This document shows positions 1 through 64,000 of a DNA stretch of 64,000 bases, in pieces. Each line of letters opens with the position of its first letter. Positions within the stretch are counted from its first letter, which is position 1. Both the position numbers and the translations under genes were made by a program. This stretch comes from Phocaeicola salanitronis DSM 18170. Its GTDB lineage: Bacteria > Bacteroidota > Bacteroidia > Bacteroidales > Bacteroidaceae. The notes beneath the pieces were generated by a model. The model was not told the origin of the DNA. It saw only the letters and a program-made list of their open reading frames with translations, and did not search any database. The stretch covers positions 310,001 through 374,000 of the forward strand of contig NC_015164.1 in the NCBI RefSeq assembly GCF_000190575.1. Direction: 5' to 3'.

Positions 1-331
1 AGTAGCTTGTATAATATAGCCCTAACGTAGCTTCGTCGATACTTTGCAGGCGGTCGGGCAATGAGAAGTTTTCGGGGCAGTTTATCTGGACGAGGAAATC
101 AGACGTAAAAGTGCCGTAATTTTCATCGGTAAACTTGCCTAGATAAGCTGTGGTGGAGCGTGAATATACGGAGTCAAGCAAATGCGATTCCGTCTCTACG
201 GTATACGAATCGGCTTTTGCCTGAATGAATTCTTCGTTTGAAATGAATTGTCCGATTCCTGTTGTCTCGTCATCACAGCTATAGAGTGTGGCGGCGATAA
301 ACCCTAATGCCGCCAAGAACTTGAGTTTCAT
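1..331 (-). CDS. DUF4270 family lipoprotein, N-terminal part (runs off window)
   Basis: Only the first ~110 codons lie in the window. The protein starts MKLKFLAALGFIAATLYSCD, a lipoprotein signal with the lipobox cysteine at residue 19, followed by an acidic DDETTGIG stretch, so it should sit on the outer membrane or cell surface. The following pattern (VETESHLLDSVYSRSTTAYLG, then FTDENYGTFTSDFLVQ) matches Bacteroidetes DUF4270 proteins as I remember them. It lies 31 bp downstream of the starch synthase gene on the same strand, so the two probably share a transcript, an order I recall from other Bacteroides. The function of DUF4270 is not known. The start is well fixed by the signal peptide. 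Confidence 0.8.
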   Translation of the reverse strand, partial: MKLKFLAALGFIAATLYSCDDETTGIGQFISNEEFIQAKADSYTVETESHLLDSVYSRSTTAYLGKFTDENYGTFTSDFLVQINCPENFSLPDRLQSIDEATLGLYYTSY

Positions 332-362
332 TGTTTTGATATTAATGATTATATGTTTTTGG

Positions 363-1184
363 TTATTCGGGAGTTTCCCAAACTTTGTCGTAGAGCGCGT
401 CACAAGCGTCTGCATATTGTTTTTCGTCCGCTTGATAGTCTACTGTCGGGAGGTTCAGGCTGCGCGCATAGTCCATAATGGCAGGATTTACCTCCTTGCT
501 GTTTTGGATGACTCCGTCTGAATAGGTAATGGCTAATTTGCACAGTTCTTCGTAATTGACCGGAGTCTGGATCATTTTTATGTCGTCCGGCGTGATTTCA
601 CGGAATATTACTTGTTTGGCGAAATCGGGCGACAAGTTCGATTTGAAGCCGTCTCCGTATACAGAGAAAATGACTTTTGAATCCCGGAAAGAAGGCTCGT
701 CGTAATACGCTTTCTTGATAAAGAGCGGAACGACAGCGCTCATCCAACCGTGGCAATGAATAATGTCGGGGCACCACCGCAGCTTCTTGACGGTTTCCAA
801 TACGCCGCGGGCATAAAAAATAGCACGTTCGCCGTTGTCTTCATATTCTTTCCCGTTCTCGTCGGCTTCCATTAAGCGGTGTTGAAAATAATCGTCATTA
901 TCAATGAAATAAACCTGACGGCGTGCTGCTTGGATAGAAGCGACTTTGATAATCAGGGGATGGTCGGTATCATCAATGATGATATTCATTCCCGACAGGC
1001 GGATTACTTCGTGCAGCTGGTTGCGCCGTTCGTTTACATTTCCCCATTTCGGCATAAAGGTACGTATCTCCCGCCCTTTGTCTTGGATTGCCTGAGGCAG
1101 GTTTTGGCCGATTAACGATAATTCACTTTCTGGTACGTAAGGAGTAATTTCTTGTGTAATGAATAAAACTTTCTTTGCACTCAT
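363..1184 (-). CDS. Glycogen/starch synthase, GT5 N-terminal domain only
   Basis: A 273-residue protein that begins SAKKVLFITQEITPYVPESE, the start of the GT5 glycogen/starch synthase Rossmann domain, with the conserved DIIHCHGWMSAVVP segment near residue 145. Classical GlgA is about 480 residues; this one lacks the C-terminal ADP-glucose-binding half. I believe this short form is normal in Bacteroides rather than a local truncation, because the reading frame is clean and the next gene follows after 31 bp. Whether it is catalytic alone or a regulatory partner of a full synthase cannot be read from the sequence. A -7 box (TATCTTTG on the minus strand) lies 30 bp upstream. Confidence 0.85.
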   Translation of the reverse strand: MSAKKVLFITQEITPYVPESELSLIGQNLPQAIQDKGREIRTFMPKWGNVNERRNQLHEVIRLSGMNIIIDDTDHPLIIKVASIQAARRQVYFIDNDDYFQHRLMEADENGKEYEDNGERAIFYARGVLETVKKLRWCPDIIHCHGWMSAVVPLFIKKAYYDEPSFRDSKVIFSVYGDGFKSNLSPDFAKQVIFREITPDDIKMIQTPVNYEELCKLAITYSDGVIQNSKEVNPAIMDYARSLNLPTVDYQADEKQYADACDALYDKVWETPE

Positions 1185-1214
1185 GTTATTTTCTATTGCT
1201 CATAAATAATTGCG

Positions 1215-1222
1215 CAAAGATA
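1215..1222 (-). promoter_or_regulatory. -7 promoter element of the starch synthase gene
   Basis: CAAAGATA on the plus strand, i.e. TATCTTTG on the minus strand, matches the Bacteroidetes -7 consensus TAnnTTTG exactly and lies 30 bp upstream of the starch synthase ATG. No clear -33 TTG is seen at the usual spacing. Confidence 0.6.
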
Positions 1223-1339
1223 CAAAAAAAAACAGATGCGCTTATTAATTCGTATGCGATATTTACCTTATAGTTTGTTAATGTCGGATTGAACATGCAT
1301 TTTTTTGCAATCTGTTTTCGTTATCTGCCAAAAATGTGG

Positions 1340-1347
1340 TTACTTTG
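1340..1347 (+). promoter_or_regulatory. Probable -7 promoter element of panC
   Basis: TTACTTTG matches TAnnTTTG at seven of eight positions and lies 41 bp upstream of the panC ATG. The -33 region is weak (TTCG at about the right distance). Confidence 0.45.
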
Positions 1348-1388
1348 CACCCGATTTTTTAAAAGCATAGCGTTTAATTATCAGAAAA

Positions 1389-2234
1389 ATGGAATTAATT
1401 CAAACTATTCGGGAACTTCGGGCGAAGCTGGACGCGCTTCGCGGAGAAGGTAAAACCATTGGGCTGGTTCCTACGATGGGAGCTTTGCATGCCGGTCACG
1501 CTTCGTTGGTGAAACGCGCCGTCGCAGAGAATGATGTGGTGGTGGTAAGCGATTTTGTCAACCCCACCCAGTTTAATGATAAGGACGATTTGGCGAAGTA
1601 TCCGCGCACGCTGGATGCTGATTGCCGTTTGCTGGAGTCGTGTGGGGCGGCGTTCGTGTTCGCTCCGTCGGTAGAGGAGATTTATCCCGAGCCCGATACG
1701 CGTACGTTCAGTTATGCGCCGCTTGACACGGTGATGGAAGGAAAGTACCGTCCCGGGCATTTCAATGGAGTATGCCAAATCGTGAGCAAGTTGTTCCTGA
1801 TTGTGGAGCCTACGCGCGCTTATTTCGGTGAAAAAGATTTCCAGCAGCTTGCCATTATCCGTGAAATGGTACGCCGCTATCCGTTCGATTTGCAGATAGT
1901 GGGATGCCCCATCGTGCGTGAGGCGGACGGGCTGGCATTGAGCAGCCGGAATGCCCGCTTGAGCGGGGAGCAGCGCAAGCAGGCGTTGCAAATCTCGAAG
2001 GCGTTGTTTGCCAGCGTGGATTATGCCAAGTCTCATACGTTGGCAGAAACGAAGGCGTTTGTAGAAAAGACAATAGCCGATGCCGAGGGGCTGCGCCTGG
2101 AATATTTTGAAATCGTAGACGGGAACACGTTGCAGACGGTAGGCGAGTGGGAAGAAAGCAAGTATATCGTAGGATGCATTACCGTATTTTGCGGTGAGGT
2201 CCGTTTGATAGATAATATTAAATATAAGGAGTGA
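1389..2234 (+). CDS. panC: Pantothenate synthetase
   Basis: Joins pantoate and beta-alanine with ATP to give pantothenate, on the way to coenzyme A; cytoplasmic. The 281-residue length is normal for the family. The class I nucleotidyltransferase HxGH motif appears in [17 protein letters not shown] (residues 28-44), followed by FVNPTQF, the ATP-site segment [10 protein letters not shown] and the KMSKS-like SSRNARLS. The start is the first ATG after the promoter. panD follows after 7 bp, so the two form an operon in which PanD supplies beta-alanine to PanC. Confidence 0.97.
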
Positions 2235-2241
2235 CAACGCG

Positions 2242-2589
2242 ATGATGATACAGGTATTGAAATCGAAAATACATTGTGTGACGGTGACCGAAGCGAACCT
2301 GAACTATATGGGCAGCATTACGGTAGACGAAGACTTGCTGGATGCCGCCAACATGATTGCAGGCGAGAAAGTGCAGATTGTGGACAATAATAACGGCGAG
2401 CGTTTCGAAACCTATATAATAAAAGGTGAGCGCGGTTCGGGATGCATCTGCCTCAATGGTGCCGCCGCCCGCAAGGTGCAGGTAGGCGATGTGGTCATCA
2501 TCATGTCCTACGCTTTGATGGATTTCGAGGAAGCGAAGTCGTTCAAGCCTTCGGTTATTTTCCCCGATACGCTCACGAACAAAATCTGA
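2242..2589 (+). CDS. panD: Aspartate 1-decarboxylase precursor
   Basis: Decarboxylates L-aspartate to beta-alanine, the substrate of PanC encoded 7 bp upstream. It is a pyruvoyl enzyme: the proenzyme cuts itself between Gly24 and Ser25 in the visible motif NYMGSITVD, and Ser25 becomes the pyruvoyl group. Lys9 and the C-terminal half ([19 protein letters not shown]) fit the family. Its 115 residues are the usual length. Two ATGs are adjacent (2242 and 2245); either would do. Confidence 0.97.
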
Positions 2590-2687
2590 TACATCCACAC
2601 AGGCATTCGGAAAACGTATTGCGTGCCATTGCAAGCGTGGAAAGTATCTTTAAATAAATCGGCTATCAAGTGTAATGTCCGTAGGCT

Positions 2688-2717
2688 GCTTAGGGGCGAG
2701 GTTGCTCGCCCCTAAGC
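2688..2717. terminator. Perfect hairpin after panCD
   Basis: Thirteen-base arms (GCTTAGGGGCGAG and its complement) around a GTTG loop, 100 bp after the panD stop. There is no T-tract on either side. It may end the panCD transcript, or be a copy of a dispersed GGGGCGAG palindrome. Confidence 0.5.
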
Positions 2718-2795
2718 GTATCCGTAGCACAAGGGCAGGACAGCTTTACCCCTATAAGCAGTTTGGTGAAAGATGGAATTCATAGTATAAAATTT

Positions 2796-3971
2796 ATGCG
2801 CATGTCTTTATCTAAGAAAAAGAAATGGACGTACGGATGCATCGGAGTGCTGCTTGCGCTTTTTATAAGTTACTTGTTCCTGCCTTATTATGCGCGGCAG
2901 GCTTTGGTGCATTGGATGCCCGTAATCGATGATTTAGAAACGTTTCACCGTAACGTGGTGCGTCATAATCCTCAGGATGTCTGGCATTGGAAGAAAGCGG
3001 AGGAATATAACCGGTACCGGCTTCTCCCGGAAGATTCAGCCTATTTGGATAGTCTGCGTACGGTCTCTTTTCTGGTTATCCGGCACGATAGCATCTTGTT
3101 CGAGAGTTACCGGGACGGATGGAACGATACGTTGACTTCAAATCTTTATTCAGCCACAAAGACCATTGTGGGGCTTTTGACCGGCATTGCGCTGGATGAG
3201 GGAAAGATACATAGTTTAGACGATAAGGTTTCGCGCTATATCCCTATATATAATAAAGGTATGCAGGCGGATGTTACGGTTCGGGATTTGCTTACGATGA
3301 GCGGGGGAATGGCATGGGACGAATCGTATGCCTCGCTTTTTTCGGTTACGACACATGGATATTATGGAAACGATTTGTATGAGTTGGTGACCGGGCTGGA
3401 AGTGGCAGACCCTCCCGGTGTCCGGTTTTTATATCGGAGCGGAGAAACCCAACTTTTGGCTTTCGTCCTTGAAGCGGCTACGGGAGAGACGTTGAGCAGG
3501 CTTGCGGAAGAGAAATTATGGAAGCCGATGCAAGCCGGGCAGGACGCCTATTGGTTATTGGACAAGAAAGGGGGCGATGAAAAGGCATTTTGTTGCTTTC
3601 ATACGACGGCCCGTGATGTGGCGCGCTTCGGAAGGCTTATTTTACACAAGGGGAACTGGAACGGAAAGCAGCTCATATCACATGCCTATATGGACGAGAT
3701 GCTCCGTCCGGCTTCTTATCTGAAAGACCAATGGGGAAAAGATTCGCTCGATTATTACGGCTTGCAGACTTGGATTATGCGTTACCGGGGTGAGGAGATT
3801 CCATGCATGAGGGGAATGCTGGGGCAATATATTTACGCCATACCTTCGAAAGATGCGGTTGTCGTGCGATTAGGGCGCAAACGGCATGATGTTTATGAAG
3901 GACCTTTTACAGTAGATATGACCCGATATTTGGACATTGCGATGCGGATATTGGAACATTCGTGTATCTGA
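2796..3971 (+). CDS. Membrane-anchored serine hydrolase, beta-lactamase/DD-peptidase fold
   Basis: About 391 residues from the chosen ATG at 2796; an in-frame TTG at 2763 and a second ATG at 2802 are alternatives. A basic N-terminus (SLSKKKKW) is followed by one membrane segment (YGCIGVLLALFISYLFLPYY), so the catalytic domain should lie in the periplasm. The class C beta-lactamase motif SxxK is visible in YSATKTIVG, a Y-x-S element in LYRSGETQ, and the family's DLLTMSGGMAWDE. Such proteins include DD-peptidases, esterases and amide hydrolases, and the substrate cannot be told. It stands alone between the panCD hairpin and the transpeptidase gene. Confidence 0.8.
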   Translation: MRMSLSKKKKWTYGCIGVLLALFISYLFLPYYARQALVHWMPVIDDLETFHRNVVRHNPQDVWHWKKAEEYNRYRLLPEDSAYLDSLRTVSFLVIRHDSILFESYRDGWNDTLTSNLYSATKTIVGLLTGIALDEGKIHSLDDKVSRYIPIYNKGMQADVTVRDLLTMSGGMAWDESYASLFSVTTHGYYGNDLYELVTGLEVADPPGVRFLYRSGETQLLAFVLEAATGETLSRLAEEKLWKPMQAGQDAYWLLDKKGGDEKAFCCFHTTARDVARFGRLILHKGNWNGKQLISHAYMDEMLRPASYLKDQWGKDSLDYYGLQTWIMRYRGEEIPCMRGMLGQYIYAIPSKDAVVVRLGRKRHDVYEGPFTVDMTRYLDIAMRILEHSCI

Positions 3972-4059
3972 TGTGGCGTTTACGGATACCCGCATGGGCA
4001 GGGAAGGCGATAAATTTCAACAAATTTGCTTCTTCGGTTGTTATTCTATAAACAATCGA

Positions 4060-4090
4060 TTTTGAAAATGAAAAAAAATGTTTATCTTTG
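4060..4090 (+). promoter_or_regulatory. Promoter of the L,D-transpeptidase-like gene
   Basis: TATCTTTG at 4083-4090 is a perfect -7 element, with a TTTTG at about 4060-4064 serving as -33. It lies 23 bp upstream of the ATG at 4113, which supports that start over the in-frame ATGs further upstream (one of them before the promoter). Confidence 0.65.
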
Positions 4091-4112
4091 TCTGAACCTT
4101 AACCTGCCTGCT

Positions 4113-5135
4113 ATGAAGAGAAAGGTTATCTGTTGTATATGTGTGGGCTGCCTGTTGCTCTTCGGGTGCGAAAAGCGGCAAATGCCTGATTTCCCAGTAT
4201 TTGAAAAGCTGGGGATGATGAATGATATGCTTTCACGGATAGAGGGTAGAGGCTCTTCTGGACTTACTTTTTCAGATATAGAACTGACTAAAGACTTGCT
4301 TTACGACCGTTATACGCCGGAGGATATTTACCCTTATGGCGATACGGTACGTAGTTTTAAGTGGGAGACGATGCGCAAATGTTTGGCGTTTATTGAGAAC
4401 ATGCAGCATGATACGGTGCGCTGGGCTGTACTTTGCAATTATAAAAACCGGAATCAGGAAGCGCCTTTGGTGCATAAGTATGTCCGGAATGAATATGGGC
4501 GTGTGTCTGATACATTGGGCGTAGAGCGTTATCAGTCGGTGCCTCTGTATCGTCCGTCTGATATGGAAGTTCCCGAACGGTACGGGCGGGATGGCTCTTT
4601 GGTTTATTTACAGGGTGAAGACGGCGATTTTTTTCATGTGATTCCTGTTACGATAGGAGGGGATTGGTTCGTTCCCCGGCGTTATGTGAAGCGGCTTTCC
4701 CCGGATACAGAGTTTCATCATGTCATATTTGTAGACCGGAAAGACCAGAATATCGCTACAATGGAGCGGATGGGCGAAGGCAAGTGGGCTGTACGGAGCA
4801 TGAATCCGGCAACGACAGGTGTGCATCGCCCGCCGTATGCGCAAGAGACGCCGTTGGGGATGTTTCTTTTGCAAGAGAAAAAGGCGCGGATGGTATTCCT
4901 GAAAGATGGAGGCTCTGCCACGGGCGGATATGCTCCTTATGCTTCCCGGTTTACGAACGGGGCATACGTGCATGGCGTTCCTGTTAATGTTCCTCAAACC
5001 GCTATGATAGAGTATAGTTGGTCTTTAGGCACTGTTCCCCGTTCGCACATGTGTGTGCGTAATGCTACTTCGCATGCCAAGTTTATTTTCGACTATATGC
5101 CTGCAGAAGCCACGCTGGTAGTGATTATTGAGTAA
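4113..5135 (+). CDS. Lipoprotein with L,D-transpeptidase (YkuD-like) domain
   Basis: From the ATG at 4113 the 340-residue protein begins MKRKVICCICVGCLLLFGCE, a lipoprotein signal with lipobox LFGC. The C-terminal ~110 residues carry the pattern of YkuD-type L,D-transpeptidases: NPATTGVHRPPYAQETPLGM, then GAYVHGVPV (the conserved His-Gly), then SLGTVPRSHMCVRN with the catalytic Cys in the S-H-M-C-V-R motif. These enzymes form 3-3 peptidoglycan crosslinks or attach proteins to the wall. The ~200 residues before the domain are not recognised. The stop codon overlaps the first base of an R1 repeat. Confidence 0.75.
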   Translation: MKRKVICCICVGCLLLFGCEKRQMPDFPVFEKLGMMNDMLSRIEGRGSSGLTFSDIELTKDLLYDRYTPEDIYPYGDTVRSFKWETMRKCLAFIENMQHDTVRWAVLCNYKNRNQEAPLVHKYVRNEYGRVSDTLGVERYQSVPLYRPSDMEVPERYGRDGSLVYLQGEDGDFFHVIPVTIGGDWFVPRRYVKRLSPDTEFHHVIFVDRKDQNIATMERMGEGKWAVRSMNPATTGVHRPPYAQETPLGMFLLQEKKARMVFLKDGGSATGGYAPYASRFTNGAYVHGVPVNVPQTAMIEYSWSLGTVPRSHMCVRNATSHAKFIFDYMPAEATLVVIIE

Positions 5136-5309
5136 TGCGAATCAGGAGTTAAACGTAGTTAAGTTTCACAGGAGTTATCACTTCGTTCAGGAGTTAAAGG
5201 TCTATAGCTTTTCTTCTGAAAGCGGTGGAAAAGGTATTGGCATCTAACTCCCGGCCCGCACTGGCGGGCGATAACTACCTATAACTCCCTTTTAACTCCT
5301 GATTGGCAT
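5135..5309 (+). repeat. R1 repeat, copy A (complete)
   Basis: A 175-bp element that begins ATGCGAATCAGGAGTTAAAC and ends with the near-complement TTTAACTCCTGATTGGCAT, giving ~19-bp terminal inverted repeats with one mismatch. Inside are further AGGAGTTA / TAACTCC units and a GCCCGCACTGGCGGGC palindrome. The same sequence recurs at 13279, 14850 (reversed), 47131 and 52435, with a fragment at 8801. It starts at the last base of the preceding stop codon. Confidence 0.9.
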
Positions 5310-5597
5310 GAGTAAATAAAGCGTTTCCATGCTCTATAAGGATGTACCGTTTGAAACGGTATGTTCATCTATGTGCATTACCCTTTGGATATACATGCGT
5401 AGCCCGATGCAGATGATTGCGTGTGCCGCCGCAAGCATCCGGACCGGGCATGACATTACTTATCGGGGCATGCGGCAAGGCTATGCGGTGAAGGGGAGGG
5501 TTGTATCTTCCTTTCCAATCAGCAGGGGCAAAATGTATGAAAAACCGTTTTTGACAAGTCTATCTGCCAAAACATGCCCAAAAACACCTTATTTGTA
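5310..5597. other. Intergenic stretch before the ppdK promoter, no gene supported
   Basis: About 290 bp between the R1 copy and the ppdK promoter. A 105-codon open frame crosses it, but its composition is not protein-like, it has no recognisable domain, and the ppdK promoter lies inside its 3' end. I see no RNA gene or repeat here. Confidence 0.5.
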
Positions 5598-5628
5598 TTT
5601 GATATGTTGCAAATTTTCCATAGCTTTG
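5598..5628 (+). promoter_or_regulatory. Promoter of ppdK
   Basis: A textbook Bacteroidetes promoter: TTTG at 5598-5601 (-33), a 19-nt spacer, and TAGCTTTG at 5621-5628 (-7). It leaves a short leader of about 45 nt before the ATG. Confidence 0.8.
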
Positions 5629-5681
5629 CAGACACTCTACTTATGAGAAACATAATAACCTAATAAATCTTACCAAAAGAA

Positions 5682-8408
5682 ATGGAAACAAAAAGAGTTT
5701 ACACCTTCGGAAACGGACATGCCGAAGGAAAAGCGGACATGAGAAACCTGCTGGGCGGTAAAGGCGCTAACCTTGCTGAAATGAACCTGATTGGCGTACC
5801 TGTTCCTCCCGGTTTCACCATTACTACAGAAGTTTGTAACGAATATTTCGAAAAAGGCAAAGACGATGTAGTAGCTCTGTTGAAAGATGACGTCGAAAAG
5901 TCCATTGCGGGAGTCGAAACACTCATGAAATCAAAGTTCGGTGATGTAGAAAATCCGTTGCTCGTATCTGTACGTTCGGGTGCACGCGCGTCTATGCCGG
6001 GCATGATGGACACTATCCTGAACTTGGGACTGAATGACGAAGTGGTTGCCGGATTGGCACGCAAGACAGGCAACGAACGTTTCGCATGGGATTCATACCG
6101 CCGTTTCGTGCAGATGTATGGCGATGTTGTATTGGGCATGAAGCCTGCCAATAAAGATGATATCGACCCGTTCGAGGCGATTATCGAAGACGTGAAGAAA
6201 AAGAAAGGGGTCCGCTTGGACAATGAACTGGAAGTGGACGACCTGAAAGAACTGGTAAGACGCTTCAAGGAAGCTGTTAAGACTCAAACCGGTAAAGAAT
6301 TCCCTGCCAATGCTTACGAACAATTGTGGGGAGCTATCTGTGCCGTATTTGATTCGTGGATGAACGAACGTGCCATCCTTTACCGGAAAATGGAAGGCAT
6401 ACCGGCTGAATGGGGTACAGCCGTAAACGTGCAGGCAATGGTATTCGGAAACATGGGCGACACGTCTGCTACCGGCGTTTGCTTCTCTCGTGATGCCGCT
6501 ACAGGCGAAGATCTTTTCAACGGTGAATACCTGATTAACGCCCAAGGCGAAGACGTAGTAGCAGGTATCCGCACGCCGCAACAGATTACTAAAATCGGTT
6601 CTCAACGCTGGGCGCAACTGCAAGGCATTTCAGAAGAAGAACGTGCCAGCAAATATCCTTCGATGGAAGAGGCCATGCCGGAAATCTATAAAGAACTTGA
6701 CGAGCTGCAGACCAAACTGGAAAACCACTATCATGACATGCAGGATATGGAATTCACAGTACAGGAAGGAAAACTTTGGTTCTTGCAGACCCGTAACGGA
6801 AAGCGTACAGGTGCTGCCATGGTGCGTATCGCCATGGAGATGCTGGAACAGGGCTTAATCGATGAAAAGACAGCTGTCTTGCGTTGCGAACCGAATAAGT
6901 TGGATGAACTGCTTCACCCTGTATTCGATAAAGAAGAACTCCGTAACGCTAAGGTTTTGACTCGCGGACTTCCCGCTTCTCCGGGTGCTGCTACAGGTCA
7001 AATCGTATTCTTTGCAGAAGATGCGGCTAAATGGCGTGCCGATGGTCATCGGGTGGTTATGGTACGTATCGAAACTTCTCCCGAAGACTTGGCTGGAATG
7101 ACCGTTGCTGAAGGTATCTTGACCGCACGCGGCGGTATGACTTCACATGCTGCCGTAGTGGCTCGCGGTATGGGTAAATGCTGTGTGTCGGGTGCAGGAG
7201 CTATCAATGTAGACTATAAAGCCCGCACGGTAGAAATCGATGGTGTCGTGCTGAAAGAAGGTGACTATATTTCCTTGAACGGTAGTACAGGCGAAGTTTA
7301 TCAGGGCGAGGTGCCTACCAAGGCAGCTGAAGTATCAGGAAACTTTGCAAAACTGATGGACTTGTGTAACAAATATACCCGCTTGCAGGTACGTACCAAT
7401 GCGGATACTCCCCACGATGCGGAAGTAGCCCGTAAGTTTGGTGCCGTAGGTATCGGACTTTGCCGTACGGAACACATGTTCTTTGACAATCAGAAGATTA
7501 TCGCTATGCGTGAAATGATTCTGGCACCGGATGAAGAAGGACGCAAGAAAGCGCTTGCTAAGTTGTTGCCTTACCAGAAGAATGACTTCAAGGGCATATT
7601 CAAAGCAATGGACGGTTATCCTGTAAATGTACGTTTGCTCGACCCGCCTTTGCATGAATTCGTTCCGCACGACCAGAAAGGCCAGGAGGAAATGGCGAAA
7701 GCGATGGGTGTTACGGTAGATTATATCCACCAGCGTGTAGAAAGTCTGTGCGAGCACAACCCGATGTTAGGTCATCGCGGATGCCGCTTGGGAAATACTT
7801 ATCCCGAAATTACCGAAATGCAGACGGAGGCTATTTTGGGTGCCGCTTGTGAGCTGAAGAAAGAAGGTTACGACCCGCATCCTGAAATCATGGTTCCGTT
7901 GATTGGTATCTTGTACGAATTCGAAGCACAGGAAAACATCATCCGCGCTACGGCTAAGAGAGTTTTCGAACAAGAAGGTATAGAAGTGCCGTTCAAGGTA
8001 GGTACGATGATTGAAATTCCACGTGCGGCTCTGACCGCTAACCGCATCGCTTCGCATGCTGAATATTTCTCATTTGGAACGAATGACTTGACGCAAATGA
8101 CATTTGGCTATTCGCGCGATGATATCGCTTCCTTCTTACCGGTTTATTTGGAGAAAAAGATTCTGAAAGTAGACCCGTTCCAGGTACTTGACCAGAACGG
8201 TGTAGGCCAGCTTATCCAAATGGCAGTAGAGAAAGGCCGTTCAGTACGTCCTGATTTGAAATGCGGTATCTGTGGCGAACATGGAGGCGAGCCTTCATCA
8301 GTGAAGTTCTGCGATAAAGTAGGATTGAACTATGTCAGCTGTTCTCCATTCCGCGTGCCTATCGCACGTTTGGCTGCGGCGCAGGCTGCTATTGAAGGCA
8401 CTCTCTAA
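5682..8408 (+). CDS. ppdK: Pyruvate, phosphate dikinase
   Basis: Interconverts pyruvate + ATP + Pi and phosphoenolpyruvate + AMP + PPi; in anaerobic Bacteroidetes it can work in either glycolytic or gluconeogenic direction. The 908-residue length is normal. In order: N-terminal ATP-grasp domain (LLGGKGANLAEM at the start, LVSVRSGARASMPGMMDT near residue 105), the swivelling phosphohistidine domain with the catalytic His489 in GGMTSHAAVVARG, and the C-terminal PEP-binding barrel with Cys864 in KCGICGEHGGEPSS. It has its own promoter and a hairpin downstream, so it is monocistronic. Confidence 0.98.
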   Translation: METKRVYTFGNGHAEGKADMRNLLGGKGANLAEMNLIGVPVPPGFTITTEVCNEYFEKGKDDVVALLKDDVEKSIAGVETLMKSKFGDVENPLLVSVRSGARASMPGMMDTILNLGLNDEVVAGLARKTGNERFAWDSYRRFVQMYGDVVLGMKPANKDDIDPFEAIIEDVKKKKGVRLDNELEVDDLKELVRRFKEAVKTQTGKEFPANAYEQLWGAICAVFDSWMNERAILYRKMEGIPAEWGTAVNVQAMVFGNMGDTSATGVCFSRDAATGEDLFNGEYLINAQGEDVVAGIRTPQQITKIGSQRWAQLQGISEEERASKYPSMEEAMPEIYKELDELQTKLENHYHDMQDMEFTVQEGKLWFLQTRNGKRTGAAMVRIAMEMLEQGLIDEKTAVLRCEPNKLDELLHPVFDKEELRNAKVLTRGLPASPGAATGQIVFFAEDAAKWRADGHRVVMVRIETSPEDLAGMTVAEGILTARGGMTSHAAVVARGMGKCCVSGAGAINVDYKARTVEIDGVVLKEGDYISLNGSTGEVYQGEVPTKAAEVSGNFAKLMDLCNKYTRLQVRTNADTPHDAEVARKFGAVGIGLCRTEHMFFDNQKIIAMREMILAPDEEGRKKALAKLLPYQKNDFKGIFKAMDGYPVNVRLLDPPLHEFVPHDQKGQEEMAKAMGVTVDYIHQRVESLCEHNPMLGHRGCRLGNTYPEITEMQTEAILGAACELKKEGYDPHPEIMVPLIGILYEFEAQENIIRATAKRVFEQEGIEVPFKVGTMIEIPRAALTANRIASHAEYFSFGTNDLTQMTFGYSRDDIASFLPVYLEKKILKVDPFQVLDQNGVGQLIQMAVEKGRSVRPDLKCGICGEHGGEPSSVKFCDKVGLNYVSCSPFRVPIARLAAAQAAIEGTL

Positions 8409-8449
8409 AATTAGAATCCCTCAGGCAGAATAGCAATTAAGATTTGTTT

Positions 8450-8489
8450 CAGGCTGTAATCTACCGATTTATACGGTGATTACAGCCTG
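8450..8489 (+). terminator. Hairpin terminator after ppdK
   Basis: CAGGCTGTAATC (8450-8461) pairs with GATTACAGCCTG (8478-8489), with an inner ACCG/CGGT pairing. There is no strong T-tract, but the position 41 bp after the ppdK stop and the 12-bp perfect arms fit a terminator. Confidence 0.65.
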
Positions 8490-8521
8490 AGTTGCGTTAA
8501 GACAGTTCGTGCAGTTGACAT

Positions 8522-8600
8522 CAAAAAATCGCCCAAAGCACACACGAAAGCGAATACATCAAGTCAAGAAAAACTTTTTGGAGAAATTCAAAACAGCTTC
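8522..8600 (-). repeat. R2 MITE, truncated copy
   Basis: The right ~80 bp of the R2 element (see 8924), ending in AAATTCAAAACAGCTTC followed by TTA. The left half is missing, so it cannot be mobile by itself. Confidence 0.85.
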
Positions 8601-8634
8601 TTAGAATTGTGCATACCCACATCGCCTGCACGGA

Positions 8635-8797
8635 CAACCTCAAAGAGGTTGAACCTCGCACGTCCGGCTCTTTCTTGCCTCGCACACTCGACAACCTCGA
8701 AGAGGTTGAACTATGCTTAACCGCTGGTAGCTCCCCGAAGGGGAACACCTGCGGATTATCCCGTCTCCCTTCTCCTCCATCGACCTCTTCGAGGTTG
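8635..8797. repeat. Three 17-nt palindromes, CAACCTCnAAGAGGTTG type
   Basis: CAACCTCAAAGAGGTTG at 8635-8651, CAACCTCGAAGAGGTTG at 8692-8708 and the variant CGACCTCTTCGAGGTTG at 8781-8797. They lie in a stretch that can be read as a 64-codon frame but has no gene character; CTCCCCGAAGGGGA between them is one more small palindrome. The stretch resembles the dispersed intergenic repeats of Bacteroidetes. Confidence 0.7.
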
Positions 8798-8800
8798 ATT

Positions 8801-8864
8801 TAACTCCCAGCCCGCACCGGCGGTCGATAACTGCCTATAACTTCCTTTTAACTCCTGATTGGCA
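8801..8864 (+). repeat. R1 repeat, 3' fragment (copy B)
   Basis: The last ~64 bp of R1 (TAACTCCCAGCCCGC to CTTTTAACTCCTGATTGGCA) with a few changes. It abuts the third 17-nt palindrome. Confidence 0.8.
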
Positions 8865-8923
8865 CTATTTATCTAAGAGCCTGTTTGAATTTTCCAATAA
8901 AGTAATATTCTATCAGCTTCTTA

Positions 8924-9115
8924 GAAGCTGTTTTGAATTTATCGTGCGATGATTTGGGATGAGTTTTTGAGGCATTTTCGCTTCTGTGATGAGGAAGATA
9001 GCGGGCTATCTGACGAAGAACAGGAGCGAAAAGGGCCAAAAAATCGCCCAAAGCACACACGAAAACGGATACATCAAGCCAAGAAAAACTTTTTGAAGAA
9101 ATTCAAAACAGCTTC
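8924..9115 (-). mobile_element. R2 MITE, complete copy with TTA target duplication
   Basis: A 192-bp non-coding element with terminal inverted repeats GAAGCTGTTTTGAATTT...AAATTCAAAACAGCTTC, flanked by TTA at 8921-8923 and 9116-9118. Complete copies also lie at 29704, 30446, 32108 and 60934. Just before it (8877-8920) is a short degenerate R2-like piece whose end CAGCTTC meets this element's GAAGCTG head to head across the TTA. The terminal repeats and 3-bp TWA duplications suggest mobilisation by a transposase of the IS5 superfamily encoded elsewhere; that is inference. Confidence 0.85.
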
Positions 9116-9144
9116 TTATAAAGAAGAATAAAAAACATTGGACC

Positions 9145-10353
9145 ATGACATCGATAAAACTAAAATTCAGACCGTCAGCGGTGCAGGGCAAGGAAGGCTC
9201 TTTGGTGTTCCAGCTGATACACGGACGCTCGGTGCGCAGGATAACGAGCGGGTATAGAATCTTCGCCGGGGAATGGGACAGTAAGACAGGGCGGATATTG
9301 CTTCCGTCGCTGTCGTCGCCGCGCTACACTTTCCTCGTTTCCCTGAAAACAGAATTGCAATGGGAGCTTGAGAACCTCAGGCGGATGGTGGAGGAAAGCG
9401 AAACAGCCACGGGAAATGTAAGCCTTGACGAAATCGCCGCCAACTTCCAACCTTGTACGGACACGCCGGACAGCGTATTCAACTTTATCCACGAACAGGT
9501 ACGGCACAAGAAAAAGCTCGGCAAGGTACGCTCAGTCGAAACCTATCGCTCGATGCTCAACAGCCTCATGCGCTTCCGTAAGGGCGTAGACCTGACTTTC
9601 GACATGGTGGACGGCGGGCTTTTGGAACTCTACGAGGCGTGGATGCAAGGATGCGGACTGACGCGCAACACCACCTCTTTCTATATGCGCATACTGCGCA
9701 CTAACTACAAGTTGGCGGTAGAGAAAGGGCTTACGCCCGACCGTCATCCGTTCAGGCACGTCTACTGCGGCATGGACAAGACAGTGAAAAGGAGCATGAC
9801 TTTCATCGAAATCAAGAAAATCAATGACTTGGATTTATCACGGAACCCAAGCCTGGACTTCGCGAGGGACATGTTCATGTTCAGTTTTTGTACGCGCGGA
9901 ATGTCCTTCATCGATATGGCGTATTTGAAGAAAACCGACCTTGACAACGGCTGCCTGGCATACCGCCGCAAAAAGACGGGGCAGCTGCTGACAATGGAAT
10001 GGACCGAGCAGATGCAGGCCATCATGGACAAGTACAAGCCCAACGGCACAAGATACCTCTTGCTCATCATCACCCGTGAGGACGGGAGCGAACGCAGGCA
10101 GTACCAGAATCAAATGAGGAAAATCAACCGGCACCTGAAAGAAATAGCACGCCTGGCAGGGCTGCCGCTGCCGTTGTCTATGTATTATAGCCGACACAGT
10201 TGGGCCACCATAGCTCGTGGCAAGGACGTTCCGCTGTCGGTCATCAGCGAAGCCCTCGGACACGATTCGGAAACGACAACGCAGATATACCTCGACTCGA
10301 TAAAGTCAAGTGAAGTGGATAAGGCAAACCGGATGATTTTGGAGGGTCTCTGA
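9145..10353 (+). CDS. Tyrosine site-specific recombinase (probable promoter invertase)
   Basis: A 402-residue phage-integrase-type recombinase of the Bacteroidetes kind: an N-terminal arm-binding region (IKLKFRPSAVQGKEGSLVFQ), a SAM-like core-binding domain (~residues 110-210) and a C-terminal catalytic domain. Visible catalytic residues are Arg in FCTRGMSFIDM, Lys in YRRKKTGQ, His-Arg in YYSRHSWATIA, His in LGHDSETT and the nucleophilic Tyr in TQIYLDS. Its stop lies 30 bp before the inverted repeats of an invertible promoter that reads into upxY, so by position and by analogy with the Tsr recombinases of Bacteroides capsule loci it is probably the invertase. An R2 MITE ends 29 bp upstream of the ATG. 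General integrase activity cannot be excluded. Confidence 0.9.
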   Translation: MTSIKLKFRPSAVQGKEGSLVFQLIHGRSVRRITSGYRIFAGEWDSKTGRILLPSLSSPRYTFLVSLKTELQWELENLRRMVEESETATGNVSLDEIAANFQPCTDTPDSVFNFIHEQVRHKKKLGKVRSVETYRSMLNSLMRFRKGVDLTFDMVDGGLLELYEAWMQGCGLTRNTTSFYMRILRTNYKLAVEKGLTPDRHPFRHVYCGMDKTVKRSMTFIEIKKINDLDLSRNPSLDFARDMFMFSFCTRGMSFIDMAYLKKTDLDNGCLAYRRKKTGQLLTMEWTEQMQAIMDKYKPNGTRYLLLIITREDGSERRQYQNQMRKINRHLKEIARLAGLPLPLSMYYSRHSWATIARGKDVPLSVISEALGHDSETTTQIYLDSIKSSEVDKANRMILEGL

Positions 10354-10383
10354 CGCAAACAACAGTTTCACGAAAATGGACTT

Positions 10384-10582
10384 CTCCTATTATGAGATGG
10401 ACATTTTCGTAAAACATCTAAATGCCAACAACTAACAGGACTTCCGTGAAAATATTCCGTCAACAAATTGCCAAATCGCTTGTCGCTTCATAAAAAATAA
10501 TAGCAAATAAACCTGCAAAAAACACTTGACATTTAATTATTATTGCTACATTTGCAGCGGAATGTCCATCTCATAATAGGAG
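10384..10582 (+). promoter_or_regulatory. Invertible promoter segment of the capsule locus, ON orientation
   Basis: Perfect 22-bp inverted repeats at 10384-10405 and 10561-10582 (core CTATTATGAGATGG and its complement) enclose 155 bp. The enclosed DNA carries TTG at 10526-10528, an 18-nt spacer and TACATTTG at 10547-10554, an exact Bacteroidetes promoter pointing right, towards upxY. Flipping the segment would turn the promoter towards the 3' end of the recombinase gene. A third partial copy of the core (CTATTATGAG, 10626-10635) lies outside, in the same direction as the left repeat. The layout is that of known phase-variable Bacteroides capsule promoters. Confidence 0.9.
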
Positions 10583-10742
10583 ACGGACAAAAAATCCGTC
10601 ATGAAAATCAATGCCAACACAAACGCTATTATGAGTGGTGACGGAGATGGAATAATCTTATGAAATTAAGGGAAGTCAACAGCCTGATTTGTGTAACTGC
10701 TTGTTATCGTGTAATTTGAGATAGCTTGCAGGACTAGAAGAA

Positions 10743-11354
10743 ATGTCCCTGCCTGAAGAAATGAACGAATCTCGGATTAATGCGCAAGACCGTCTTTCTA
10801 TAGAAAAAGACATATCTTCGGACGTAAATGGCCACCTCCAATGGTTTGTCATGCGCGACCTTAAGCGGTGGAACGCCAAGCTGTCAGCCTACGAGCTGTT
10901 CAAGAGTTTGAAGATACAGGTCTTTACGCCGATGGTGTGGAAACTGGTGACCCGGAACGGCAAGCGTTACCGGGAAGAAGTGCCTTTCATGCAGGACTTG
11001 CTTTTCGTGCATGACACACGGCTGGCGGTTGACCCGATAGTCGAGAAATACGACACCGTGCAATACCGCTACGTGCGCGGAGGTTACAAAATACCGATGA
11101 CGGTGAGGGAAGCCGACATGGAACGTTTCATCCATGCCGTGGAATCCACCGAGAATACACGCTATTACGCGCCTGAAGAAATATCCTCCGATATGATAGG
11201 ACGGAAAGTGCGCATCGTCGGCGGTCCGCTGGACGGCTACGAGGGCAATTTGCAGAAAATGCAGGGCGCACGCACCAAGCGGATGTTCGTAGAACTTCCC
11301 AACCTCCTTGCCGCTGCCGTTGAGGTGCAGCCTGAATACATACAGCTTATTTAG
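10743..11354 (+). CDS. upxY: UpxY family capsule transcription antiterminator
   Basis: A NusG-like protein of 203 residues: an N-terminal NGN domain starting at QWFVMRDLKRWNAKLSAYEL and a C-terminal KOW-type region (GRKVRIVGGPLDGYEGNLQKM). In Bacteroides fragilis UpxY proteins act on the 5' leader of their own capsule operon and stop premature termination. Here the gene is the first one after the invertible promoter, with a ~180-nt leader. A companion upxZ, usual in B. fragilis, is not present; the next gene is unrelated. The N-terminal ~25 residues before the NGN domain are poorly conserved, so the start is less certain. Confidence 0.93.
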   Translation: MSLPEEMNESRINAQDRLSIEKDISSDVNGHLQWFVMRDLKRWNAKLSAYELFKSLKIQVFTPMVWKLVTRNGKRYREEVPFMQDLLFVHDTRLAVDPIVEKYDTVQYRYVRGGYKIPMTVREADMERFIHAVESTENTRYYAPEEISSDMIGRKVRIVGGPLDGYEGNLQKMQGARTKRMFVELPNLLAAAVEVQPEYIQLI

Positions 11355-11364
11355 AGCCTGTTTA

Positions 11365-11673
11365 TAGTAGAACAAAATTGGTTTGCGACAAAATCTTGAT
11401 GTATTGTCATCCTGAACGAACGTGAAGGATCTCGTAGACATCCACGTGGGTGCATCCGAGATGCTTCACTTCGTTACCAATGACGGATTATCCTTAACCC
11501 TCTTGTCATTCTGACGACCGTAGGGAGGAAGAATCTCACATCCACGTGGATGTTTACGAGATCCTTCGCTGGCGCTCAGGATGACAATACCTGTCATAAT
11601 CGAATGGGTTTTCCGCAGGAAATAGGCACTCAGCATGACAAATGATTTTTCGCATTTTATTTCTGATTGACTA
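11365..11673. mobile_element. R3 element a, TAGT...ACTA ends with TA duplication
   Basis: A 309-bp non-coding element. Left end TAGTAGAACAAAATTGG... and right end ...TTCTGATTGACTA are imperfect terminal inverted repeats of ~30 bp shared with the element at 11879. TA lies on both sides (11363-11364, 11674-11675). The interior is a different imperfect palindrome built from GTCATCCTGA... AGGATCTCG... CATCCACGTGG...CGAGATCC...CAGGATGAC. TA duplications suggest an IS630/Tc1-type helper; this is inference. It begins 10 bp after the upxY stop. Confidence 0.75.
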
Positions 11674-11820
11674 TAAATTTTGCTCAGGTTAAGAAGCTGT
11701 TTTGAATTTCTTCAAAAAGTTTTTCTTGGCTTGATGTATCCGTTTTCGTGTGTGCTTTGGGTGATTTTTTGGTCCTTTCCGCTTCTGTTCTTCGTCAGAT
11801 AGCCCGCTATCTTCCTCATA

Positions 11821-11848
11821 GTAAAGACGCAAGATTTTGCGTCTCTAC
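11821..11848. repeat. R4 hairpin (GTAAAGACGC...GCGTCTCTAC)
   Basis: A 28-nt palindrome whose arms GTaAGACG-like/CGTCTCTAC match the hairpin at 14940-14968. It sits inside an R2 element; the R2 bases between CTTCCTCAT and AAAAACTCAT are replaced by it. Confidence 0.7.
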
Positions 11849-11878
11849 AAAAAACTCATCCCAAATCATCGCACGATA

Positions 11879-12090
11879 TAGTCAATCAGAAATGAATTGC
11901 GAAAAATCCGTTAATCCTTTATATTGAACACAGAGGCACAGAGGCACGGAGAAATAAATATATAAAGAAGGTAAAGACCATAGAGCCAGACTTTTACTCT
12001 GTGAACTCTGTTCTCTCAAAAAATAAAGCTCTGTGTCTTTGTGTCTCTGTGTTCCATTCCATTTTTTCGCAAACCAATTTTGTTTTACTA
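11879..12090. mobile_element. R3 element b nested in R2, TA duplication
   Basis: A 212-bp element beginning TAGTCAATCAGAAATG and ending TTTTGTTTTACTA, flanked by TA at 11877-11878 and 12091-12092. The interior is an inverted repeat, AACACAGAGGCACAGAGGC against TGTGTCTCTGTGTTC, that recurs at 36473 and 52395. It interrupts R2 six bases before the R2 right terminal repeat is complete. Confidence 0.75.
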
Positions 12091-12125
12091 TAAATTCAAA
12101 ACAGCTTCTTAAACTCCTCAAAAAA

Positions 12126-13247
12126 ATGTACACGATAGACCAATTCAAGTCCCAATGGAAAAGCCTTCACCATCCGTCCATGAGCGTGGATGGCGACGTA
12201 GCCTTCTTCTATCAGCTATACGGCAGGCTGTACCGTCTTGTCGGGCAGGAAGCGAGGTGCTTCGACAGCCATAGAATCCTTCCTTTCCTGCTTTACATAG
12301 AGAATACCGTCGCCGTCGGGCTTGACGGCGTTTACGAATACAGGTACCGCTGCGTAGGCGATGTGGAGAGTAGCTGGTGCGATGGCTTGGGAATGAGTGC
12401 CAAAGCCGGTTCCGAAGTCCACAACCTCGTGGGAAAGGCCGTGACAGACGCAAAGTGCAGTGCCCTCAGGCAATGGATGGTCGAAAGTGTGCTTTCAGGG
12501 GATTTCATCCGTTTGAGTGAAATGCTGGCTTGGTTTGCACGCGAAGACAGAATCTTGCGGCAAGTCTTTCCCGACCTGCGCTACCGTAAGGCGATGTTCA
12601 TGCGGTTTGTCGGAAAAAGGTTGGGGTCAAAGAAGATGCTGTGGGCTGACCTTGCCTTCAACTGGCGTGACAAGCACGGTTATTCCTTGGCGGATACCAT
12701 AGCCAAAGAGTTCCGTTACGAGACTTCTTTCGTGGACGGAAAGGAAAAGGCTTTGCTGATGGAAACGGCAGAAATGCTTGATGCAATCCATTCCGAACGG
12801 TTGGATACTTATACAGTTTTAGAGCGAAAAGACGAACGCACGTTCGCTTTGCGCCATAGGGACGGCCGTGTGTTCCATGACGTAATTTTCCCGACACCCG
12901 CTCCCCAAGACGTGCCAAGCCTTTATCTTGCCGCCCAACTCGTTACTTACAATAACAAAACATACATAAGCGGTTCCGCCGTATGGCTCGACGAGGAAGA
13001 CCTGCCCGTATGGAACGGTGAAACCGTCTGGCACGGCATCCTGAAGAAAGAGCAGGAGGCGGCAAGGAACATTTATTTCACCACTGCGTTCGGCAAGCGG
13101 ATAAACCTTTACGAAGACCTCTACACCGTGCCGTCCGACCCGGAGGAAGCCTATTATGCCGACATGGGCATCTATTTCGACGAGCCGAACATCTTTGATT
13201 TCTTAGGAGGCCGTCCGAATGGCAGGGTAATCTATTTGGGTGGCTGA
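12126..13247 (+). CDS. Unknown 373-residue protein downstream of upxY
   Basis: I do not recognise this protein. It starts MYTIDQFKSQWKSLHHPSMS at an ATG preceded by an A-rich stretch; longer frames upstream run through R2/R3 repeat DNA and are not credible. It is soluble, without signal peptide or membrane segment, mixed helix-rich in the first 250 residues, with a beta-rich C-terminal part (VTYNNKTYISGSAVWLDEEDLPVWNGETVW). Its base composition is GC-rich like upxY and unlike the AT-rich capsule genes after 17 kb. It has the same direction as upxY and would be under the invertible promoter unless the repeats terminate transcription. It may resemble DUF3843-type Bacteroidetes proteins, but I am not sure. 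Confidence 0.7.
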   Translation: MYTIDQFKSQWKSLHHPSMSVDGDVAFFYQLYGRLYRLVGQEARCFDSHRILPFLLYIENTVAVGLDGVYEYRYRCVGDVESSWCDGLGMSAKAGSEVHNLVGKAVTDAKCSALRQWMVESVLSGDFIRLSEMLAWFAREDRILRQVFPDLRYRKAMFMRFVGKRLGSKKMLWADLAFNWRDKHGYSLADTIAKEFRYETSFVDGKEKALLMETAEMLDAIHSERLDTYTVLERKDERTFALRHRDGRVFHDVIFPTPAPQDVPSLYLAAQLVTYNNKTYISGSAVWLDEEDLPVWNGETVWHGILKKEQEAARNIYFTTAFGKRINLYEDLYTVPSDPEEAYYADMGIYFDEPNIFDFLGGRPNGRVIYLGG

Positions 13248-13278
13248 CAGACAGCTTCTTAATTATTAATTGTTAATT

Positions 13279-13453
13279 ATGCGAATCAGGAGTTAAACGT
13301 AGTTATGTTTCACAGGAGTTATCACTTCGTTCAGGAGTTAAAGGCCAATAGCTTAACTTCTGAAAGCGGTGCAAAAGGTATTGGCATCTAACTCCCAGCC
13401 CGCACTGGCGGGCGATAACTACCTATAACTCCCTTTTAACTCCTGATTGGCAT
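13279..13453 (+). repeat. R1 repeat, copy C (complete)
   Basis: A 175-bp copy, almost identical to the one at 5135. It is embedded in AT-rich DNA: TTAATTATTAATTGTTAATT on the left and TTAATTATTAATTATTG on the right. Confidence 0.9.
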
Positions 13454-13471
13454 TAATTATTAATTATTGTC

Positions 13472-13885
13472 GTGTCCGACATAACCATAAACATAAACGG
13501 AGGAAACAACCAGATCCTCCCCAACGCTACGGAAGCCGTGCAGAATTTCTACGGCGGCCACTTTCCGGAACATCCGCTTCCCGACCCATCCGCTCAGGAA
13601 ACGGAACCTCCCGAAGCGCAGAAGCTTGCCCTATATATAAATAAGGAGAACCTCGGCCGCTATCTCTCCCTCATCGGCGAGTGCCGGTCGGCTACCGAAC
13701 TGGCACGTGTCGTGGTGGAGATGGTGGAACAAGAGCCCAGGCTCTTCCCCGAAGAAATGGTGAAAGAACGCTTCATCAGCCTCCTGCTGCCTTTCGCGTC
13801 CAAGCTTGAAAAAGGCAAGACCATCGACAACATCCGTGCCCGCATCAACGACGCATGGATGAACCGTCCCAAGAAACGTCCCTGA
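13472..13885 (+). CDS. Small unknown protein with N-terminal NGGxN...PNA motif
   Basis: A 137-residue frame starting at GTG (13472). It begins SDITININGGNNQILPNATE, then VQNFYG, a proline-rich linker, and a helical domain (LYINKENLGRYLSLIGECRSATELARVVVEMV...). The motif NGGxNxIxPNAxxAxQN recurs near the C-terminus of the next small protein (13993). There is no signal peptide. The start lies 18 bp after an R1 repeat. I do not know the function; similar small proteins occur in accessory regions of Bacteroides. The shared motif suggests that the two neighbours are related or act together. Confidence 0.65.
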   Translation: MSDITININGGNNQILPNATEAVQNFYGGHFPEHPLPDPSAQETEPPEAQKLALYINKENLGRYLSLIGECRSATELARVVVEMVEQEPRLFPEEMVKERFISLLLPFASKLEKGKTIDNIRARINDAWMNRPKKRP

Positions 13886-13992
13886 ACCTGTCTGAAAAGA
13901 CCGCCCTGTCATGAACCCGATACTCATTCCAAGAGGACAAGTCACCGGGAAACTTTACGCATTTCCGGCATTTCACTTGAAACTCTTGGCTG

Positions 13993-14310
13993 ATGAAAAA
14001 AAGCGCGTTCATAAAGAAGATAGCGGAAGCAGTCATCGAATCCATCCGGGAAGAGCATTTTGAGATACCTTATCTCAGGCAGATAGCCGCCGCTCAGGAA
14101 TACCTGAATGCAAACCGCAACGCCGACCTCTCGCACGTAAAGTGCCTTCTCCGCTGGATAATGCCCAAGGAGTACCACGATGAGATAGACAAGCTCCACG
14201 AGCGGGAAGAACCCAAGTTTGTCTGCATCATCAACGGCGGCCAGAACCTCATCGCCCCGAACGCGCAGCAGGCGGAACAGAACATACAGGATAGTACACC
14301 CGAAAAATGA
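13993..14310 (+). CDS. Small unknown protein with C-terminal NGGxN...PNA motif
   Basis: A 105-residue frame, MKKSAFIKKIAEAVIESIRE..., mainly helical, basic then acidic, ending with a segment KFVCIINGGQNLIAPNAQQA followed by EQN that matches the motif at the N-terminus of the preceding protein. It is soluble. Its TGA stop (14308-14310) is the first three bases of a 23-bp tandem repeat (next entry), so the repeat lies exactly at the 3' end of the gene. Function unknown. Confidence 0.65.
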   Translation: MKKSAFIKKIAEAVIESIREEHFEIPYLRQIAAAQEYLNANRNADLSHVKCLLRWIMPKEYHDEIDKLHEREEPKFVCIINGGQNLIAPNAQQAEQNIQDSTPEK

Positions 14311-14388
14311 ATATATACTGCATCGGCAGTTGAATATATACTGCAACTGCAGTTGAATATATACTGCAACTGCCGATGCAGTATATAT
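14308..14388 (+). repeat. Three 23-bp tandem repeats closed by an inverted copy
   Basis: Units start at 14308, 14331 and 14354, each beginning TGAATATATACTGCA. Perfect 20-base arms at 14311-14330 and 14369-14388 pair with each other (ATATATACTGCATCGGCAGT and its complement), with the second unit in the loop; the second unit also holds ACTGCAACTGCAGT. It could terminate transcription, be a protein binding array, or form alternative hairpins. It lies between two small unknown genes. Confidence 0.85.
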
Positions 14389-14431
14389 CCCTAAAAAATA
14401 GATATAGATAACGTTTCCAAAACATACATGT

Positions 14432-14839
14432 ATGACAAACGGAAAGAATAAAATCGAAGCCATATTCAGCGAACGCAACATAGATGAAGATTGCGATACC
14501 ATAGCGAGACTGCTTTCACCCTATCGGAAAACGATTCGTGAATCGCTAAATCAAGGCAGCTATGCCGAAGCTGCAACCATCCTGCTTGAAGTGCTCGAAA
14601 GCCTCACTTACCACTTCGTGGAAGACGAGCATTACAACTATTTCGATGATATGTACAGTCCCGACTATGTTTGCCAAGACATGATGGAGGCAATCATCAG
14701 CTCTATCAAAAGCGGGAATTTTCCGGCAGCAGAGTTGCAATGGTTGAAAGATGGATTGGAAAAATTGAAGCATACGGAAGCATACGAAAATTATGGTGTG
14801 CCGTATGTGTTAGATGTGTGGGAGAGATTTTTGGCTTAA
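14432..14839 (+). CDS. Small unknown acidic protein
   Basis: A 135-residue soluble protein, MTNGKNKIEAIFSERNIDED..., helical and acidic, with a distinctive aromatic/acidic centre (HFVEDEHYNYFDDMYSPDYV). The centre resembles what I have seen next to SWIM zinc fingers in Bacteroidetes proteins, but no CxC...CxH zinc site is present here. It is the third of three small genes in the same direction after upxY, and an R1 copy follows the stop by 10 bp. Function unknown. Confidence 0.65.
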   Translation: MTNGKNKIEAIFSERNIDEDCDTIARLLSPYRKTIRESLNQGSYAEAATILLEVLESLTYHFVEDEHYNYFDDMYSPDYVCQDMMEAIISSIKSGNFPAAELQWLKDGLEKLKHTEAYENYGVPYVLDVWERFLA

Positions 14840-14849
14840 ATGTTATTCG

Positions 14850-15073
14850 TGCCAATCAGGAGTTAAAAGGGAGTTATAGGCAGTTATCGCCCGCCAGTGC
14901 GGGCTGGGAGTTAGATGCCAATACCTTTTGCACCGCTTCTGTAGAGACGATGTGCACATCGTCTCTACTACGTGGCATATACAAAATGCACAAATAAATA
15001 CCGCGTGAAGTATAACTCCTGAACGAAGTGATAACTCCTGTGGAACTTAACTACGTTTAACTCCTGATTCGCA
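14850..15073 (-). repeat. R1 repeat, copy D (reversed, interrupted by an R4 hairpin)
   Basis: R1 in reverse orientation: starts GTGCCAATCAGGAGTTAAAA and ends TTTAACTCCTGATTCGCAT. It is ~224 bp rather than 175 because an R4 hairpin and about 35 bp of other sequence sit in its middle. Confidence 0.85.
14940..14968. repeat. R4 hairpin (GTAGAGACG ATGTGCACAT CGTCTCTAC)
   Basis: A perfect 28-nt palindrome at about 14941-14968 inside R1 copy D. Its arms match the hairpin nested in R2 at 11821. Confidence 0.8.
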
Positions 15074-15176
15074 TTATTCATTGAAAAGCATGCCTCCAAC
15101 ACCCAAAAATGATTAATGGATGCCGCTTGCCAAAGAATAAAATACCGATAAATTTCTTTCCATTGAAAAGATTTAT

Positions 15177-15184
15177 TATCTTTG
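15177..15184 (+). promoter_or_regulatory. -7 promoter element before the DUF6922 gene
   Basis: TATCTTTG, an exact -7 box, 27 bp upstream of the ATG at 15212. No well-placed -33 TTG is seen. Confidence 0.5.
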
Positions 15185-15211
15185 TTTTTATCTTCAAGCA
15201 TTTAAAGGAAT

Positions 15212-15517
15212 ATGACACAACAAGACTATATATCAAAATTGTCTCCCCATCTGTTTTGGGACATAGACAAAGAGCATGCAGATATGGACAGTTGCCCGTC
15301 GCAAATTATTCAGCGTGTGCTTGAATACGGGACGCTGGCCGACTGGAAACTGATACTCGCTTATTACGGATTAGATAAAATAGTCGCTGAGTGCCGTTCG
15401 CTACGGACATTGGATGCCAAAGCGCTATCCTTTATCTGCTGCATTTCACACACAGACAAAACCCAATACCGATGTTATCATACCACACAGTCGAGCCACA
15501 CACATTGGAACTTCTAA
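15212..15517 (+). CDS. DUF6922 domain protein (likely antitoxin-side partner of AbiEii)
   Basis: A 101-residue protein starting MTQQDYISKLSPHLFWDIDK; SPHLFWDID, IIQRVLEYGTLADWKLILAYYG and LDAKALSFICCIS fit the DUF6922 proteins that precede AbiEii/AbiGii nucleotidyltransferases in Bacteroidetes. By that context it would be the small partner or antitoxin. Its 3' end overlaps the following nucleotidyltransferase remnant by 46 bp, which is typical of the pair. The gene itself looks intact while its partner is broken. Confidence 0.7.
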   Translation: MTQQDYISKLSPHLFWDIDKEHADMDSCPSQIIQRVLEYGTLADWKLILAYYGLDKIVAECRSLRTLDAKALSFICCISHTDKTQYRCYHTTQSSHTHWNF

Positions 15518-15799
15518 AAGAACTTTCAAACCAAGACTTTCTTTCAGAAGCAAGACTGGTGGGCGGAACAGCACTGGCACTCCAGTATGGGCATCGTATG
15601 TCTGTAGATTTATCCACTACAAGATATTTTAGGATTTTATGCATCGAAATATCCTGAATATTCCATTTTCCGCGCATTAATGAGCCTGACCTATTTCGAA
15701 GATGCAGAAAACCAGTTCATGCCGAAAATGTTTACAAATGTGGCATGGGAAGATATAAAAGAAACCATTCGCAAAGAAGTCTCACGAATATCTTTATAG
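15472..15799 (+). pseudogene. AbiEii/AbiGii-type nucleotidyltransferase remnant
   Basis: The 5' part reads HTLELLKELSNQDFLSEARL then VGGTALALQYGHRMSVDLS, the nucleotidyltransferase start (GG-T-LAL-x-x-GHR-S-D) of AbiEii-family toxins. After about codon 45 the frame is lost, and the C-terminal end continues in another frame (FYASKYPEYSIFRALMSLTY to EVSRISL, stop at 15797-15799). Around 100 central codons are missing compared with a normal ~200-residue protein. The toxin is therefore dead, next to an intact DUF6922 gene. Confidence 0.75.
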
Positions 15800-15918
15800 G
15801 TGAACTGTCAGTAAGTCATTGCTTTTGAAATGCCCTTCATTTTTCACGTAAGCGTCCAATATTGCCCGTCCTAATAAATGTGCCTACCTTCACGCTGTTA
15901 ATATAAAAAGTTTATTGA

Positions 15919-16110
15919 GAAACTATTTTGAATTTCTCCAAAAAGTTTTTCTTGTCTTGATGTATTCGTTTTCGTGTGTGCTTTGGGCGATTTTTTGGTC
16001 CTTTCCGCTTCTGTTCTTCGTCAGATAGCCCGCTATCTTCCTCATCACACAAACGGAAATGCCTCAAAAACTCATCCCAAATCATCGCACGATAAATTCA
16101 TAACAGCTTC
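15919..16110 (+). mobile_element. R2 MITE, diverged copy
   Basis: A 192-bp R2 copy with a mutated left end (GAAACTATTTTGAATTT) and an altered right end (AAATTCATAACAGCTTC). No TWA duplication remains (flanks TGA/TGG). It lies directly before the start of an IS66 tnpA remnant. The 15800-15918 stretch before it holds nothing I recognise. Confidence 0.8.
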
Positions 16111-16251
16111 TGGTATGTGCAGCAGTAAAGATTTGAAAGGTTTTTCATCCGCTACAAGGGTGAGACCTATCCGAATGGCGAAAGCATACATGGGAGAAGT
16201 TTCAGTACCAATAATATGCTAGGACACTCCCTTATAATATTACAATGTTAT

Positions 16252-16503
16252 AACATGCACAACAAATCGATTAGAGGGACATCGTTCACCCTTCCATCCG
16301 TGAAGAAACTTAAGAAGCAATTAGGTGAAATGGATGCTTTCACACAATATATTGAAGTTGCTTTAAGGCATCTTGAAAAAGGGTACAATGCAACAGAAAT
16401 GACCAATAATCAATATGTCAAGGCTACCGCAACTGAACTGGGAGTGAATTTGCATAATATAGACATAGAAAACTACAAACAGAAAATCATTCTTCGGGGA
16501 TGA
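16252..16503 (+). CDS. Small unknown ORF inside IS66 remnant 1
   Basis: An 83-residue frame from ATG 16252 (MHNKSIRGTSFTLPSVKKLK..., in-frame ATG also at 16216), helical and basic, ending at a TGA that overlaps the beginning of the tnpC fragment. It has no resemblance to IS66 proteins I know and may be a fragment of another gene captured when the IS66 interior was lost. Low confidence that it is expressed. Confidence 0.3.
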   Translation, partial: NMHNKSIRGTSFTLPSVKKLKKQLGEMDAFTQYIEVALRHLEKGYNATEMTNNQYVKATATELGVNLHNIDIENYKQKIILRG

Positions 16504-16504
16504 G

Positions 16505-17113
16505 TTGAAGTCCGCCCGGTTTAAAGATACCATACATCAAGTTTGCATGTCCCATGCCAAAAATAAGTTTGTCAAGGCTTACAACCAGGGTGGTGAACCG
16601 GCAGCTGAACGCTTTTCCAATATCTTAAAGGAATTCTTTATGAGGGAGCGTAAATGTAATGATGCCGGATTTACCCCGGAAGAGAGGCTGCGGGAAAGGC
16701 AAAGCTTGGAAACGAAGGAACACCTGATAGAATTGCGCAGCCTGTTGGAGAGTGAACTGTCAAAAGATTCGGAATTCAGAAGCCAGTATTATACAGAAGC
16801 TCTTAATTACTTGAAGAAGTTTTGGAAGGAACTATTTGCTTTTCTGGACGATGGGGATCTTCCGATAGACAACAATCTGGCAGAACGGACCATCCGGAAG
16901 CTGACCACCCAGCGCAACAATTCACTCCATTATGGCAGTGATGCCGGGGCTGAGATGGCTGCAACTTATCATAGTGTAATAGGAACGGTAAAGCTTCATG
17001 GCAGTTCTGTCTGGAACTTCATCGGAACTTTTTTCAAAAATATCTTTAACGGGTGCAGGGATTATGTTAACATGGTTCCTGACAAAATCACTTTGGCTGC
17101 CGGCCAATGTTAA
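16505..17113 (+). pseudogene. IS66 transposase (TnpC), C-terminal fragment
   Basis: About 200 of the usual ~500 residues. It includes the DDE-domain end of IS66 transposases: HQVCMSHAKNKFVKAYNQGG, then LPIDNNLAERTIRKLTTQRN with the catalytic Glu in NNLAERTIR, and SDAGAEMAATYHSVIGTVKL. Its 5' end joins unrelated sequence at the GGGGATGAG codons, so the protein lacks its N-terminal DNA-binding and first catalytic residues. It cannot be active. Confidence 0.85.
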
Positions 17114-17199
17114 ATTCAAAACCAATTAATTAACAAAACTCGGTTTAGGGCACTGAAAAGTGCCCTTTCAAAAGGGGATGCCCTAAATTGAGTGCTTAC

Positions 17200-17421
17200 A
17201 AAATGTCGGTGGAAATAGATGACAGAGTCTGGTTGGGTTCCAATGTCATCGTTCTTCCCGGTGTTCATATCGGCGAAGGAGCCGTATGTTGTGCCGGATG
17301 TGTGGTGACAAAAAATGTGGAGCCTTATGCAGTGGTGGCTGGTATTCCGGCAAAGAAGGTCGGAGAAAGACCCAAAGTATTGAAATATGAGTTTGATGGG
17401 AAAAGTTGCAGATTGTACTAA
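17200..17421 (+). pseudogene. Hexapeptide-repeat acetyltransferase, C-terminal fragment
   Basis: Seventy-odd codons of a left-handed beta-helix acyltransferase: VEIDDRVWLGSNVIVLPGVH then IGEGAVCCAGCVVTKNVEPYAVVAGIPAKKVGERPK, the typical end of CatB/WcaF-like sugar O-acetyltransferases. The 5' part is replaced by the right end of IS66 remnant 1 at 17199. It is the first recognisable gene of the polysaccharide block, 17 bp before wzx, so IS66 has removed the start of the block. Confidence 0.8.
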
Positions 17422-17438
17422 AATGAATTTTAGAATAA

Positions 17439-18974
17439 ATGGCACAATCCAATAAAGAAAACAGTAAACGTATTGCAAAGAACACGTTACTGCTCTACAT
17501 ACGTCTTATCTTCACAATGGCTGTCGGGCTATTTACAAGCCGAGTCATATTAGCGACTTTAGGTGTAGAGGATTATGGGGTATATAATGTAGTTGCAGGA
17601 TTCGTTATGATGTTTTCTTTTTTTACGAGCTCGTTAGGAGCAGCCATCAGCCGCTTTTTGACATACGAGTTAGGGAAAGGAGAGAGCGGTAAACTGCAAC
17701 GCATATTTTCAACAAGCGTCAATGTGCAATTATTGCTTTCTTTGGCGATCTTGATTTTAGCGGAAGCTATTGGCGTATGGTTTGTCAACCACAAGTTGAA
17801 TATCCCTGCAGATAGGCTGTATGCCGCAAACTGGGCATTCCAATGTGCTATTTTATCGTTTATCTTTAACTTAATCAGTGTACCTTATAATGCTGCTATC
17901 ATAGCTCATGAAAGGATGAGTGCTTTTGCATACATCAGCATATTGGAAGTAACGTTGAAGCTTGCAATTGTTTATGTATTATACATATCCCCTATTGATA
18001 AGCTGATTACTTATTCCATATTGTTTGCCTTTGTCGGGTTGGTGATCCGATTGGTTTATGGAGGATATTGCAGGAAACATTTTGCTGAATGCCGTTATCA
18101 GACGGTTATCGACAAGACGATGTTGAAAGAAATTACGGGCTTTGCCGGATGGAATTTGTTGGGAAGTGGCGCATACTTGTTCAATACGCAAGGTGTCAAT
18201 ATTGTCATGAACCTGTTTTTTGGTGTGACTGTGAATGCCGCACGAGGTATCGCGACGCAGGTAGAAGGCGTTGTGAGACAGTTCGTGACAAATTTCACAA
18301 CAGCTTTAAACCCGCAAATCACAAAATCGTATGCAGCAGGTAATATGGAATATATGTACACTTTGGTTTGTCGTGGCGCGAAATATTCTTATTTCCTCAT
18401 GCTTGTCTTTGCTGTCCCGTTTATGTTTGAAGCTGACATAATATTGAAATTATGGTTGGACAACGTACCTGAATACACTTCCATTTTCCTTAGGTTGACC
18501 ATGGTTGGGACACTTTGCGATGTATTGGGTAATTCGACGGCAAACGCTTGTTGGGCAACAGGAAAAGTGAAGAAATATTACTTGTGTGTCGGTTCAATAG
18601 GCTCTTTGGTGTTCTTTATCTCATATGGTTTGTTCGCTTTCGGTTTTCCGGCATATACTTCGTATGTGGTTTTTATTGTCATTTATATAATTCTGATTTT
18701 TGTGAAACTCTATCTCATAAAAGGGTTGATTGATTTCCCTGTGGCAATGTTTTATAAAGAAACATTGCTAAGAATTTTACCGGTGACTGTTTGCACGTTC
18801 ATGATTACATCATTCTCCTATGGCATTCTGGAAGAATCCACAGGACGGATGCTGTTTACAGTTTTACTCTCAACCATTGCTTTAGGCATCAGTACATTTC
18901 TATTCGGGCTTGAACAGTCCGAAAGGCAAATCGTAAAAAACAAAATAGTTTACTTCAAGAAACGGTTTTTATAA
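17439..18974 (+). CDS. Polysaccharide flippase, Wzx family
   Basis: Moves lipid-linked repeat units across the inner membrane. The 511-residue protein is strongly hydrophobic with about 12-14 membrane segments (for example LLLYIRLIFTMAVGLFTSRV near residue 15), and has the family's N-terminal VILATLGVEDYGVYNVVAGF. Length and topology fit the MATE/MVF superfamily members of Bacteroides capsule loci. It starts 17 bp after the truncated acetyltransferase, with the same direction and AT-rich composition as the following genes. Confidence 0.9.
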   Translation: MAQSNKENSKRIAKNTLLLYIRLIFTMAVGLFTSRVILATLGVEDYGVYNVVAGFVMMFSFFTSSLGAAISRFLTYELGKGESGKLQRIFSTSVNVQLLLSLAILILAEAIGVWFVNHKLNIPADRLYAANWAFQCAILSFIFNLISVPYNAAIIAHERMSAFAYISILEVTLKLAIVYVLYISPIDKLITYSILFAFVGLVIRLVYGGYCRKHFAECRYQTVIDKTMLKEITGFAGWNLLGSGAYLFNTQGVNIVMNLFFGVTVNAARGIATQVEGVVRQFVTNFTTALNPQITKSYAAGNMEYMYTLVCRGAKYSYFLMLVFAVPFMFEADIILKLWLDNVPEYTSIFLRLTMVGTLCDVLGNSTANACWATGKVKKYYLCVGSIGSLVFFISYGLFAFGFPAYTSYVVFIVIYIILIFVKLYLIKGLIDFPVAMFYKETLLRILPVTVCTFMITSFSYGILEESTGRMLFTVLLSTIALGISTFLFGLEQSERQIVKNKIVYFKKRFL

Positions 18975-19023
18975 CTTATGCTAACATAATAATACCTACC
19001 TCTATAATTAAGCGTAATTCAAT

Positions 19024-20091
19024 ATGAAAATTCTGATATTGGGTGGCACAGGTGCAATGGGGAAGCATCTTGTCCAAAAAATGAAAGGGACGAATAATCA
19101 GGTGGCAGTGACTTCACGCCGTTTTTTTGCCGATAAAGAAAACATTTCCTTTATACAAGGAAATGCTCATGATTTGGACTTCGTAGACAACCTTTTGAGC
19201 AGAGACTTTGATGTCATTGTTGATTTCATGGCTTACGGAACGGAAGAGTTCAAATTGCGGTATAAGAAAATATTGGAGAATTGCGGACAATATATTTTTA
19301 TGAGTTCGTCAAGAGTCTATGCAGATTCGGAACAAGCATTAACAGAAAAATCACCTCGCTTGTTAGATGTTTGTACCGACAAGGAATATCTTGTTACAGA
19401 TGAATATGCCTTAGCAAAGGCAAGACAAGAGAATTTGTTGAGAAGTTCTGGTAGAAAAAATTATACGATAATTCGTCCTTATATTACATACAGCGAAAAC
19501 CGTCTTCAACTTGGCGTGTTGGAAAAAGAAAGTTGGCTATACAGGGCGTTGAAAGGACGAACAATCGTGTTCTCTAATGATATTGCGTATAAGTATACGA
19601 CTCTTACGTATGGCATGGACGTTGCTTCTGCAATCGTCCAGTTGATTGGTAATGAAAAAGCTTATGGAGAAACTTTCCATATCACATCTAATCAATCTTA
19701 TCCTTGGGAAAAAGTATTGAGTTGGTATTTGGATGCCATAGAACAGTATTCTGGGGTTAGGCCTCGTGTAAAGATGGAAGAAAAATCTTCCAATCTCAAG
19801 TCTGACCGCACAAAATATCAGGTGAAATATGATCGTTATTACAATAGGCGGTTTGACAATGGCAAGATAAGTAAATTTGTTGATACTTCGTTGTTTATCG
19901 CAGCCAAAACTGGCTTGCTACAGTGTATGGATAGTTTTATAAAAAATCAGTCGTTCCTTTATATTGATTGGAAGAGAGAGGCTTATTATGATAGACTTGC
20001 TGGGGAATGTGCCTCTATCAAAGAAATGCCTACGCTGAAACAAAAAATAAAATATTTGATTTTCCGATATATAATATTTCCCTATAAATAA
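19024..20091 (+). CDS. NAD-dependent sugar epimerase/dehydratase
   Basis: A 355-residue extended SDR protein: nucleotide-binding GGTGAMGKH at residues 7-15, FMSSSRVYAD with the active-site Ser region, and the catalytic Y-x-x-x-K in DEYALAKARQ. It probably modifies a nucleotide sugar for the polysaccharide. The C-terminal 130 residues are basic and do not look like well-known GalE or RmlB enzymes, so the exact sugar is open. The next gene (TPP enzyme) starts 9 bp after its stop, which suggests a shared pathway. Confidence 0.85.
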   Translation: MKILILGGTGAMGKHLVQKMKGTNNQVAVTSRRFFADKENISFIQGNAHDLDFVDNLLSRDFDVIVDFMAYGTEEFKLRYKKILENCGQYIFMSSSRVYADSEQALTEKSPRLLDVCTDKEYLVTDEYALAKARQENLLRSSGRKNYTIIRPYITYSENRLQLGVLEKESWLYRALKGRTIVFSNDIAYKYTTLTYGMDVASAIVQLIGNEKAYGETFHITSNQSYPWEKVLSWYLDAIEQYSGVRPRVKMEEKSSNLKSDRTKYQVKYDRYYNRRFDNGKISKFVDTSLFIAAKTGLLQCMDSFIKNQSFLYIDWKREAYYDRLAGECASIKEMPTLKQKIKYLIFRYIIFPYK

Positions 20092-20100
20092 GAATAGACA

Positions 20101-21849
20101 ATGGAACAATATTATACCAATGAGCGCAATGTGCAAATTCTTATTGCGCTCTTAAAAGAACATGGAATAAAGCGGGTGATTGCGTCTCCAGGCAGTACGA
20201 ATGTCACATTCGTAGGCAGCTTGCAGCAAGACCCATATTTTGAAATGTACAGTTGTGTAGACGAACGCTCGGCTGCTTACATGGCATGCGGCATGGCTGC
20301 TGAAAGTGGTGAACCAGTTGTTTTGAGTTGTACAGGTGCAACTGCTTCACGTAATTATTTTCCGGCTCTTACAGAGGCTTTTTATCGGAAACTGCCTGTA
20401 TTGGCAGTGACTTCTACACAGGATGAAAGCAAGATTGGTCACCTTGTAGCACAGGTCATAGACAGGACATGCCAGCCTAAAGATACAGTGGTTTGCAGCG
20501 TACATTTACAGACTGTACGTGATGAAAATGATTCGTGGGACTGCAATGTGAAAGCGAATGAAGCCATCCTTGCCTTGAAGCATCACGGAGGCGGACCGGT
20601 ACATATTAATTTGACCACCACCTATTCAAAAGACTTCTCTGTAAAAGATTTGCCTAAGCAAAGGGTTATCCGGCGTTACTCCATAGAAGATGAATTGCCG
20701 GCTTTTCCGAAAGGCAAAATAGCGGTATTCTGTGGCTCGCACATTCGGTGGACGAAGAAAGAAACAGATGCGATAGACCGCTTCTGCCACGCTTATAATG
20801 CTGTTGTGTTTACAGACCCTTCCGCAAATTATGAGGGGAAATATAAAGTAGCCTATAATCTGGTCGCGCAACAAAGAATAGATGACGCTAACCGTCAAGT
20901 AGATCTGTTGATCCATATAGGCAATATGAGTGATTTCCCGAACATCATCAATCCAAAAGAAGTGTGGCGTGTATCTGAAGACGGGAAAATTGTTGACCGA
21001 TACAAGAAACTTACAAATGTCTTTGAAATGCGTGAAGCAAGTTTCTTTAATCTTTATGCCGATAAAATGGCAATAGATAGCGATAATGACGATTCTTATT
21101 TGAATAATTGTCTTGCAGCTCAACACAGATTAGGAACAGAAATTCCAGACTTGCCATTCTCACATCTCTGGATTGCCAACCGGCTGCATGACAAACTTCC
21201 TAAAGATAGTGTATTGCATTTGGGGATTCTCAGTCCATTGCGCTCTTGGGGATATTTTGATATAGAAAAGAGCATAGATACATTCTGTAATGAAGGCGGA
21301 TTCGGGATTGATGGGAACCTGTCTACTCTTATCGGTGCTTCGCTTATGAATCCGAATAAACTTTATTTTGGAGTAGTGGGTGACCTGTCTTTCTTCTATG
21401 ATATGAATTCTCTTGGAAATCGGCATGTAGGAAACAATGTAAGAATATTGTTGGTGAACAATTCGTTAGGTGCTGAATTTTTGCTATTCAAACAAACCAA
21501 TATTATTAATTGTGTAAATGATATAGAATCTTACATTTCTGCTAAGGATCATTTTGGTCACCAGTCTCCGGCATTAGTCCGTCACTACACTGAAGATTTG
21601 GGTTTCGAATATTTGTCAGCATCTGCTAAAGAAGAGTTCGAGCAAGTGTATTCTCGCTTTATAACGCCTGAGTTGACGGACAAACCTATGATTTTTGAAG
21701 TGTTCACTAAAGTGGAGGATGAAAATGAGGCTTTGAAACAAATGTGGAATATAGAAAAATCTGCTAAACAAAAAATAAAGCAGTCGATCAAAAGCGTATT
21801 GAGTGATGACGTAATAGATTTAGGCAAGAAATTTTTCGGTAAAAATTAG
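20101..21849 (+). CDS. Thiamine-diphosphate enzyme, MenD/acetolactate-synthase-like
   Basis: A 582-residue ThDP enzyme. N-terminal PYR domain: IKRVIASPGSTNVTFVGSL, with the activating Glu in VDERSAAYMACGMA. C-terminal PP domain: NEGGFGIDGNLSTLIGASLM, then VVGDLSFFYDMNSLGNRHVG (GDxSFxxDxN, the ThDP/Mg site). It resembles MenD and related decarboxylating/ligating enzymes, but lies in a capsule block. I infer that it makes an unusual keto or branched sugar precursor, together with the SDR protein upstream. The substrate cannot be told. Confidence 0.82.
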   Translation: MEQYYTNERNVQILIALLKEHGIKRVIASPGSTNVTFVGSLQQDPYFEMYSCVDERSAAYMACGMAAESGEPVVLSCTGATASRNYFPALTEAFYRKLPVLAVTSTQDESKIGHLVAQVIDRTCQPKDTVVCSVHLQTVRDENDSWDCNVKANEAILALKHHGGGPVHINLTTTYSKDFSVKDLPKQRVIRRYSIEDELPAFPKGKIAVFCGSHIRWTKKETDAIDRFCHAYNAVVFTDPSANYEGKYKVAYNLVAQQRIDDANRQVDLLIHIGNMSDFPNIINPKEVWRVSEDGKIVDRYKKLTNVFEMREASFFNLYADKMAIDSDNDDSYLNNCLAAQHRLGTEIPDLPFSHLWIANRLHDKLPKDSVLHLGILSPLRSWGYFDIEKSIDTFCNEGGFGIDGNLSTLIGASLMNPNKLYFGVVGDLSFFYDMNSLGNRHVGNNVRILLVNNSLGAEFLLFKQTNIINCVNDIESYISAKDHFGHQSPALVRHYTEDLGFEYLSASAKEEFEQVYSRFITPELTDKPMIFEVFTKVEDENEALKQMWNIEKSAKQKIKQSIKSVLSDDVIDLGKKFFGKN

Positions 21850-21855
21850 GGCTGT

Positions 21856-23082
21856 ATGAATATATTGTTAATTGATCAGCCTTTATGGAATAGAGGGGAT
21901 GAGTCCGCCCATAAAGGATTAATAAGAAGTCTTATAAAAAACGTTTCCAATGTAAAAATCAAAGTCATGGAGATAGATGTCGAACAGGCAGCTATTGATG
22001 AGTTTGATATGCAGTTGCCGCAAGTGCAATTCATAAATATTCATTCTCTAAGCAGGACATGGTTTATGCGGATATTTAATCATGCTTATGAATATTATAT
22101 AGGATGGCTATTGTTGTGGATTCCAATTGGGCGAAAAATTAAAAAGATGTATGAAGAAGCAGACGTGATAATAATGGCACCAGGTGGTATAAACTTGGGT
22201 GGTTTTCAAGATTGGAAACATTTGTCTTTACTGCTCATTGCCCGTAAAATGAATAAAAAATTAGTATATTATGGAAGAAGCATCGGACCTTTCTATGACG
22301 AGAATTGGAAACAAAGACGTTTCAAAGAACTTGCATGTAAAGCTTTGAAATATTGTGAATTTGTTTCTTTAAGAGATGAGAAATCCGTTCAAGTAGCAAA
22401 AGAGTTGAATAACCTTTGTGTCCCAACTGTTGATTCGGCTTTTCTTGATTCTACGGAAGTTGAAATTCCCGTAGGAATACAGCAATTAATAGAGAATAAT
22501 CCATATATAGTTTTTGTTCCTAACGAATTACGTTGGCATTATGCTTTTCAAAATATTGAAGCTTCTGATATTAATAATTTCTATGTCCGTTTGGTTGACA
22601 TTATGCAAAAGTATTATCCTAAACATAAGATAGTCATGTTGCCACAAACTAATAATCAAAAGAGAAATGATTATGATTATTTCTGTGAATTGCGAGAAAT
22701 TTTCCAAAATAAAGAAAATATTGTAGTTATACCAGATACGTATAGCAGTGATATACAACAAGCTGTGGTTAAACGAGCTATCTTGATGGTTGGGGCACGT
22801 TATCATTCTATTGTTTTTGCCATTAATCAAGGCATTCCATTCATCAGCCTGAGCTACGAACATAAAATGTCTGGTCTGCTTGAAAAATTAGGAGAGACTG
22901 ACAGGATGATAGATATCGTTCCTATTTTTAGTAATTCTCAAACCATGGAAGTTGCTATCACACGTTTTGAGACTTTGTTAACAAACTTAGTCCGTCCTAT
23001 GGTAGCGCAAGAGAAAGCTAAAATAATAGCTAAAGAATGTTTTGATAAATTCGTGAAAGTATTAGCAACAGTTGGTGAATAA
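21856..23082 (+). CDS. Polysaccharide pyruvyl transferase family protein
   Basis: A 408-residue WcaK/CsaB-like protein. It begins NILLIDQPLWNRGDESAHKG, the family's N-terminal pattern (NxGDEA), and ends with ARYHSIVFAINQGIPFISLS plus YEHKMSGLLEKLG, the conserved donor-site region. Members transfer pyruvate from phosphoenolpyruvate to a sugar as a ketal, giving the polymer negative charge. It follows the TPP enzyme by 6 bp. AT-rich composition. Confidence 0.88.
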   Translation: MNILLIDQPLWNRGDESAHKGLIRSLIKNVSNVKIKVMEIDVEQAAIDEFDMQLPQVQFINIHSLSRTWFMRIFNHAYEYYIGWLLLWIPIGRKIKKMYEEADVIIMAPGGINLGGFQDWKHLSLLLIARKMNKKLVYYGRSIGPFYDENWKQRRFKELACKALKYCEFVSLRDEKSVQVAKELNNLCVPTVDSAFLDSTEVEIPVGIQQLIENNPYIVFVPNELRWHYAFQNIEASDINNFYVRLVDIMQKYYPKHKIVMLPQTNNQKRNDYDYFCELREIFQNKENIVVIPDTYSSDIQQAVVKRAILMVGARYHSIVFAINQGIPFISLSYEHKMSGLLEKLGETDRMIDIVPIFSNSQTMEVAITRFETLLTNLVRPMVAQEKAKIIAKECFDKFVKVLATVGE

Positions 23083-23175
23083 CATTTGAATGCCATATAT
23101 GCGTTGTGGTAAATTTATTGACGTATCAAATTGCCAATTTATTTAAGAAATGGCTTGTTATAAAATGATAATAAC

Positions 23176-24435
23176 ATGATTAGTAGATTGGGTGCATCAT
23201 ATACAGACTGGGCAAAAAAAGAATGGTGTATCATTATTCTTTATACACTTATTTCTTTGCAATTTTATGCTTATGTAGGATTTAGCAATACAATGATAAA
23301 ATTGCCATTGTTTTTGACAGTGCCATTGATGCTTGCATATTGTTGGAATACATTTATAAAGAATGTTCCTAATAGATTGTTTCTTTTAATGCGATGGCTC
23401 GTTTTGTTTAATATTATGGCCATTTTATGTGCTTTCGTATTTTGGAGACAGTCTATTGTTTTGGGATACAGGGCAATGGCTGTTGAATTTACACTCCTAT
23501 TTTATTTTTATCTCATGCAACGTAAGCCGTCTATTCAATCGTTGGAAAAATATGTTTTTATATTTGGCGTGCTATATATCGTGCTTTGGATTTATGCCAT
23601 GAATCAATTCCCAGTTCCTGTATTTGGATTTAATGAAGACGGTGAGGTAAAAGAAGATTTGTCCCGTGGTATCTTACGAATAAATTTTGGCAGAAAAATG
23701 TTTTTAGTTCTTGCTTATTTCATAGCTTTAAATAGGGGGTATGTTTTACGCAAAAAAATATGGTTTGCAATTGCTTCTATATTTTTTATAGTTATAGTGC
23801 TTCAGGTGACACGTCAGTTAATTTTGTGGACAGGGCTAATCACAATCATTTATGTATTTCAAAAGAATAAGAAATTATTAGTGATAGGAGTAGTATTCTT
23901 TATGATCTTATTCGCTTTGGGAAGAACTGTTAAGTTTAGTCCTGATTCTATCGTTGGCACTATGATTAATTTAACTGAAGAACAAATAGAAAGCAATAAG
24001 GCAGGCGATGAAAACATTCGCATTACGGAATACCGTTATTTTTTTACTCAGTGGTCTCGAAACATAGTGGCTGACATTATCGGCAATGGTTTTCCACATG
24101 GCGATTCATTATATGGTAGATATAATACAAACTTGGAGGAAAGGCAGGAGCTATACCTTTCGGATGTAGGCTATGGACGCATGAAAGTGGTTACTGGTAT
24201 AGCAGGTATGATAGTTTACCTTGCTTTATTTGTAAGATGTTGTTTAATTCGTATGCCAAGCCATTTGGCGTGGACAAAGATGTTTATGTTGTTGTTTGCA
24301 CTTCTGAATTTAGCTTCTGCACCATATTCAACAGCTGATGGTCAGATCACCATGTGCATCTGTGTTTATTTAATGACTATTTACGCATTACCAAAGATGA
24401 ACAAAAAGCGATTTAATATATTAAAATCAAAATGA
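23176..24435 (+). CDS. Probable O-antigen/capsule polymerase (Wzy-like)
   Basis: A 419-residue membrane protein with about ten hydrophobic segments and one larger polar loop (residues ~255-330, IESNKAGDENIRITEYRYFF and following), as usual for Wzy polymerases. No residue-level motif proves it; the call rests on topology and on its place between wzx and glycosyltransferase genes. Its last four bases overlap the next gene (ATGA at 24432-24435), so translation is coupled. Confidence 0.75.
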   Translation: MISRLGASYTDWAKKEWCIIILYTLISLQFYAYVGFSNTMIKLPLFLTVPLMLAYCWNTFIKNVPNRLFLLMRWLVLFNIMAILCAFVFWRQSIVLGYRAMAVEFTLLFYFYLMQRKPSIQSLEKYVFIFGVLYIVLWIYAMNQFPVPVFGFNEDGEVKEDLSRGILRINFGRKMFLVLAYFIALNRGYVLRKKIWFAIASIFFIVIVLQVTRQLILWTGLITIIYVFQKNKKLLVIGVVFFMILFALGRTVKFSPDSIVGTMINLTEEQIESNKAGDENIRITEYRYFFTQWSRNIVADIIGNGFPHGDSLYGRYNTNLEERQELYLSDVGYGRMKVVTGIAGMIVYLALFVRCCLIRMPSHLAWTKMFMLLFALLNLASAPYSTADGQITMCICVYLMTIYALPKMNKKRFNILKSK

Positions 24436-25376
24436 AATTCTCAGTAACTATCCCTGCTTATAAAGCAAGGTTCTTGAAAGAGTGCATTGAAAGCATTCTT
24501 GCTCAAACGTATAAAGACTTTGAACTTATTATTGTCAATGATGCGTCGCCGGAAGATTTGACTTCTATTGTGAAATCGTTTAATGATCCACGCATTCGAT
24601 ATTATATAAATGAAACGAATTGTGGTGCGGTGAATGTGGTGGACAATTGGAATAAATGCCTTGAATATGCTACAGGAGAATATATTATTTGTATGGGTGA
24701 TGATGATATGCTGGCTGAAAATGCTCTGCAAACTTATAATGATTTGATCTGCAAATATCCAAATGTTGACTTGTTTCACTCACGAACAATGGCCATTGAT
24801 GAGAAAGGCTTCTCTGTGGCATTAATGCTCATAAGAAATGAATATGAAAGCCTTTGCAATTTTATGCTTTACCGTTTTTTCCCTCATAATGGGAATATGC
24901 AATTTATTGGCGATTTTTGCTTTCGAACCACCACTTTACGTAAAGTTGGAGGTTTTTATAAATTGCCATTAGCATGGGAAAGTGATGATATTACAGCTTT
25001 TATGGTTGCAAATCCCAATGGAGTAGTGCATACCGCACACCCTACTTTTTTCTATAGGATAAATGGGCAAACAATCACTAATACAGGTAATGTTGAGATA
25101 AAATTAGAATCTACAGACAAAGCTTATTTATGGTATAAAAATTTCTTAACATCATACTCTCCTGTAAATGTATTGGAACAACAGCTTTTATTGCAGATAA
25201 AACAGAATTTGGATTCGTTTTTTACTAAAAAGAAAATACATATAATAGCCTCAGATATTGCACAAAATGTATTTCATTCATTTAAGTGGATCTTTCATAA
25301 AAACAGCTACAACTTATCTAGTGTATTAGTATTGCAAAGTATAGCTAAAGGTATAGTCGATAGTATTAAACATTAA
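24432..25376 (+). CDS. Glycosyltransferase family 2
   Basis: A 314-residue GT-A enzyme: FSVTIPAYKARFLKECIESI, LAQTYKDFELIIVNDASPED, and the metal-binding GDDDML (DxD) near residue 95. The C-terminal half is variable, as usual for capsule GT2 enzymes. It would add one sugar of the repeat unit on the cytoplasmic side. The ATG overlaps the polymerase stop. Confidence 0.9.
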   Translation: MKFSVTIPAYKARFLKECIESILAQTYKDFELIIVNDASPEDLTSIVKSFNDPRIRYYINETNCGAVNVVDNWNKCLEYATGEYIICMGDDDMLAENALQTYNDLICKYPNVDLFHSRTMAIDEKGFSVALMLIRNEYESLCNFMLYRFFPHNGNMQFIGDFCFRTTTLRKVGGFYKLPLAWESDDITAFMVANPNGVVHTAHPTFFYRINGQTITNTGNVEIKLESTDKAYLWYKNFLTSYSPVNVLEQQLLLQIKQNLDSFFTKKKIHIIASDIAQNVFHSFKWIFHKNSYNLSSVLVLQSIAKGIVDSIKH

Positions 25377-25398
25377 TATATTTAAACCATAACTTGTG

Positions 25399-26532
25399 AT
25401 GCAAGAAAAAATCTTAATAATCGCCCATCTTTCATTTTCAGGTATGGGACCGTATGTTAGTGAAATAGTGAACACATTATCACCTAATGATAATATTAAC
25501 TATTTCTTTTTTGATATGGAGGATAATTTCTTTGAGAAAAATGTAAAGCCTGAATTACATTCAAAAAGTATTTTCTTTAAATTTCATCATGGTATAATTT
25601 CTAAGGCTGATTTCTTGCTTGGTTACTATAGTGCTAAATACCGTAGAAAACTATTATCTTATTGCGTAAAAAATGAAATTACTATTGTTCATTTTATCAA
25701 TGGTTGTACAGATACTAAAGTATTGAATAAGCTTCATAAAAAAGGAATTAAAACATTAGTGACGGTACATGATTTACATCCTCACGAGCAGAAAAAAGAA
25801 TTCTATAAAATATGGAAATATAAAGTTTTGGCTAAACAAGAAATGCAAAATTTTAAAATATGCCCTAACTTACTCACCAATAGCCGTCTTCAATATGAAG
25901 AACTAAAGCGAATGTTCCCTGAAAAAAATATTTTTTTTCATGAATTCCCTTCTTTGGTTTCAAGCGAAATTAAAAATGGAAATGAAATTCCTCCAGAACT
26001 TAGAGAATTGCAAAATAAATACATTCTTTTTTTTGGTCGAATAGAAGAATATAAAGGTATAGGATTACTCTTTGATGCTTTTTGTCAATCTTCAATCCTA
26101 AATAATAAATATACATTAGTTCTTGCGGGAAAAGGGAAATTACCGACAAAAATAACTGATCAAACACATAATGTAATATTAATTAACCGTTATATTGCTG
26201 ACAAAGAAATCGCTTATTTATATCGAAATGCAGCTGCTGTTGTCTATCCTTACATATCAGCGACTCAATCAGGGGTATTATCTTTAGCTTGTTTTTTTTG
26301 TACTCCAATGTTAGTCTCAGACATTCCCTATTTTACTTCAATGGTAAGGCAGTCTAAAATAGCGATGACATTTAAAAGCGGCTGTATTGAAGACCTTACA
26401 AAACAATTAAAATGTTTATTAAACAGTGATACGTTGCAAATGGAAAAAGACCAGCAAGTATTTTATAACAAATATTACTCGAATGTTTCTATCAGAAACA
26501 GCTTGTTAAATATCTATCTCAACTTGAAATAG
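25399..26532 (+). CDS. Glycosyltransferase family 4
   Basis: A GT-B enzyme of 377 residues from the ATG at 25399 (an in-frame GTG lies one codon upstream). N-terminal half: LIIAHLSFSGMGPYVSEIVN, with TVHDLHPHE. C-terminal GT1_2 domain: ILFFGRIEEYKGIGLLFDAF and YPYISATQSGVLSLACFF in place of the E-x7-E motif (the first Glu is Ser/Thr-Gln here). Very AT-rich. Sugar specificity unknown. Confidence 0.85.
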   Translation: MQEKILIIAHLSFSGMGPYVSEIVNTLSPNDNINYFFFDMEDNFFEKNVKPELHSKSIFFKFHHGIISKADFLLGYYSAKYRRKLLSYCVKNEITIVHFINGCTDTKVLNKLHKKGIKTLVTVHDLHPHEQKKEFYKIWKYKVLAKQEMQNFKICPNLLTNSRLQYEELKRMFPEKNIFFHEFPSLVSSEIKNGNEIPPELRELQNKYILFFGRIEEYKGIGLLFDAFCQSSILNNKYTLVLAGKGKLPTKITDQTHNVILINRYIADKEIAYLYRNAAAVVYPYISATQSGVLSLACFFCTPMLVSDIPYFTSMVRQSKIAMTFKSGCIEDLTKQLKCLLNSDTLQMEKDQQVFYNKYYSNVSIRNSLLNIYLNLK

Positions 26533-26536
26533 TACA

Positions 26537-26906
26537 ATGAAAAAAATATCTTTTATTTTACCAATTTATAATGTTGCTCCATACTTACAACAATGTTTTG
26601 ATTCGATACATCCTTTTCTTATAAAAGGTCATCAAATGATATTAGTCAATAACGGAGAAGGATCGCTTTTCAACAAATGGGGATTCTAAAATATATAGAT
26701 TATTAAAAGACTATGACTTACAGGATTTTCATTGTATATTGGAGAATGGAAAGCAGCTCATTTCTGTTGTAGAAAAAATTCCTTAACTCATGTCTTGTTT
26801 TGATGCCACATATATTGCCCATAAAAATAAAGAATATATTACGCAGGCGATGAACTTGTTAAAAGTCATCAGACAAAGCTATGATGCGACTCTAAAGCTA
26901 CATTAA
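26537..26906 (+). pseudogene. Glycosyltransferase family 2 remnant
   Basis: The first frame reads MKKISFILPIYNVAPYLQQC, then FDSIHPFLIKGHQMILVNNG, the GT2 start, but stops after 50 codons. A second piece (DAT YIAHKNKEYI TQAMNLLKVI type, ending KLH at 26904-26906) looks like the C-terminal tail of the same gene. The catalytic centre is missing. The gene was probably lost by internal deletion; its neighbours on both sides are intact. Confidence 0.7.
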
Positions 26907-26924
26907 TTTTTTACTTTTAATATC

Positions 26925-28010
26925 ATGCACATCTATTTTTTTATTCAGGATATATCCTTAACAGGTGGAACAGAAAGGGTAACAGTAAATTTGTCTAATC
27001 TGTTTGTTGCAAAAGGACATCAGGTGACTATCGTTTCTTTCAATAAGGGAAAAGAAAAAGAAACTTATCAAACAGTACCGGAAGTAGATATTGTTTATTT
27101 ATCACATGAACGATATCCTATTGATAATGGTTTTATCGCTCGTTTATACTCTTTTTATCAAAGTATTAATGCTTTAAAAACGTTTTTTAAAACACAGGTA
27201 GACCAATATGAAAAGAATGTTTTCATCGGACAAAACTTTTTCGCCAATACCTTGTTATGGTTGATTGGACAATCTAAGTATGTATTAGGATGTGAACATT
27301 TTAAGTATGACTTGTATCCGAAACCTGTCAGGGCTTTAAGATGCTTTGTTTATTCTTTCTTTAAAAAGATAATCGTATTGACCGATAAAGTCCGGATGAG
27401 GTTTTGCAGGCATCTTCCACAAAATAAAGTTGTCACTATTCCTAATATGGCGATTGCTAATGATGATTTTAAATTGGACCTAACCAGTAAGACCATCATT
27501 GCCGTAGGGCGTTTGCATCCTTCAAAAGGATTTGACATGCTGATTCCAGCAGCAAAAGACGTATTTGACAAGCATCCGGATTGGCATTTGAACATATTCG
27601 GAGAAGGAGAATTGAAAGAGGCATTACAATCACAAATTCAAGCTCTTGGTCTGCAAAGGAATATATTCTTAAAGGGATATACGGATAATATAAATGGGGA
27701 GTTCGCAAAAAGCGCCTTTTTTGTATTATCATCCAGATATGAAGGTTTCCCCATGGTCTTAGTGGAAGCAATGAGCCTGGGGATGCCTTCTGTAGCATTC
27801 GATTGCCCGGAAGGTCCCGCACAATTATTGGCAGAAGGAGGAGGCATCTTAGTTGAAAAAGAAAACATCTCCAAATTGTCTGAAGCCATGGATTATATGA
27901 TAGAACATCCCGATTTCAGACAAAAGTGTTCTAAACATAGAGAGTTCATAAAAGAGCATTTGTCTCCGAAAGTTATCTATGAAAAATGGCGAAATGTTTT
28001 TTTAAGTTAA
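26925..28010 (+). CDS. Glycosyltransferase family 4
   Basis: A 361-residue GT-B enzyme. It begins MHIYFFIQDISLTGGTERVT, with the GG-x-x-R acceptor-side pattern, and has IIAVGRLHPSKGFDMLIPAA, LKGYTDNINGEFAKSAFFVL and SSRYEGFPMVLVEAMSLGMP, the E-x7-E donor motif of GT4. This is the most canonical glycosyltransferase of the block. It lies 18 bp after the GT2 remnant. Confidence 0.92.
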   Translation: MHIYFFIQDISLTGGTERVTVNLSNLFVAKGHQVTIVSFNKGKEKETYQTVPEVDIVYLSHERYPIDNGFIARLYSFYQSINALKTFFKTQVDQYEKNVFIGQNFFANTLLWLIGQSKYVLGCEHFKYDLYPKPVRALRCFVYSFFKKIIVLTDKVRMRFCRHLPQNKVVTIPNMAIANDDFKLDLTSKTIIAVGRLHPSKGFDMLIPAAKDVFDKHPDWHLNIFGEGELKEALQSQIQALGLQRNIFLKGYTDNINGEFAKSAFFVLSSRYEGFPMVLVEAMSLGMPSVAFDCPEGPAQLLAEGGGILVEKENISKLSEAMDYMIEHPDFRQKCSKHREFIKEHLSPKVIYEKWRNVFLS

Positions 28011-28030
28011 ATGAAAAATGCAATGAATAA

Positions 28031-28597
28031 TTATGGCTGGATAGTTACGCGCGGTACATTACTTTTAATTACACTCCTTTTCTGGAAACAGTTTATGGAA
28101 TACCAGCAGAAAACATTCTTTACATACATGGGGAAATATCAAACAAGCAGAATCTTCCTATTATAGGACATGATGGAACAGACACATTTGAACTTTGGAC
28201 TAAGTCAAATCCTCAAGGATACAAACGACATTATACCTCTAATAGGGCAGAGCTGCCAGAAGAAGAAATGATGACCGAGGCTGTGGAGGAATACTTTGAG
28301 TTATCAAGAAAGCCCGTTGCCGACATTTTAAAGAAAAACGAATGTTTTATCAACGATTTGTATGATATCAGAACAATAATCATTCTCGGTCATTCTTTAG
28401 GGAATGTGGATATGCCTTACTTCAAAGCCATATATGAATCAAATGATAGTCCGGCACAAATAAAATGGTACATGAGCTACTATAGCGATTCCGAGAAAAG
28501 AACATTGGAAGAAAAATTGCGCTCACATGTTGTTGGCGACAAGACACCAATTGCGATGTTTAGAATGGAGGGCTGGCTGATACAGAAAAATCCATAA
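28031..28597 (+). pseudogene. AbiH family phage-defence gene, 5'-truncated remnant
   Basis: An open frame without a start reads YITFNYTPFLETVYGIPAEN, ILYIHGEISN, then after ~60 codons TIIILGHSLGNVDMPYFKAI and KWYMSYYSDSEK. These are the hallmark pieces of AbiH abortive-infection proteins (FNYT...LYIHG...LGHS...D.PYF). An in-frame TAA lies at about 28028, and the N-terminal ~150 codons of the family are absent. An ATG at 28268 would give only 109 residues. It sits between two capsule genes, an unusual place for a defence gene. Confidence 0.75.
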
Positions 28598-28644
28598 CAG
28601 TGCATTGAATCTTTTCGTTTTATCTATTTCAAACAATATATTTT

Positions 28645-29421
28645 ATGAATATCAAGATTTTGGTGGCGGCTCACAAGCAATGTGAAATGCCCAAAGACAA
28701 CGTGTACCTGCCTGTACAGGTGGGCAAGGCTCTGCATCCGGATTTAGACTTAGGTTATCAGCCTGACAATGGGGGGGAGAACATTTCGGAGAAAAATCCT
28801 TATTACAGTGAACTGACTGCCGTTTATTGGGCTTGGAAAAACCTGAAGGCGGATTATGTAGGATTGGTGCATTACCGCAGATATCTCGGAATGAAACACG
28901 GGAAAGATAAGTGGCAATGTCTGCTGACAAAGGAAGAAGCCCAAACACTATGCAAGAAACATGACATCATATTGCCACAGAAACGGAGATACTATATAGA
29001 ATCGCTTTGGTCGCACTACGAACATACGCACGACATTTCTCATTTGGAAAAGACCAAAGGTATTATTGCGAAAGACTATCCGGAATATCTGCCTGCTTTC
29101 AACAAGGTAATGAAACGAACGTGGGGACACATGTTTAACATGTTCATCATGAAGAAGAGTTATGCGGATGAGTATTGTGCATGGTTGTTTGACATTCTAT
29201 TTAAAGTGGAGAAACAAATAGATTTCTCTACTTTGTCAGCATTTGATGCCCGCCTGTTCGGTAGAATCAGCGAGTTGCTACTTGATGTATGGATAGAGAC
29301 CAAAGGGTATTCCTATAAAGAGGTAAAAATGATACAGCTGGGAAACGAGAACTGGTCTCAAAAAATAAAATACTTCTTGGCGGCTAAGTTCTTTGGCAAG
29401 AAATATACGCAAAGCAGATAA
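28645..29421 (+). CDS. DUF4422 domain protein (capsule-associated putative glycosyltransferase)
   Basis: A 258-residue protein: MNIKILVAAHKQCEMPKDNV, YLPVQVGKAL, then NPYYSELTAVYWAWKNLKAD and YVGLVHYRRYLGMK, the pattern of DUF4422, which is common in capsule and LPS clusters and is thought to be glycosyltransferase-like. It is the last gene of the polysaccharide block. IS66 remnant 2 begins 12 bp after its stop. Confidence 0.88.
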   Translation: MNIKILVAAHKQCEMPKDNVYLPVQVGKALHPDLDLGYQPDNGGENISEKNPYYSELTAVYWAWKNLKADYVGLVHYRRYLGMKHGKDKWQCLLTKEEAQTLCKKHDIILPQKRRYYIESLWSHYEHTHDISHLEKTKGIIAKDYPEYLPAFNKVMKRTWGHMFNMFIMKKSYADEYCAWLFDILFKVEKQIDFSTLSAFDARLFGRISELLLDVWIETKGYSYKEVKMIQLGNENWSQKIKYFLAAKFFGKKYTQSR

Positions 29422-29499
29422 ATCCATAAAATTGTAAGCAGTCAAAAAAAGGCTATTGATTGAAATGGGTACCTTCGCTGCCGACTAAATTTATAGAAT

Positions 29500-30058
29500 T
29501 ATGTATAGCAGTGAAGATCTTGAAAGGTTTTACTTTCAGTACCAGACGGAGGCGTTACCCCGTGGAGAATCTCTCCAATCGTTTTGTGTCAAGAACAAAG
29601 TCCCTTATAACATTTTCCAGAAATGGTTTAAGGATACCCGCAAAAAAGTAGTTGAGGTTCAGGTTGACGGTGCTCCTGAGATTACCCATGAAGAAAAGAT
29701 TAAGAAGCTGTTTTGAATTTCTCCAAAAGTTTTTCTTGGCTTGATGTATCCGTTTTCGTGTGTGCTTTGGGCGATTTTTTGGTCTTTTTTGCTCCTGTTC
29801 TTCGTCAGATAGCCCGCTATCTTCCTCATCACAGAAGCGAAAATGCCTCAAAAACTCATCCCAAATCATCGCACGATAAATTCAAAACAGCTTCTAAGAC
29901 TGGTGACCGGCCTAAACCTGTATCAAAAGGCTGCAATGACAATCCCGTCCGCATATGGATTGACATCCGTATCAGTAATGGGTTACACTTGTCCCAAAAG
30001 AATTTAAGCTATCAGGACTTAGTCCGGATGATAGAGAAGCTGGAGGGTCTATGCTGAG
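29500..30058 (+). pseudogene. IS66 accessory gene tnpA, split by an R2 MITE
   Basis: First piece: MYSSEDLERFYFQYQTEALP, then RGESLQSFCVKNKVPYNIFQ and KWFKDTRKK, the helix-turn-helix start of IS66 TnpA. After the 192-bp R2 element (29704-29894) the same gene continues with TGDRPKPVSKGCNDN, VRIWIDIRISNGLHLSQKNL and MIEKLEGLC. Removing the R2 element plus one TAA restores a continuous frame, which shows that the MITE jumped into it. Confidence 0.85.
29704..29894 (+). mobile_element. R2 MITE in tnpA, TAA target duplication
   Basis: An R2 copy (191 bp; one A fewer near the left end) with GAAGCTG...CAGCTTC ends and TAA at 29701-29703 and 29895-29897. Confidence 0.9.
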
Positions 30059-30233
30059 TGTTACCGGTCTGAATCATTTTTATTATGTGCGTGACTTTAC
30101 CGATATGCGTTGCAAGCACAGCCGTGTGTTGTCTATCATTCATAGGAATGACCATTTCTAAAAACACCTTACGCAACTGGCTTAAGAAAGGCAAGAAATA
30201 CCTTGATGAGCTGGTTCGTGTATTGAAGAGTAT

Positions 30234-30445
30234 CATGTCCAACGGATACAAGGCTTATATATTTATCGGGGATGAGTTGAAATCCGCCCGGTTTAAAGAT
30301 ACCATACATCAAGTTTGTATGTCCCATGTCAAAAACAAGTTTGTCAAGGCTTACAACCAGGGCGGTGAACCGACGGCTGAACGCTTTTCCAATATCTTAA
30401 GGGAATTCTTTATGAGGGAGCGTAAATATGATGATGCCGGATTTA
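30234..30445 (+). pseudogene. IS66 transposase (TnpC) internal fragment
   Basis: Reads GYKAYIFIGDELKSARFKDT, then HQVCMSHVKNKFVKAYNQGG and ILREFFMRERKYDDAGF before the R2 element. It is ~93% like the fragment at 16505 by eye. After the R2 element the sequence resumes only at the IS66 3' non-coding end, so about 440 bp of tnpC is deleted at this junction. Confidence 0.8.
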
Positions 30446-30637
30446 GAAGCTGTTTTGAATTTCTCCAAAAAGTTTTTCTTGGCTTGATGTGTTCGTTTTC
30501 GTGTGTGCTTTGGGCGATTTTTTGGTCCTTTTCGCTCCTGTTCTTCGTCAGATAGCCCGCTATCTTCCTCATCACAGAAGCGAAAATGCCTCAAAAACTC
30601 ATCCCAAATCATCACACGATAAATTCAAAACAGCTTC
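30446..30637 (+). mobile_element. R2 MITE at a tnpC deletion junction
   Basis: A complete 192-bp R2 copy. The left flank is TTA and the right flank TAA, not a matching duplication, and the tnpC coding end that should follow is missing. Both facts fit a deletion that started at the element's right end after insertion. Confidence 0.88.
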
Positions 30638-30711
30638 TAAATTCAAAACCAATTAATTAACAAAACTCGGTTTAGGGCACTGAAAAGTGCCCTTTCAAAA
30701 GGGGTGAGTGC

Positions 30712-31965
30712 TTACCCTTCTAACATCCATTTCCAGACAGGAATGATTTCGATAGTCTGATTACCTATAACAATACTGCTTTCCTCATTATAAGTAATGA
30801 CAACCGAACGCTTTAGAGGCTTGAAGGCATTAAGCTTGACTAAGGCGGAAACTTCACGGTTGCGAGTCTCTTGATCGCTCATGTCATAAGATACTTGTAT
30901 GCCAAGTTGCTCCGAAGGTATATAAAAATCAACTTCTACATTCCGGTTGTAATAAAACAACCCTTCACCGTATGTACGTAGCAAATAAATAGACACCACA
31001 TTTTCAAGCAGCTTGCTTTCTGGGTTAATAAGAAAAAGATTCAAAACACCGTTGTCATAAAAATAATGTTTCTGCATCACTTCCCGTTGCGGAATGGTAT
31101 CGGTAAAGTTTGATATGGAAAAGCAGAGATACGCTTCTTTTAAATAAGATAAATAGGTTGATATGGTGTTACGGTTTATTTTAGTTCCATCACCTTGCAA
31201 AATGTTTTGCAGACGCTTTACAGCCATCGGCTGCATTACGCTATCAGCAAGCTTCCGTATAAGTAGCGTCATACTTCGTTCGTTACGAATGCCTTTTCTA
31301 ATAATGATATCCGAATAGAGCACTTTCTGGTAAAGTGACGTAAGCCATAAACGCTTATCGATGAAAGAAAATGATTCAGCCAACCCACCGAAATAAAAGT
31401 AATCGCTAAGTAAACGTACTACTTCCGCTTTTTGAGACGTAAGATGCCAATGCGGTTGAAGCACCACTCCTTTATATTGCAGGTATTCGGAAAAAGTGAA
31501 AGGCCAAATCTCTTGCATAAGGAATCGGCCTCCAAGCGTAGATGCTATTTCCCGACTCAGCATGTGCGCGTTACTGCCTGTAATGAATACCCGCCGTCCT
31601 TCATCGGCAAGTCTTCTGGCAAAATGCTCCCAACCGTCAATGTTTTGGATTTCATCGAGAAAGATTATCGGCTCATGTACAAAAAGTTCGCTGTAAGCAT
31701 CAATGATAATGTGTAAGTCTTCTTTTTTAATATCGGTAATCCGTTCATCTTCGAAATTAACGAACAAGATTTCATGCGCATCATGTCCTTCATTTAACAA
31801 TTGCTGAATATATTGATAAAGCATGTATGTTTTACCGGCACGACGCATCCCGACAAAAACGTAATTCCCTACCGGATCTATTTTTATATTACGTTTTTGC
31901 AACTTTATATTTTTAATGAAATCTTGTTGCCACAAGATGATTTCTTGAATGACTTTTTTTCCCAT
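30712..31965 (-). CDS. AAA ATPase with DUF4143 domain
   Basis: A 417-residue protein from the ATG at 31965. Longer frames upstream run through promoter and R2 DNA. It has Walker A GMRRAGKTYM near residue 39, Walker B IIFLDEIQN, the sensor-like VFITGSNAHMLSRE, and a C-terminal DUF4143/PD-(D/E)XK-like part with VDFYIPSEQLGIQVSYDM. Many such genes are scattered in Bacteroidetes and their role is unknown. The stop codon (30712-30714) lies within the terminal repeat of IS66 remnant 2, so the natural C-terminus may have been changed by a few residues. Confidence 0.88.
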   Translation of the reverse strand: MGKKVIQEIILWQQDFIKNIKLQKRNIKIDPVGNYVFVGMRRAGKTYMLYQYIQQLLNEGHDAHEILFVNFEDERITDIKKEDLHIIIDAYSELFVHEPIIFLDEIQNIDGWEHFARRLADEGRRVFITGSNAHMLSREIASTLGGRFLMQEIWPFTFSEYLQYKGVVLQPHWHLTSQKAEVVRLLSDYFYFGGLAESFSFIDKRLWLTSLYQKVLYSDIIIRKGIRNERSMTLLIRKLADSVMQPMAVKRLQNILQGDGTKINRNTISTYLSYLKEAYLCFSISNFTDTIPQREVMQKHYFYDNGVLNLFLINPESKLLENVVSIYLLRTYGEGLFYYNRNVEVDFYIPSEQLGIQVSYDMSDQETRNREVSALVKLNAFKPLKRSVVITYNEESSIVIGNQTIEIIPVWKWMLEG

Positions 31966-31985
31966 GTTGATTTTTGCTTTGAAAG

Positions 31986-32052
31986 CAAAGATAGTAAAAA
32001 TTATTATATAAAGAGCATAATCGTGTAAAATATGCTCTTTATAAAGTGCATA
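31986..32052 (-). promoter_or_regulatory. Promoter and three-half-site operator of the DUF4143 ATPase gene
   Basis: CAAAGATA (31986-31993) is the minus-strand -7 box TATCTTTG. Upstream of it lies a 13-base motif TATAAAGAGCATA (32007-32019), its exact inverted copy (32031-32043) and a further direct copy with one change (TATAAAGTGCATA, 32040-32052). The -33 region falls between them. This looks like a repressor site; a similar arrangement precedes the second DUF4143 ATPase gene at 61330. Confidence 0.6.
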
Positions 32053-32107
32053 TTTATCTGATTTATGTTTCCTGTAGAATAAAATCATTAGAAAAATCAA
32101 ATAATAA

Positions 32108-32299
32108 GAAGCTGTTTTGAATTTATCGTGCGCTGATTTGGGATGAGTTTTTGAGGCATTTTCGCTTCTGTGATGAGGAAGATAGCGGGCTATCTGACGA
32201 AGAACAGGAGCGGAAAGGACCAAAAAATCGCCCAAAGCACACACGAAAACGAATACATCAAGCCAAGAAAAACTTTTTGGAGAAATTCAAAACAGCTTC
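32108..32299 (-). mobile_element. R2 MITE, complete copy with TAA target duplication
   Basis: A 192-bp R2 copy in reverse orientation relative to 29704, flanked by TAA at 32105-32107 and 32300-32302. It separates the ATPase promoter region from a radical SAM fragment. Confidence 0.9.
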
Positions 32300-32323
32300 T
32301 AAACATAAATTAAACTTTCTATA

Positions 32324-32530
32324 ATGTCAAGTACAAACATTCCGCGTCCGACGGACGCAAGCATTATCCTGACATATCGTTGTCCGATGCGCTGTCAGAT
32401 GTGTAATATCTGGAAGAATCCTACCAACCGGCAGGAGGAAATCAAAGCTACAGATTTTCTGAAAAGGAAAAGGCGCGGAAAGAATCAGAATCCTGATTGT
32501 TTCTGCGCCTTTGCAATTTATGTGTCATAA
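32324..32530 (+). pseudogene. Radical SAM protein, N-terminal fragment
   Basis: MSSTNIPRPTDASIILTYRC followed by PMRCQMCNIWKNPTNRQEEI shows the CxxxCxxC iron-sulfur motif (C-P-M-R-C-Q-M-C) at the start of a radical SAM enzyme of the kind found in polysaccharide clusters. After about 43 codons the homology ends, and the frame continues through a terminator hairpin to a chance stop. The catalytic barrel is missing, so it cannot function. Confidence 0.75.
32468..32512 (-). terminator. Terminator hairpin after the clostripain gene
   Basis: Imperfect stem of ~20 bp (AAAGGCGC... CAG against CTG...GCGCCTTT). On the minus strand the stem is followed by TTTCC, and it lies 22 bp past the clostripain stop, so it probably ends that transcript. 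Confidence 0.65.
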
Positions 32531-32533
32531 ACC

Positions 32534-33760
32534 TTATTCACTCCATACTGTCTGGTACCACGAAATGGCGGAACGGTAATAGTCGTTCCATCGGGTATTT
32601 CCTGGCACGGCATCGGGAATGTACATGCCCATTCCGCAATACTTGTCTTCGTCAAAATCGCCTATGATTTGACGGTTTACACTTTCTATGCAGCTTTTAG
32701 CTATTATCGTTTGGCTTAAAATTTGTTGGAATGCATCAGGAAGTACACCTTCATTCAGTTGTTGAATAAGGTCTGCTATATCAAAAGAGAAAAAACGGAA
32801 TTGATTTCTTCCGTATTGTTGGATTGCATGGGAAGATAGATTTTCCACCAAAGAAGCTTTTGAAGCAATTTCTTCTCGCACAGAAGCTGCGAAAGCATCC
32901 ATTTGTGTACAATCCACTACGGCGTATGTCCCCCATCGCCCTATTTCTCTATTGAACGAAACAACATCTGTACATATTTGGTTGAAATCGATATCATCTT
33001 GATATAACTCAGATAAAATGCGATGATAAGGGAAACCCTCTGTTGGCGTTTCCATTACAGATGCGATGCAATAATGTGTAGCATTTCGTAGTTCGTAACA
33101 AACTTCGGCGGTTTGCATCATGCAGGCATCAAACAAGACAAAATCAAGATTGCCGGGGAAGCTAGCTTCTAGTACATCGGCAAACTCGGGTATGTTAATG
33201 GAATTGTATGTGCTTCCATCCTGACCGAATGATTTTGTGGAAATAAACGGATTTTCTTCAGCAGGCATCCAGCTGGTGGCGTGCGATCCGAAAATAAGTC
33301 CGTAGCTTTCTGCCGGAATTATATCTGCCATGGCTTGCAAATTTGCTTGCATGACATCCGGATCGGTGGCGGTACCTGGAACTGCTGTATATTTCAATGC
33401 TTGTTCTACGACATTCCCTGTTGTTATGTCGCTTCCTTCTAAAGCAGGCTGTCCGTTTATCTGTCCATGTCCATCGGTGAAGAATGTTAAGATTTGCGTT
33501 TCCTTTAGATAACCGTTGTTATAGCTGTTGTTTGAAGACGGCTTGTAATAAATGGCTAACGAACAAGAGTCTTGGCTTTGTGCCAGACTTTCGTACATCC
33601 ATACTACATTGTTCATGATGTCTGTATCCAAGTTGTTGTTGGCTATCAGATAAGCAAGTATCGCCCGTTTGGACTGTACGGGGCGTTCATGTTCGGGTAT
33701 TTCGTCCGAGCATCCCACTAGGATGAAGAGTGAAACAATGTATAGGAACAGTTTTTTCAT
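32534..33760 (-). CDS. Clostripain-family (C11) cysteine peptidase lipoprotein
   Basis: A 408-residue lipoprotein (MKKLFLYIVSLFILVGCSDE, lipobox LVGC). The C11 fold motifs are visible: ILAYLIANNNLDTDIM at the N-terminus, the catalytic His region YGLIFGSHATSWMPAEEN and the catalytic Cys in FVLFDACMMQTAEVCYEL. Such enzymes cut after Arg or Lys, and some are activated by self-cleavage. It probably sits on the cell surface. The upstream gene (33763) ends 2 bp before its ATG, so the two form an operon. Confidence 0.92.
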   Translation of the reverse strand: MKKLFLYIVSLFILVGCSDEIPEHERPVQSKRAILAYLIANNNLDTDIMNNVVWMYESLAQSQDSCSLAIYYKPSSNNSYNNGYLKETQILTFFTDGHGQINGQPALEGSDITTGNVVEQALKYTAVPGTATDPDVMQANLQAMADIIPAESYGLIFGSHATSWMPAEENPFISTKSFGQDGSTYNSINIPEFADVLEASFPGNLDFVLFDACMMQTAEVCYELRNATHYCIASVMETPTEGFPYHRILSELYQDDIDFNQICTDVVSFNREIGRWGTYAVVDCTQMDAFAASVREEIASKASLVENLSSHAIQQYGRNQFRFFSFDIADLIQQLNEGVLPDAFQQILSQTIIAKSCIESVNRQIIGDFDEDKYCGMGMYIPDAVPGNTRWNDYYRSAISWYQTVWSE

Positions 33761-33762
33761 AA

Positions 33763-34170
33763 TCAGTATTGTATGGCTTTTTTAAACTGGAATTCCGGAT
33801 TTACGTCAATAAGTACCAAAGCATTCCCTTTCTGGTATTTTTCTTTCAGCTTATTGATTTCTTTCTGCAGATTCTTTTTCTTCTTATTGTAATAGACAAA
33901 GCAAGTACGGTTCTTCCCGTTTTCCTTTTGTTCTAAGTATTCTTTTAATTGGATGCTGTATTGGGCCCTGCCTATCAACAGGCCGTTATCGCTTAAAGAA
34001 GCACTGTCTACATATTGAATGTCTGTAAAATATACCAATGAGTCCGAGAATGAGGCAGATACTCCGGCAATGTATACACCATATTTATTTTTGTCCTTCG
34101 GCGATTTGGCAAGAACCGGAATGACCAGGGATGCGATAAGCAAAAAGCAAAGCAATTTGAACTGTTTCAT
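33763..34170 (-). CDS. Secreted small protein of unknown function
   Basis: 135 residues with a Sec signal peptide (MKQFKLLCFLLIASLVIPVL, cleavage after ALA-like VLAKS). The rest is a basic, Lys-rich alpha/beta domain (YGVYIAGVSASFSDSLVYFT, and KKKKNLQKEINKLKEKYQKG). I believe it is conserved next to the C11 peptidase and rpoD in Bacteroides, but I do not know a function. It is first in the operon with the peptidase; a minus-strand -7 box (CAAAAGTA, 34191-34198) lies upstream. Confidence 0.75.
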   Translation of the reverse strand: MKQFKLLCFLLIASLVIPVLAKSPKDKNKYGVYIAGVSASFSDSLVYFTDIQYVDSASLSDNGLLIGRAQYSIQLKEYLEQKENGKNRTCFVYYNKKKKNLQKEINKLKEKYQKGNALVLIDVNPEFQFKKAIQY

Positions 34171-34190
34171 AAATCTATAGTTTTATGAAG

Positions 34191-34198
34191 CAAAAGTA
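34191..34198 (-). promoter_or_regulatory. -7 promoter element of the small protein/clostripain operon
   Basis: CAAAAGTA on the plus strand reads TACTTTTG on the minus strand, an exact TAnnTTTG, 20 bp upstream of the ATG at 34170. Confidence 0.6.
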
Positions 34199-34244
34199 AG
34201 CAATTACGGGAATATATGAAACCTTCCGTATAGAAATTAACATA

Positions 34245-34318
34245 AAAAAATGAAGAATTAAGAATGAAGAATCAAGTTACGTTTGCTTGTTCTTCATTTT
34301 TAATTCTTCATTTTTCAT
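34245..34318. terminator. R5 inverted repeat, terminator of rpoD
   Basis: Long near-perfect arms built from ATGAAGAATTAAGAATGAAG and its complement around a short loop. It lies just past the rpoD stop (34338-34340). A second copy lies at 40140-40220. On the minus strand it ends in A/T-rich sequence and should act as a terminator. Confidence 0.7.
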
Positions 34319-34337
34319 TAAAATGGGTACCGACGTT

Positions 34338-35198
34338 TTACCCTAAATAGGATTTGAGCAACTTGCTGCGCGAATTTTGTCTTAATCTTCTGATGGCTTT
34401 TTCCTTAATTTGGCGTACGCGTTCGCGTGTCAGCCCAAATTTATCGCCAATTTCTTCTAACGTCATTTCTTGCGTACCTATACCGAAAAACATTTGGATA
34501 ATCTCCTTCTCTCTGTCGGTTAACGTAGAAAGCGCTCTGTCGATTTCCCTCGAAAGTGATTCATTAACCAAGGAACGGTCCGCCATGGGTGAGTCATCGT
34601 TTACCAGCACGTCCAACAAGCTGTTGTCTTCGCCCTCTACGAAAGGAGCGTCTACAGAGATGTGGCGTCCGGAAACCTTCAGCGTATCCGATATCTTGTC
34701 GACCGGAATGTCCAACTCGTCTGCCAGCTCTTCTGGAGACGGACGGCGTTCGTTCTCTTGCTCGAATTTAGAGAAAGCTTTGCTGATTTTATTCAGCGAG
34801 CCCACCTGGTTTAGTGGCAACCGCACGATGCGCGCTTGTTCAGCCAAAGCCTGAAGGATGGATTGGCGAATCCACCATACGGCGTAACTGATGAATTTGA
34901 AGCCACGGGTTTCGTCAAACTTCTCTGCCGCCTTGATTAAGCCTAAGTTTCCTTCGTTAATCAGGTCCGGAAGGCTTAAGCCTTGGTTTTGATACTGTTT
35001 GGCTACTGATACTACAAATCGCAGGTTTGCACGTGTAAGTTTCTCTAACGCTGCACGATCGCCTTTGCGGATACGCTGAGCGAGCTCTACTTCTTCTTCT
35101 ACCGTAATCAAGTCTTCGCGTCCGATTTCCTGCAGGTATTTGTCCAAAGAGGCGCTCTCTCGGTTAGTGATACTTTTGGTAATTTTTAATTGTCTCAT
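34338..35198 (-). CDS. rpoD: Primary sigma factor RpoD/SigA (Bacteroidetes type)
   Basis: 286 residues from the ATG at 35198 ([20 protein letters not shown]). It contains region 1.2 ([20 protein letters not shown]), region 2 ([40 protein letters not shown]), region 3 and the region 4.2 helix-turn-helix ([20 protein letters not shown]). It lacks region 1.1, as is normal for the ~32-kDa Bacteroides primary sigma factor that reads TTTG/TAnnTTTG promoters. A minus-strand -7 box (CAAAGGTA) lies 21 bp upstream. Confidence 0.97.
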
Positions 35199-35219
35199 TA
35201 TTAAACACCGATTTGGGAA

Positions 35220-35227
35220 CAAAGGTA
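35220..35227 (-). promoter_or_regulatory. -7 promoter element of rpoD
   Basis: CAAAGGTA, i.e. TACCTTTG on the minus strand, 21 bp before the rpoD ATG. No clear -33 element. Confidence 0.55.
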
Positions 35228-35298
35228 AGAAAAAATATTGATATAAGTATCTTCTCTTTAATGAAAATTAAACATATTTGTAGCAAGGATGACTGTTT

Positions 35299-36399
35299 TT
35301 AATCTTTGAACTTCAATTTGAGCTGGACCCATTGGGCGGGTTGTTGCAAAAGCTCTTCCGGATTTTCTTCTTTCGGATTCGATACGGAAAGCCCCAGCAG
35401 GCGGATGGGATGGTTTTGATAGTCCACCCCCGAGAGCAATTGCTTGGCAAGCGGAAGGATGTCTTTCAGGATGCGGAGCGTTTTGTCCGTGCTGATGCTC
35501 CGGGTGATTTGGGTGAAATCATGGAACTTTACTTTCAGGGTGAGGGTGGTTCCCTTGAATTCTTTCCGCTCCAGACGCTCGCATAGTTCGCATGCCACGT
35601 GGTATAGTTCGATAATGGCGGAGGATGTGGTCGAAATGTCTTTCTCAAGCGTATGCTCGCATCCGATAGACTTGCGGATACGGACCGGTTCCACGGGCCT
35701 TTCATCGATTCCGCGCGCAAAATTGTAATAGATTTGACCGGCTTTCCCGAATTGGCGCACCAGCATGTCGAGCGAACATTCCCGAAGTGTTTTCCCGTTG
35801 TAAATGCCCAGTGTATGCATCTTTTGTGCGGTGACAGGCCCTACTCCCCAAAAGGATTCAATGGGCAAACGGTCTATAAAGGTTTGGGCTTGTGCGGGAT
35901 GTATCGTGCAAAGCCCGTCCGGTTTCCGGTAGTCGGAGGCAATCTTGGCGAGGAACTTATTATAGGATATGCCGGCAGAAGCAATCAGGTGTAGCTCTTC
36001 GCGGATGCTTCGCTTGATTTCGCGGGCGATGTCTACCGCCAGTTCTATACCTTTTTTATTATGGGTAACGTCGAGAAAGGCTTCGTCCAGTGAGATAGGT
36101 TCGATAAGGTCGGTATATCGATGGAAGATTTCATGTATTTGACCTGAAACCTCTTTGTATACTTCCATACGCCCTTCTACAAAGTGCAGTTGGGGGCATA
36201 GCTTGAGTGCTTTCACCGATGACATGGCTGAGCGCACCCCGAATTTGCGCGCTTCGTAGCTTGCCGCGGCTACTACGCCCCGCTTTTCGGCATGTCCCAC
36301 GGCAACGGGTTTCCCTTTCAGTTCGGGATGGTCGCGCTGTTCGACCGATGCATAGAAGGCATCCATGTCGATGTGGATGATTTTTCGCTCTGTATTCAT
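35299..36399 (-). CDS. dinB: DNA polymerase IV
   Basis: A Y-family translesion polymerase, 366 residues from the ATG at 36399. The much longer open frame upstream is antisense to the next gene and is not real. Motifs: IIHIDMDAFYASVEQRDHPE with the first catalytic Asp residues, ISLDEAFLDVTHNK with the second catalytic Asp-Glu, the fingers' GVVAAASYEARKFGVRSAMS, the thumb HhH region (SFWGVGPVTAQKMHTLGI) and the little-finger domain. A beta-clamp-binding peptide probably lies at the C-terminus. Divergent from the gene at 36586. Confidence 0.96.
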   Translation of the reverse strand: MNTERKIIHIDMDAFYASVEQRDHPELKGKPVAVGHAEKRGVVAAASYEARKFGVRSAMSSVKALKLCPQLHFVEGRMEVYKEVSGQIHEIFHRYTDLIEPISLDEAFLDVTHNKKGIELAVDIAREIKRSIREELHLIASAGISYNKFLAKIASDYRKPDGLCTIHPAQAQTFIDRLPIESFWGVGPVTAQKMHTLGIYNGKTLRECSLDMLVRQFGKAGQIYYNFARGIDERPVEPVRIRKSIGCEHTLEKDISTTSSAIIELYHVACELCERLERKEFKGTTLTLKVKFHDFTQITRSISTDKTLRILKDILPLAKQLLSGVDYQNHPIRLLGLSVSNPKEENPEELLQQPAQWVQLKLKFKD

Positions 36400-36439
36400 A
36401 AAGTAAAGCTTTCTTCGTGCAAATTTAATGAAAGTTTTG

Positions 36440-36447
36440 TACTTTTG
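36440..36447 (+). promoter_or_regulatory. -7 promoter element of the threonylcarbamoyl-AMP synthase gene
   Basis: TACTTTTG, an exact -7 box. The transcript would then run through the R3-like inverted repeat at 36473-36564 before the ATG at 36586, giving a leader of about 130 nt with a strong hairpin. Confidence 0.55.
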
Positions 36448-36472
36448 TGCGTTTCTTATGAAACAGATGTAT

Positions 36473-36564
36473 GGAACACAGAGACACAAAGGCACGGAGA
36501 AAGGTATTTCATGCTTTGTCTTTCTTGAAAATAAAAGGCTCTGTGTCTCTGTGCCTCTGTGTTC
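36473..36564. repeat. R3-type CACAGAG inverted repeat in a 5' leader
   Basis: GGAACACAGAGACACAAAGG at the left and ...CTCTGTGCCTCTGTGTTC at the right form ~28-bp imperfect arms, the same interior as in the R3 elements at 11879 and 52395. The TAGT/ACTA ends are not seen here. Confidence 0.7.
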
Positions 36565-36585
36565 ATTTAATATAAAATAGGTATT

Positions 36586-37152
36586 ATGATGAAAGAAGAA
36601 ATCAAGAACGCATGCGAGGTCATGAATAAAGGGGGCGTAATCCTTTATCCCACTGATACCGTATGGGGCATCGGGTGCGATGCTACGAATGAAGAAGCCG
36701 TAAAGCGGGTGTATGAAATCAAGCGCCGCGCCGATAGCAAGGCGATGCTTGTGCTGGTGGACAGCCCGGTGAAAGTGGATTATTATGTACAGGATGTTCC
36801 CTCCGTGGCATGGGACTTGATAGAACTGACTACCAAGCCTTTGACCATCATTTATGACGGGGCGCGCAATTTGGCTCCCAATTTGTTGGCTGAAGACGGG
36901 AGTGTAGGCATACGGGTCACCAATGAGGCGTTTTCGAAAGAGCTTTGCTTCCGTTTCCGCAAGGCGATTGTGTCTACTTCCGCCAATATCAGCGGCGAGC
37001 CTTCTCCGGCGGTCTTTAGCGAGATAAGCGAGGAGATAAAGAGTGCGGTCGATTACATTGTCGATTTCCGGAGGGAAGAAACGGGGCATCCCAAGCCCTC
37101 CAGCATCATCAAGTTGGGCAAAGGCGGAGAGGTGAAAATCATCCGCGAGTAA
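36586..37152 (+). CDS. L-threonylcarbamoyladenylate synthase (Sua5/YrdC/YwlC)
   Basis: Makes threonylcarbamoyl-AMP from threonine, bicarbonate and ATP, the first step of the t6A37 modification of ANN-decoding tRNAs. The 188-residue length is that of the single-domain (TsaC) form. Motifs: VMNKGGVILYPTDTVWGIGC, EIKRRADSKAMLVLVDSP (KxR-SxxxxS-type substrate site), VGIRVTNEAF and IVSTSANISGEPSP. Two ATGs are adjacent at 36586 and 36589. Confidence 0.93.
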   Translation: MMKEEIKNACEVMNKGGVILYPTDTVWGIGCDATNEEAVKRVYEIKRRADSKAMLVLVDSPVKVDYYVQDVPSVAWDLIELTTKPLTIIYDGARNLAPNLLAEDGSVGIRVTNEAFSKELCFRFRKAIVSTSANISGEPSPAVFSEISEEIKSAVDYIVDFRREETGHPKPSSIIKLGKGGEVKIIRE

Positions 37153-37274
37153 GTGTAGTTTCAAATGCATATAGTTGCGTTGGCGTGCGGGACTATATCC
37201 GTATGCTTATGAAGGCAGGTGCGCAGGGCAATGCAACTGAGTCCGTTTTTGGACGGTTATAAATTAGACTGGAC

Positions 37275-39074
37275 ATGAAGATTTCTGAAGAAAGGTTTGA
37301 TGTGCTTCAGCATTTCATCGCATGGCGCGAAAAGCACATCAAGGATAAACAATTCATATTGATGCTGAGCTTGCTGGTGGGCGTGTTCACGGCGCTGGCG
37401 GCGTATGTGTTGAAGTTCTTGGTAGAATACATTAAGGAGTTCCTGACCAACCGGTTCGACCCGATGGGTGCCAACTGGCTGTATTTGGTTTATCCCGTAG
37501 TAGGTATTTTCATAACGGGTTTGTTCATCCGGAAAGTGGTGCGCGATGATATCAGCCACGGTGTGACTAAAATCCTTTATGCCATCTCGCGCAAGCAGAG
37601 CCGCATCAAGCGGCACAACATCTGGTCTTCGGTTTGCGCTTCGGGCATCACCATCGGCTTTGGAGGTTCGGTAGGAGCGGAGGCGCCCATTGTCTTGACC
37701 GGTTCGGCTATCGGTTCCAATTTGGGAAGCCTGTTCCGCTTGGACCATAAGACCTTGATGCTTTTAGTGGGATGCGGAGCCGCAGGGGCGGTTTCGGGCA
37801 TCTTCAAGGCTCCTATCGCCGGGCTGGTGTTTACGCTGGAAGTGCTGATGATAGACCTTACGATGGCTTCTTTGCTTCCTTTGCTGATTACCAGCGTTAC
37901 GGCGGCTTCGGTTTCTTATCTGCTTACGGGTACGGAGGCGATGTTCCAGTTTCATTTAGACTATCCGTTTTCGCTGGAACGCATTCCGCATGCCATAGCG
38001 TTGGGAATCTTCTGCGGGCTGGTGGCATGGTATTTCACCCGTGCCATGAACTGGATAGAAAATATTTTCCGGCGTTATTCCAATCCGTACATCAAGTTTG
38101 CGATAGGCGGGACGATGCTGAGCATCCTGATATTCCTTTTCCCCCCGCTTTATGGTGAAGGGTATGATACGATTTCGCTCTTGCTCAATGGGACCACCGA
38201 GTACGAATGGGATACCGTAATGAACAATTCGCTTTTCTACGGCAATACGCATTTGCTTGTGCCTTATTTGCTCCTGATTATTTTGTTTAAGGTATTCGCT
38301 TCGAGTGCTACCAATGGAGGAGGCGGGTGTGGCGGAATCTTTGCTCCGAGCTTGTTCTTAGGGTGTATTGCCGGATTTGTCTTTTCGTATGTATGCAATG
38401 AGTTCCATATCGGCGACACCTACGTCCCTGAAAAGAACTTTGCTTTGATGGGCATGGCGGGGCTGATGTCGGGCGTCATGCATGCCCCGTTGACCGGTGT
38501 TTTCCTGATAGCCGAACTTACCGGAGGATACGGCTTGTTCCTTCCGTTGATGATTGTATCGGTATGCGCTTACCTGACGATTATCGTTTTCGAGCCGCAT
38601 AGCATTTATTCCATGCGTTTGGCAAAGAAAGGCGAACTGATTACGCACCATAAAGACAAGGCGGTGCTGACCTTGATGAACATCGAAAGCATCGTGGAGA
38701 ACGATTTCCTGAAAGTGCGTCCCGACATGGATTTGGGAGAAATGGTGAAGACCATATCCAAGTCGAGCCGGAATCTTTTCCCCGTAGTGGATGTGAACGA
38801 TGAACTGATAGGCATCGTGGAACTGGATGATATCCGTACCATTATTTTCCGTCAGGAGTTGTATCACCGCTATCGGGTGGAAGGTTTCATGAAGGAGCCG
38901 AAAGCGCGGATTGTGAAGACCGACTCGATGGAAGAAGTGATGAAGAAGTTCGATACAACGAAGGCTTGGAACCTGCCTGTAGTGGATGAGGAAAACCGTT
39001 ATTTGGGCTTTGTCTCGAAATCGAAGATGCTGAACACCTACCGGCAGGTATTGGTAGACCTTTCGGCGGAATAA
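37275..39074 (+). CDS. ClC chloride channel/transporter with CBS domains
   Basis: A 599-residue membrane protein. The ClC selectivity elements are visible: FGGSVGAEAPIVLTGSAIGS (GxxGxE region), GCGAAGAVSGIFKAPIAG, and GGGGCGGIFAPSLFLGC (the GxFxP element). About 10-12 membrane helices fill residues ~35-440. A pair of CBS domains follows (FLKVRPDMDLGEMVKTISKS; MEEVMKKFDTTKAWNLPVVD), which usually bind adenine nucleotides. Bacterial members move Cl- or F- ions, often in exchange for protons. Start: the ATG at 37275 gives a short basic N-terminus. Confidence 0.93.
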   Translation: MKISEERFDVLQHFIAWREKHIKDKQFILMLSLLVGVFTALAAYVLKFLVEYIKEFLTNRFDPMGANWLYLVYPVVGIFITGLFIRKVVRDDISHGVTKILYAISRKQSRIKRHNIWSSVCASGITIGFGGSVGAEAPIVLTGSAIGSNLGSLFRLDHKTLMLLVGCGAAGAVSGIFKAPIAGLVFTLEVLMIDLTMASLLPLLITSVTAASVSYLLTGTEAMFQFHLDYPFSLERIPHAIALGIFCGLVAWYFTRAMNWIENIFRRYSNPYIKFAIGGTMLSILIFLFPPLYGEGYDTISLLLNGTTEYEWDTVMNNSLFYGNTHLLVPYLLLIILFKVFASSATNGGGGCGGIFAPSLFLGCIAGFVFSYVCNEFHIGDTYVPEKNFALMGMAGLMSGVMHAPLTGVFLIAELTGGYGLFLPLMIVSVCAYLTIIVFEPHSIYSMRLAKKGELITHHKDKAVLTLMNIESIVENDFLKVRPDMDLGEMVKTISKSSRNLFPVVDVNDELIGIVELDDIRTIIFRQELYHRYRVEGFMKEPKARIVKTDSMEEVMKKFDTTKAWNLPVVDEENRYLGFVSKSKMLNTYRQVLVDLSAE

Positions 39075-39173
39075 ATGATTGATTGAAGTTCACCTCGGAT
39101 TGCACAGATGATACGAATTGTTTTATTTTAACCTGAGTAATCTGTGGTGGGAGAAAAACATAAAAAAAAGAAT

Positions 39174-40145
39174 ATGGAAAAGAAAGACTTGCGTATTGTA
39201 TATATGGGAACTCCAGAGTTCGCCGTAGAGAGTTTGAAGAGATTGGTAGAAGGCGGATATAATGTCGTAGGGGTTATTACGATGCCCGATAAGCCGATGG
39301 GGCGTCATGGAAGCGTGCTTCAGCCCAGCCCGGTAAAGGAATATGCTGTATCTCAAGGACTGAAGATACTTCAGCCGGAAAAATTGAAGGATGAACGTTT
39401 TCTGGAAGAATTGCGTGCCTTGCAGGCAGACCTTCAGATAGTGGTTGCTTTCCGCATGTTGCCCGAAGTCGTTTGGCGGATGCCCCGTTTAGGTACATTC
39501 AACCTTCATGCTTCGCTCTTGCCTCAATACCGTGGAGCCGCCCCAATCAATTGGGCAGTAATCAATGGTGAGACTGAAACGGGTATTACGACATTCTTTT
39601 TGAAGCATGAGATTGATACGGGAGAAATAATCGACCAAGTGCGTGTGCCGATAGCCGATACTGATAATGTAGGTGTTGTCTACGACCGTCTGATGATGTT
39701 GGGAGGTGATTTGGTACTAAAAACGGTCGATGCGATTCTTGCGGGGAATGTCAGGACCATCCCTCAGGAAACGCTTTCAAGCGCAGGCGTTTTACATCCG
39801 GCTCCGAAAATCTTCAAGGATATGTGCCGCATTGATTGGACAAAAGGAGTAAAGCCGGTTTATGATTTCATCCGCGGCTTATCACCTTATCCTGCGGCAT
39901 GGACTGAATTGTGTGAACCAGATTCCGCTCCTGTTGTCATGAAAATATATGAAACGGGAAAGGAGTTTGCGGAACATGCGTTGGCTCCGGGGACAATTGT
40001 GACCGATAAGAAAACGTATTTTAAGGTCGCTTCTACTGATGGTTTTGTACATTTGTTATCAATTCAGTTTGCCGGAAAGAAGCGGATGAACGTGGCTGAC
40101 TTTCTGCGCGGGTACCGTCATTCGGAGAAAGCGATTGTAAAATGA
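39174..40145 (+). CDS. fmt: Methionyl-tRNA formyltransferase
   Basis: Formylates initiator Met-tRNA. 323 residues from the ATG at 39174; the upstream in-frame start at 39144 would add ten basic residues with no family counterpart. Motifs: IVYMGTPEFAVESLKRLVEG, VITMPDKPMGRHG, and the catalytic segment FNLHASLLPQYRGAAPINWA (Asn-His, with the SLLPxxRG loop), and the C-terminal tRNA-binding domain from residue ~205. Its TGA stop lies in the R5 repeat. Confidence 0.96.
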   Translation: MEKKDLRIVYMGTPEFAVESLKRLVEGGYNVVGVITMPDKPMGRHGSVLQPSPVKEYAVSQGLKILQPEKLKDERFLEELRALQADLQIVVAFRMLPEVVWRMPRLGTFNLHASLLPQYRGAAPINWAVINGETETGITTFFLKHEIDTGEIIDQVRVPIADTDNVGVVYDRLMMLGGDLVLKTVDAILAGNVRTIPQETLSSAGVLHPAPKIFKDMCRIDWTKGVKPVYDFIRGLSPYPAAWTELCEPDSAPVVMKIYETGKEFAEHALAPGTIVTDKKTYFKVASTDGFVHLLSIQFAGKKRMNVADFLRGYRHSEKAIVK

Positions 40146-40220
40146 AGGATGAAGAATTAAGAATGAAGAATAAGCGGATATAACTTGATTCTTCATTCTT
40201 AATTCTTCATCCTTCATTTT
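40140..40220. terminator. R5 inverted repeat, bidirectional terminator between fmt and nigD
   Basis: AAAATGAAGGATGAAGAATT... and its complement form ~33-bp arms. The stop codons of the two convergent genes (fmt TGA at 40143-40145, the lipoprotein stop at 40214-40216) lie inside the arms. It is the same family as 34245-34318. Confidence 0.8.
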
Positions 40221-40933
40221 ACAAAGACTCTCCATTCCGCCTGGCTATTGGCTCCGCTATTGTAGATAATGCGGAAACCTTTAAAGTCGGCAGACTGGCA
40301 TTCGGCAATGCTTTCTAAGGTGAATGATACGATAGACTCCATGCTTTGGTCGGGGGAATCATTGTAAGCGTCGTGCCTGAACTCTACAGGGAGTAATCCG
40401 TTGGCGTCCAGTTCGCTTTGATTGGTCAGTACCAGATTAACCCCATGTTGTATATGTTTGCTCCCTTCGTAGACATATTGGATATTGAGGTGTTTTTTGC
40501 TGATGGACACATCGGTAATCTGTAAGGGGTCGTTTCCGAAATTATCTTCAGGCAAGGTGCGCAAATCGGATGCCGGAAGCGTGTTGACTTTGTAAAGCAA
40601 ATCGACGATGCGGATGTAATGTCCTTCCAGAGAGGATTGGTCTGTAGGATTATTCAAGAAGATGAATCCTGCCAATATGCGTTGTCCGGTAGAATCTGCG
40701 TCAATAGACGATATGGTTTCCGGATTTTCGGGGATAAGGTTGCCGTATAAGTCAGACTCTATCGTTATGCCTTGATTGTCCATCATGACAGTTCCAAGAG
40801 TAGAAAATGTGCCTGCGCCTACATTGCTTTCTAAGTTAGCCAAATCATCGTCCGCATCTAAAGTACACGAAGAAAATGCCGGCATAAGTGCAAAAAGCAA
40901 ACAGGTCGCGTATAAATAATGGATTGTTTTCAT
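40214..40933 (-). CDS. NigD-like lipoprotein
   Basis: 239 residues, lipoprotein signal MKTIHYLYATCLLFALMPAF with cysteine in SSCTLDADDD. The N-terminal beta domain (GTFSTLGTVMMDNQGITIES) and the C-terminal part (HIQHGVNLVLTNQSELDANG) match NigD-like proteins, named after a Bacteroides bacteriocin-region gene. Their function is not established. The gene is divergent from the ECF sigma gene at 41078. Confidence 0.82.
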   Translation of the reverse strand: MKTIHYLYATCLLFALMPAFSSCTLDADDDLANLESNVGAGTFSTLGTVMMDNQGITIESDLYGNLIPENPETISSIDADSTGQRILAGFIFLNNPTDQSSLEGHYIRIVDLLYKVNTLPASDLRTLPEDNFGNDPLQITDVSISKKHLNIQYVYEGSKHIQHGVNLVLTNQSELDANGLLPVEFRHDAYNDSPDQSMESIVSFTLESIAECQSADFKGFRIIYNSGANSQAEWRVFVK

Positions 40934-41077
40934 ATTAAATTCTTATTTTATTTGTTCTTTTGTAGCTTAAATGAGAAGAACAATGATTTACTGCATCTGA
41001 TATTGTTAAAACATTTTAACTGACTTTTTTGTCCTTGGGATGCAGTATTTGGAACATGTCTTCATTTTATAAGTGAA

Positions 41078-41650
41078 ATGCAGTCAAAGGCAGATATATC
41101 AGAGAATGAACTTTCGCTTCGGTGTAAGCAAGAGGACATGAATGCACGTCGTATGCTCTACGAGCGGTATGGCGGTGTACTGATGGCTATTTGTCTTCGC
41201 TATACAGGTAATCGTGAGGAAGCAGAGGATGTGCTGCACGACGGATTTTTACATATCTTTGAATCAATTAAACAATTCACTTATCAAGGAGAGGGCTCAC
41301 TTAAGGCGTGGCTTTCACGGGTTATGGTTAATGAGGCGTTAGGCTTTTTAAGGAAACGGAACGCTCAGACCCAGCAAGAAGTATTGTTGGATGAAATACC
41401 GGATATGCCCGATACGGAGGATACCGGATTTGACGGGTTGCCTCAATCTGTATTGATGCGGATGATAAGTGAGTTGCCGGACGGTTATCGGACCATATTT
41501 AATTTATATGTATTTGAAGATAAAAGCCATAAGGAGATTGCTTCGATGTTAGGGATATCAGAACGCACCTCGTCTTCCCAATTTTATCGGGCAAAGAGTT
41601 TGCTTATGAAAAAAATTAATGAATATAGAAATAAGGAGTTGACAAGATGA
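41078..41650 (+). CDS. ECF-type sigma-70 factor
   Basis: 190 residues: region 2 (MNARRMLYERYGGVLMAICL, YTGNREEAEDVLHDGFLHIF) and region 4 (LPDGYRTIFNLYVFEDKSHK, EIASMLGISERTSSSQFYRA). It starts at the first ATG of the frame. Its stop overlaps the start of the next gene (ATGA at 41647-41650), a tight coupling that points to a sigma/anti-sigma pair. Probably controls an envelope response. Confidence 0.92.
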   Translation: MQSKADISENELSLRCKQEDMNARRMLYERYGGVLMAICLRYTGNREEAEDVLHDGFLHIFESIKQFTYQGEGSLKAWLSRVMVNEALGFLRKRNAQTQQEVLLDEIPDMPDTEDTGFDGLPQSVLMRMISELPDGYRTIFNLYVFEDKSHKEIASMLGISERTSSSQFYRAKSLLMKKINEYRNKELTR

Positions 41651-42921
41651 AAGACAAAGATAAATGGGCAATGCGCCTGCGCGATAAAATGGAAGGGTAT
41701 TCCGAGCCTTTGCCAGAAGGATTATGGGAAAGGATGGAATCGGAAATATCTGCTCCTCGGGTGATTCCGATGTGGAGAACCCGACGTTTTGCGGTAGCGG
41801 CGGCTGTATTAGTTGTTGCGGTTTCTTTTTTGACCGTTTGGTTAATGCGGCCATTTTCAGACGATGCCTTGCATCTTGAGTCTTCTTTGGCGGAAAAGAA
41901 AAATCATTTTGCAGTGCCTGATGAAAAGCCAGTGCCTTCCGTTACGGAGATGCCTGTTCTGAAGGTCATGCCCGAAAAGTCTTTATTGGCTTTGGCTTCG
42001 GAGCCTGAAATGAAGCGGATCCAACCGGCATTGCTTCAGCGTATGGAAGTGCAAACCGAAGAAGTAAGGGAAGATGAGGCAGAGGAACCTTCGGCAGAGA
42101 ATGTACAAAGCCGTGCGAAAGAACCGCCTGTTTCATATCAATCTTTCTATCAGGCAGACCGTGAACGGATGCAGCGTAATCAGGATATGGAGTTCGGGAA
42201 AAGGACACGGAAGTCCAATGCGTGGTCTGTAGGCATTAATGCGGGCAATACGCCTTACAGTTCATCCAATTCGTTTAACGGATTAGGACTGTTGAGCAGG
42301 GGGCAGTCTTTACAAACCACAGTATCGGATATGGTTTCGATTTCTGGTGAAGGCGGACAGGCTTATACTCAGGTCTTGTTGAATAACCGTGACCAGGTTT
42401 CGAAAACAGAAATTCATCACAAGATGCCGGTCACGGTAGGGGCTTCTGTTAAATGGAATTTCACTCCGCATTGGGCTGTTGAAACGGGATTGACTTATAC
42501 CATGCTTGCTTCAGATTTGCGTTCCGGTTCAGGAACGTATCTGGAAGAGGAACAAAAGTTGCATTATATCGGCATTCCATTGAAGCTTCACCGTTCGTTG
42601 TATGATAGCCGTTGGGTATCTCTTTATGCTTCAGCCGGAGGAATGGTAGAGAAATGCGTTTCGGCAAATCAAGATGTCGTGTATGTCAATGGTATGTCTA
42701 CGCATGAAGCTGAACATCATTCGCTGGATATTGATGCGTTGCAATGGTCTGTATCTGCATCGGCAGGCGTACAGGTCAATTTCACCAAGCAGCTCGGTTT
42801 ATATGCCGAACCGGGTATTGTTTATTATTTTGATGATAATAGCGGGGTAGAAACAATTCGGAAAGAACATCCGTTTAACTTTAATCTTCAGGTAGGGTTG
42901 CGTTTTAGCTTTGGAAAGTAA
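41647..42921 (+). CDS. Membrane protein with anti-sigma-like N-terminus and outer-membrane beta-barrel domain
   Basis: 424 residues. A cytoplasmic stretch of ~45 residues (MKDKDKWAMRLRDKMEGYSE) is followed by a single membrane helix (FAVAAAVLVVAVSFLTVWLM), then a ~120-residue Pro/Glu-rich linker, and a C-terminal ~200-residue domain with alternating hydrophobic strands ending in LQVGLRFSFGK, like PorT/OMP_b-brl domains with the typical terminal aromatic. It is translationally coupled to the ECF sigma gene, so the N-terminus may hold the sigma factor. An inner-membrane anchor joined to a beta-barrel-like domain is odd. Confidence 0.8.
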   Translation: MKDKDKWAMRLRDKMEGYSEPLPEGLWERMESEISAPRVIPMWRTRRFAVAAAVLVVAVSFLTVWLMRPFSDDALHLESSLAEKKNHFAVPDEKPVPSVTEMPVLKVMPEKSLLALASEPEMKRIQPALLQRMEVQTEEVREDEAEEPSAENVQSRAKEPPVSYQSFYQADRERMQRNQDMEFGKRTRKSNAWSVGINAGNTPYSSSNSFNGLGLLSRGQSLQTTVSDMVSISGEGGQAYTQVLLNNRDQVSKTEIHHKMPVTVGASVKWNFTPHWAVETGLTYTMLASDLRSGSGTYLEEEQKLHYIGIPLKLHRSLYDSRWVSLYASAGGMVEKCVSANQDVVYVNGMSTHEAEHHSLDIDALQWSVSASAGVQVNFTKQLGLYAEPGIVYYFDDNSGVETIRKEHPFNFNLQVGLRFSFGK

Positions 42922-42938
42922 AGTTTCTGGGAAACATT

Positions 42939-42969
42939 TTTGATATATGGATGTTTTTATGTATGTTTG
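42939..42969 (+). promoter_or_regulatory. Promoter of rpe
   Basis: TTTG at 42939-42942, a 19-nt spacer, and TATGTTTG at 42962-42969. It lies between the beta-barrel gene stop and the rpe ATG, so rpe and comEC have their own promoter; it also shows that the in-frame ATG at 42940 cannot be the rpe start. Confidence 0.75.
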
Positions 42970-42996
42970 TTATCCATTTATAGTAACGGCATGGTC

Positions 42997-43659
42997 ATGA
43001 AAAAAGAATTGATAATATCTCCTTCGCTTTTAGCTGCAAATTTCGGCAATTTGGAACGTGAACTTGAAAAAATAAATAACAGTGAAGCAGACTGGCTCCA
43101 TATTGATATTATGGACGGTGTGTTTGTTCCGAATATCTCTTTTGGATTCCCTGTATTAAAATATGTATCAAAGCTTTCAGAAAAACCGCTTGATGTGCAT
43201 CTGATGATTGTACAGCCCGAGAAATTCATTCATGAAGTAAAAGATTTGGGGACAATGATGATGAATGTGCATTATGAGGCGTGTGTGCATTTGCATCGGG
43301 TCGTACAACAGATTAAAGATGCAGGAATGAAGGCTGGCGTGACTTTAAATCCTTCTACGCCGGTATCGATGCTGGAAGATATTATCAGAGATGTCGATAT
43401 GGTTTTGCTGATGGGGGTGAATCCCGGGTTCGGCGGGCAGAAGTTTATTGAGCATACTATTGGTAAGGTCCGTGTTTTGCGTGAACTGATAGAACGTACA
43501 GGCTCATCTGCGCTGATAGAAGTGGACGGTGGTGTAAATTTGGATACGGGAGCGCGTCTGGTTGAGGCTGGAACCGATGTGTTGGTTACAGGAAGCGCTG
43601 TATTTAAAGCGCCGGATATGGGAGAGATGATTCACCGCTTGAAAATGTTAGGACGCTGA
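42997..43659 (+). CDS. rpe: Ribulose-phosphate 3-epimerase
   Basis: Interconverts ribulose 5-phosphate and xylulose 5-phosphate in the pentose phosphate pathway. About 220 residues from ATG 42997 (42991 also possible). TIM-barrel motifs: ISPSLLAANFGNLERELEKI, LHIDIMDGVFVPNISFGFPV (metal-binding His and the catalytic Asp), DVHLMIVQPE, MGVNPGFGGQKFI and the second catalytic Asp in LIEVDGGVN. comEC starts one base after its stop. Confidence 0.96.
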   Translation: MKKELIISPSLLAANFGNLERELEKINNSEADWLHIDIMDGVFVPNISFGFPVLKYVSKLSEKPLDVHLMIVQPEKFIHEVKDLGTMMMNVHYEACVHLHRVVQQIKDAGMKAGVTLNPSTPVSMLEDIIRDVDMVLLMGVNPGFGGQKFIEHTIGKVRVLRELIERTGSSALIEVDGGVNLDTGARLVEAGTDVLVTGSAVFKAPDMGEMIHRLKMLGR

Positions 43660-43660
43660 G

Positions 43661-45640
43661 TTGTTAGCTCATATTCTATCTTATCCGTTATTCCGGTTGA
43701 CCGTTGTGTTGGCTGTCGGAATTGTTTTATCCGATTGGTTCTTTCCGGATTCGGCTTGTTTGATGTGGCTTGTAGGGGCATGGGGCATTGCTTTTCTGGG
43801 TGCCGTCGTGTGTTATCCGTTAAGCCGTTATCGTTGGCGTATGCTTTTCGGATGTATGGCTTATCTTGCTGCCGCTTTGTCGGGAGGCATTTTGTATCTG
43901 ATAAATCGCGAAGCGGTACGTTTTGATTGGGCTGAAGGGCGTAATGTTTATGTAGGGACCATCCTTGACGTGCCCCATCCGAAAACCAAAACCATGCAGG
44001 CTGTAGTAGAAGTGGAGCAGGGAAGAAGCGTTTCCGATAGTATTTGGTATCCGGTGAGGCGGAAAGTCATGTTGTATTGGATGCCCGATTCCCTGCAAGG
44101 TGAATTGGCATGCGGTGACCGGCTTTGTTTTGAGGCAAATATCAGCCGTCCCGTTTCGGATGCGGATTTTTCCGGATTTGATTACGGCTTGTATTTGGAA
44201 CGGCAGGGTATCGGAGGTACGGCGGTAGCTTTTACCGGATGTTGGCAAAGGTTGGATAATGCCGGTGCGCTTTCTTTCAGGCAGAAGGCCTTGTTATATC
44301 GCGAAAAGATTATAGAGACTTATCGCTTATGGGGATTGAAGGATGATGTGCAGGCAGTAGTGTCTGCCTTGACGGTTGGCGATAAGAGTGAACTGACCCG
44401 TGAATTGAAAGACAGCTATACCGCAGCGGGAACAAGCCACATTTTAGCCCTTTCGGGCATGCACGTTGTCATCCTTGCCCTCATTCTGTCTTGGCTGCTT
44501 TATCCGTTGCGCTATGTGCCTGGCGGTAGGTGGATAACCGGTTTTTTGATTGTGGTTTTCCTGTGGAGTTTCGCTTTTCTTTCCGGTTTAAGTCCTTCCG
44601 TGATTCGGGCGGTTGTCATGTATTCCTTGTGTGTCGCGGCGTCGGTTTTTACCGAAAGCCGGTTTTTAGGTGTTTCTTCGGTATCGCTGGCGGCTTTCCT
44701 GATGTTGGTATACCAGCCCTTGTATTTGTTCGACGTCAGTTTTCAGTTGTCTTTTGTCGCGGTACTTTCCCTTCTGTTGATATATCCGTTTATCGAAAGG
44801 CTGTTTCATTTCCGTTGGAAACCGCTTAATTGGCTTTGGAAGTCTATGGCGTTGACTATGGCTGCCCAATTGGGGACTTTGCCTTTCATTTTGTGTTATT
44901 TCGGCACGTTCCCTACGTATTTCTTGCTTGCCAATCTGGTAGTAACCCCTTTATCTATCGTTATTTTAGGTCTGGCATTGGTCTGTCTGCTTTTCGGGGC
45001 GGTGCCTTGGCTCGTAAAAGTCTTGGGTTTATCGGTTGAGTTATTGAACGGAATCATGGAGTGGGTGCAAGGCTTGTCTGGCTCTCAAATTACCTCTGTT
45101 TATTTATCTCCGGTGCAGGCTGGGGTGTTTGCCTTGTCTTTGATAAGTTTTCTGTTGTATCTGTCACGCCGGTCTGCCCGCCGGTTGATAGGGGTTTTGT
45201 GTTGTACGAATTTGTTTTTGGGTATGCTGCTTTTCGAATGCATGGCTCCTGCCGCTGACTATTTGTATTTCACGCGTGCCGGGATTTATACCAAGCGGGA
45301 AAGGAATGTTTCGCAACTGGTTTCCGAAACGAACCTGTACCGGATTCAGAACTTGCAAGTGGCGTTGGCAAATGACGGCAGGTGGAAAAACAAGCTGTCC
45401 AGCGAGCGTCTTGCCATTGATTATGTGTATGTCTGCAAAGGCTTTAGCGGCACTATGGCAGGACTGAGTGAGTTGTTTCAGATTAATTATGTGATATTCG
45501 ATGGTTCGTTGAGCGATGCTTATCGGGAGCGGTTGAAACAAGAATGCCGTTCGATAGGATTGGCTTATACGGATATTACGGAGAAGGGGGCTTATGCGAC
45601 TGTACTTCACTCCTCTGATGCTGCCATTGTAGGCAGATGA
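43661..45640 (+). CDS. comEC: ComEC/Rec2 family DNA-uptake channel protein
   Basis: A 659-residue inner-membrane protein starting at TTG (43661), one base after the rpe stop; no in-frame ATG nearby fits better. N-terminal DUF4131 region with helices and a soluble domain (residues ~85-190), then the competence domain with the signature AAGTSHILALSGMHVVILAL and SGLSPSVIRAVVMYSLCVAA. The metallo-beta-lactamase domain of Bacillus ComEC is absent; the C-terminal ~130 residues are a short variable domain, as usual in Bacteroidetes. Natural transformation of these bacteria is not well shown, so the role is uncertain. Confidence 0.9.
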   Translation: MLAHILSYPLFRLTVVLAVGIVLSDWFFPDSACLMWLVGAWGIAFLGAVVCYPLSRYRWRMLFGCMAYLAAALSGGILYLINREAVRFDWAEGRNVYVGTILDVPHPKTKTMQAVVEVEQGRSVSDSIWYPVRRKVMLYWMPDSLQGELACGDRLCFEANISRPVSDADFSGFDYGLYLERQGIGGTAVAFTGCWQRLDNAGALSFRQKALLYREKIIETYRLWGLKDDVQAVVSALTVGDKSELTRELKDSYTAAGTSHILALSGMHVVILALILSWLLYPLRYVPGGRWITGFLIVVFLWSFAFLSGLSPSVIRAVVMYSLCVAASVFTESRFLGVSSVSLAAFLMLVYQPLYLFDVSFQLSFVAVLSLLLIYPFIERLFHFRWKPLNWLWKSMALTMAAQLGTLPFILCYFGTFPTYFLLANLVVTPLSIVILGLALVCLLFGAVPWLVKVLGLSVELLNGIMEWVQGLSGSQITSVYLSPVQAGVFALSLISFLLYLSRRSARRLIGVLCCTNLFLGMLLFECMAPAADYLYFTRAGIYTKRERNVSQLVSETNLYRIQNLQVALANDGRWKNKLSSERLAIDYVYVCKGFSGTMAGLSELFQINYVIFDGSLSDAYRERLKQECRSIGLAYTDITEKGAYATVLHSSDAAIVGR

Positions 45641-45660
45641 TATACAGGAGAAAAAATCGG

Positions 45661-45704
45661 CTGACGCAACCGCCTGCGTTGGTCCTCACAGGCGGCTGTG
45701 TCAG
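45661..45704 (+). terminator. Hairpin after comEC
   Basis: CTGACGCAACCGCCTG (45661-45676) pairs with CAGGCGGCTGTGTCAG (45689-45704). It is the first of two adjacent hairpins built from the same ACCGC/GCGG core. Confidence 0.55.
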
Positions 45705-45709
45705 CCGAT

Positions 45710-45750
45710 GTAACCGCTTGCGTCAGCACTTGCAGGCGGTCACGTTTTTT
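45710..45750 (+). terminator. Intrinsic terminator after comEC
   Basis: GTAACCGCTTGC (45710-45721) pairs with GCAGGCGGTCAC (45732-45743), followed by GTTTTTT. This is a standard rightward intrinsic terminator, 4 bp before the stop of the convergent MFS gene. Confidence 0.85.
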
Positions 45751-45753
45751 ATC

Positions 45754-47112
45754 TCATTTCTTTTCCTTGATAATGCCTACACAGCAGGCGCCGATAATCA
45801 GCAAGATACCTGCCAGCACCAGCATGTTCACTTCGGGAGGGACACTTCCTTCACGGGTGAAAAGGTGGAGGATTTGTCCGCCTGTAGCAGCGGCTACGAT
45901 TTGAGGGACACAGATTGTCCCGTTGAACAAACCTAAATACGTTCCCATGTGTCCGCCGCTTAAAGAATTGGTCAGGATGGTGAAGGGCAGAGCCAGCATC
46001 GCAGTCCAGGCGCAACCGATGAGCAAGAATGATACAAACAGGGTATATTGGTTATGGATAAAGAATGTCGAAATAAAGCCGATTCCTCCCAGTATCAGGC
46101 TAAGCGAGTAAACCAGTTTGCGGTTTTTAAACGAAGGCAATATCGCAGCCCAGATTACCGAGCCGATTGCCTGTACGGCAAAGAGGATGCCTACCCAATT
46201 GCTGGCGTCCTGGTATTCGGGCGATTGGGTATTGAGCACCAAGGAGGTGACTCCGTCTTTTACGATTTCTACCGAAGGAGTGCCGAATACATTGGCAGCT
46301 ACCGTTCCGTTGGTATAAGTCCACATGAACATGAAGGCGGCCCAGCAGAAGAATTGCACCAAGCCTACTGTCCAAAAGGCTTTCGGCGCATTCGCCAATA
46401 GCTTGAATACATTTACCTTTTCTTCTTTGTCGTTGTTGGTGATGCCATGATATTCGGCATAGAGCTGGGGCGGATATTCTTTTACCTTTATTGTGGTGTA
46501 GATGACGCATAATATCAGGATAGCGGCTCCTACATAGAACGAATAGATAACCGAATCGGGGATTACGCCTTTGGGCGCAATGTTGCTGATGCCGATGGCT
46601 GCAAAAATAAAGGGGAAAAGATAACCGGCAAGGCTTCCGGCATTGCACAGGAAGCTTTGGATAGCGTAAGCCAGCCCTTTCTGTTTTTCGTTTACCATGT
46701 CGCCGACCATCATTTTAAACGGCTGCATGGCTATATTGATGGAGGTGTCGAGCAGCATAAGCGACACAAGTCCGAATATCATCGCTTCTGATACGCTCAT
46801 CCCGAAACTTCCGGCATTGGGCAACATGCACATTACCAATACAGCGATGAGCGCTCCGATAAACAGATAAGGGATACGCCTTCCGAAACGGCACCACGTA
46901 CGGTCGCTGAACATGCCGATAAGGGGCTGTACGATAATGCCTGCCAAGGGAGGCAATATCCAAAAGTAGCTCAGGCTATGCGGGTCTGCCCCCAAGGTGG
47001 AGAAGATACGGCTGATGTTTGCGCTTTGAAGGGCATAAGCTATCTGTACGCCGAAAAAACCGAAACTAATGTTCCATAGTTTCCAAAAACTTAGGTTAGG
47101 TATTTCTTTCAT
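45754..47112 (-). CDS. MFS sugar transporter, SLC45/GPH-like
   Basis: A 452-residue protein with 12 membrane helices. It begins MKEIPNLSFWKLWNISFGFF, GVQIAYALQSANISRIFSTL, and has the MFS motif-A segment GMFSDRTWCRFGRRIPYLFI. This subgroup in Bacteroides lies near alpha-glucan genes and is thought to take up maltose, glucose or short maltooligosaccharides across the inner membrane. malQ is upstream on the same strand, separated by an R1 repeat, and pullulanase is nearby, which supports that substrate. Confidence 0.88.
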   Translation of the reverse strand: MKEIPNLSFWKLWNISFGFFGVQIAYALQSANISRIFSTLGADPHSLSYFWILPPLAGIIVQPLIGMFSDRTWCRFGRRIPYLFIGALIAVLVMCMLPNAGSFGMSVSEAMIFGLVSLMLLDTSINIAMQPFKMMVGDMVNEKQKGLAYAIQSFLCNAGSLAGYLFPFIFAAIGISNIAPKGVIPDSVIYSFYVGAAILILCVIYTTIKVKEYPPQLYAEYHGITNNDKEEKVNVFKLLANAPKAFWTVGLVQFFCWAAFMFMWTYTNGTVAANVFGTPSVEIVKDGVTSLVLNTQSPEYQDASNWVGILFAVQAIGSVIWAAILPSFKNRKLVYSLSLILGGIGFISTFFIHNQYTLFVSFLLIGCAWTAMLALPFTILTNSLSGGHMGTYLGLFNGTICVPQIVAAATGGQILHLFTREGSVPPEVNMLVLAGILLIIGACCVGIIKEKK

Positions 47113-47130
47113 GGTCTTTATATGTAAGTT

Positions 47131-47303
47131 ATGCGAATCAGGAGTTAAACGTAGTTATGTTTCACAGGAGTTATCACTTCGTTCAGGAGTTAAATGCCAA
47201 TACTCTTTCTTCTGAAACCGGAACAAAGGTATTGGCTTCTAACTCCCAGCCCGTCGGGCGGACGATAACTCCTTATAACTCCCTTTTAATTTCTGATTGG
47301 TAT
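47131..47303 (+). repeat. R1 repeat, copy E (complete)
   Basis: A ~173-bp copy filling the space between the MFS start and the malQ stop. The right end is slightly changed (TTTTAATTTCTGATTGGTAT). Confidence 0.88.
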
Positions 47304-47317
47304 GAGTTAATGATGCG

Positions 47318-49987
47318 TTATCTTCCGCTTTCGTCTATCATCCGGCGGATTTTGTCATTGAATGCGTCTTGTTTCATCAGGCTTTCCAAGGACATGTGCA
47401 TGCGCCAGCGCCAGTAATGTTTCGGGTTGGCAGGTACGTTTATCCGTTCGATGGCAATGTCGGGATTGCGCAAGGTTTCGTCCATAGATGTCCAGTCTTG
47501 CCACGTCAGGATGCACAGCATGGAAGGGCTGTACAGATGCCGGCGGATAACGTCTTCGCAGAGCCAGCCCGGTGCATGTTCGGGCAGTTCGCCCCAATGT
47601 CCCAGTTCATGATAGAAGAAGCGCGAGGCTACGTCCCGGTCTTCTTCCCACCAGCCCCGGAAGGTTGACATGTCGTGTGTGCCGATGGTGCAGACCGACC
47701 GGAACGGATAGGCATATACATGTCCGAACTCGTCTTCCGGATTCTTGGGCATCCGTTGGATTTCGAGCGAAAGAATCTGAAGCTGTTCCATAACCCAGGG
47801 CACACAGTCGGGAACCATACCTAAATCTTCGCCACACACCAGCATGGAGGTGGATTGTGTAAGGATAGGCAGCTTTTTCATGGCTTCCTGATACCAGAAT
47901 TCGTTGTGGCGGCGGTAATAATAATCGTTGTACAGACGGTTGAAAGCATCTTTCTCCTGTTGGCTCAACCGGGTATAGATGAAATCGTTTTGTACGGCGA
48001 TACGCGGGTGGTACATTTCCGGATTGTCGCGGTCTGGTATAAACAATACGTTGCTGACCAATGCATACAGCCCCTCTTTCAGGTCGTTATCCGGATTTTC
48101 CTGCCGGGCAAAGTAGCTCTCTATTTTCCGTTGGGTGTCAAACTCTGGACGCAGGGTATAGATATCGTGGTGTGAATGTTGCACGAAGGTATTCCGGACT
48201 TCCTGACTTTTTTCTCCAAACATGCTGTCGAGCATGGCGTCGTTAATGAACGGACGGGTCATGAATTCTTTCTGGAAATGCAGTCCGTAGCTTTCGATTT
48301 CTTCTGCGCTCATGGGCAATGCAGGTACAAACTGTCCCAAAAGCCCGTGTACGGAATGGGTCGGGATTTCCCAAATGCGGAAGAATCCCAAGATATGGTC
48401 GATACGGTAAGCGGTAAAATAGTCAGCCATTTTACGGAAACGGCGTTGCCACCATTGGTAGTTGTCTTTTTCCATGACCTTCCAGTTATAGGTCGGCATA
48501 CCCCAGTTCTGTCCTTTGGTAGAAAAAGCATCGGGCGGTGCGCCGGCTTGTCCGTTCATGTTGAAATAATATGGCTCTATCCAGGCTTCTACGCTGGTGC
48601 GGCTGATGCCGATAGGAATGTCTCCTTTGACGATGACACCTTGCTCGCGCCCGTAGTTGCATGCATCAAGCAGTTGGATATGAAGCAGGTACTGAACGAA
48701 GCAGTGGAACGAGGTCTCGGGATAAGCTTCATTCTCAGGCGCACATAATTGCTCGGCAAATTCAGGCTGGTATGTGCTGTATGCTTGCCATTGGTGGAAG
48801 TCGGGGGTATGGAAATGGTCGCGCAAATAGCAGAAAGCGGCGTATGGACGTAGCCATTCGGCATTTTCCTGAAAGAAAGCCTGATAGCCTTCAGAAGAAA
48901 GAATGCTTTCTTGCTCTTGCTGGAATACGGCTTTCAGATAAGCACGCTTCCACTGGTTAACGGCTTCATAGTCAACCTGGGGCAGGGCATTAAGCTCGGT
49001 TCGTTTTTGTTCGAACGTTGCGGCTGCTTCTTTGTCTTGCAAGGAAGGAAGCTGGCGCAGGTCGACATACATGGGATGAAATGCGTAAATCGAAATGCTG
49101 CTGTACGGATAAGAGTCGGTCCATGTGCCTGTCATGGTCGTATCGTTAATCGGAAGTACCTGTACTGCATGTTGGTGTGTATCGGCTGCCCAGCGGATGA
49201 ATGTCTTTAAGTCGCCGAAGTCGCCTACACCATAGCTGCCTTCCGAGCGGAGGGAGAATACAGGGATAGCGCTTCCTGCTACTTTGTATTTTTCGCTGGC
49301 GAAGAATATCTCTTCTTCCGGTGCGATATAGGTTTCCCCGGGTTGCAGGGATGGGGGAGTCATACGACGGTTGTCATGCGCTTCCCATTCAATGACCGTT
49401 CCGTTTTCCGGATTGACAATTGCATATTTGTATTCGAAGCTGGGAGGTAGTGTTGCTGCATCCAATGTCAGTTGCCATACGTTGGGCTGAATTTCGAACA
49501 TACACAATAAAGCTGTTTTTCCCCAGTTGCCTAACACATTGCAGTTGCCTGTAATGCCCAGTACTCCTTCCTTCTTTTTGTTTAGAGGACAAAGGACACG
49601 GAAAACGATGCGTGTGTTGCATGAAATTTGAGGTATTGTGTCTGCCGGCTGGCATGTGTTCGCATTGCAAAAGGCTGAACTGAACCGGTAGGATGCCGAT
49701 GGAAGGTCGCGCCAATTGTCTTGCACCAAATAGCAGCTGTCATCCCCAGCAGACAGATAGAGCGTATGAGGAAGCATGCCGAATTCTTGCCGGATGTTAT
49801 GATTTTCGCGGCGCACTATATAACGGTACGTGATAAATGTAGCAGGAGCGTCCGGATGATAGTCGGTTTGTCCTTGCCAACAATAACCGTCTGCAGTAGA
49901 CAATTCTACAACGGTTTTTTCATCAATGCAGACACATAGACTTTCACCCCATGTGGTGTGATACTGGATTCGAAAAGTTATAATCAT
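47318..49987 (-). CDS. malQ: 4-alpha-glucanotransferase with N-terminal starch-binding domains
   Basis: An 889-residue GH77 enzyme from the ATG at 49987. Transfers alpha-1,4-glucan segments and releases glucose. Residues ~1-250 look like two CBM20 starch-binding domains (ITFRIQYHTTWGESLCVCID; RIVFRVLCPLNKKKEGVLGI, TGNCNVLGNWG). The GH77 core shows YRIDHILGFFRIWEIP (nucleophile Asp), LVCGEDLGMVPDCV (acid/base Glu) and TIGTHDMSTFRGWWEED (third Asp). No signal peptide, so cytoplasmic. This two-CBM form resembles plant DPE2. Works with the MFS transporter downstream. Confidence 0.95.
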   Translation of the reverse strand: MIITFRIQYHTTWGESLCVCIDEKTVVELSTADGYCWQGQTDYHPDAPATFITYRYIVRRENHNIRQEFGMLPHTLYLSAGDDSCYLVQDNWRDLPSASYRFSSAFCNANTCQPADTIPQISCNTRIVFRVLCPLNKKKEGVLGITGNCNVLGNWGKTALLCMFEIQPNVWQLTLDAATLPPSFEYKYAIVNPENGTVIEWEAHDNRRMTPPSLQPGETYIAPEEEIFFASEKYKVAGSAIPVFSLRSEGSYGVGDFGDLKTFIRWAADTHQHAVQVLPINDTTMTGTWTDSYPYSSISIYAFHPMYVDLRQLPSLQDKEAAATFEQKRTELNALPQVDYEAVNQWKRAYLKAVFQQEQESILSSEGYQAFFQENAEWLRPYAAFCYLRDHFHTPDFHQWQAYSTYQPEFAEQLCAPENEAYPETSFHCFVQYLLHIQLLDACNYGREQGVIVKGDIPIGISRTSVEAWIEPYYFNMNGQAGAPPDAFSTKGQNWGMPTYNWKVMEKDNYQWWQRRFRKMADYFTAYRIDHILGFFRIWEIPTHSVHGLLGQFVPALPMSAEEIESYGLHFQKEFMTRPFINDAMLDSMFGEKSQEVRNTFVQHSHHDIYTLRPEFDTQRKIESYFARQENPDNDLKEGLYALVSNVLFIPDRDNPEMYHPRIAVQNDFIYTRLSQQEKDAFNRLYNDYYYRRHNEFWYQEAMKKLPILTQSTSMLVCGEDLGMVPDCVPWVMEQLQILSLEIQRMPKNPEDEFGHVYAYPFRSVCTIGTHDMSTFRGWWEEDRDVASRFFYHELGHWGELPEHAPGWLCEDVIRRHLYSPSMLCILTWQDWTSMDETLRNPDIAIERINVPANPKHYWRWRMHMSLESLMKQDAFNDKIRRMIDESGR

Positions 49988-50014
49988 AGTTATGGTATTA
50001 GAATTAAATTTGTG

Positions 50015-50022
50015 CAAAGATA
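50015..50022 (-). promoter_or_regulatory. -7 promoter element of malQ
   Basis: CAAAGATA (TATCTTTG on the minus strand), 27 bp upstream of the chosen malQ ATG. It supports that start, because the longer in-frame ATG at 50017 would overlap the promoter. Confidence 0.6.
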
Positions 50023-50378
50023 GTCAGGCTGACCCATGACATTCGTGCTACAAAACAAAAATATAAATAAATATAAGTTTAAAATGCCTTTACAGGTATC
50101 TGTAGGCTGGTTTTATGGTACTCAAAATATAATATTGTTGTAGTATAATATTGGGTGAAAGCCGCTGGTAGCAGGCCTTTATTGTTCTCTTTTATCGTAT
50201 AAGGGCATTCTTTGGAAAGTTCTATAAAACGTTTGGAAACACTCGGGCTATCTTTTGATTATCAGTAAGATAATGTTTGGGAAAGCTTCTATTTTTTTTC
50301 AATAGAAACAGGTATATGTCAGAAAGAGATACTTTTGAAGAAAATTCTTCTTTTTTATAAACATTAAATGTAAATACC
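50023..50378. other. Divergent intergenic region malQ/pullulanase
   Basis: About 350 AT-rich bases between the two divergent starch genes. It must hold the pullulanase promoter, but I find only imperfect -7 candidates (for example TATCTTTTG at about 50249). No ORF, repeat or RNA gene seen. Confidence 0.4.
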
Positions 50379-52373
50379 ATGAAGTTCAGACATTTGTTAG
50401 CTTTGCCGTTGCTGGCGGCAATGGGCTGTCAGCCCGTTCAGCGTGATTATGCTTTGTATGAAGATTATCCGATTGTGGAAGGAGATTGGATAGAAATGGC
50501 TTATTCTCCCGAATCTACAGAATTTGCTCTTTGGGCTCCTTCGGCAGAAGAAGTGAATGTAAAGCTATATGACGAAGGAACCGGAGGGGAGCCTGTTCAG
50601 GTATTGCCGATGAAGTCGGCAGAAAACGGTTTGTGGCGTACGGCTGTGGCACAGGATTTAATCGGGAAATTTTATACTTTTGATGTAAAGGTAAACGGAA
50701 ACTGGCTGGGTGATACTCCGGGCGTATGGGCAAAAGCTGTAGGTGTTAATGGCGACCGGGCCGCAGTGATAGATTTGAATGCAACCGATCCGGAAGGATG
50801 GGAGCAGGATAAGCGTCCTGAATTGAAAAGCTTTGCTGATATTGTCCTTTATGAGATGCATCACCGGGATTTTTCCATTGATTCTTTATCGGGAATCGAC
50901 CACCGAGGCAAGTTTTTGGCTCTGACGGAGAATGGGACAAAAACGGCTCGCGGGCAGAAAACAGGCATCGACCATCTGAAAGAGCTGGGTGTAACACACG
51001 TTCATATTTTGCCTTCGTTTGATTATTCATCAGTGGACGAAACGAAGCTGGATACTCCTCAGTACAATTGGGGATATGACCCGAAGAATTATAATGTGCC
51101 AGATGGTTCTTATTCGACCGACCCGTATGCCCCGGAGGTTCGTATCCGCGAATTTAAACAAATGGTGATGGCGCTGCATCAGGCAGGTATCCGTGTGGTG
51201 ATGGATGTGGTGTATAATCATACGGCAGTGACCGAAGGGAGCAATTTCGAGCGTACCGTTCCCGGTTATTTTTATCGTCAGACGCCGGAAGGTAGTTTTG
51301 CCAATGCGTCGGCTTGTGGCAATGAAACGGCTTCCGAACGTGCGATGGTACGGAAATTCATGGTAGAAAGTGTGAAATACTGGGTGAACGAATACCATGT
51401 CGATGGTTTCCGCTTCGACTTGATGGGTATCCACGACTTGGAAACCATGCGTGCCATCCGTAAAGCTGTAGACGAAATAGACCCTACTATTTATATATAT
51501 GGAGAAGGTTGGGCTGCAGGGGCGCCTCAATTGCCGATGGATTCGTTGGCGATGAAAAACAATATCGACCGCTTGTCACGTATTGCCGCATTTAGCGATG
51601 AATTTCGTGATAGCCTGCGCGGACCTTTCGGCAATGATGCTCAAGGTGCTTTCCTTGCCGGATTGAAAGGGCATGAGGCTGGTATTCGTTTCGGTATTGC
51701 AGGCGGCATCGAACATCCGCAAGTCAATGGCGAAGGGACTCATAAAGTGCCTAAATTCTGGGCATTACAGCCTACCCAATTTATCAGTTATGTAAGTTGT
51801 CACGATGACATGTGCTTGGCAGACAGGCTGAAGGCTACTATGCCACAAGCTTCGGTAAATGTGCGTAAAGATTTGCATAAGTTGGCATTGACAGCTGTAT
51901 TGACTTCTCAAGGCGTGCCGTTTATCTTTGCGGGCGATGAAGTGATGCGCGACAAGCAGGGTGTTCATAATTCATTCAATAGTCCGGATGAAATCAATGC
52001 CATTCATTGGGAACTTAAAAAACAAAACCGGGACTTGTTCGATTATGTAAGCGGACTTATCGCAATGCGGCGTGCTCATCCGGCTTTCCGTATGGGGGAT
52101 GCCGATTCGGTACGTAAATATCTGGAGTTCTTACCTGCAACCGAGGACAATGTGGTTGCGTTCCGCTTGAAAGGACAACCTAATGGGGATGCGTGGACGG
52201 ATATAACGGTGATATTGAATGCGCGCGACCGTGCTACGTCTGTAGAATTGCCGGCAGGCGCTTGGCAGGTAGTATGCCGTGACGGACGGATTGCTCCGGA
52301 TGCCGGATTGGGCACGTTGCAAGGAGGAAAGGTGAGCGTAGGCGCACGTTCGGCGTTGATTCTGCATCGTTAG
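50379..52373 (+). CDS. pulA: Type I pullulanase, lipoprotein
   Basis: A 664-residue GH13 debranching enzyme that cuts alpha-1,6 links in pullulan or starch fragments. Lipoprotein signal MKFRHLLALPLLAAMGCQPV (lipobox AMGC). A CBM48-like domain (FALWAPSAEEVNVKLYDEGT) precedes the catalytic barrel, which carries the pullulanase signature YNWGYDP, VVMDVVYNHT, the nucleophile in DGFRFDLMG, the acid/base Glu in YIYGEGW and the third Asp in SCHDDMCL. Placed in the outer membrane or periplasm, it should feed the MFS transporter and MalQ. Confidence 0.95.
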   Translation: MKFRHLLALPLLAAMGCQPVQRDYALYEDYPIVEGDWIEMAYSPESTEFALWAPSAEEVNVKLYDEGTGGEPVQVLPMKSAENGLWRTAVAQDLIGKFYTFDVKVNGNWLGDTPGVWAKAVGVNGDRAAVIDLNATDPEGWEQDKRPELKSFADIVLYEMHHRDFSIDSLSGIDHRGKFLALTENGTKTARGQKTGIDHLKELGVTHVHILPSFDYSSVDETKLDTPQYNWGYDPKNYNVPDGSYSTDPYAPEVRIREFKQMVMALHQAGIRVVMDVVYNHTAVTEGSNFERTVPGYFYRQTPEGSFANASACGNETASERAMVRKFMVESVKYWVNEYHVDGFRFDLMGIHDLETMRAIRKAVDEIDPTIYIYGEGWAAGAPQLPMDSLAMKNNIDRLSRIAAFSDEFRDSLRGPFGNDAQGAFLAGLKGHEAGIRFGIAGGIEHPQVNGEGTHKVPKFWALQPTQFISYVSCHDDMCLADRLKATMPQASVNVRKDLHKLALTAVLTSQGVPFIFAGDEVMRDKQGVHNSFNSPDEINAIHWELKKQNRDLFDYVSGLIAMRRAHPAFRMGDADSVRKYLEFLPATEDNVVAFRLKGQPNGDAWTDITVILNARDRATSVELPAGAWQVVCRDGRIAPDAGLGTLQGGKVSVGARSALILHR

Positions 52374-52394
52374 TTATCTGTATGATTTTTATAT

Positions 52395-52683
52395 CGAACA
52401 CAGAGGCGCAGAGACACGGAGAAATTGACAATTCATGCGAATCGGGAGTTAAACGTAGTTATGTTTCACAGGAGTTATCACTTCGTTCAGGAGTTAAAAG
52501 CCAATAGCCTTGTTTCTGAAAGCGGTGTAAAAGGTATTGACATCTAACTCCCAGCCTGCCAAGCGGGCGATAACTACTTATAACTCCCTTTTAACTCCTG
52601 ATTGTCAATTTTCAATTAAAAAACACTGTGCCTTCGTGTCTCTGTGTCCCATTCATATTTTCACAAACCGATTTTTTCTACTA
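52395..52683. mobile_element. R3 element c, split by an R1 repeat
   Basis: Left: CGAACACAGAGGCGCAGAGA... at 52395; right: CTGTGCCTTCGTGTCTCTGT then ...TTTTCACAAACCGATTTTTTC and TACTA, ending at 52683. These are the two halves of the R3 inverted repeat and the R3 right end; the left TAGT end is lost. R1 copy F (52435-52604) lies between the halves. Confidence 0.7.
52435..52604 (+). repeat. R1 repeat, copy F (nested in R3)
   Basis: A nearly complete R1 copy from ATGCGAATCGGGAGTTAAAC to TTTTAACTCCTGATTGTCA. The surrounding bases AAATTGACAATTC and GTCAATTTTCAATT are complementary, as if the flanks were part of a larger hairpin. Confidence 0.85.
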
Positions 52684-52721
52684 TCATAGATAGAATCGGT
52701 TTATAATCGTAATAGGTTTTA

Positions 52722-52808
52722 TATTCCAACCCGTGGAATATACGTTCCAGCCCATGGAATATACATTCCAGCCCATGGAATATACGTTCCGGCTGGTGGA
52801 ATATAAAA
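52722..52808. repeat. Tandem 21-bp palindromic repeats (TTCCAGCCCATGGAA)
   Basis: Four units of about 21 bp, each a small palindrome TTCCA-n5-TGGAA joined by TATACG/TATACA. The middle two are nearly identical, the outer two diverged. The remaining DNA to 52967 holds nothing else I recognise. On the minus strand the array reads as repeated IFHGLE codons in a frame with no other gene character. Confidence 0.75.
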
Positions 52809-52967
52809 TATAGTGTAGTTTTGTAGAAAAGGTTGACTGCTTTAAGCCTTATTCGTAGTACGAGTTGACTCGTATTATTACTATTCATGCACGGGGTTAA
52901 CCCTGTGGCCTTTTTTCGATGAGGATTGCAGTTTGATGAAATTGTATTTCTTTATAGTAGGATTTGT

Positions 52968-53354
52968 ATGATGAGAATAGACCATATTGCTTTGTATGTA
53001 AATGAGTTGGAAGAAGTGAAGGCGTTTTTTGTCCGCTACTTCGGGGCGGTTTCCAATGAGATGTATCATAATCCGCGGACGGGGTTACGTACGTATATCT
53101 TGTCCTTTGGCGATGGGGCAAGGCTGGAAATCATGTCGCGTCCCGACATGAAAGATGAGCCGAAAGATATGTTCCGCACCGGATACATTCATTTGTCTTT
53201 CGCTGTGGGAAGCCAATCGGAAGTGGATCGGTTGACCGGACTTCTTTATGACAATGGTTATCGGGTGGTAAGCGGTCCGCGTATTACAGGTGACGGCTAT
53301 TATGAGAGTTGTATTGAGGGACCGGAAGGCAATCTGATTGAGATAACCGAATGA
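52968..53354 (+). CDS. VOC family (glyoxalase/bleomycin-resistance fold) protein
   Basis: A 128-residue single VOC domain: MRIDHIALYVNELEEVKAFF with a metal-type His in DHIALYV, GDGARLEIMSRPD with the Glu in LEIM, GYIHLSFAVGSQSEVD with the second His, and CIEGPEGNLIEITE with the final Glu. All four usual metal positions are present, so it may be a metal-dependent lyase or dioxygenase. Adjacent ATGs at 52968 and 52971. Longer frame upstream has no support. Confidence 0.88.
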   Translation: MMRIDHIALYVNELEEVKAFFVRYFGAVSNEMYHNPRTGLRTYILSFGDGARLEIMSRPDMKDEPKDMFRTGYIHLSFAVGSQSEVDRLTGLLYDNGYRVVSGPRITGDGYYESCIEGPEGNLIEITE

Positions 53355-53394
53355 ATTTTTGGCTTGGGGAATCCTGATATTTTCAATTTATCCC

Positions 53395-53402
53395 TATCTT
53401 TG
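53395..53402 (+). promoter_or_regulatory. -7 promoter element of nrnA
   Basis: TATCTTTG, exact, 28 bp upstream of the ATG at 53431. It rules out the longer frame starting at 53359. Confidence 0.6.
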
Positions 53403-53430
53403 TACTCTTAAATTTCAAATAATACAAGGT

Positions 53431-54474
53431 ATGTTATCTAAAATCATTCTTCAAGCCAATATCGATAAGGTTGCCAAGTGTTTCGAGGCTGCCGATAAAA
53501 TAGTGATTGTTTCCCATGTTTCGCCCGATGGGGATGCTATTGGTTCTTCGTTGGGATTGCTTCATTTCTTGGAAACGCAGGGAAAGGATGTGCACGTGAT
53601 TGTTCCGAATGCATTTCCTGACTTTTTGCGCTGGATGCCCGGGGCAAAAGATGTGGTTCGTTATGACAAATATGGGGAATTTGCCGATAAACTGATATCG
53701 GAAGCAGACGTAATTTGTTGCCTTGATTTCAATGCCTTGTCTCGTATTGATGCGGTTGCGAAGCCGGTAGCAGAGGCGAAGGCTAAGAAAATCTTGATTG
53801 ACCACCATCTGAATCCCGAAGGCTTTTGTCAGATTATTATTTCGCATCCGGAGATATCTTCTACCTCCGAACTGGTGTTCCGCCTGATTTGCCGTATGGG
53901 CTGTTTCGAGGATATAACTAAAGAGTGTGCCGAATGCATTTATACCGGCATGATGACCGATACGGGCGGGTTTACGTATAACTCGAACAACCAGGAGATT
54001 TATTTCATCATCAGTGAATTGCTGTCGAAAGGCATTGACAAGGACGAAATATATCGGAAAGTGTTCAATACGTATTCCGAAGACCGTTTGCGCTTGATGG
54101 GCTATGTCTTGTACGACAAGATGCAGGTGTACCCGCAATTTCGCTCTGCCTTGATTACGTTGACTAAAAGCGAGCAGAATAAGTTCCGCTATGTGAAAGG
54201 GGACACTGAAGGGTTTGTCAACATTCCGTTGCAGATAAAGAATGTTTGCTTTTCGGCTTTTCTCCGTGAAGATACCGAAAAGAATATGATTAAGATTTCC
54301 CTGCGCTCGGTAGGCGCTTTCCCCTGCAATAAGGTTGCGTCTGAGTTCTTTAATGGCGGAGGGCACCTGAACGCTTCGGGTGGAGAGTATTACGGCACGA
54401 TGGACGAAGCCGTTCTGTTATTCAAGCAAGCCTTGGTGAAGTACGAGGATTTGTTGTTGAAAAACGGAGAATGA
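53431..54474 (+). CDS. nrnA: DHH family phosphoesterase, oligoribonuclease NrnA-like
   Basis: 347 residues. DHH motifs: IVIVSHVSPDGDAIGSSLGL (metal-binding Asp residues), ICCLDFNALSRID, KKILIDHHLNPEGF (DHH), and GMMTDTGGFTYNS; the C-terminal DHHA1 domain has FFNGGGHLNASGGEYYG. Such enzymes degrade nano-RNA, 3'-phosphoadenosine 5'-phosphate or cyclic dinucleotide products. Start chosen by the promoter position and by family alignment (the preceding 24 codons are not conserved). The Wadjet operon begins 119 bp downstream. Confidence 0.92.
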   Translation: MLSKIILQANIDKVAKCFEAADKIVIVSHVSPDGDAIGSSLGLLHFLETQGKDVHVIVPNAFPDFLRWMPGAKDVVRYDKYGEFADKLISEADVICCLDFNALSRIDAVAKPVAEAKAKKILIDHHLNPEGFCQIIISHPEISSTSELVFRLICRMGCFEDITKECAECIYTGMMTDTGGFTYNSNNQEIYFIISELLSKGIDKDEIYRKVFNTYSEDRLRLMGYVLYDKMQVYPQFRSALITLTKSEQNKFRYVKGDTEGFVNIPLQIKNVCFSAFLREDTEKNMIKISLRSVGAFPCNKVASEFFNGGGHLNASGGEYYGTMDEAVLLFKQALVKYEDLLLKNGE

Positions 54475-54593
54475 TAGAATTGGACAAGAGGATTGTCCTC
54501 TTTAGGGAATGAAAACAATCATTCTAAATTAACGCAATGAGCGTGATGAACTGATGTCTCGTCCGTATTTGATATGTATGAGCATTCAAGTGT

Positions 54594-55847
54594 ATGTCGT
54601 TGACAACGGTTTTGTGGTATCAAAGGCATTTACAGCGTTTTGAATATATGGATGTCCTGACGCATTTTAGAAGTATAGAAGAACTGACGAAAACGCTCTC
54701 ACGTGAGCAAAGATTGCTAAGCGAGATGTTTGAGAAGCGGAAGCTTATGAAGTTTCCGTCGGGGCTTGCCATTGACCTTGTCGGAGGAAATGAACAAAGA
54801 TTGAGAAAGCTGGTTGATTATGGTGTGCTGGTGGAATCCGGAAATGCAGTTGAGATTGAGAGCGACTATCTGAACTTCTTTGAGGAAGTGCTGAATGTCA
54901 ATGAGGAAATTAGCGTATTAAGCGTACAGGAATGCATCAACACCCTGAAAGAGAATATCGGTTATTTCTTGCAAGAGACTAATCCCAACCGCAAAGCCGG
55001 ATATCAGGATAGTGTGCGGCAACTTTTAAAGAAGACCGGATTCAGGACCCTGAAGAATGTGGTGGATTTGAAGCGAAATATGGACAATGCCTATAAGCAA
55101 GAACCCAATTATGTCATCAAAAAGAAGAAACTGGAGAATCTGGATGAAAAGAGCCATAGCATTCGTGCCATGATACGTGAATGTGAAAAACTGATGGATA
55201 ATGAACACGCCTTTTTCATCATGGCCAATGATCCGCACATGGCAAAAACATGTAGCGATGTGAAGCATGATTTTGTAGAAGCCTATCATGCGCTAATGGA
55301 AATTGACAGACAGATTATTTCCTATATCAATCAGATAGACCTGCAAAATCAACTTTACAAAAAGATACGGAAGTTGAAGTACCTGCAAGATCAGTTGCTT
55401 ATCAAGACTGACACGAACCTTGTAAAAGTTCTGGAAGAAAGGAATCCTCTTTGGATGGAATCCCGCCAATACAATAAGATTCGCCTGTCTTTAGAAATGC
55501 TAAGGGAAAACGATCAGGTAGTAAAGTTGCTGAGACGAATTGCCGAACGGAATGGGATACAGAAAACAGCCAGAACGGAAGCCGGGCCTCTGGGAGAGGA
55601 AGACTTGCAAGAACATATCCGGCAACTGAAGGAGGTGGATTCTGCCGAAGTCTGGAATGCATTTTTAGCATCAAGTTATAATCTGTTTGAATTCATTCTG
55701 AAGTATGACTATAAAGTAAAACGTAGCATAGAAGAACATGCTACTCTCTTCTGTCAGCTGGTTATCTTGCATCCTGATGAATGCCGGATAACAGGCGAAT
55801 ATGCAATTTATCAAGACATTGAATATCCTATAATTTATGCGAAATAA
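54594..55847 (+). CDS. jetA: JetA-like kleisin subunit of a Wadjet/Mks SMC system
   Basis: 417 residues, soluble and mostly helical: an N-terminal winged-helix-like part (LTHFRSIEELTKTLSREQRL), a central charged helical region (KKKKLENLDEKSHSIRAMIR), and a C-terminal part (FILKYDYKVKRSIEEHATLF). I identify it by position as first gene of a four-gene operon with an MksE-like protein, a large SMC ATPase and a TOPRIM protein; sequence alone would not be enough. The kleisin would bridge the SMC heads. Its stop overlaps the next start by 11 bp. Databases may carry a misleading enzyme name for this family. Confidence 0.75.
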   Translation: MSLTTVLWYQRHLQRFEYMDVLTHFRSIEELTKTLSREQRLLSEMFEKRKLMKFPSGLAIDLVGGNEQRLRKLVDYGVLVESGNAVEIESDYLNFFEEVLNVNEEISVLSVQECINTLKENIGYFLQETNPNRKAGYQDSVRQLLKKTGFRTLKNVVDLKRNMDNAYKQEPNYVIKKKKLENLDEKSHSIRAMIRECEKLMDNEHAFFIMANDPHMAKTCSDVKHDFVEAYHALMEIDRQIISYINQIDLQNQLYKKIRKLKYLQDQLLIKTDTNLVKVLEERNPLWMESRQYNKIRLSLEMLRENDQVVKLLRRIAERNGIQKTARTEAGPLGEEDLQEHIRQLKEVDSAEVWNAFLASSYNLFEFILKYDYKVKRSIEEHATLFCQLVILHPDECRITGEYAIYQDIEYPIIYAK

Positions 55848-56394
55848 TACTCAAAGAATATACGAGCGGTTAAGCCGGGGAGAGTTTCTTTCGGTAGACA
55901 GTGCAGATACCTCTGTCCGTCATCTGTATGAGGATATCGAGGAGAATTTGGAAGATTATACAGAATACTTCAAGGAAATCGGTCTGCAACTGGAATCTGG
56001 TAATGGTTACTTCTATTTTTCAAGAATAGGAGAGGGTAAACAGACGATAGAGCAGAAATTGGACAGCTTTTCAAAATGGCTTGACTATCTGGATTTTCTG
56101 AAATGCTATAATCAGTCATTTGCTGCAGGATATCAGTTTCGCAAAAGTCATTTGACAGAACAGATCAGTCTGGATATCGAACTGAAGGAAAAGGCAAACC
56201 GTTTGTTCAAAAAATACGGTGTGGGGTCTAATGTTGAAATAGTAAACAAACTGCTTCAGGAAATGCAGAACATGGGCTTTGCAGAGTGTATCAGCGAACT
56301 TGATGAGACCTTTAAGGTTACTTCGGCATTCCGCTATGTCGAAGAATTGGTTGAAATAATTCAAATTGCAAATGAAGATGAAATACCTGAATAA
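55837..56394 (+). CDS. jetB: JetB-like (MksE/DUF4194-type) subunit
   Basis: 185 residues, acidic, with winged-helix-type pattern: DTSVRHLYEDIEENLEDYTE, GNGYFYFSRIGEGKQTIEQK, then ISLDIELKEKANRLFKKYGV. Size and place between kleisin and SMC genes fit the KITE-type MksE/JetB protein, which binds the kleisin. It overlaps jetA by 11 bp and jetC by about 20 bp, so the three are translated together. Confidence 0.78.
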   Translation: MRNNTQRIYERLSRGEFLSVDSADTSVRHLYEDIEENLEDYTEYFKEIGLQLESGNGYFYFSRIGEGKQTIEQKLDSFSKWLDYLDFLKCYNQSFAAGYQFRKSHLTEQISLDIELKEKANRLFKKYGVGSNVEIVNKLLQEMQNMGFAECISELDETFKVTSAFRYVEELVEIIQIANEDEIPE

Positions 56395-59300
56395 GATTAT
56401 TTTTATCAATAGTGCCAATATTCCGTATGCAGAGATATCTGTAGACGGGAATGTGCATTTCACAGGGACTCAGGGTGTCGGTAAAAGTACGGTATTGAGG
56501 GCACTGCTGTTTTTCTACAATGCGGATAAACAGCATTTGGGTATTCAACAGGGACAGAAATCGTTTGATGAATTTTATTTTCGCCAGTCAAACTCTTATA
56601 TACTTTATGAAGTGATTCGAGACAATGGCGCATATACGATACTTGTCGGCAGATATCAGGGACGCGCTTCATGGCGGTTTATTGATGCACCTTATCAGCG
56701 TGAATGGCTAATAGACGATGACAAGCAGGTATTGAGTGACTGGGTGAAGATTCGCGAACGTATAGACAAAGACGTAGCTGTTTCTGCAAGAATCGAGTCC
56801 GGTGTGATGTTCAAGGATATAATCTTTGGCAACACTCATGACCATAAATATGCGCGTTATGCACTGGTGCAGAGCTCGCATTATCAGAATATCCCACGAA
56901 GCATTCAGAATGTCTTTCTGAATACCAAACTTGATGCGGACTTTGTAAAGAATACGATTATACAATCCATGACTGATGAGGATTTGCCGATTGATTTGCA
57001 GACCTACAGACGGCTTGTTACAGATTTTGAGCGGGAGTATGACGAGATAGACTGTTGGTTCCGGCAAACACGTGATGGCAGTTACCCTGTGCGTCAGCAA
57101 GCATTGAAGATAGCTGAACAGGGCCGTACAATTGTAGCACTCGACCAGCAGTTGTCTGACGTATGGCACATGCTTAATCATGCTGTAGCTTATAGTGAAA
57201 AGCATATACCTCTTTTGGAGATAGAAGCCGCAGAAGTTGAAGCGGACATAGAGAAAGAGCATAACCGTGAAAAGGAACTTACGGCAGAATATGATAAAGA
57301 AAAAGACGCACTCAATCAGGACCTTGGTGCCCAAAAGGGTAAATTGAAGGAAATAGCACAGGCAAGAAAGTATTTCGCTGACGAGGGTATTGATGACAAA
57401 CTCGCTCTTGCCGGTCGTGAGTCTGCTATCAGACAGGAGGCTGCTGATAAACAGACGCTATTGGATGATTTGTTGAAAGCTTATGCATCGATAGAAGAAA
57501 AGTACAACATTGCAAGAGGTAAACTGGAAAATGCACGTCAGGCGTTTGGGAACATGCAGAAAGAAGCATATTATCAGAAACAGACCGAACTTCAGATAAA
57601 GCGTAAGAGTTTGGAAGAAGAACGTACCAGAAACAGGAATCAGGTTATGGAGACTTTCAACAGCTGGCGACACGACTCTGACGAACGTCTGCAAATGTTG
57701 TTGACCGAACAGAACAGGACTGAAAATGCGCTGAAGGAACTCCGGCATTGGCATCCCAAAGCTACTGAAATAAAGCAAGTAGATGAGGAACTGCAACAAT
57801 TGAATTTTTCGGAAAAAGAGAATGCGGCCCAACAGACAGCGGTAAAAAATCAGATTGCCCGGATTACTGCCGTGTATGAGATGAAAGAAACGGAGATAAA
57901 ACAAGCCTCTCAGCGTGAGCAGGAACGTCTTGACGCTGACCGCACACAAATGCGTGAACAAATCGCGAAGATTCATGATTTATTGGATCGTTTAGACGGT
58001 TCTCTTTACAAGTGGCTTTGTGAAAACGCTGAAGGTTGGGAGAACACGATAGGCAAAGTCGTTGACGAAGAGAGGATTCTATATGCTCAAGGGCTTGACC
58101 CTCAGTTGGACACTGTGGCTAATGGTATGTTTGGCGTAAAGTTAAACCTGGATAATATTGCCTCTGTGCATCGTACGCCTGATGAATATAGATTGGAGAA
58201 GAATAACCTGGAAGAGCAGGTACGGCAGATTAACCATCAGCTTACGCAATTGCCTGTTACTCTTCAGGAAGAGATAGCTAAACTTGGCAAGAAATATGCT
58301 GTACAGGTCAATCCGCTTCGTCAGAAAATGACATCGTTGAAGGTGGAAGAAGAACAGGTGCCAGCCAAGCGGCAGAACCTGCAAAACCGCAGGCATAAGC
58401 TGGAGATGGAAGAACAGGAACAGATTGCCCGAGAAAAAGACGTTCGTGAACATTACTTTAATGAGGCAGTACTGCATGTGAATTCGGAGAAGGAGGCGCG
58501 CAATAAGTATGAATTGAAAAATAAAAAGGACCTTAAGGAGCTCGATTCATCGTTTAATAAAGCAGCCAAAGCACTCGATGAGGAATTGCGTATTTTCAAG
58601 GAGTCGCAAGATGCTGTAGCGGCCGAACGTAATCAGGAATTCGCCGCACAGAAGCAACAACTCAACGAACAGCAGAAAGCCGAACTTGCAGGCAAGGGCG
58701 TTGATACGAACCTGCTCGAGCAATACCGCAGGGCGTTAGAGAATTTAAAGGCTCTGTTGATGAGGATTGATGAAGAACGTTCAATTGTTATCAGATATCG
58801 CGACACAGAGCAAAATCTTTTTGCCAAGGAGCCGGAAATCAAAAAGGCAATTAAGACTATAGAGCAGCGGCTCGCCATGATACGTCAGCGTTATGAAGAC
58901 AGGCGGACACGTATCGGGAAAAAATGTAAAGAAATGGAAGAGCGTCAGAAAAAGGTTCGTGGTGAACTGACGCATAGGAGAGAAGGCTTGACGCTTTATC
59001 ATCAGATGGTAGAAAATGAGCATCTGGTGCCTGATGCTTTCCTCTCTGATGACAAGATGAAGAAGACCGAGTTGGATTGTCAGCAACTTTTAAGTCAACT
59101 TCGAGGTACGGTCAATCAGAAGCGTGAATCGATAGACAAGCTTAAATCCATAGTTGTCAGTTTCAATCGTAACTTTAAGCCCCAAAATGCTTTCCATTTC
59201 AATACAATGCCTGTAACAGACAATGACTATTTGGAGATTGCAGCGGATTTGCAGGACTTTATGGACAATAATAAAATCGAGGAGTTCCGCAGACGTACCA

Positions 59301-60028
59301 GCGAGCATTATAAAGATATTTTGGGACGTATCTCGGCGGAAATCGGTTCACTGATGAAACGCAGGTCGGATGTGGATGGGGTGATACAGGATATAAACCG
59401 TGATTTTATAGAAAAGAATTTTGCAGGAGTAATCAAGAGTATTGAACTTAGGGCAGATGAGTCATCTGACAAACTCATGAAACTGCTTATATCCATTCAC
59501 GATTATGCGGTAGAGAATGCTTTTTCTATCGGCGAACTGAACCTTTTCTCAAATAATAATCGGGATGAAGTGAACCGTAAGGTCGTAGATTATCTGAAGA
59601 GCCTGTCTCATCAGTTGCAGAACGAACCGAATCGTCCGACTGTATCTTTGGGGGACGCTTTCCGTTTACAGTTCCGTGTGAAAGAGAACGACAATGACAC
59701 CGGCTGGGTTGAACGTATTAATAATGTAGGATCGGATGGTACGGATATTCTTGTGAAAGCAATGGTTAATATCATGCTCATCAATGTGTTTAAGAAAAAG
59801 GCTGCCAAAAAAAGTGGTGATTTTATCGTACACTGCATGATGGATGAGATAGGTCGCTTGCATCCTACCAATATAAAAGGCATTCTGCAGTTTGCCAATT
59901 CACGCAATATCTATCTTATTAACAGTTCACCTACATCGTATAATCCATACGACTACCGCTATACATACCTGTTAAGTAAGCATGGAGTAAGGACAAGAGT
60001 AGAGAAATTGTTGAAACGAATAAATTAA
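56372..60028 (+). CDS. jetC: JetC-like SMC ATPase
   Basis: About 1218 residues from the ATG at 56372 (TTG 56366 and ATG 56378 also possible). Walker A is GTQGVGKST with Lys38. Two long coiled-coil arms (~residues 260-530 and 620-1000, rich in E, K, Q, R) flank a hinge-like segment (GSLYKWLCENAEGWENTIGK...). The C-terminal head has GSDGTDILVKAMVNIMLINV in the signature position and Walker B FIVHCMMDEIGRLHP. This is the MukB/MksB/JetC architecture. In Wadjet such motors extrude DNA loops and recognise small circular plasmids. Confidence 0.93.
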   Translation: MKMKYLNKIIFINSANIPYAEISVDGNVHFTGTQGVGKSTVLRALLFFYNADKQHLGIQQGQKSFDEFYFRQSNSYILYEVIRDNGAYTILVGRYQGRASWRFIDAPYQREWLIDDDKQVLSDWVKIRERIDKDVAVSARIESGVMFKDIIFGNTHDHKYARYALVQSSHYQNIPRSIQNVFLNTKLDADFVKNTIIQSMTDEDLPIDLQTYRRLVTDFEREYDEIDCWFRQTRDGSYPVRQQALKIAEQGRTIVALDQQLSDVWHMLNHAVAYSEKHIPLLEIEAAEVEADIEKEHNREKELTAEYDKEKDALNQDLGAQKGKLKEIAQARKYFADEGIDDKLALAGRESAIRQEAADKQTLLDDLLKAYASIEEKYNIARGKLENARQAFGNMQKEAYYQKQTELQIKRKSLEEERTRNRNQVMETFNSWRHDSDERLQMLLTEQNRTENALKELRHWHPKATEIKQVDEELQQLNFSEKENAAQQTAVKNQIARITAVYEMKETEIKQASQREQERLDADRTQMREQIAKIHDLLDRLDGSLYKWLCENAEGWENTIGKVVDEERILYAQGLDPQLDTVANGMFGVKLNLDNIASVHRTPDEYRLEKNNLEEQVRQINHQLTQLPVTLQEEIAKLGKKYAVQVNPLRQKMTSLKVEEEQVPAKRQNLQNRRHKLEMEEQEQIAREKDVREHYFNEAVLHVNSEKEARNKYELKNKKDLKELDSSFNKAAKALDEELRIFKESQDAVAAERNQEFAAQKQQLNEQQKAELAGKGVDTNLLEQYRRALENLKALLMRIDEERSIVIRYRDTEQNLFAKEPEIKKAIKTIEQRLAMIRQRYEDRRTRIGKKCKEMEERQKKVRGELTHRREGLTLYHQMVENEHLVPDAFLSDDKMKKTELDCQQLLSQLRGTVNQKRESIDKLKSIVVSFNRNFKPQNAFHFNTMPVTDNDYLEIAADLQDFMDNNKIEEFRRRTSEHYKDILGRISAEIGSLMKRRSDVDGVIQDINRDFIEKNFAGVIKSIELRADESSDKLMKLLISIHDYAVENAFSIGELNLFSNNNRDEVNRKVVDYLKSLSHQLQNEPNRPTVSLGDAFRLQFRVKENDNDTGWVERINNVGSDGTDILVKAMVNIMLINVFKKKAAKKSGDFIVHCMMDEIGRLHPTNIKGILQFANSRNIYLINSSPTSYNPYDYRYTYLLSKHGVRTRVEKLLKRIN

Positions 60029-60037
60029 TCGGATAAT

Positions 60038-60889
60038 ATGGCAATAAGTGCGTCTATACAAGCATTGCTAGCCGGTGAACTGGTTGCCGGGTCGAGGCTG
60101 AACAGTAAGTTGCTTGATGAGCTGTTGGCAGAAGGTCTGCTGTTGGTTGTATCACGTGGCTCAAGAAAATCATATCGTGCCCGTGATGCTGAGGCGCTGA
60201 AAAGATTTCTTATAGACAAGGACGAGAGTTTCCGTATTATCGAAGCAAATGCTTTAGATTCCCGTGCCACAATGGCTGCGGAGACAGGAAACTCCAAACT
60301 CGTCATGGTCCGTTCCTGTCCGGGATTTCCTGTAAACAGTTATGAACCTATTGAGTGTTTTCTTGACGAAAATCCATTTGTGGTAAATCCGCAGGAAGGA
60401 AGCTTCCTTTTTGTCTCGGACTGGGAGAAATTTACAATTCCGGAAGATACAGTGGTGATTGGTGTGGAGAATATGGACAATTTCAGGATGATTCGCAGGC
60501 AGCGGACACTCTTTGATAGATATCTTCATAATCATGCTCTTTCAGATAAAGTACTTTTCGTATCCAGGTATCCGCAATCGACCGACCTTAGGAAATGGCT
60601 GTGTACTATATCCAATCATTATCTTCACTTCGGTGACTTTGATTTGGCAGGAATAAACATATTTCTCTATGAGTTTCAGCAATATTTGGGCAAAGAACGT
60701 TCTTCCTATTTAATTCCGGATGATATAGAATCCCGTTTGAAGTCCGGTTCCCGGAAAAGATATGATGAACAGTATTACCGTTTCAAAGACATTAAGTCGG
60801 ATGTGTGCGAATTACAACAGTTGATAGATTTAATTCATCATGAGCGAAAAGCTTATGATCAAGAGGGTTACATATGTTGTAATCCGTAG
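60038..60889 (+). CDS. jetD: JetD-like TOPRIM nuclease subunit (short form)
   Basis: 283 residues. N-terminal DNA-binding-like part (ASIQALLAGELVAGSRLNSK, LLVVSRGSRKSYRARDAEAL) and a TOPRIM domain with the metal Glu in VVIGVENMDNF and the D-x-D in LHFGDFDLAGINI. JetD proteins cut plasmid DNA held by the SMC complex. Typical type I JetD is nearer 400 residues, so this one is short and may belong to a less studied Wadjet type. It starts 9 bp after jetC. Confidence 0.85.
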   Translation: MAISASIQALLAGELVAGSRLNSKLLDELLAEGLLLVVSRGSRKSYRARDAEALKRFLIDKDESFRIIEANALDSRATMAAETGNSKLVMVRSCPGFPVNSYEPIECFLDENPFVVNPQEGSFLFVSDWEKFTIPEDTVVIGVENMDNFRMIRRQRTLFDRYLHNHALSDKVLFVSRYPQSTDLRKWLCTISNHYLHFGDFDLAGINIFLYEFQQYLGKERSSYLIPDDIESRLKSGSRKRYDEQYYRFKDIKSDVCELQQLIDLIHHERKAYDQEGYICCNP

Positions 60890-60933
60890 AAACGGATAAG
60901 AATTGAAAGTTATAAAAATGCTGTCTTATCTAA

Positions 60934-61125
60934 GAAGCTGTTTTGAATTTCTCCAAAAAGTTTTTCTTGGCTTGATGTATCCGTTTTCGTGTGTGCTTTG
61001 GGCGATTTTTTGGTCCTTTTCGCTCCTGTTCTTCGTCAGATAGCCCGCTATCTTCCTCATCACAGAAGCGAAAATGCCTCAAAAACTCATCCCAAATCAT
61101 CGCACGATAAATTCAAAACAGCTTC
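60934..61125 (+). mobile_element. R2 MITE, complete copy with TAA target duplication
   Basis: A 192-bp R2 copy, flanked by TAA at 60931-60933 and 61126-61128, 45 bp after the jetD stop. Confidence 0.92.
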
Positions 61126-61179
61126 TAAAACCTGCAGCAGTTATTTAGGATTAGTCACGCATATAGGTTCATCTGCTGT

Positions 61180-61217
61180 AAGATTATTAATCTTCAGGCT
61201 GCAAGATTATTAATCTT
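61180..61217. promoter_or_regulatory. Two identical near-palindromes, possible operator
   Basis: AAGATTATTAATCTT occurs at 61180-61194 and again at 61203-61217, i.e. 23 bp apart (about two helical turns). Each has perfect 7-bp arms around one base. A dimeric regulator could bind both; the gene controlled would be the ATPase at 61330. Confidence 0.45.
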
Positions 61218-61260
61218 ACACCAGGCGAAGTTCTCTGTTTTTCTTGTAAATCCATGATTA

Positions 61261-61318
61261 TTACTCAAATAAATTTGTTACTTTTGCTATGAGTAAAAGT
61301 TTTCATTGCATTGAGTAA
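61261..61318 (+). promoter_or_regulatory. Promoter and three-half-site operator of the second DUF4143 ATPase gene
   Basis: TACTTTTG at 61279-61286 is an exact -7 element. Around it lie TTACTC (61261-61266, inverted) and two direct GAGTAA sites (61291-61296 and 61313-61318), each within a longer TTGAGTAA-like context. The inverted pair plus a third direct site copies the layout at 31986-32052. Confidence 0.5.
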
Positions 61319-61329
61319 AATGTAACAAT

Positions 61330-62514
61330 ATGTATAAACGAGCAGAATATCAGTTGATTACAGAGCGCATGAAAGAGCCTCGTAGGTTCATTCAAGTCGT
61401 TATGGGTGCCCGGCAGATAGGAAAATCAACGGTGGTCAAACAAGTGCTGAAAGATTTGGATATGCCTTACCAGTTCTTTTCTGCCGACAATGTACCTGCC
61501 ACGAACAGTGCGTGGATTTCCGATTGTTGGGCGGCTGTGCGAAGCTTGAAGGAGAGCAAAGGCTGGGGAAGCGTTATCCTTGTAATTGATGAGATACAGA
61601 AGATTGCCAACTGGAGCGAAGTGGTGAAAAAGGAGTGGGACGATGATACATTCCATGACCGCGACATTAAGGTCTTGATTTTGGGGAGTAGTCGCGTATT
61701 ATTGGAAAAGGGATTGTCTGAGTCATTGGCTGGGCGATTCGAAGAAATACGCATGAGCCATTGGAATTATCAGGAAATGAAGGAATGCTTCGGTTTCTCG
61801 CTTGACCAATATATGTTTTACGGAGGCTACCCTGGTGCGGCTACTTTAATTGGCGATGAAGACCGCTTCAGCCAATACATTCAGTCGGCTATCATCGAGG
61901 CTACCATTAACAAAGACATTCTGATGGATACGCCGATAAGTAAACCAGCTTTACTTCGGCAGACCTTTGAGTTGGGTGCTGCTTATTCGGGCGAATTGCT
62001 TTCGTTGAACAAGATGTTAGGTTCGCTTCAAGATGCAGGGAACACGGTGACATTGGCAGGCTATATCAATCTGTTGGATGAAAGCGGATTGCTTTGCGGG
62101 CTTCAGAAATTTAGCGTGGCTATGGCAAGGCGGCGTGCTAGTATTCCTAAGTTGCAGGTATATAACAATGCCTTGAAGATGGTGTATAGCCCGTTGACCT
62201 TTGAACAAGCCATTCTCAACCGTAAGGCATGGGGACGAATTTTTGAATCGGGTATCGGTGCCTATTTGGTAAGCCAAGCCTTTGTGTATCGTTTTGAAGT
62301 GTACTATTGGCGTGAACGGGATGATGAAGTCGATTTCGTTTTGCGCAAGAAAGGTTCGGTGGTCGCCATTGAGGTGAAAAGCAATGCGGAGAAGCGGACG
62401 GACGGGTTGGATAAGTTTCGTAAACTTTTCAATCCGCAAGCTGCATTTATTGTAGGTGATGGTGGCATCAGTGCGGAAGATTTTCTTTCGATGGATGTGA
62501 GGAAACTCTTCTGA
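61330..62514 (+). CDS. AAA ATPase with DUF4143 domain
   Basis: 394 residues: FIQVVMGARQIGKSTVVKQV with Walker A GARQIGKST, VILVIDEIQKIANWSEV with Walker B, VLILGSSRVLLEKGLSESLA (sensor), LDQYMFYGGYPGAA, and the C-terminal DUF4143 nuclease-like part YYWRERDDEVDFVLRKKGSV with VAIEVKSNAEK (the D...ExK of a PD-(D/E)XK fold). Paralogue of the gene at 30712, though not closely similar. Function unknown; sometimes proposed to be mobile or stress-linked. Confidence 0.9.
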   Translation: MYKRAEYQLITERMKEPRRFIQVVMGARQIGKSTVVKQVLKDLDMPYQFFSADNVPATNSAWISDCWAAVRSLKESKGWGSVILVIDEIQKIANWSEVVKKEWDDDTFHDRDIKVLILGSSRVLLEKGLSESLAGRFEEIRMSHWNYQEMKECFGFSLDQYMFYGGYPGAATLIGDEDRFSQYIQSAIIEATINKDILMDTPISKPALLRQTFELGAAYSGELLSLNKMLGSLQDAGNTVTLAGYINLLDESGLLCGLQKFSVAMARRRASIPKLQVYNNALKMVYSPLTFEQAILNRKAWGRIFESGIGAYLVSQAFVYRFEVYYWRERDDEVDFVLRKKGSVVAIEVKSNAEKRTDGLDKFRKLFNPQAAFIVGDGGISAEDFLSMDVRKLF

Positions 62515-62629
62515 GGAGGTTAAGCCTTCAAGTCAATGAATTAAGAATAATAAAAAGGAAAAACTATGGATACATTAAGTTTCACGAAAGTAAAATCATT
62601 GTTCATCCTAACTTTAATACAAAGAGACG

Positions 62630-62905
62630 ATGGACAAAAGAAACAAACTTTGGAGACGCCAACAAATGGCGCGTGTGTTTAAGGCTCGCATGATTCTTTA
62701 TGCAGCTTATGGAATTCCTGTTATCCGTGAGGATGGAAGTATAGACAATCATCCACATTGGTTCGAACTGGCAAAGGACAAATGGGCAAAGGTTTATCAA
62801 ACCACAGGAACTCCGTGTAGTTGCTGGATGTGCAGAGGAGAAAAGTACAATCGTAAAGAATATAAAAAGGAAACTTTGCGCATTATCCGGGAGTCAATGG
62901 AGTAG
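62630..62905 (+). CDS. Small Cys-rich protein of unknown function
   Basis: 91 residues, basic. MDKRNKLWRRQQMARVFKAR at the start, and GTPCSCWMCRGEKYNRKEYK near the C-terminus with Cys-x-Cys-x-x-Cys. I recall this PCSCWMC pattern in small proteins of many bacteria, but not a function; the cysteines might bind a metal. It lies 115 bp after the ATPase gene in the same direction. Confidence 0.78.
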   Translation: MDKRNKLWRRQQMARVFKARMILYAAYGIPVIREDGSIDNHPHWFELAKDKWAKVYQTTGTPCSCWMCRGEKYNRKEYKKETLRIIRESME

Positions 62906-62960
62906 AAATTGGGAAAGCCATTCTTTGTGTATCTAAGCAGGGAATGGTTTTCTTTTTTAG

Positions 62961-63473
62961 TTACCTGTATTGGTGATAGATTTCTGAAAGCATATCATAA
63001 AATCCCCAACCACAGTTGCTGGCATTATCAAGCAATTTCTCTATCCGTTCATAATATTGCGCCAATAAACCATGCATGAAAATAAACTTCATGGCTTTGT
63101 CGAAGTTGTTTTCCAAAGTAATGTAATATTGCTCCCACATGTCGCCAAAAGTCACGGTATATTCGCACCCCTGTTCGATGTAGAAAAGCATTAGGTCTGC
63201 GACATAAGTCGGTTCAGTTTTCAGTTTTTGGAAATCAGAGATGACTTTCCGGCATTTGGCGAATGAGGGCTTTTCCGAGAAACCACGGGTAGAGAAAAAT
63301 TCCTGCCGGATGGCTTTCTTGCATTTCTCCAATTCGGCATTGCTGTCGGGAGTGAGATAGAACTCCAGATAGTCCTTGGCTTCTTTACGTGCGTCATACA
63401 GTTCAAGCATCACTTCTATGACTTGTTCTTTGGATAGTGTTTGAAGGTATTTCTTCAATTTTGCTTTTGACAT
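62961..63473 (-). CDS. DUF6155 family protein
   Basis: 170 residues, MSKAKLKKYLQTLSKEQVIE, VMLELYDARKEAKDYLEFYL, a helical protein with many aromatic residues, matching DUF6155 as I remember it. No catalytic motif visible. It is separated by 7 bp from the broken hydrolase gene upstream. Confidence 0.78.
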   Translation of the reverse strand: MSKAKLKKYLQTLSKEQVIEVMLELYDARKEAKDYLEFYLTPDSNAELEKCKKAIRQEFFSTRGFSEKPSFAKCRKVISDFQKLKTEPTYVADLMLFYIEQGCEYTVTFGDMWEQYYITLENNFDKAMKFIFMHGLLAQYYERIEKLLDNASNCGWGFYDMLSEIYHQYR

Positions 63474-63480
63474 ACTTGAT

Positions 63481-63909
63481 TTATTTTAAGGATTGATTGT
63501 GATTCATGAGTTTTTCCACGAGCGGCACATAATACTCCCGTACTTCTTCCGCCGTAGGTGTATGCCCACCGGGAAAATGATAGGCGTGCGTATAGTGTTG
63601 CAGGAACAACGGTTCAAAATGTGCCAGATGGTCATTCTCCCCAAACAATCCCCAAATGCGGTCGGAGAGTTTTGGGTGTGAATTGCCCCACTGGTGAGCT
63701 TGTACTTCGGCAAATTCGTCTATCAACAGTTGGTCTATTACGAGTTTCTGGTGCCCATCTGCCCGTAGCGATTTATATTCATGCGCTCCGATGCGTTCAA
63801 TGAGAAAGCGAGTCATTTCTAAGTAAGGATTGCCCAATAAGGCAGGTATTCCCAAACGTGATGCCACTATCTGTGGAACAGAACCCACAAAGCAGCCGTC
63901 AGCAAACAA
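63481..63909 (-). pseudogene. YqiA/YcfP-type alpha/beta hydrolase, N-terminally broken
   Basis: The visible part has VASRLGIPALLGNPYLEMTR, DRIWGLFGENDHLAHFEPLF and HYTHAYHFPGGHTPT: the strand after the nucleophile elbow, the acid Asp region and the catalytic His region of small esterases of the YqiA kind. The GxSxG nucleophile segment and about 60 residues before it are absent: the frame runs back only ~15 codons to an in-frame stop, without ATG. A TTG at 63907-63909 would give 142 residues lacking the Ser. Probably a pseudogene; the region up to 64000 contains no recognisable N-terminus. Confidence 0.6.
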
Positions 63910-64000
63910 GTAAAGATAAAACCTAACCCGTTTGAAATGAGCGGTTTTTCACTATTCTGCCAAATGCCGGAAACGCAACGGAGTGCGGAATATTGAGCCA

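Follow-up and report, generated by a model that had tools for sequence, protein, structure and literature searches.

Does the DNA between a recombinase gene and upxY hold a capsule promoter that can be turned round, which enzyme would turn it, and what lies between that promoter and UpxY? The window is the whole stretch of DNA analysed, 64,000 nucleotides long. The features of the switch are the following.

9145–10353, + strand: tyrosine recombinase of 402 aa, the probable local invertase (Pfam Phage_int_SAM_5 and Phage_integrase).
10383–10405, + strand: left inverted repeat, with TCTC at 10383–10386, the centre CTATTAT at 10387–10393 and GAGA at 10394–10397.
10406–10560, no strand: invertible segment of 155 bp, found in the opposite orientation in homologous loci.
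10526–10554, + strand: promoter TTG-N18-TACATTTG, facing upxY (ON), its position and motif class the same in homologous loci.
10561–10583, − strand: right inverted repeat, the identical site on the − strand.
10626–10635, + strand: third partial copy, CTATTATGAG, with the left arm missing and judged not to be a recombination site.
10743–11354, + strand: upxY, a NusG-family antiterminator of a divergent branch (NF033644 above cut-off; tree).

The switch repeats are perfect and enclose 155 bp, both as given in the preliminary description, but they measure 23 bp, one more than the 22 bp stated there. In 20 first-order random windows the longest perfect pair with arms 40–400 apart was 13 bp. The real window contains 12 perfect pairs of at least 16 bp at these distances, several being the ends of a high-copy element of about 200 bp, so the switch pair is not singled out by length alone. 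The promoter at 10526–10554 is the sole match to TTG-N17-22-TANNTTTG in 10341–10760, in agreement with the single TTG/18-nt promoter directed at upxY that had been described. The 64-kb window has 10 matches on both strands, with about 0.02 expected per 155 bp. Inverted repeats, a Bacteroides-type promoter and a place before a capsule operon, as in Bacteroidales invertible capsule promoters, are all present; the polysaccharide genes lie on the same strand, 6 kb away.

Homologous loci were collected to compare promoter orientation. A scan of one genome per species yielded nine loci, and among 399 family genomes, 96 had recombinase matches at E 1e-100 or better. Eighty stretches (the top of the match list and the window's genome), the nine and the window made up 90 loci, of which 87 were distinct once the repeat records L047, L048 and L107 had been dropped. 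Orientation was called by a script for loci in which the recombinase gene is followed by perfect repeats of 13 bp or more at a spacing of 100–300 bp. Sixty of the 87 loci qualified; the other 27 include early contig ends, loci lacking such repeats and wider-spaced pairs (L051, L112). The promoter was OFF in 45 loci and ON in 13, with one locus showing both orientations and one neither. Where the recombinase was at least 64% identical to that of the window (12 loci), six were ON and six OFF, bearing out the expectation that the segment is not fixed in one orientation among relatives.

The comparison is plainest between Paraprevotella clara (L102), ON, and P. xylaniphila (L103), OFF. Their flanks are collinear (left 92%, right 85% identical), and the inner segments are 48% identical unflipped (shuffled 50%) and 92% identical flipped. 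The window's inner segment likewise rose from 51% to 74% identity with L046 on flipping, and from 48% to 78% with L103. Both orientations are therefore found, in homologous loci of other species. Contigs ending about 100 nt after the recombinase gene (L045, L050) are possible signs of mixed orientation and were left unused because their ends do not fall on the repeat.

Judged by its sequence, the locus is a phase-variable capsule promoter of an already known kind, ON as assembled and placed before upxY. The preliminary description had read it in this way, and the NF033644 match of UpxY and the homologous loci in both orientations sustain that reading. The assembly has one orientation, as it would if the repeats were a fixed relic of an ancestral inversion and the segment were now locked in this strain. 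This is hardly credible, as drift would erode such a relic and here the 23-bp repeats are perfect, both half-sites and the recombinase frame are intact, and orientation differs between close species.

Two other recombinase-adjacent promoters were seen in the same genome. At L181 (G000:C1:4020169-4022643) the inverted repeats are 23 bp long and 154 bp apart, and the promoter is ON; the gene after it is NusG-like, within a frame of 539 aa. At L126 (G000:C1:2492515-2493711) 15-bp inverted repeats lie 145 bp apart and the promoter is OFF.

The switch repeat is itself a dyad, CTC-N7-GAG. Of the 60 loci, 45 have this pattern, 11 of the 12 close ones among them, and 15 lack it; with the letters shuffled, the mean is 0.15 loci and the maximum 3. 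Other spacings of CTC and GAG are rare, with 0 to 2 loci each for N4, N5, N6, N8 and N10, and N9 in 10 loci. The seven bases of the centre take 31 different sequences among the 45 loci. In the 11 close loci there are eight versions, each starting with CT, and distant loci have mostly TT...AA; with centres patterned in this way, the bound arm may exceed three bases.

Tyrosine recombinases bind the arms of their sites, and the centre has to match the centre of the partner site. Shared arms around a varying centre would suit such an enzyme, and CTC-N7-GAG has the two inverted arms and a centre within the 6–8 bp of a tyrosine recombinase site. The suggestion that CTATTATGAG is the recognition core had to be given up: the CTC/GAG arms are shared, the 7 bases between them vary between loci, and CTATTATGAG is the centre joined to half an arm and therefore not the recognition unit. 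This site rule of shared arms and a varying 7-bp centre makes it possible to find homologous invertons and to tell from assemblies which way they lie. The papers in which a text search for site strings gave matches include none on bacterial invertons by title; supplements and figure logos lie outside that search, so the site may already be in print.

L029 (G059:C169) and L042 (G059:C150) have an inverton whose centre is the same and whose 12-bp arms are perfect, AATGTCCGTCTC-CTATTAT-GAGACGGACATT, and contig G059:C150 starts exactly at such a site. Genome G059 is absent among the recombinase matches listed and perhaps lies outside the searched set.

The recombinase scores above the Pfam cut-off for PF00589, the tyrosine recombinase catalytic domain, and aligns to XerD/XerC-like structures (4a8e and 1a0p chains) over the R-H-x-x-A and LGH...Y motifs. 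Its reading frame is intact and ends 29 bp before the left repeat, 1 bp closer than had been described; in most loci of the recombinase family the site follows about 30 nt after the gene. The genome-wide look for further repeat copies that the preliminary description had called for found CTATTATGAGATGG exactly twice in the 4.3-Mb genome, as the inverted pair of the switch. For TCTCCTANTATGAGA the window's genome has no further copy at 0–1 mismatch, and matches at 2 mismatches are no commoner than with a reversed-pattern control. An Mpi-type global switch, with one invertase and many genomic sites, does not fit an exact site that occurs as one pair with none else at 0–1 mismatch, and a site of this distribution favours local action.

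Nevertheless, the genome has 28 recombinase-like matches, four of them 44–49% identical to the switch recombinase over the full length, so another enzyme could act. The segment would then be inverted in trans with the neighbouring recombinase a bystander, and in Phocaeicola vulgatus CL10 a promoter is described as inverting beside a defective recombinase gene (PMC13114119). Here the neighbouring frame is intact, most loci of the family have the site just past the recombinase gene, and the site has no further genomic copy, all of which render inversion in trans very improbable. The switch recombinase itself probably acts on the switch and flips the segment in this strain.

The third partial copy had been thought to enable alternative, larger inversions, a role for which it appears unfit. 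It has AACG where the site has TCTC. The Paraprevotella sites (L102, L103) have changed to CTAATAT, yet their third copy is still CTATTAT. A copy that lacks the TCTC arm and does not track changes in the site is unlikely to recombine, and it was rejected as an alternative inversion site. Four loci keep the copy. It is unchanged in L044, L102 and L103, has altered letters in L046 and is missing from L030.

It is also improbable that the copy has a separate function, either by pairing as RNA with the right repeat or as part of a short leader ORF from 10601. In the predicted RNA fold of 10560–10742 the right repeat pairs with the third copy (the z-score of the whole leader is only −1.56), and the identity of the copy in three loci would be in keeping with such a role. 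Set against this, the repeat has changed in L102 and L103 without a compensating change in the copy, which does not even persist in all loci, and non-synonymous codon changes in the ORF exceed synonymous ones in 5 of 6 pairs, with the frame broken in L046. Neither the RNA partner nor a conserved leader peptide was retained as a candidate.

Between the third copy and upxY lies a conserved element.

10692–10740, + strand: leader hairpin element (model R1), from covariation on 32 sequences and a model search.
10697–10700 with 10728–10731, + strand: outer stem of the hairpin in model R1.
10703–10708 with 10720–10725, + strand: inner stem of the hairpin in model R1.

Ahead of upxY, thirteen loci have a stretch in common whose length from AACTGC to CAGG is always 38 nt, with variable letters inside. 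It is predicted to fold as CUGC, UU, six pairs, a loop, UU and GCAG. Six members folded singly gave z-scores of −2.2 to −4.7, and RNAalifold kept 8 pairs on the 13 loci with a small covariation term. Covariation in the 13 loci was modest. Two-sided changes were seen in 3 of the 10 pairs, vs 1.6 in shuffles, with 38 of 500 shuffles reaching that number, and the covariation score was 0.221 vs 0.138 shuffled (0 of 500 as high). In an alignment of 32 members, which was fitted to model R1 and hence is biased towards it, 42 cells changed on both sides vs 14.2 in shuffles and the score was 0.396 vs 0.140 (0 of 500 as high; slid versions at most 0.114), while six pairs changed on both sides, a number equalled or exceeded in 35 of 500 shuffles. 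A comparison of 10300–12100 with Rfam gave nothing near a gathering score, and no described family matched the hairpin. The hairpin was also considered as an intrinsic terminator and rejected, the first terminator-like site on the + strand in a scan of 10340–17500 coming not before 13242.

Model R1 with strict filters found 35 places in 30 of the 399 genomes. Loci were examined for all but five of the 35 places; of these 30 loci, 11 came from training genomes and 19 were new. In 29 of the 30 loci, and in 19 of the 19 new ones (the frames in L209 and L217 are partial), a same-strand UpxY frame starts inside the hairpin element or no more than about 50 nt beyond it. The exception is G094 (L111), which has kept the hairpin with a flippase gene in the place of upxY. 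In M. massiliensis An824 (L044) sugar genes take that place and the hairpin is absent, with no model match.

The 30 best-scoring UpxY loci among 301 genomes had no R1 match at E up to 10, and the hairpin was therefore rejected as an element of all UpxYs. Among ten loci in which a UpxY-like frame neighbours a distant recombinase, there was one match, at chance level (E 0.84). Conversely, loci were sampled by similarity to the window's UpxY (30 of 48 matches above 100 bits), and 27 of these 30 have the R1 element at E 0.01 or better. Of the remaining three, the first carries the element at E 0.2, the second has a match (E 0.03) that lies some 400 bp upstream, and L267 gave no match at all; by eye, L267 has a hairpin with CAGC/GCTG replacing CUGC/GCAG. 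Eight of the 30 loci are new relative to the R1 genome search, and five of these eight reach E 0.01 or better.

A quick UpxY tree was built from 65 sequences (70 intended, five without a sufficient match), with five long end branches flagged. The 30 hairpin-bearing sequences form one side of a branch of length 2.52 with 100% support, given as SH-aLRT and not bootstrap; the canonical UpxY rows were selected for high score, so the distance to them is partly by choice. In the sampled loci, then, the hairpin and one UpxY clade are associated, and the tree gives association, not cause. Inspection by eye of canonical UpxY leaders (L221, L225 and L230; L247 and L248) gave other recurring wording, such as CCGGTGTCCCC or AAAGCCCC...GG. 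Distinct leader signals may exist for other UpxY branches.

The hairpin could be a general leader feature, either an RNA-stability stem or a control of upxY translation, and not a signal for UpxY. Its place near the upxY start in all loci seen is compatible with this. Its company with one UpxY clade and its absence from canonical UpxYs are less so, and in G094 it has been kept although a flippase gene replaced upxY, a situation to which control of upxY translation is unsuited. A general feature of this kind is possible but doubtful.

Downstream of the switch the following were annotated.

17439–29421, + strand: polysaccharide genes (Pfam, NCBIfam), namely a MatE-family flippase, an epimerase, a pyruvyl transferase, glycosyltransferases and a DUF4422 protein.
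28268–28597, + strand: AbiH fragment among the polysaccharide genes (Pfam/NCBIfam).

UpxY matches NCBIfam NF033644 with 133.4 bits (cut-off 100) and stands first in the putative capsule operon, as expected of a UpxY antiterminator. Leaving out close loci truncated by a contig end, 11 of 14 distinct ones have a UpxY frame downstream, and 10 of 69 more distant distinct loci have a UpxY-like frame. The close loci without UpxY have glycosyltransferase-like and sugar-nucleotide genes (L044), a flippase gene by eye (L111) or neither (L106). The window's genome has no PF06603 match to UpxZ, and hence no UpxY/UpxZ pair, in a search in which control genomes were likewise silent. In the genus, UpxZ matches were obtained in 2 of 61 genomes (none among 37 of high quality), so the search is able to find it. 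The genome has seven NusG-like matches; only that of the window passes the UpxY cut-off, and cross-locus repression may therefore have nothing to act on.

The operon from the switch promoter probably reaches the genes from 17439 on. Before the flippase gene is reached, upxY is followed by 6 kb that contain repeat copies and transposase fragments, so the operon may be damaged or remodelled. This interval (11355–17438) includes an IS66 transposase fragment (16505–17113) and an AbiEii-like fragment (15391–15657), and a 404-aa frame at 12033–13247 has no Pfam or NCBIfam match. Just past upxY is a 52-nt inverted repeat (11401–11452 and 11539–11590, 87% complementary) that resembles an interspersed repeat. 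The element of about 200 bp is MITE-like with terminal inverted repeats and lies in the window at 8918–9121, about 11690–11885 (inverted), 29701–29899, 30441–30642 and 60931–61128. The genome has at least 40 near full-length copies at 97–100%, scored from 155 candidates. Two copies in opposite orientation flank the recombinase–promoter–upxY unit.

The best explanation of the whole, and a highly probable one, is that the local tyrosine recombinase flips the promoter segment and that the leader hairpin then serves the loading of UpxY. The recombinase would bind the inverted half-sites TCTC/GAGA around the 7-bp centre CTATTAT at both segment ends, and strand exchange at the two sites would turn the 155-bp segment round. 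In the ON orientation the promoter is predicted to drive transcription of a leader of about 180 nt and of upxY, continuing in the direction of the polysaccharide genes; in the OFF orientation it would be aimed back at the recombinase. Directly before upxY, the hairpin would pause or mark RNA polymerase and let UpxY load, and the loaded UpxY would carry the polymerase through the long operon.

The 2024 work of Saba et al. is said to give leader pausing and hairpins a part in UpxY action. The hairpin is probably a loading or pausing signal for its UpxY branch, read as RNA or as non-template DNA. UpxY proteins are described as keeping transcription from stopping early within their operon leaders (PMC7819879). 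Contact of UpxY with the upstream DNA duplex has also been reported (Saba et al. 2024, cited in PMC12691694), and LoaP binds a leader hairpin (PMC12691694).

Understanding of how a UpxY is targeted to its own operon is incomplete, and the covarying hairpin that follows one UpxY clade offers a direct, testable target for address recognition. The deep UpxY branch would have its own hairpin between the invertible promoter and upxY. Inversion would give rise to the transcript, after which the hairpin would admit only the matching UpxY, giving these capsule operons a two-step, address-coded switch. This extension is proposed tentatively, at somewhat less than an even chance. Were it true, other UpxY branches would have different leader signals, explaining one UpxY per own locus, and it would perhaps explain how the hairpin-bearing branch manages without UpxZ. 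A hairpin read as RNA would make UpxY the second NusG paralogue, after LoaP, to recognize a nascent-RNA hairpin. The hairpin matters more than the switch, which is a well-supported case of a known class.

Invertible, phase-variable capsule promoters are already described (PMC13114119, PMC12632263, PMC11892184). As far as the available text of PMC13114119 goes, the P. vulgatus CL10 locus is alike in having upxY first, a promoter between inverted repeats and a site-specific recombinase gene upstream, and its promoter inversion was demonstrated by PCR. It differs in its defective neighbouring recombinase. The comparison covers the layout of the locus, the repeat sequences being given in that paper in a figure only. 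The capsule promoters with tyrosine invertases in B. thetaiotaomicron, B. xylanisolvens and Parabacteroides distasonis (PMC12118408) share the recombinase, the inverted repeats with an inner palindrome, the promoter and the upxY/nusG-like gene. As parsed in this analysis, the palindromes in the text of that paper have a 7-base centre too. Their arms are GTTAC or GCTAC in contrast to (G)TCTC/GAGA(C) in the switch, which with TCTC/GAGA falls outside the GTTAC-N7-GTAAC class as that text gives it. Identical repeats occur there at several loci, whereas the window's genome has one pair.

In B. fragilis, promoter inversion under Mpi is likewise combined with UpxY antitermination, as PMC12632263 describes in its available parts. 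One global invertase serves seven loci there, unlike the local tyrosine recombinase at the switch, and UpxZ is present, with no UpxZ match in the window's genome. The invertible promoters upstream of resistance genes on Bacteroidales elements (PMC8748976) also join an invertase, inverted repeats and a promoter, often with upxY first, and some come from the same species, including P. xylaniphila. They drive resistance genes, whereas the switch precedes polysaccharide genes. The repeat logos of that paper are given in figures only and lie outside the comparison, so the switch site may be the same.

The hairpin bound by LoaP in the dfn leader has another sequence and a UNCG-type loop, and binding is shown for LoaP; for the UpxY hairpin it is a possibility. 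In both systems, by the account available in PMC12691694, a NusG paralogue goes with a small leader hairpin in its own operon.
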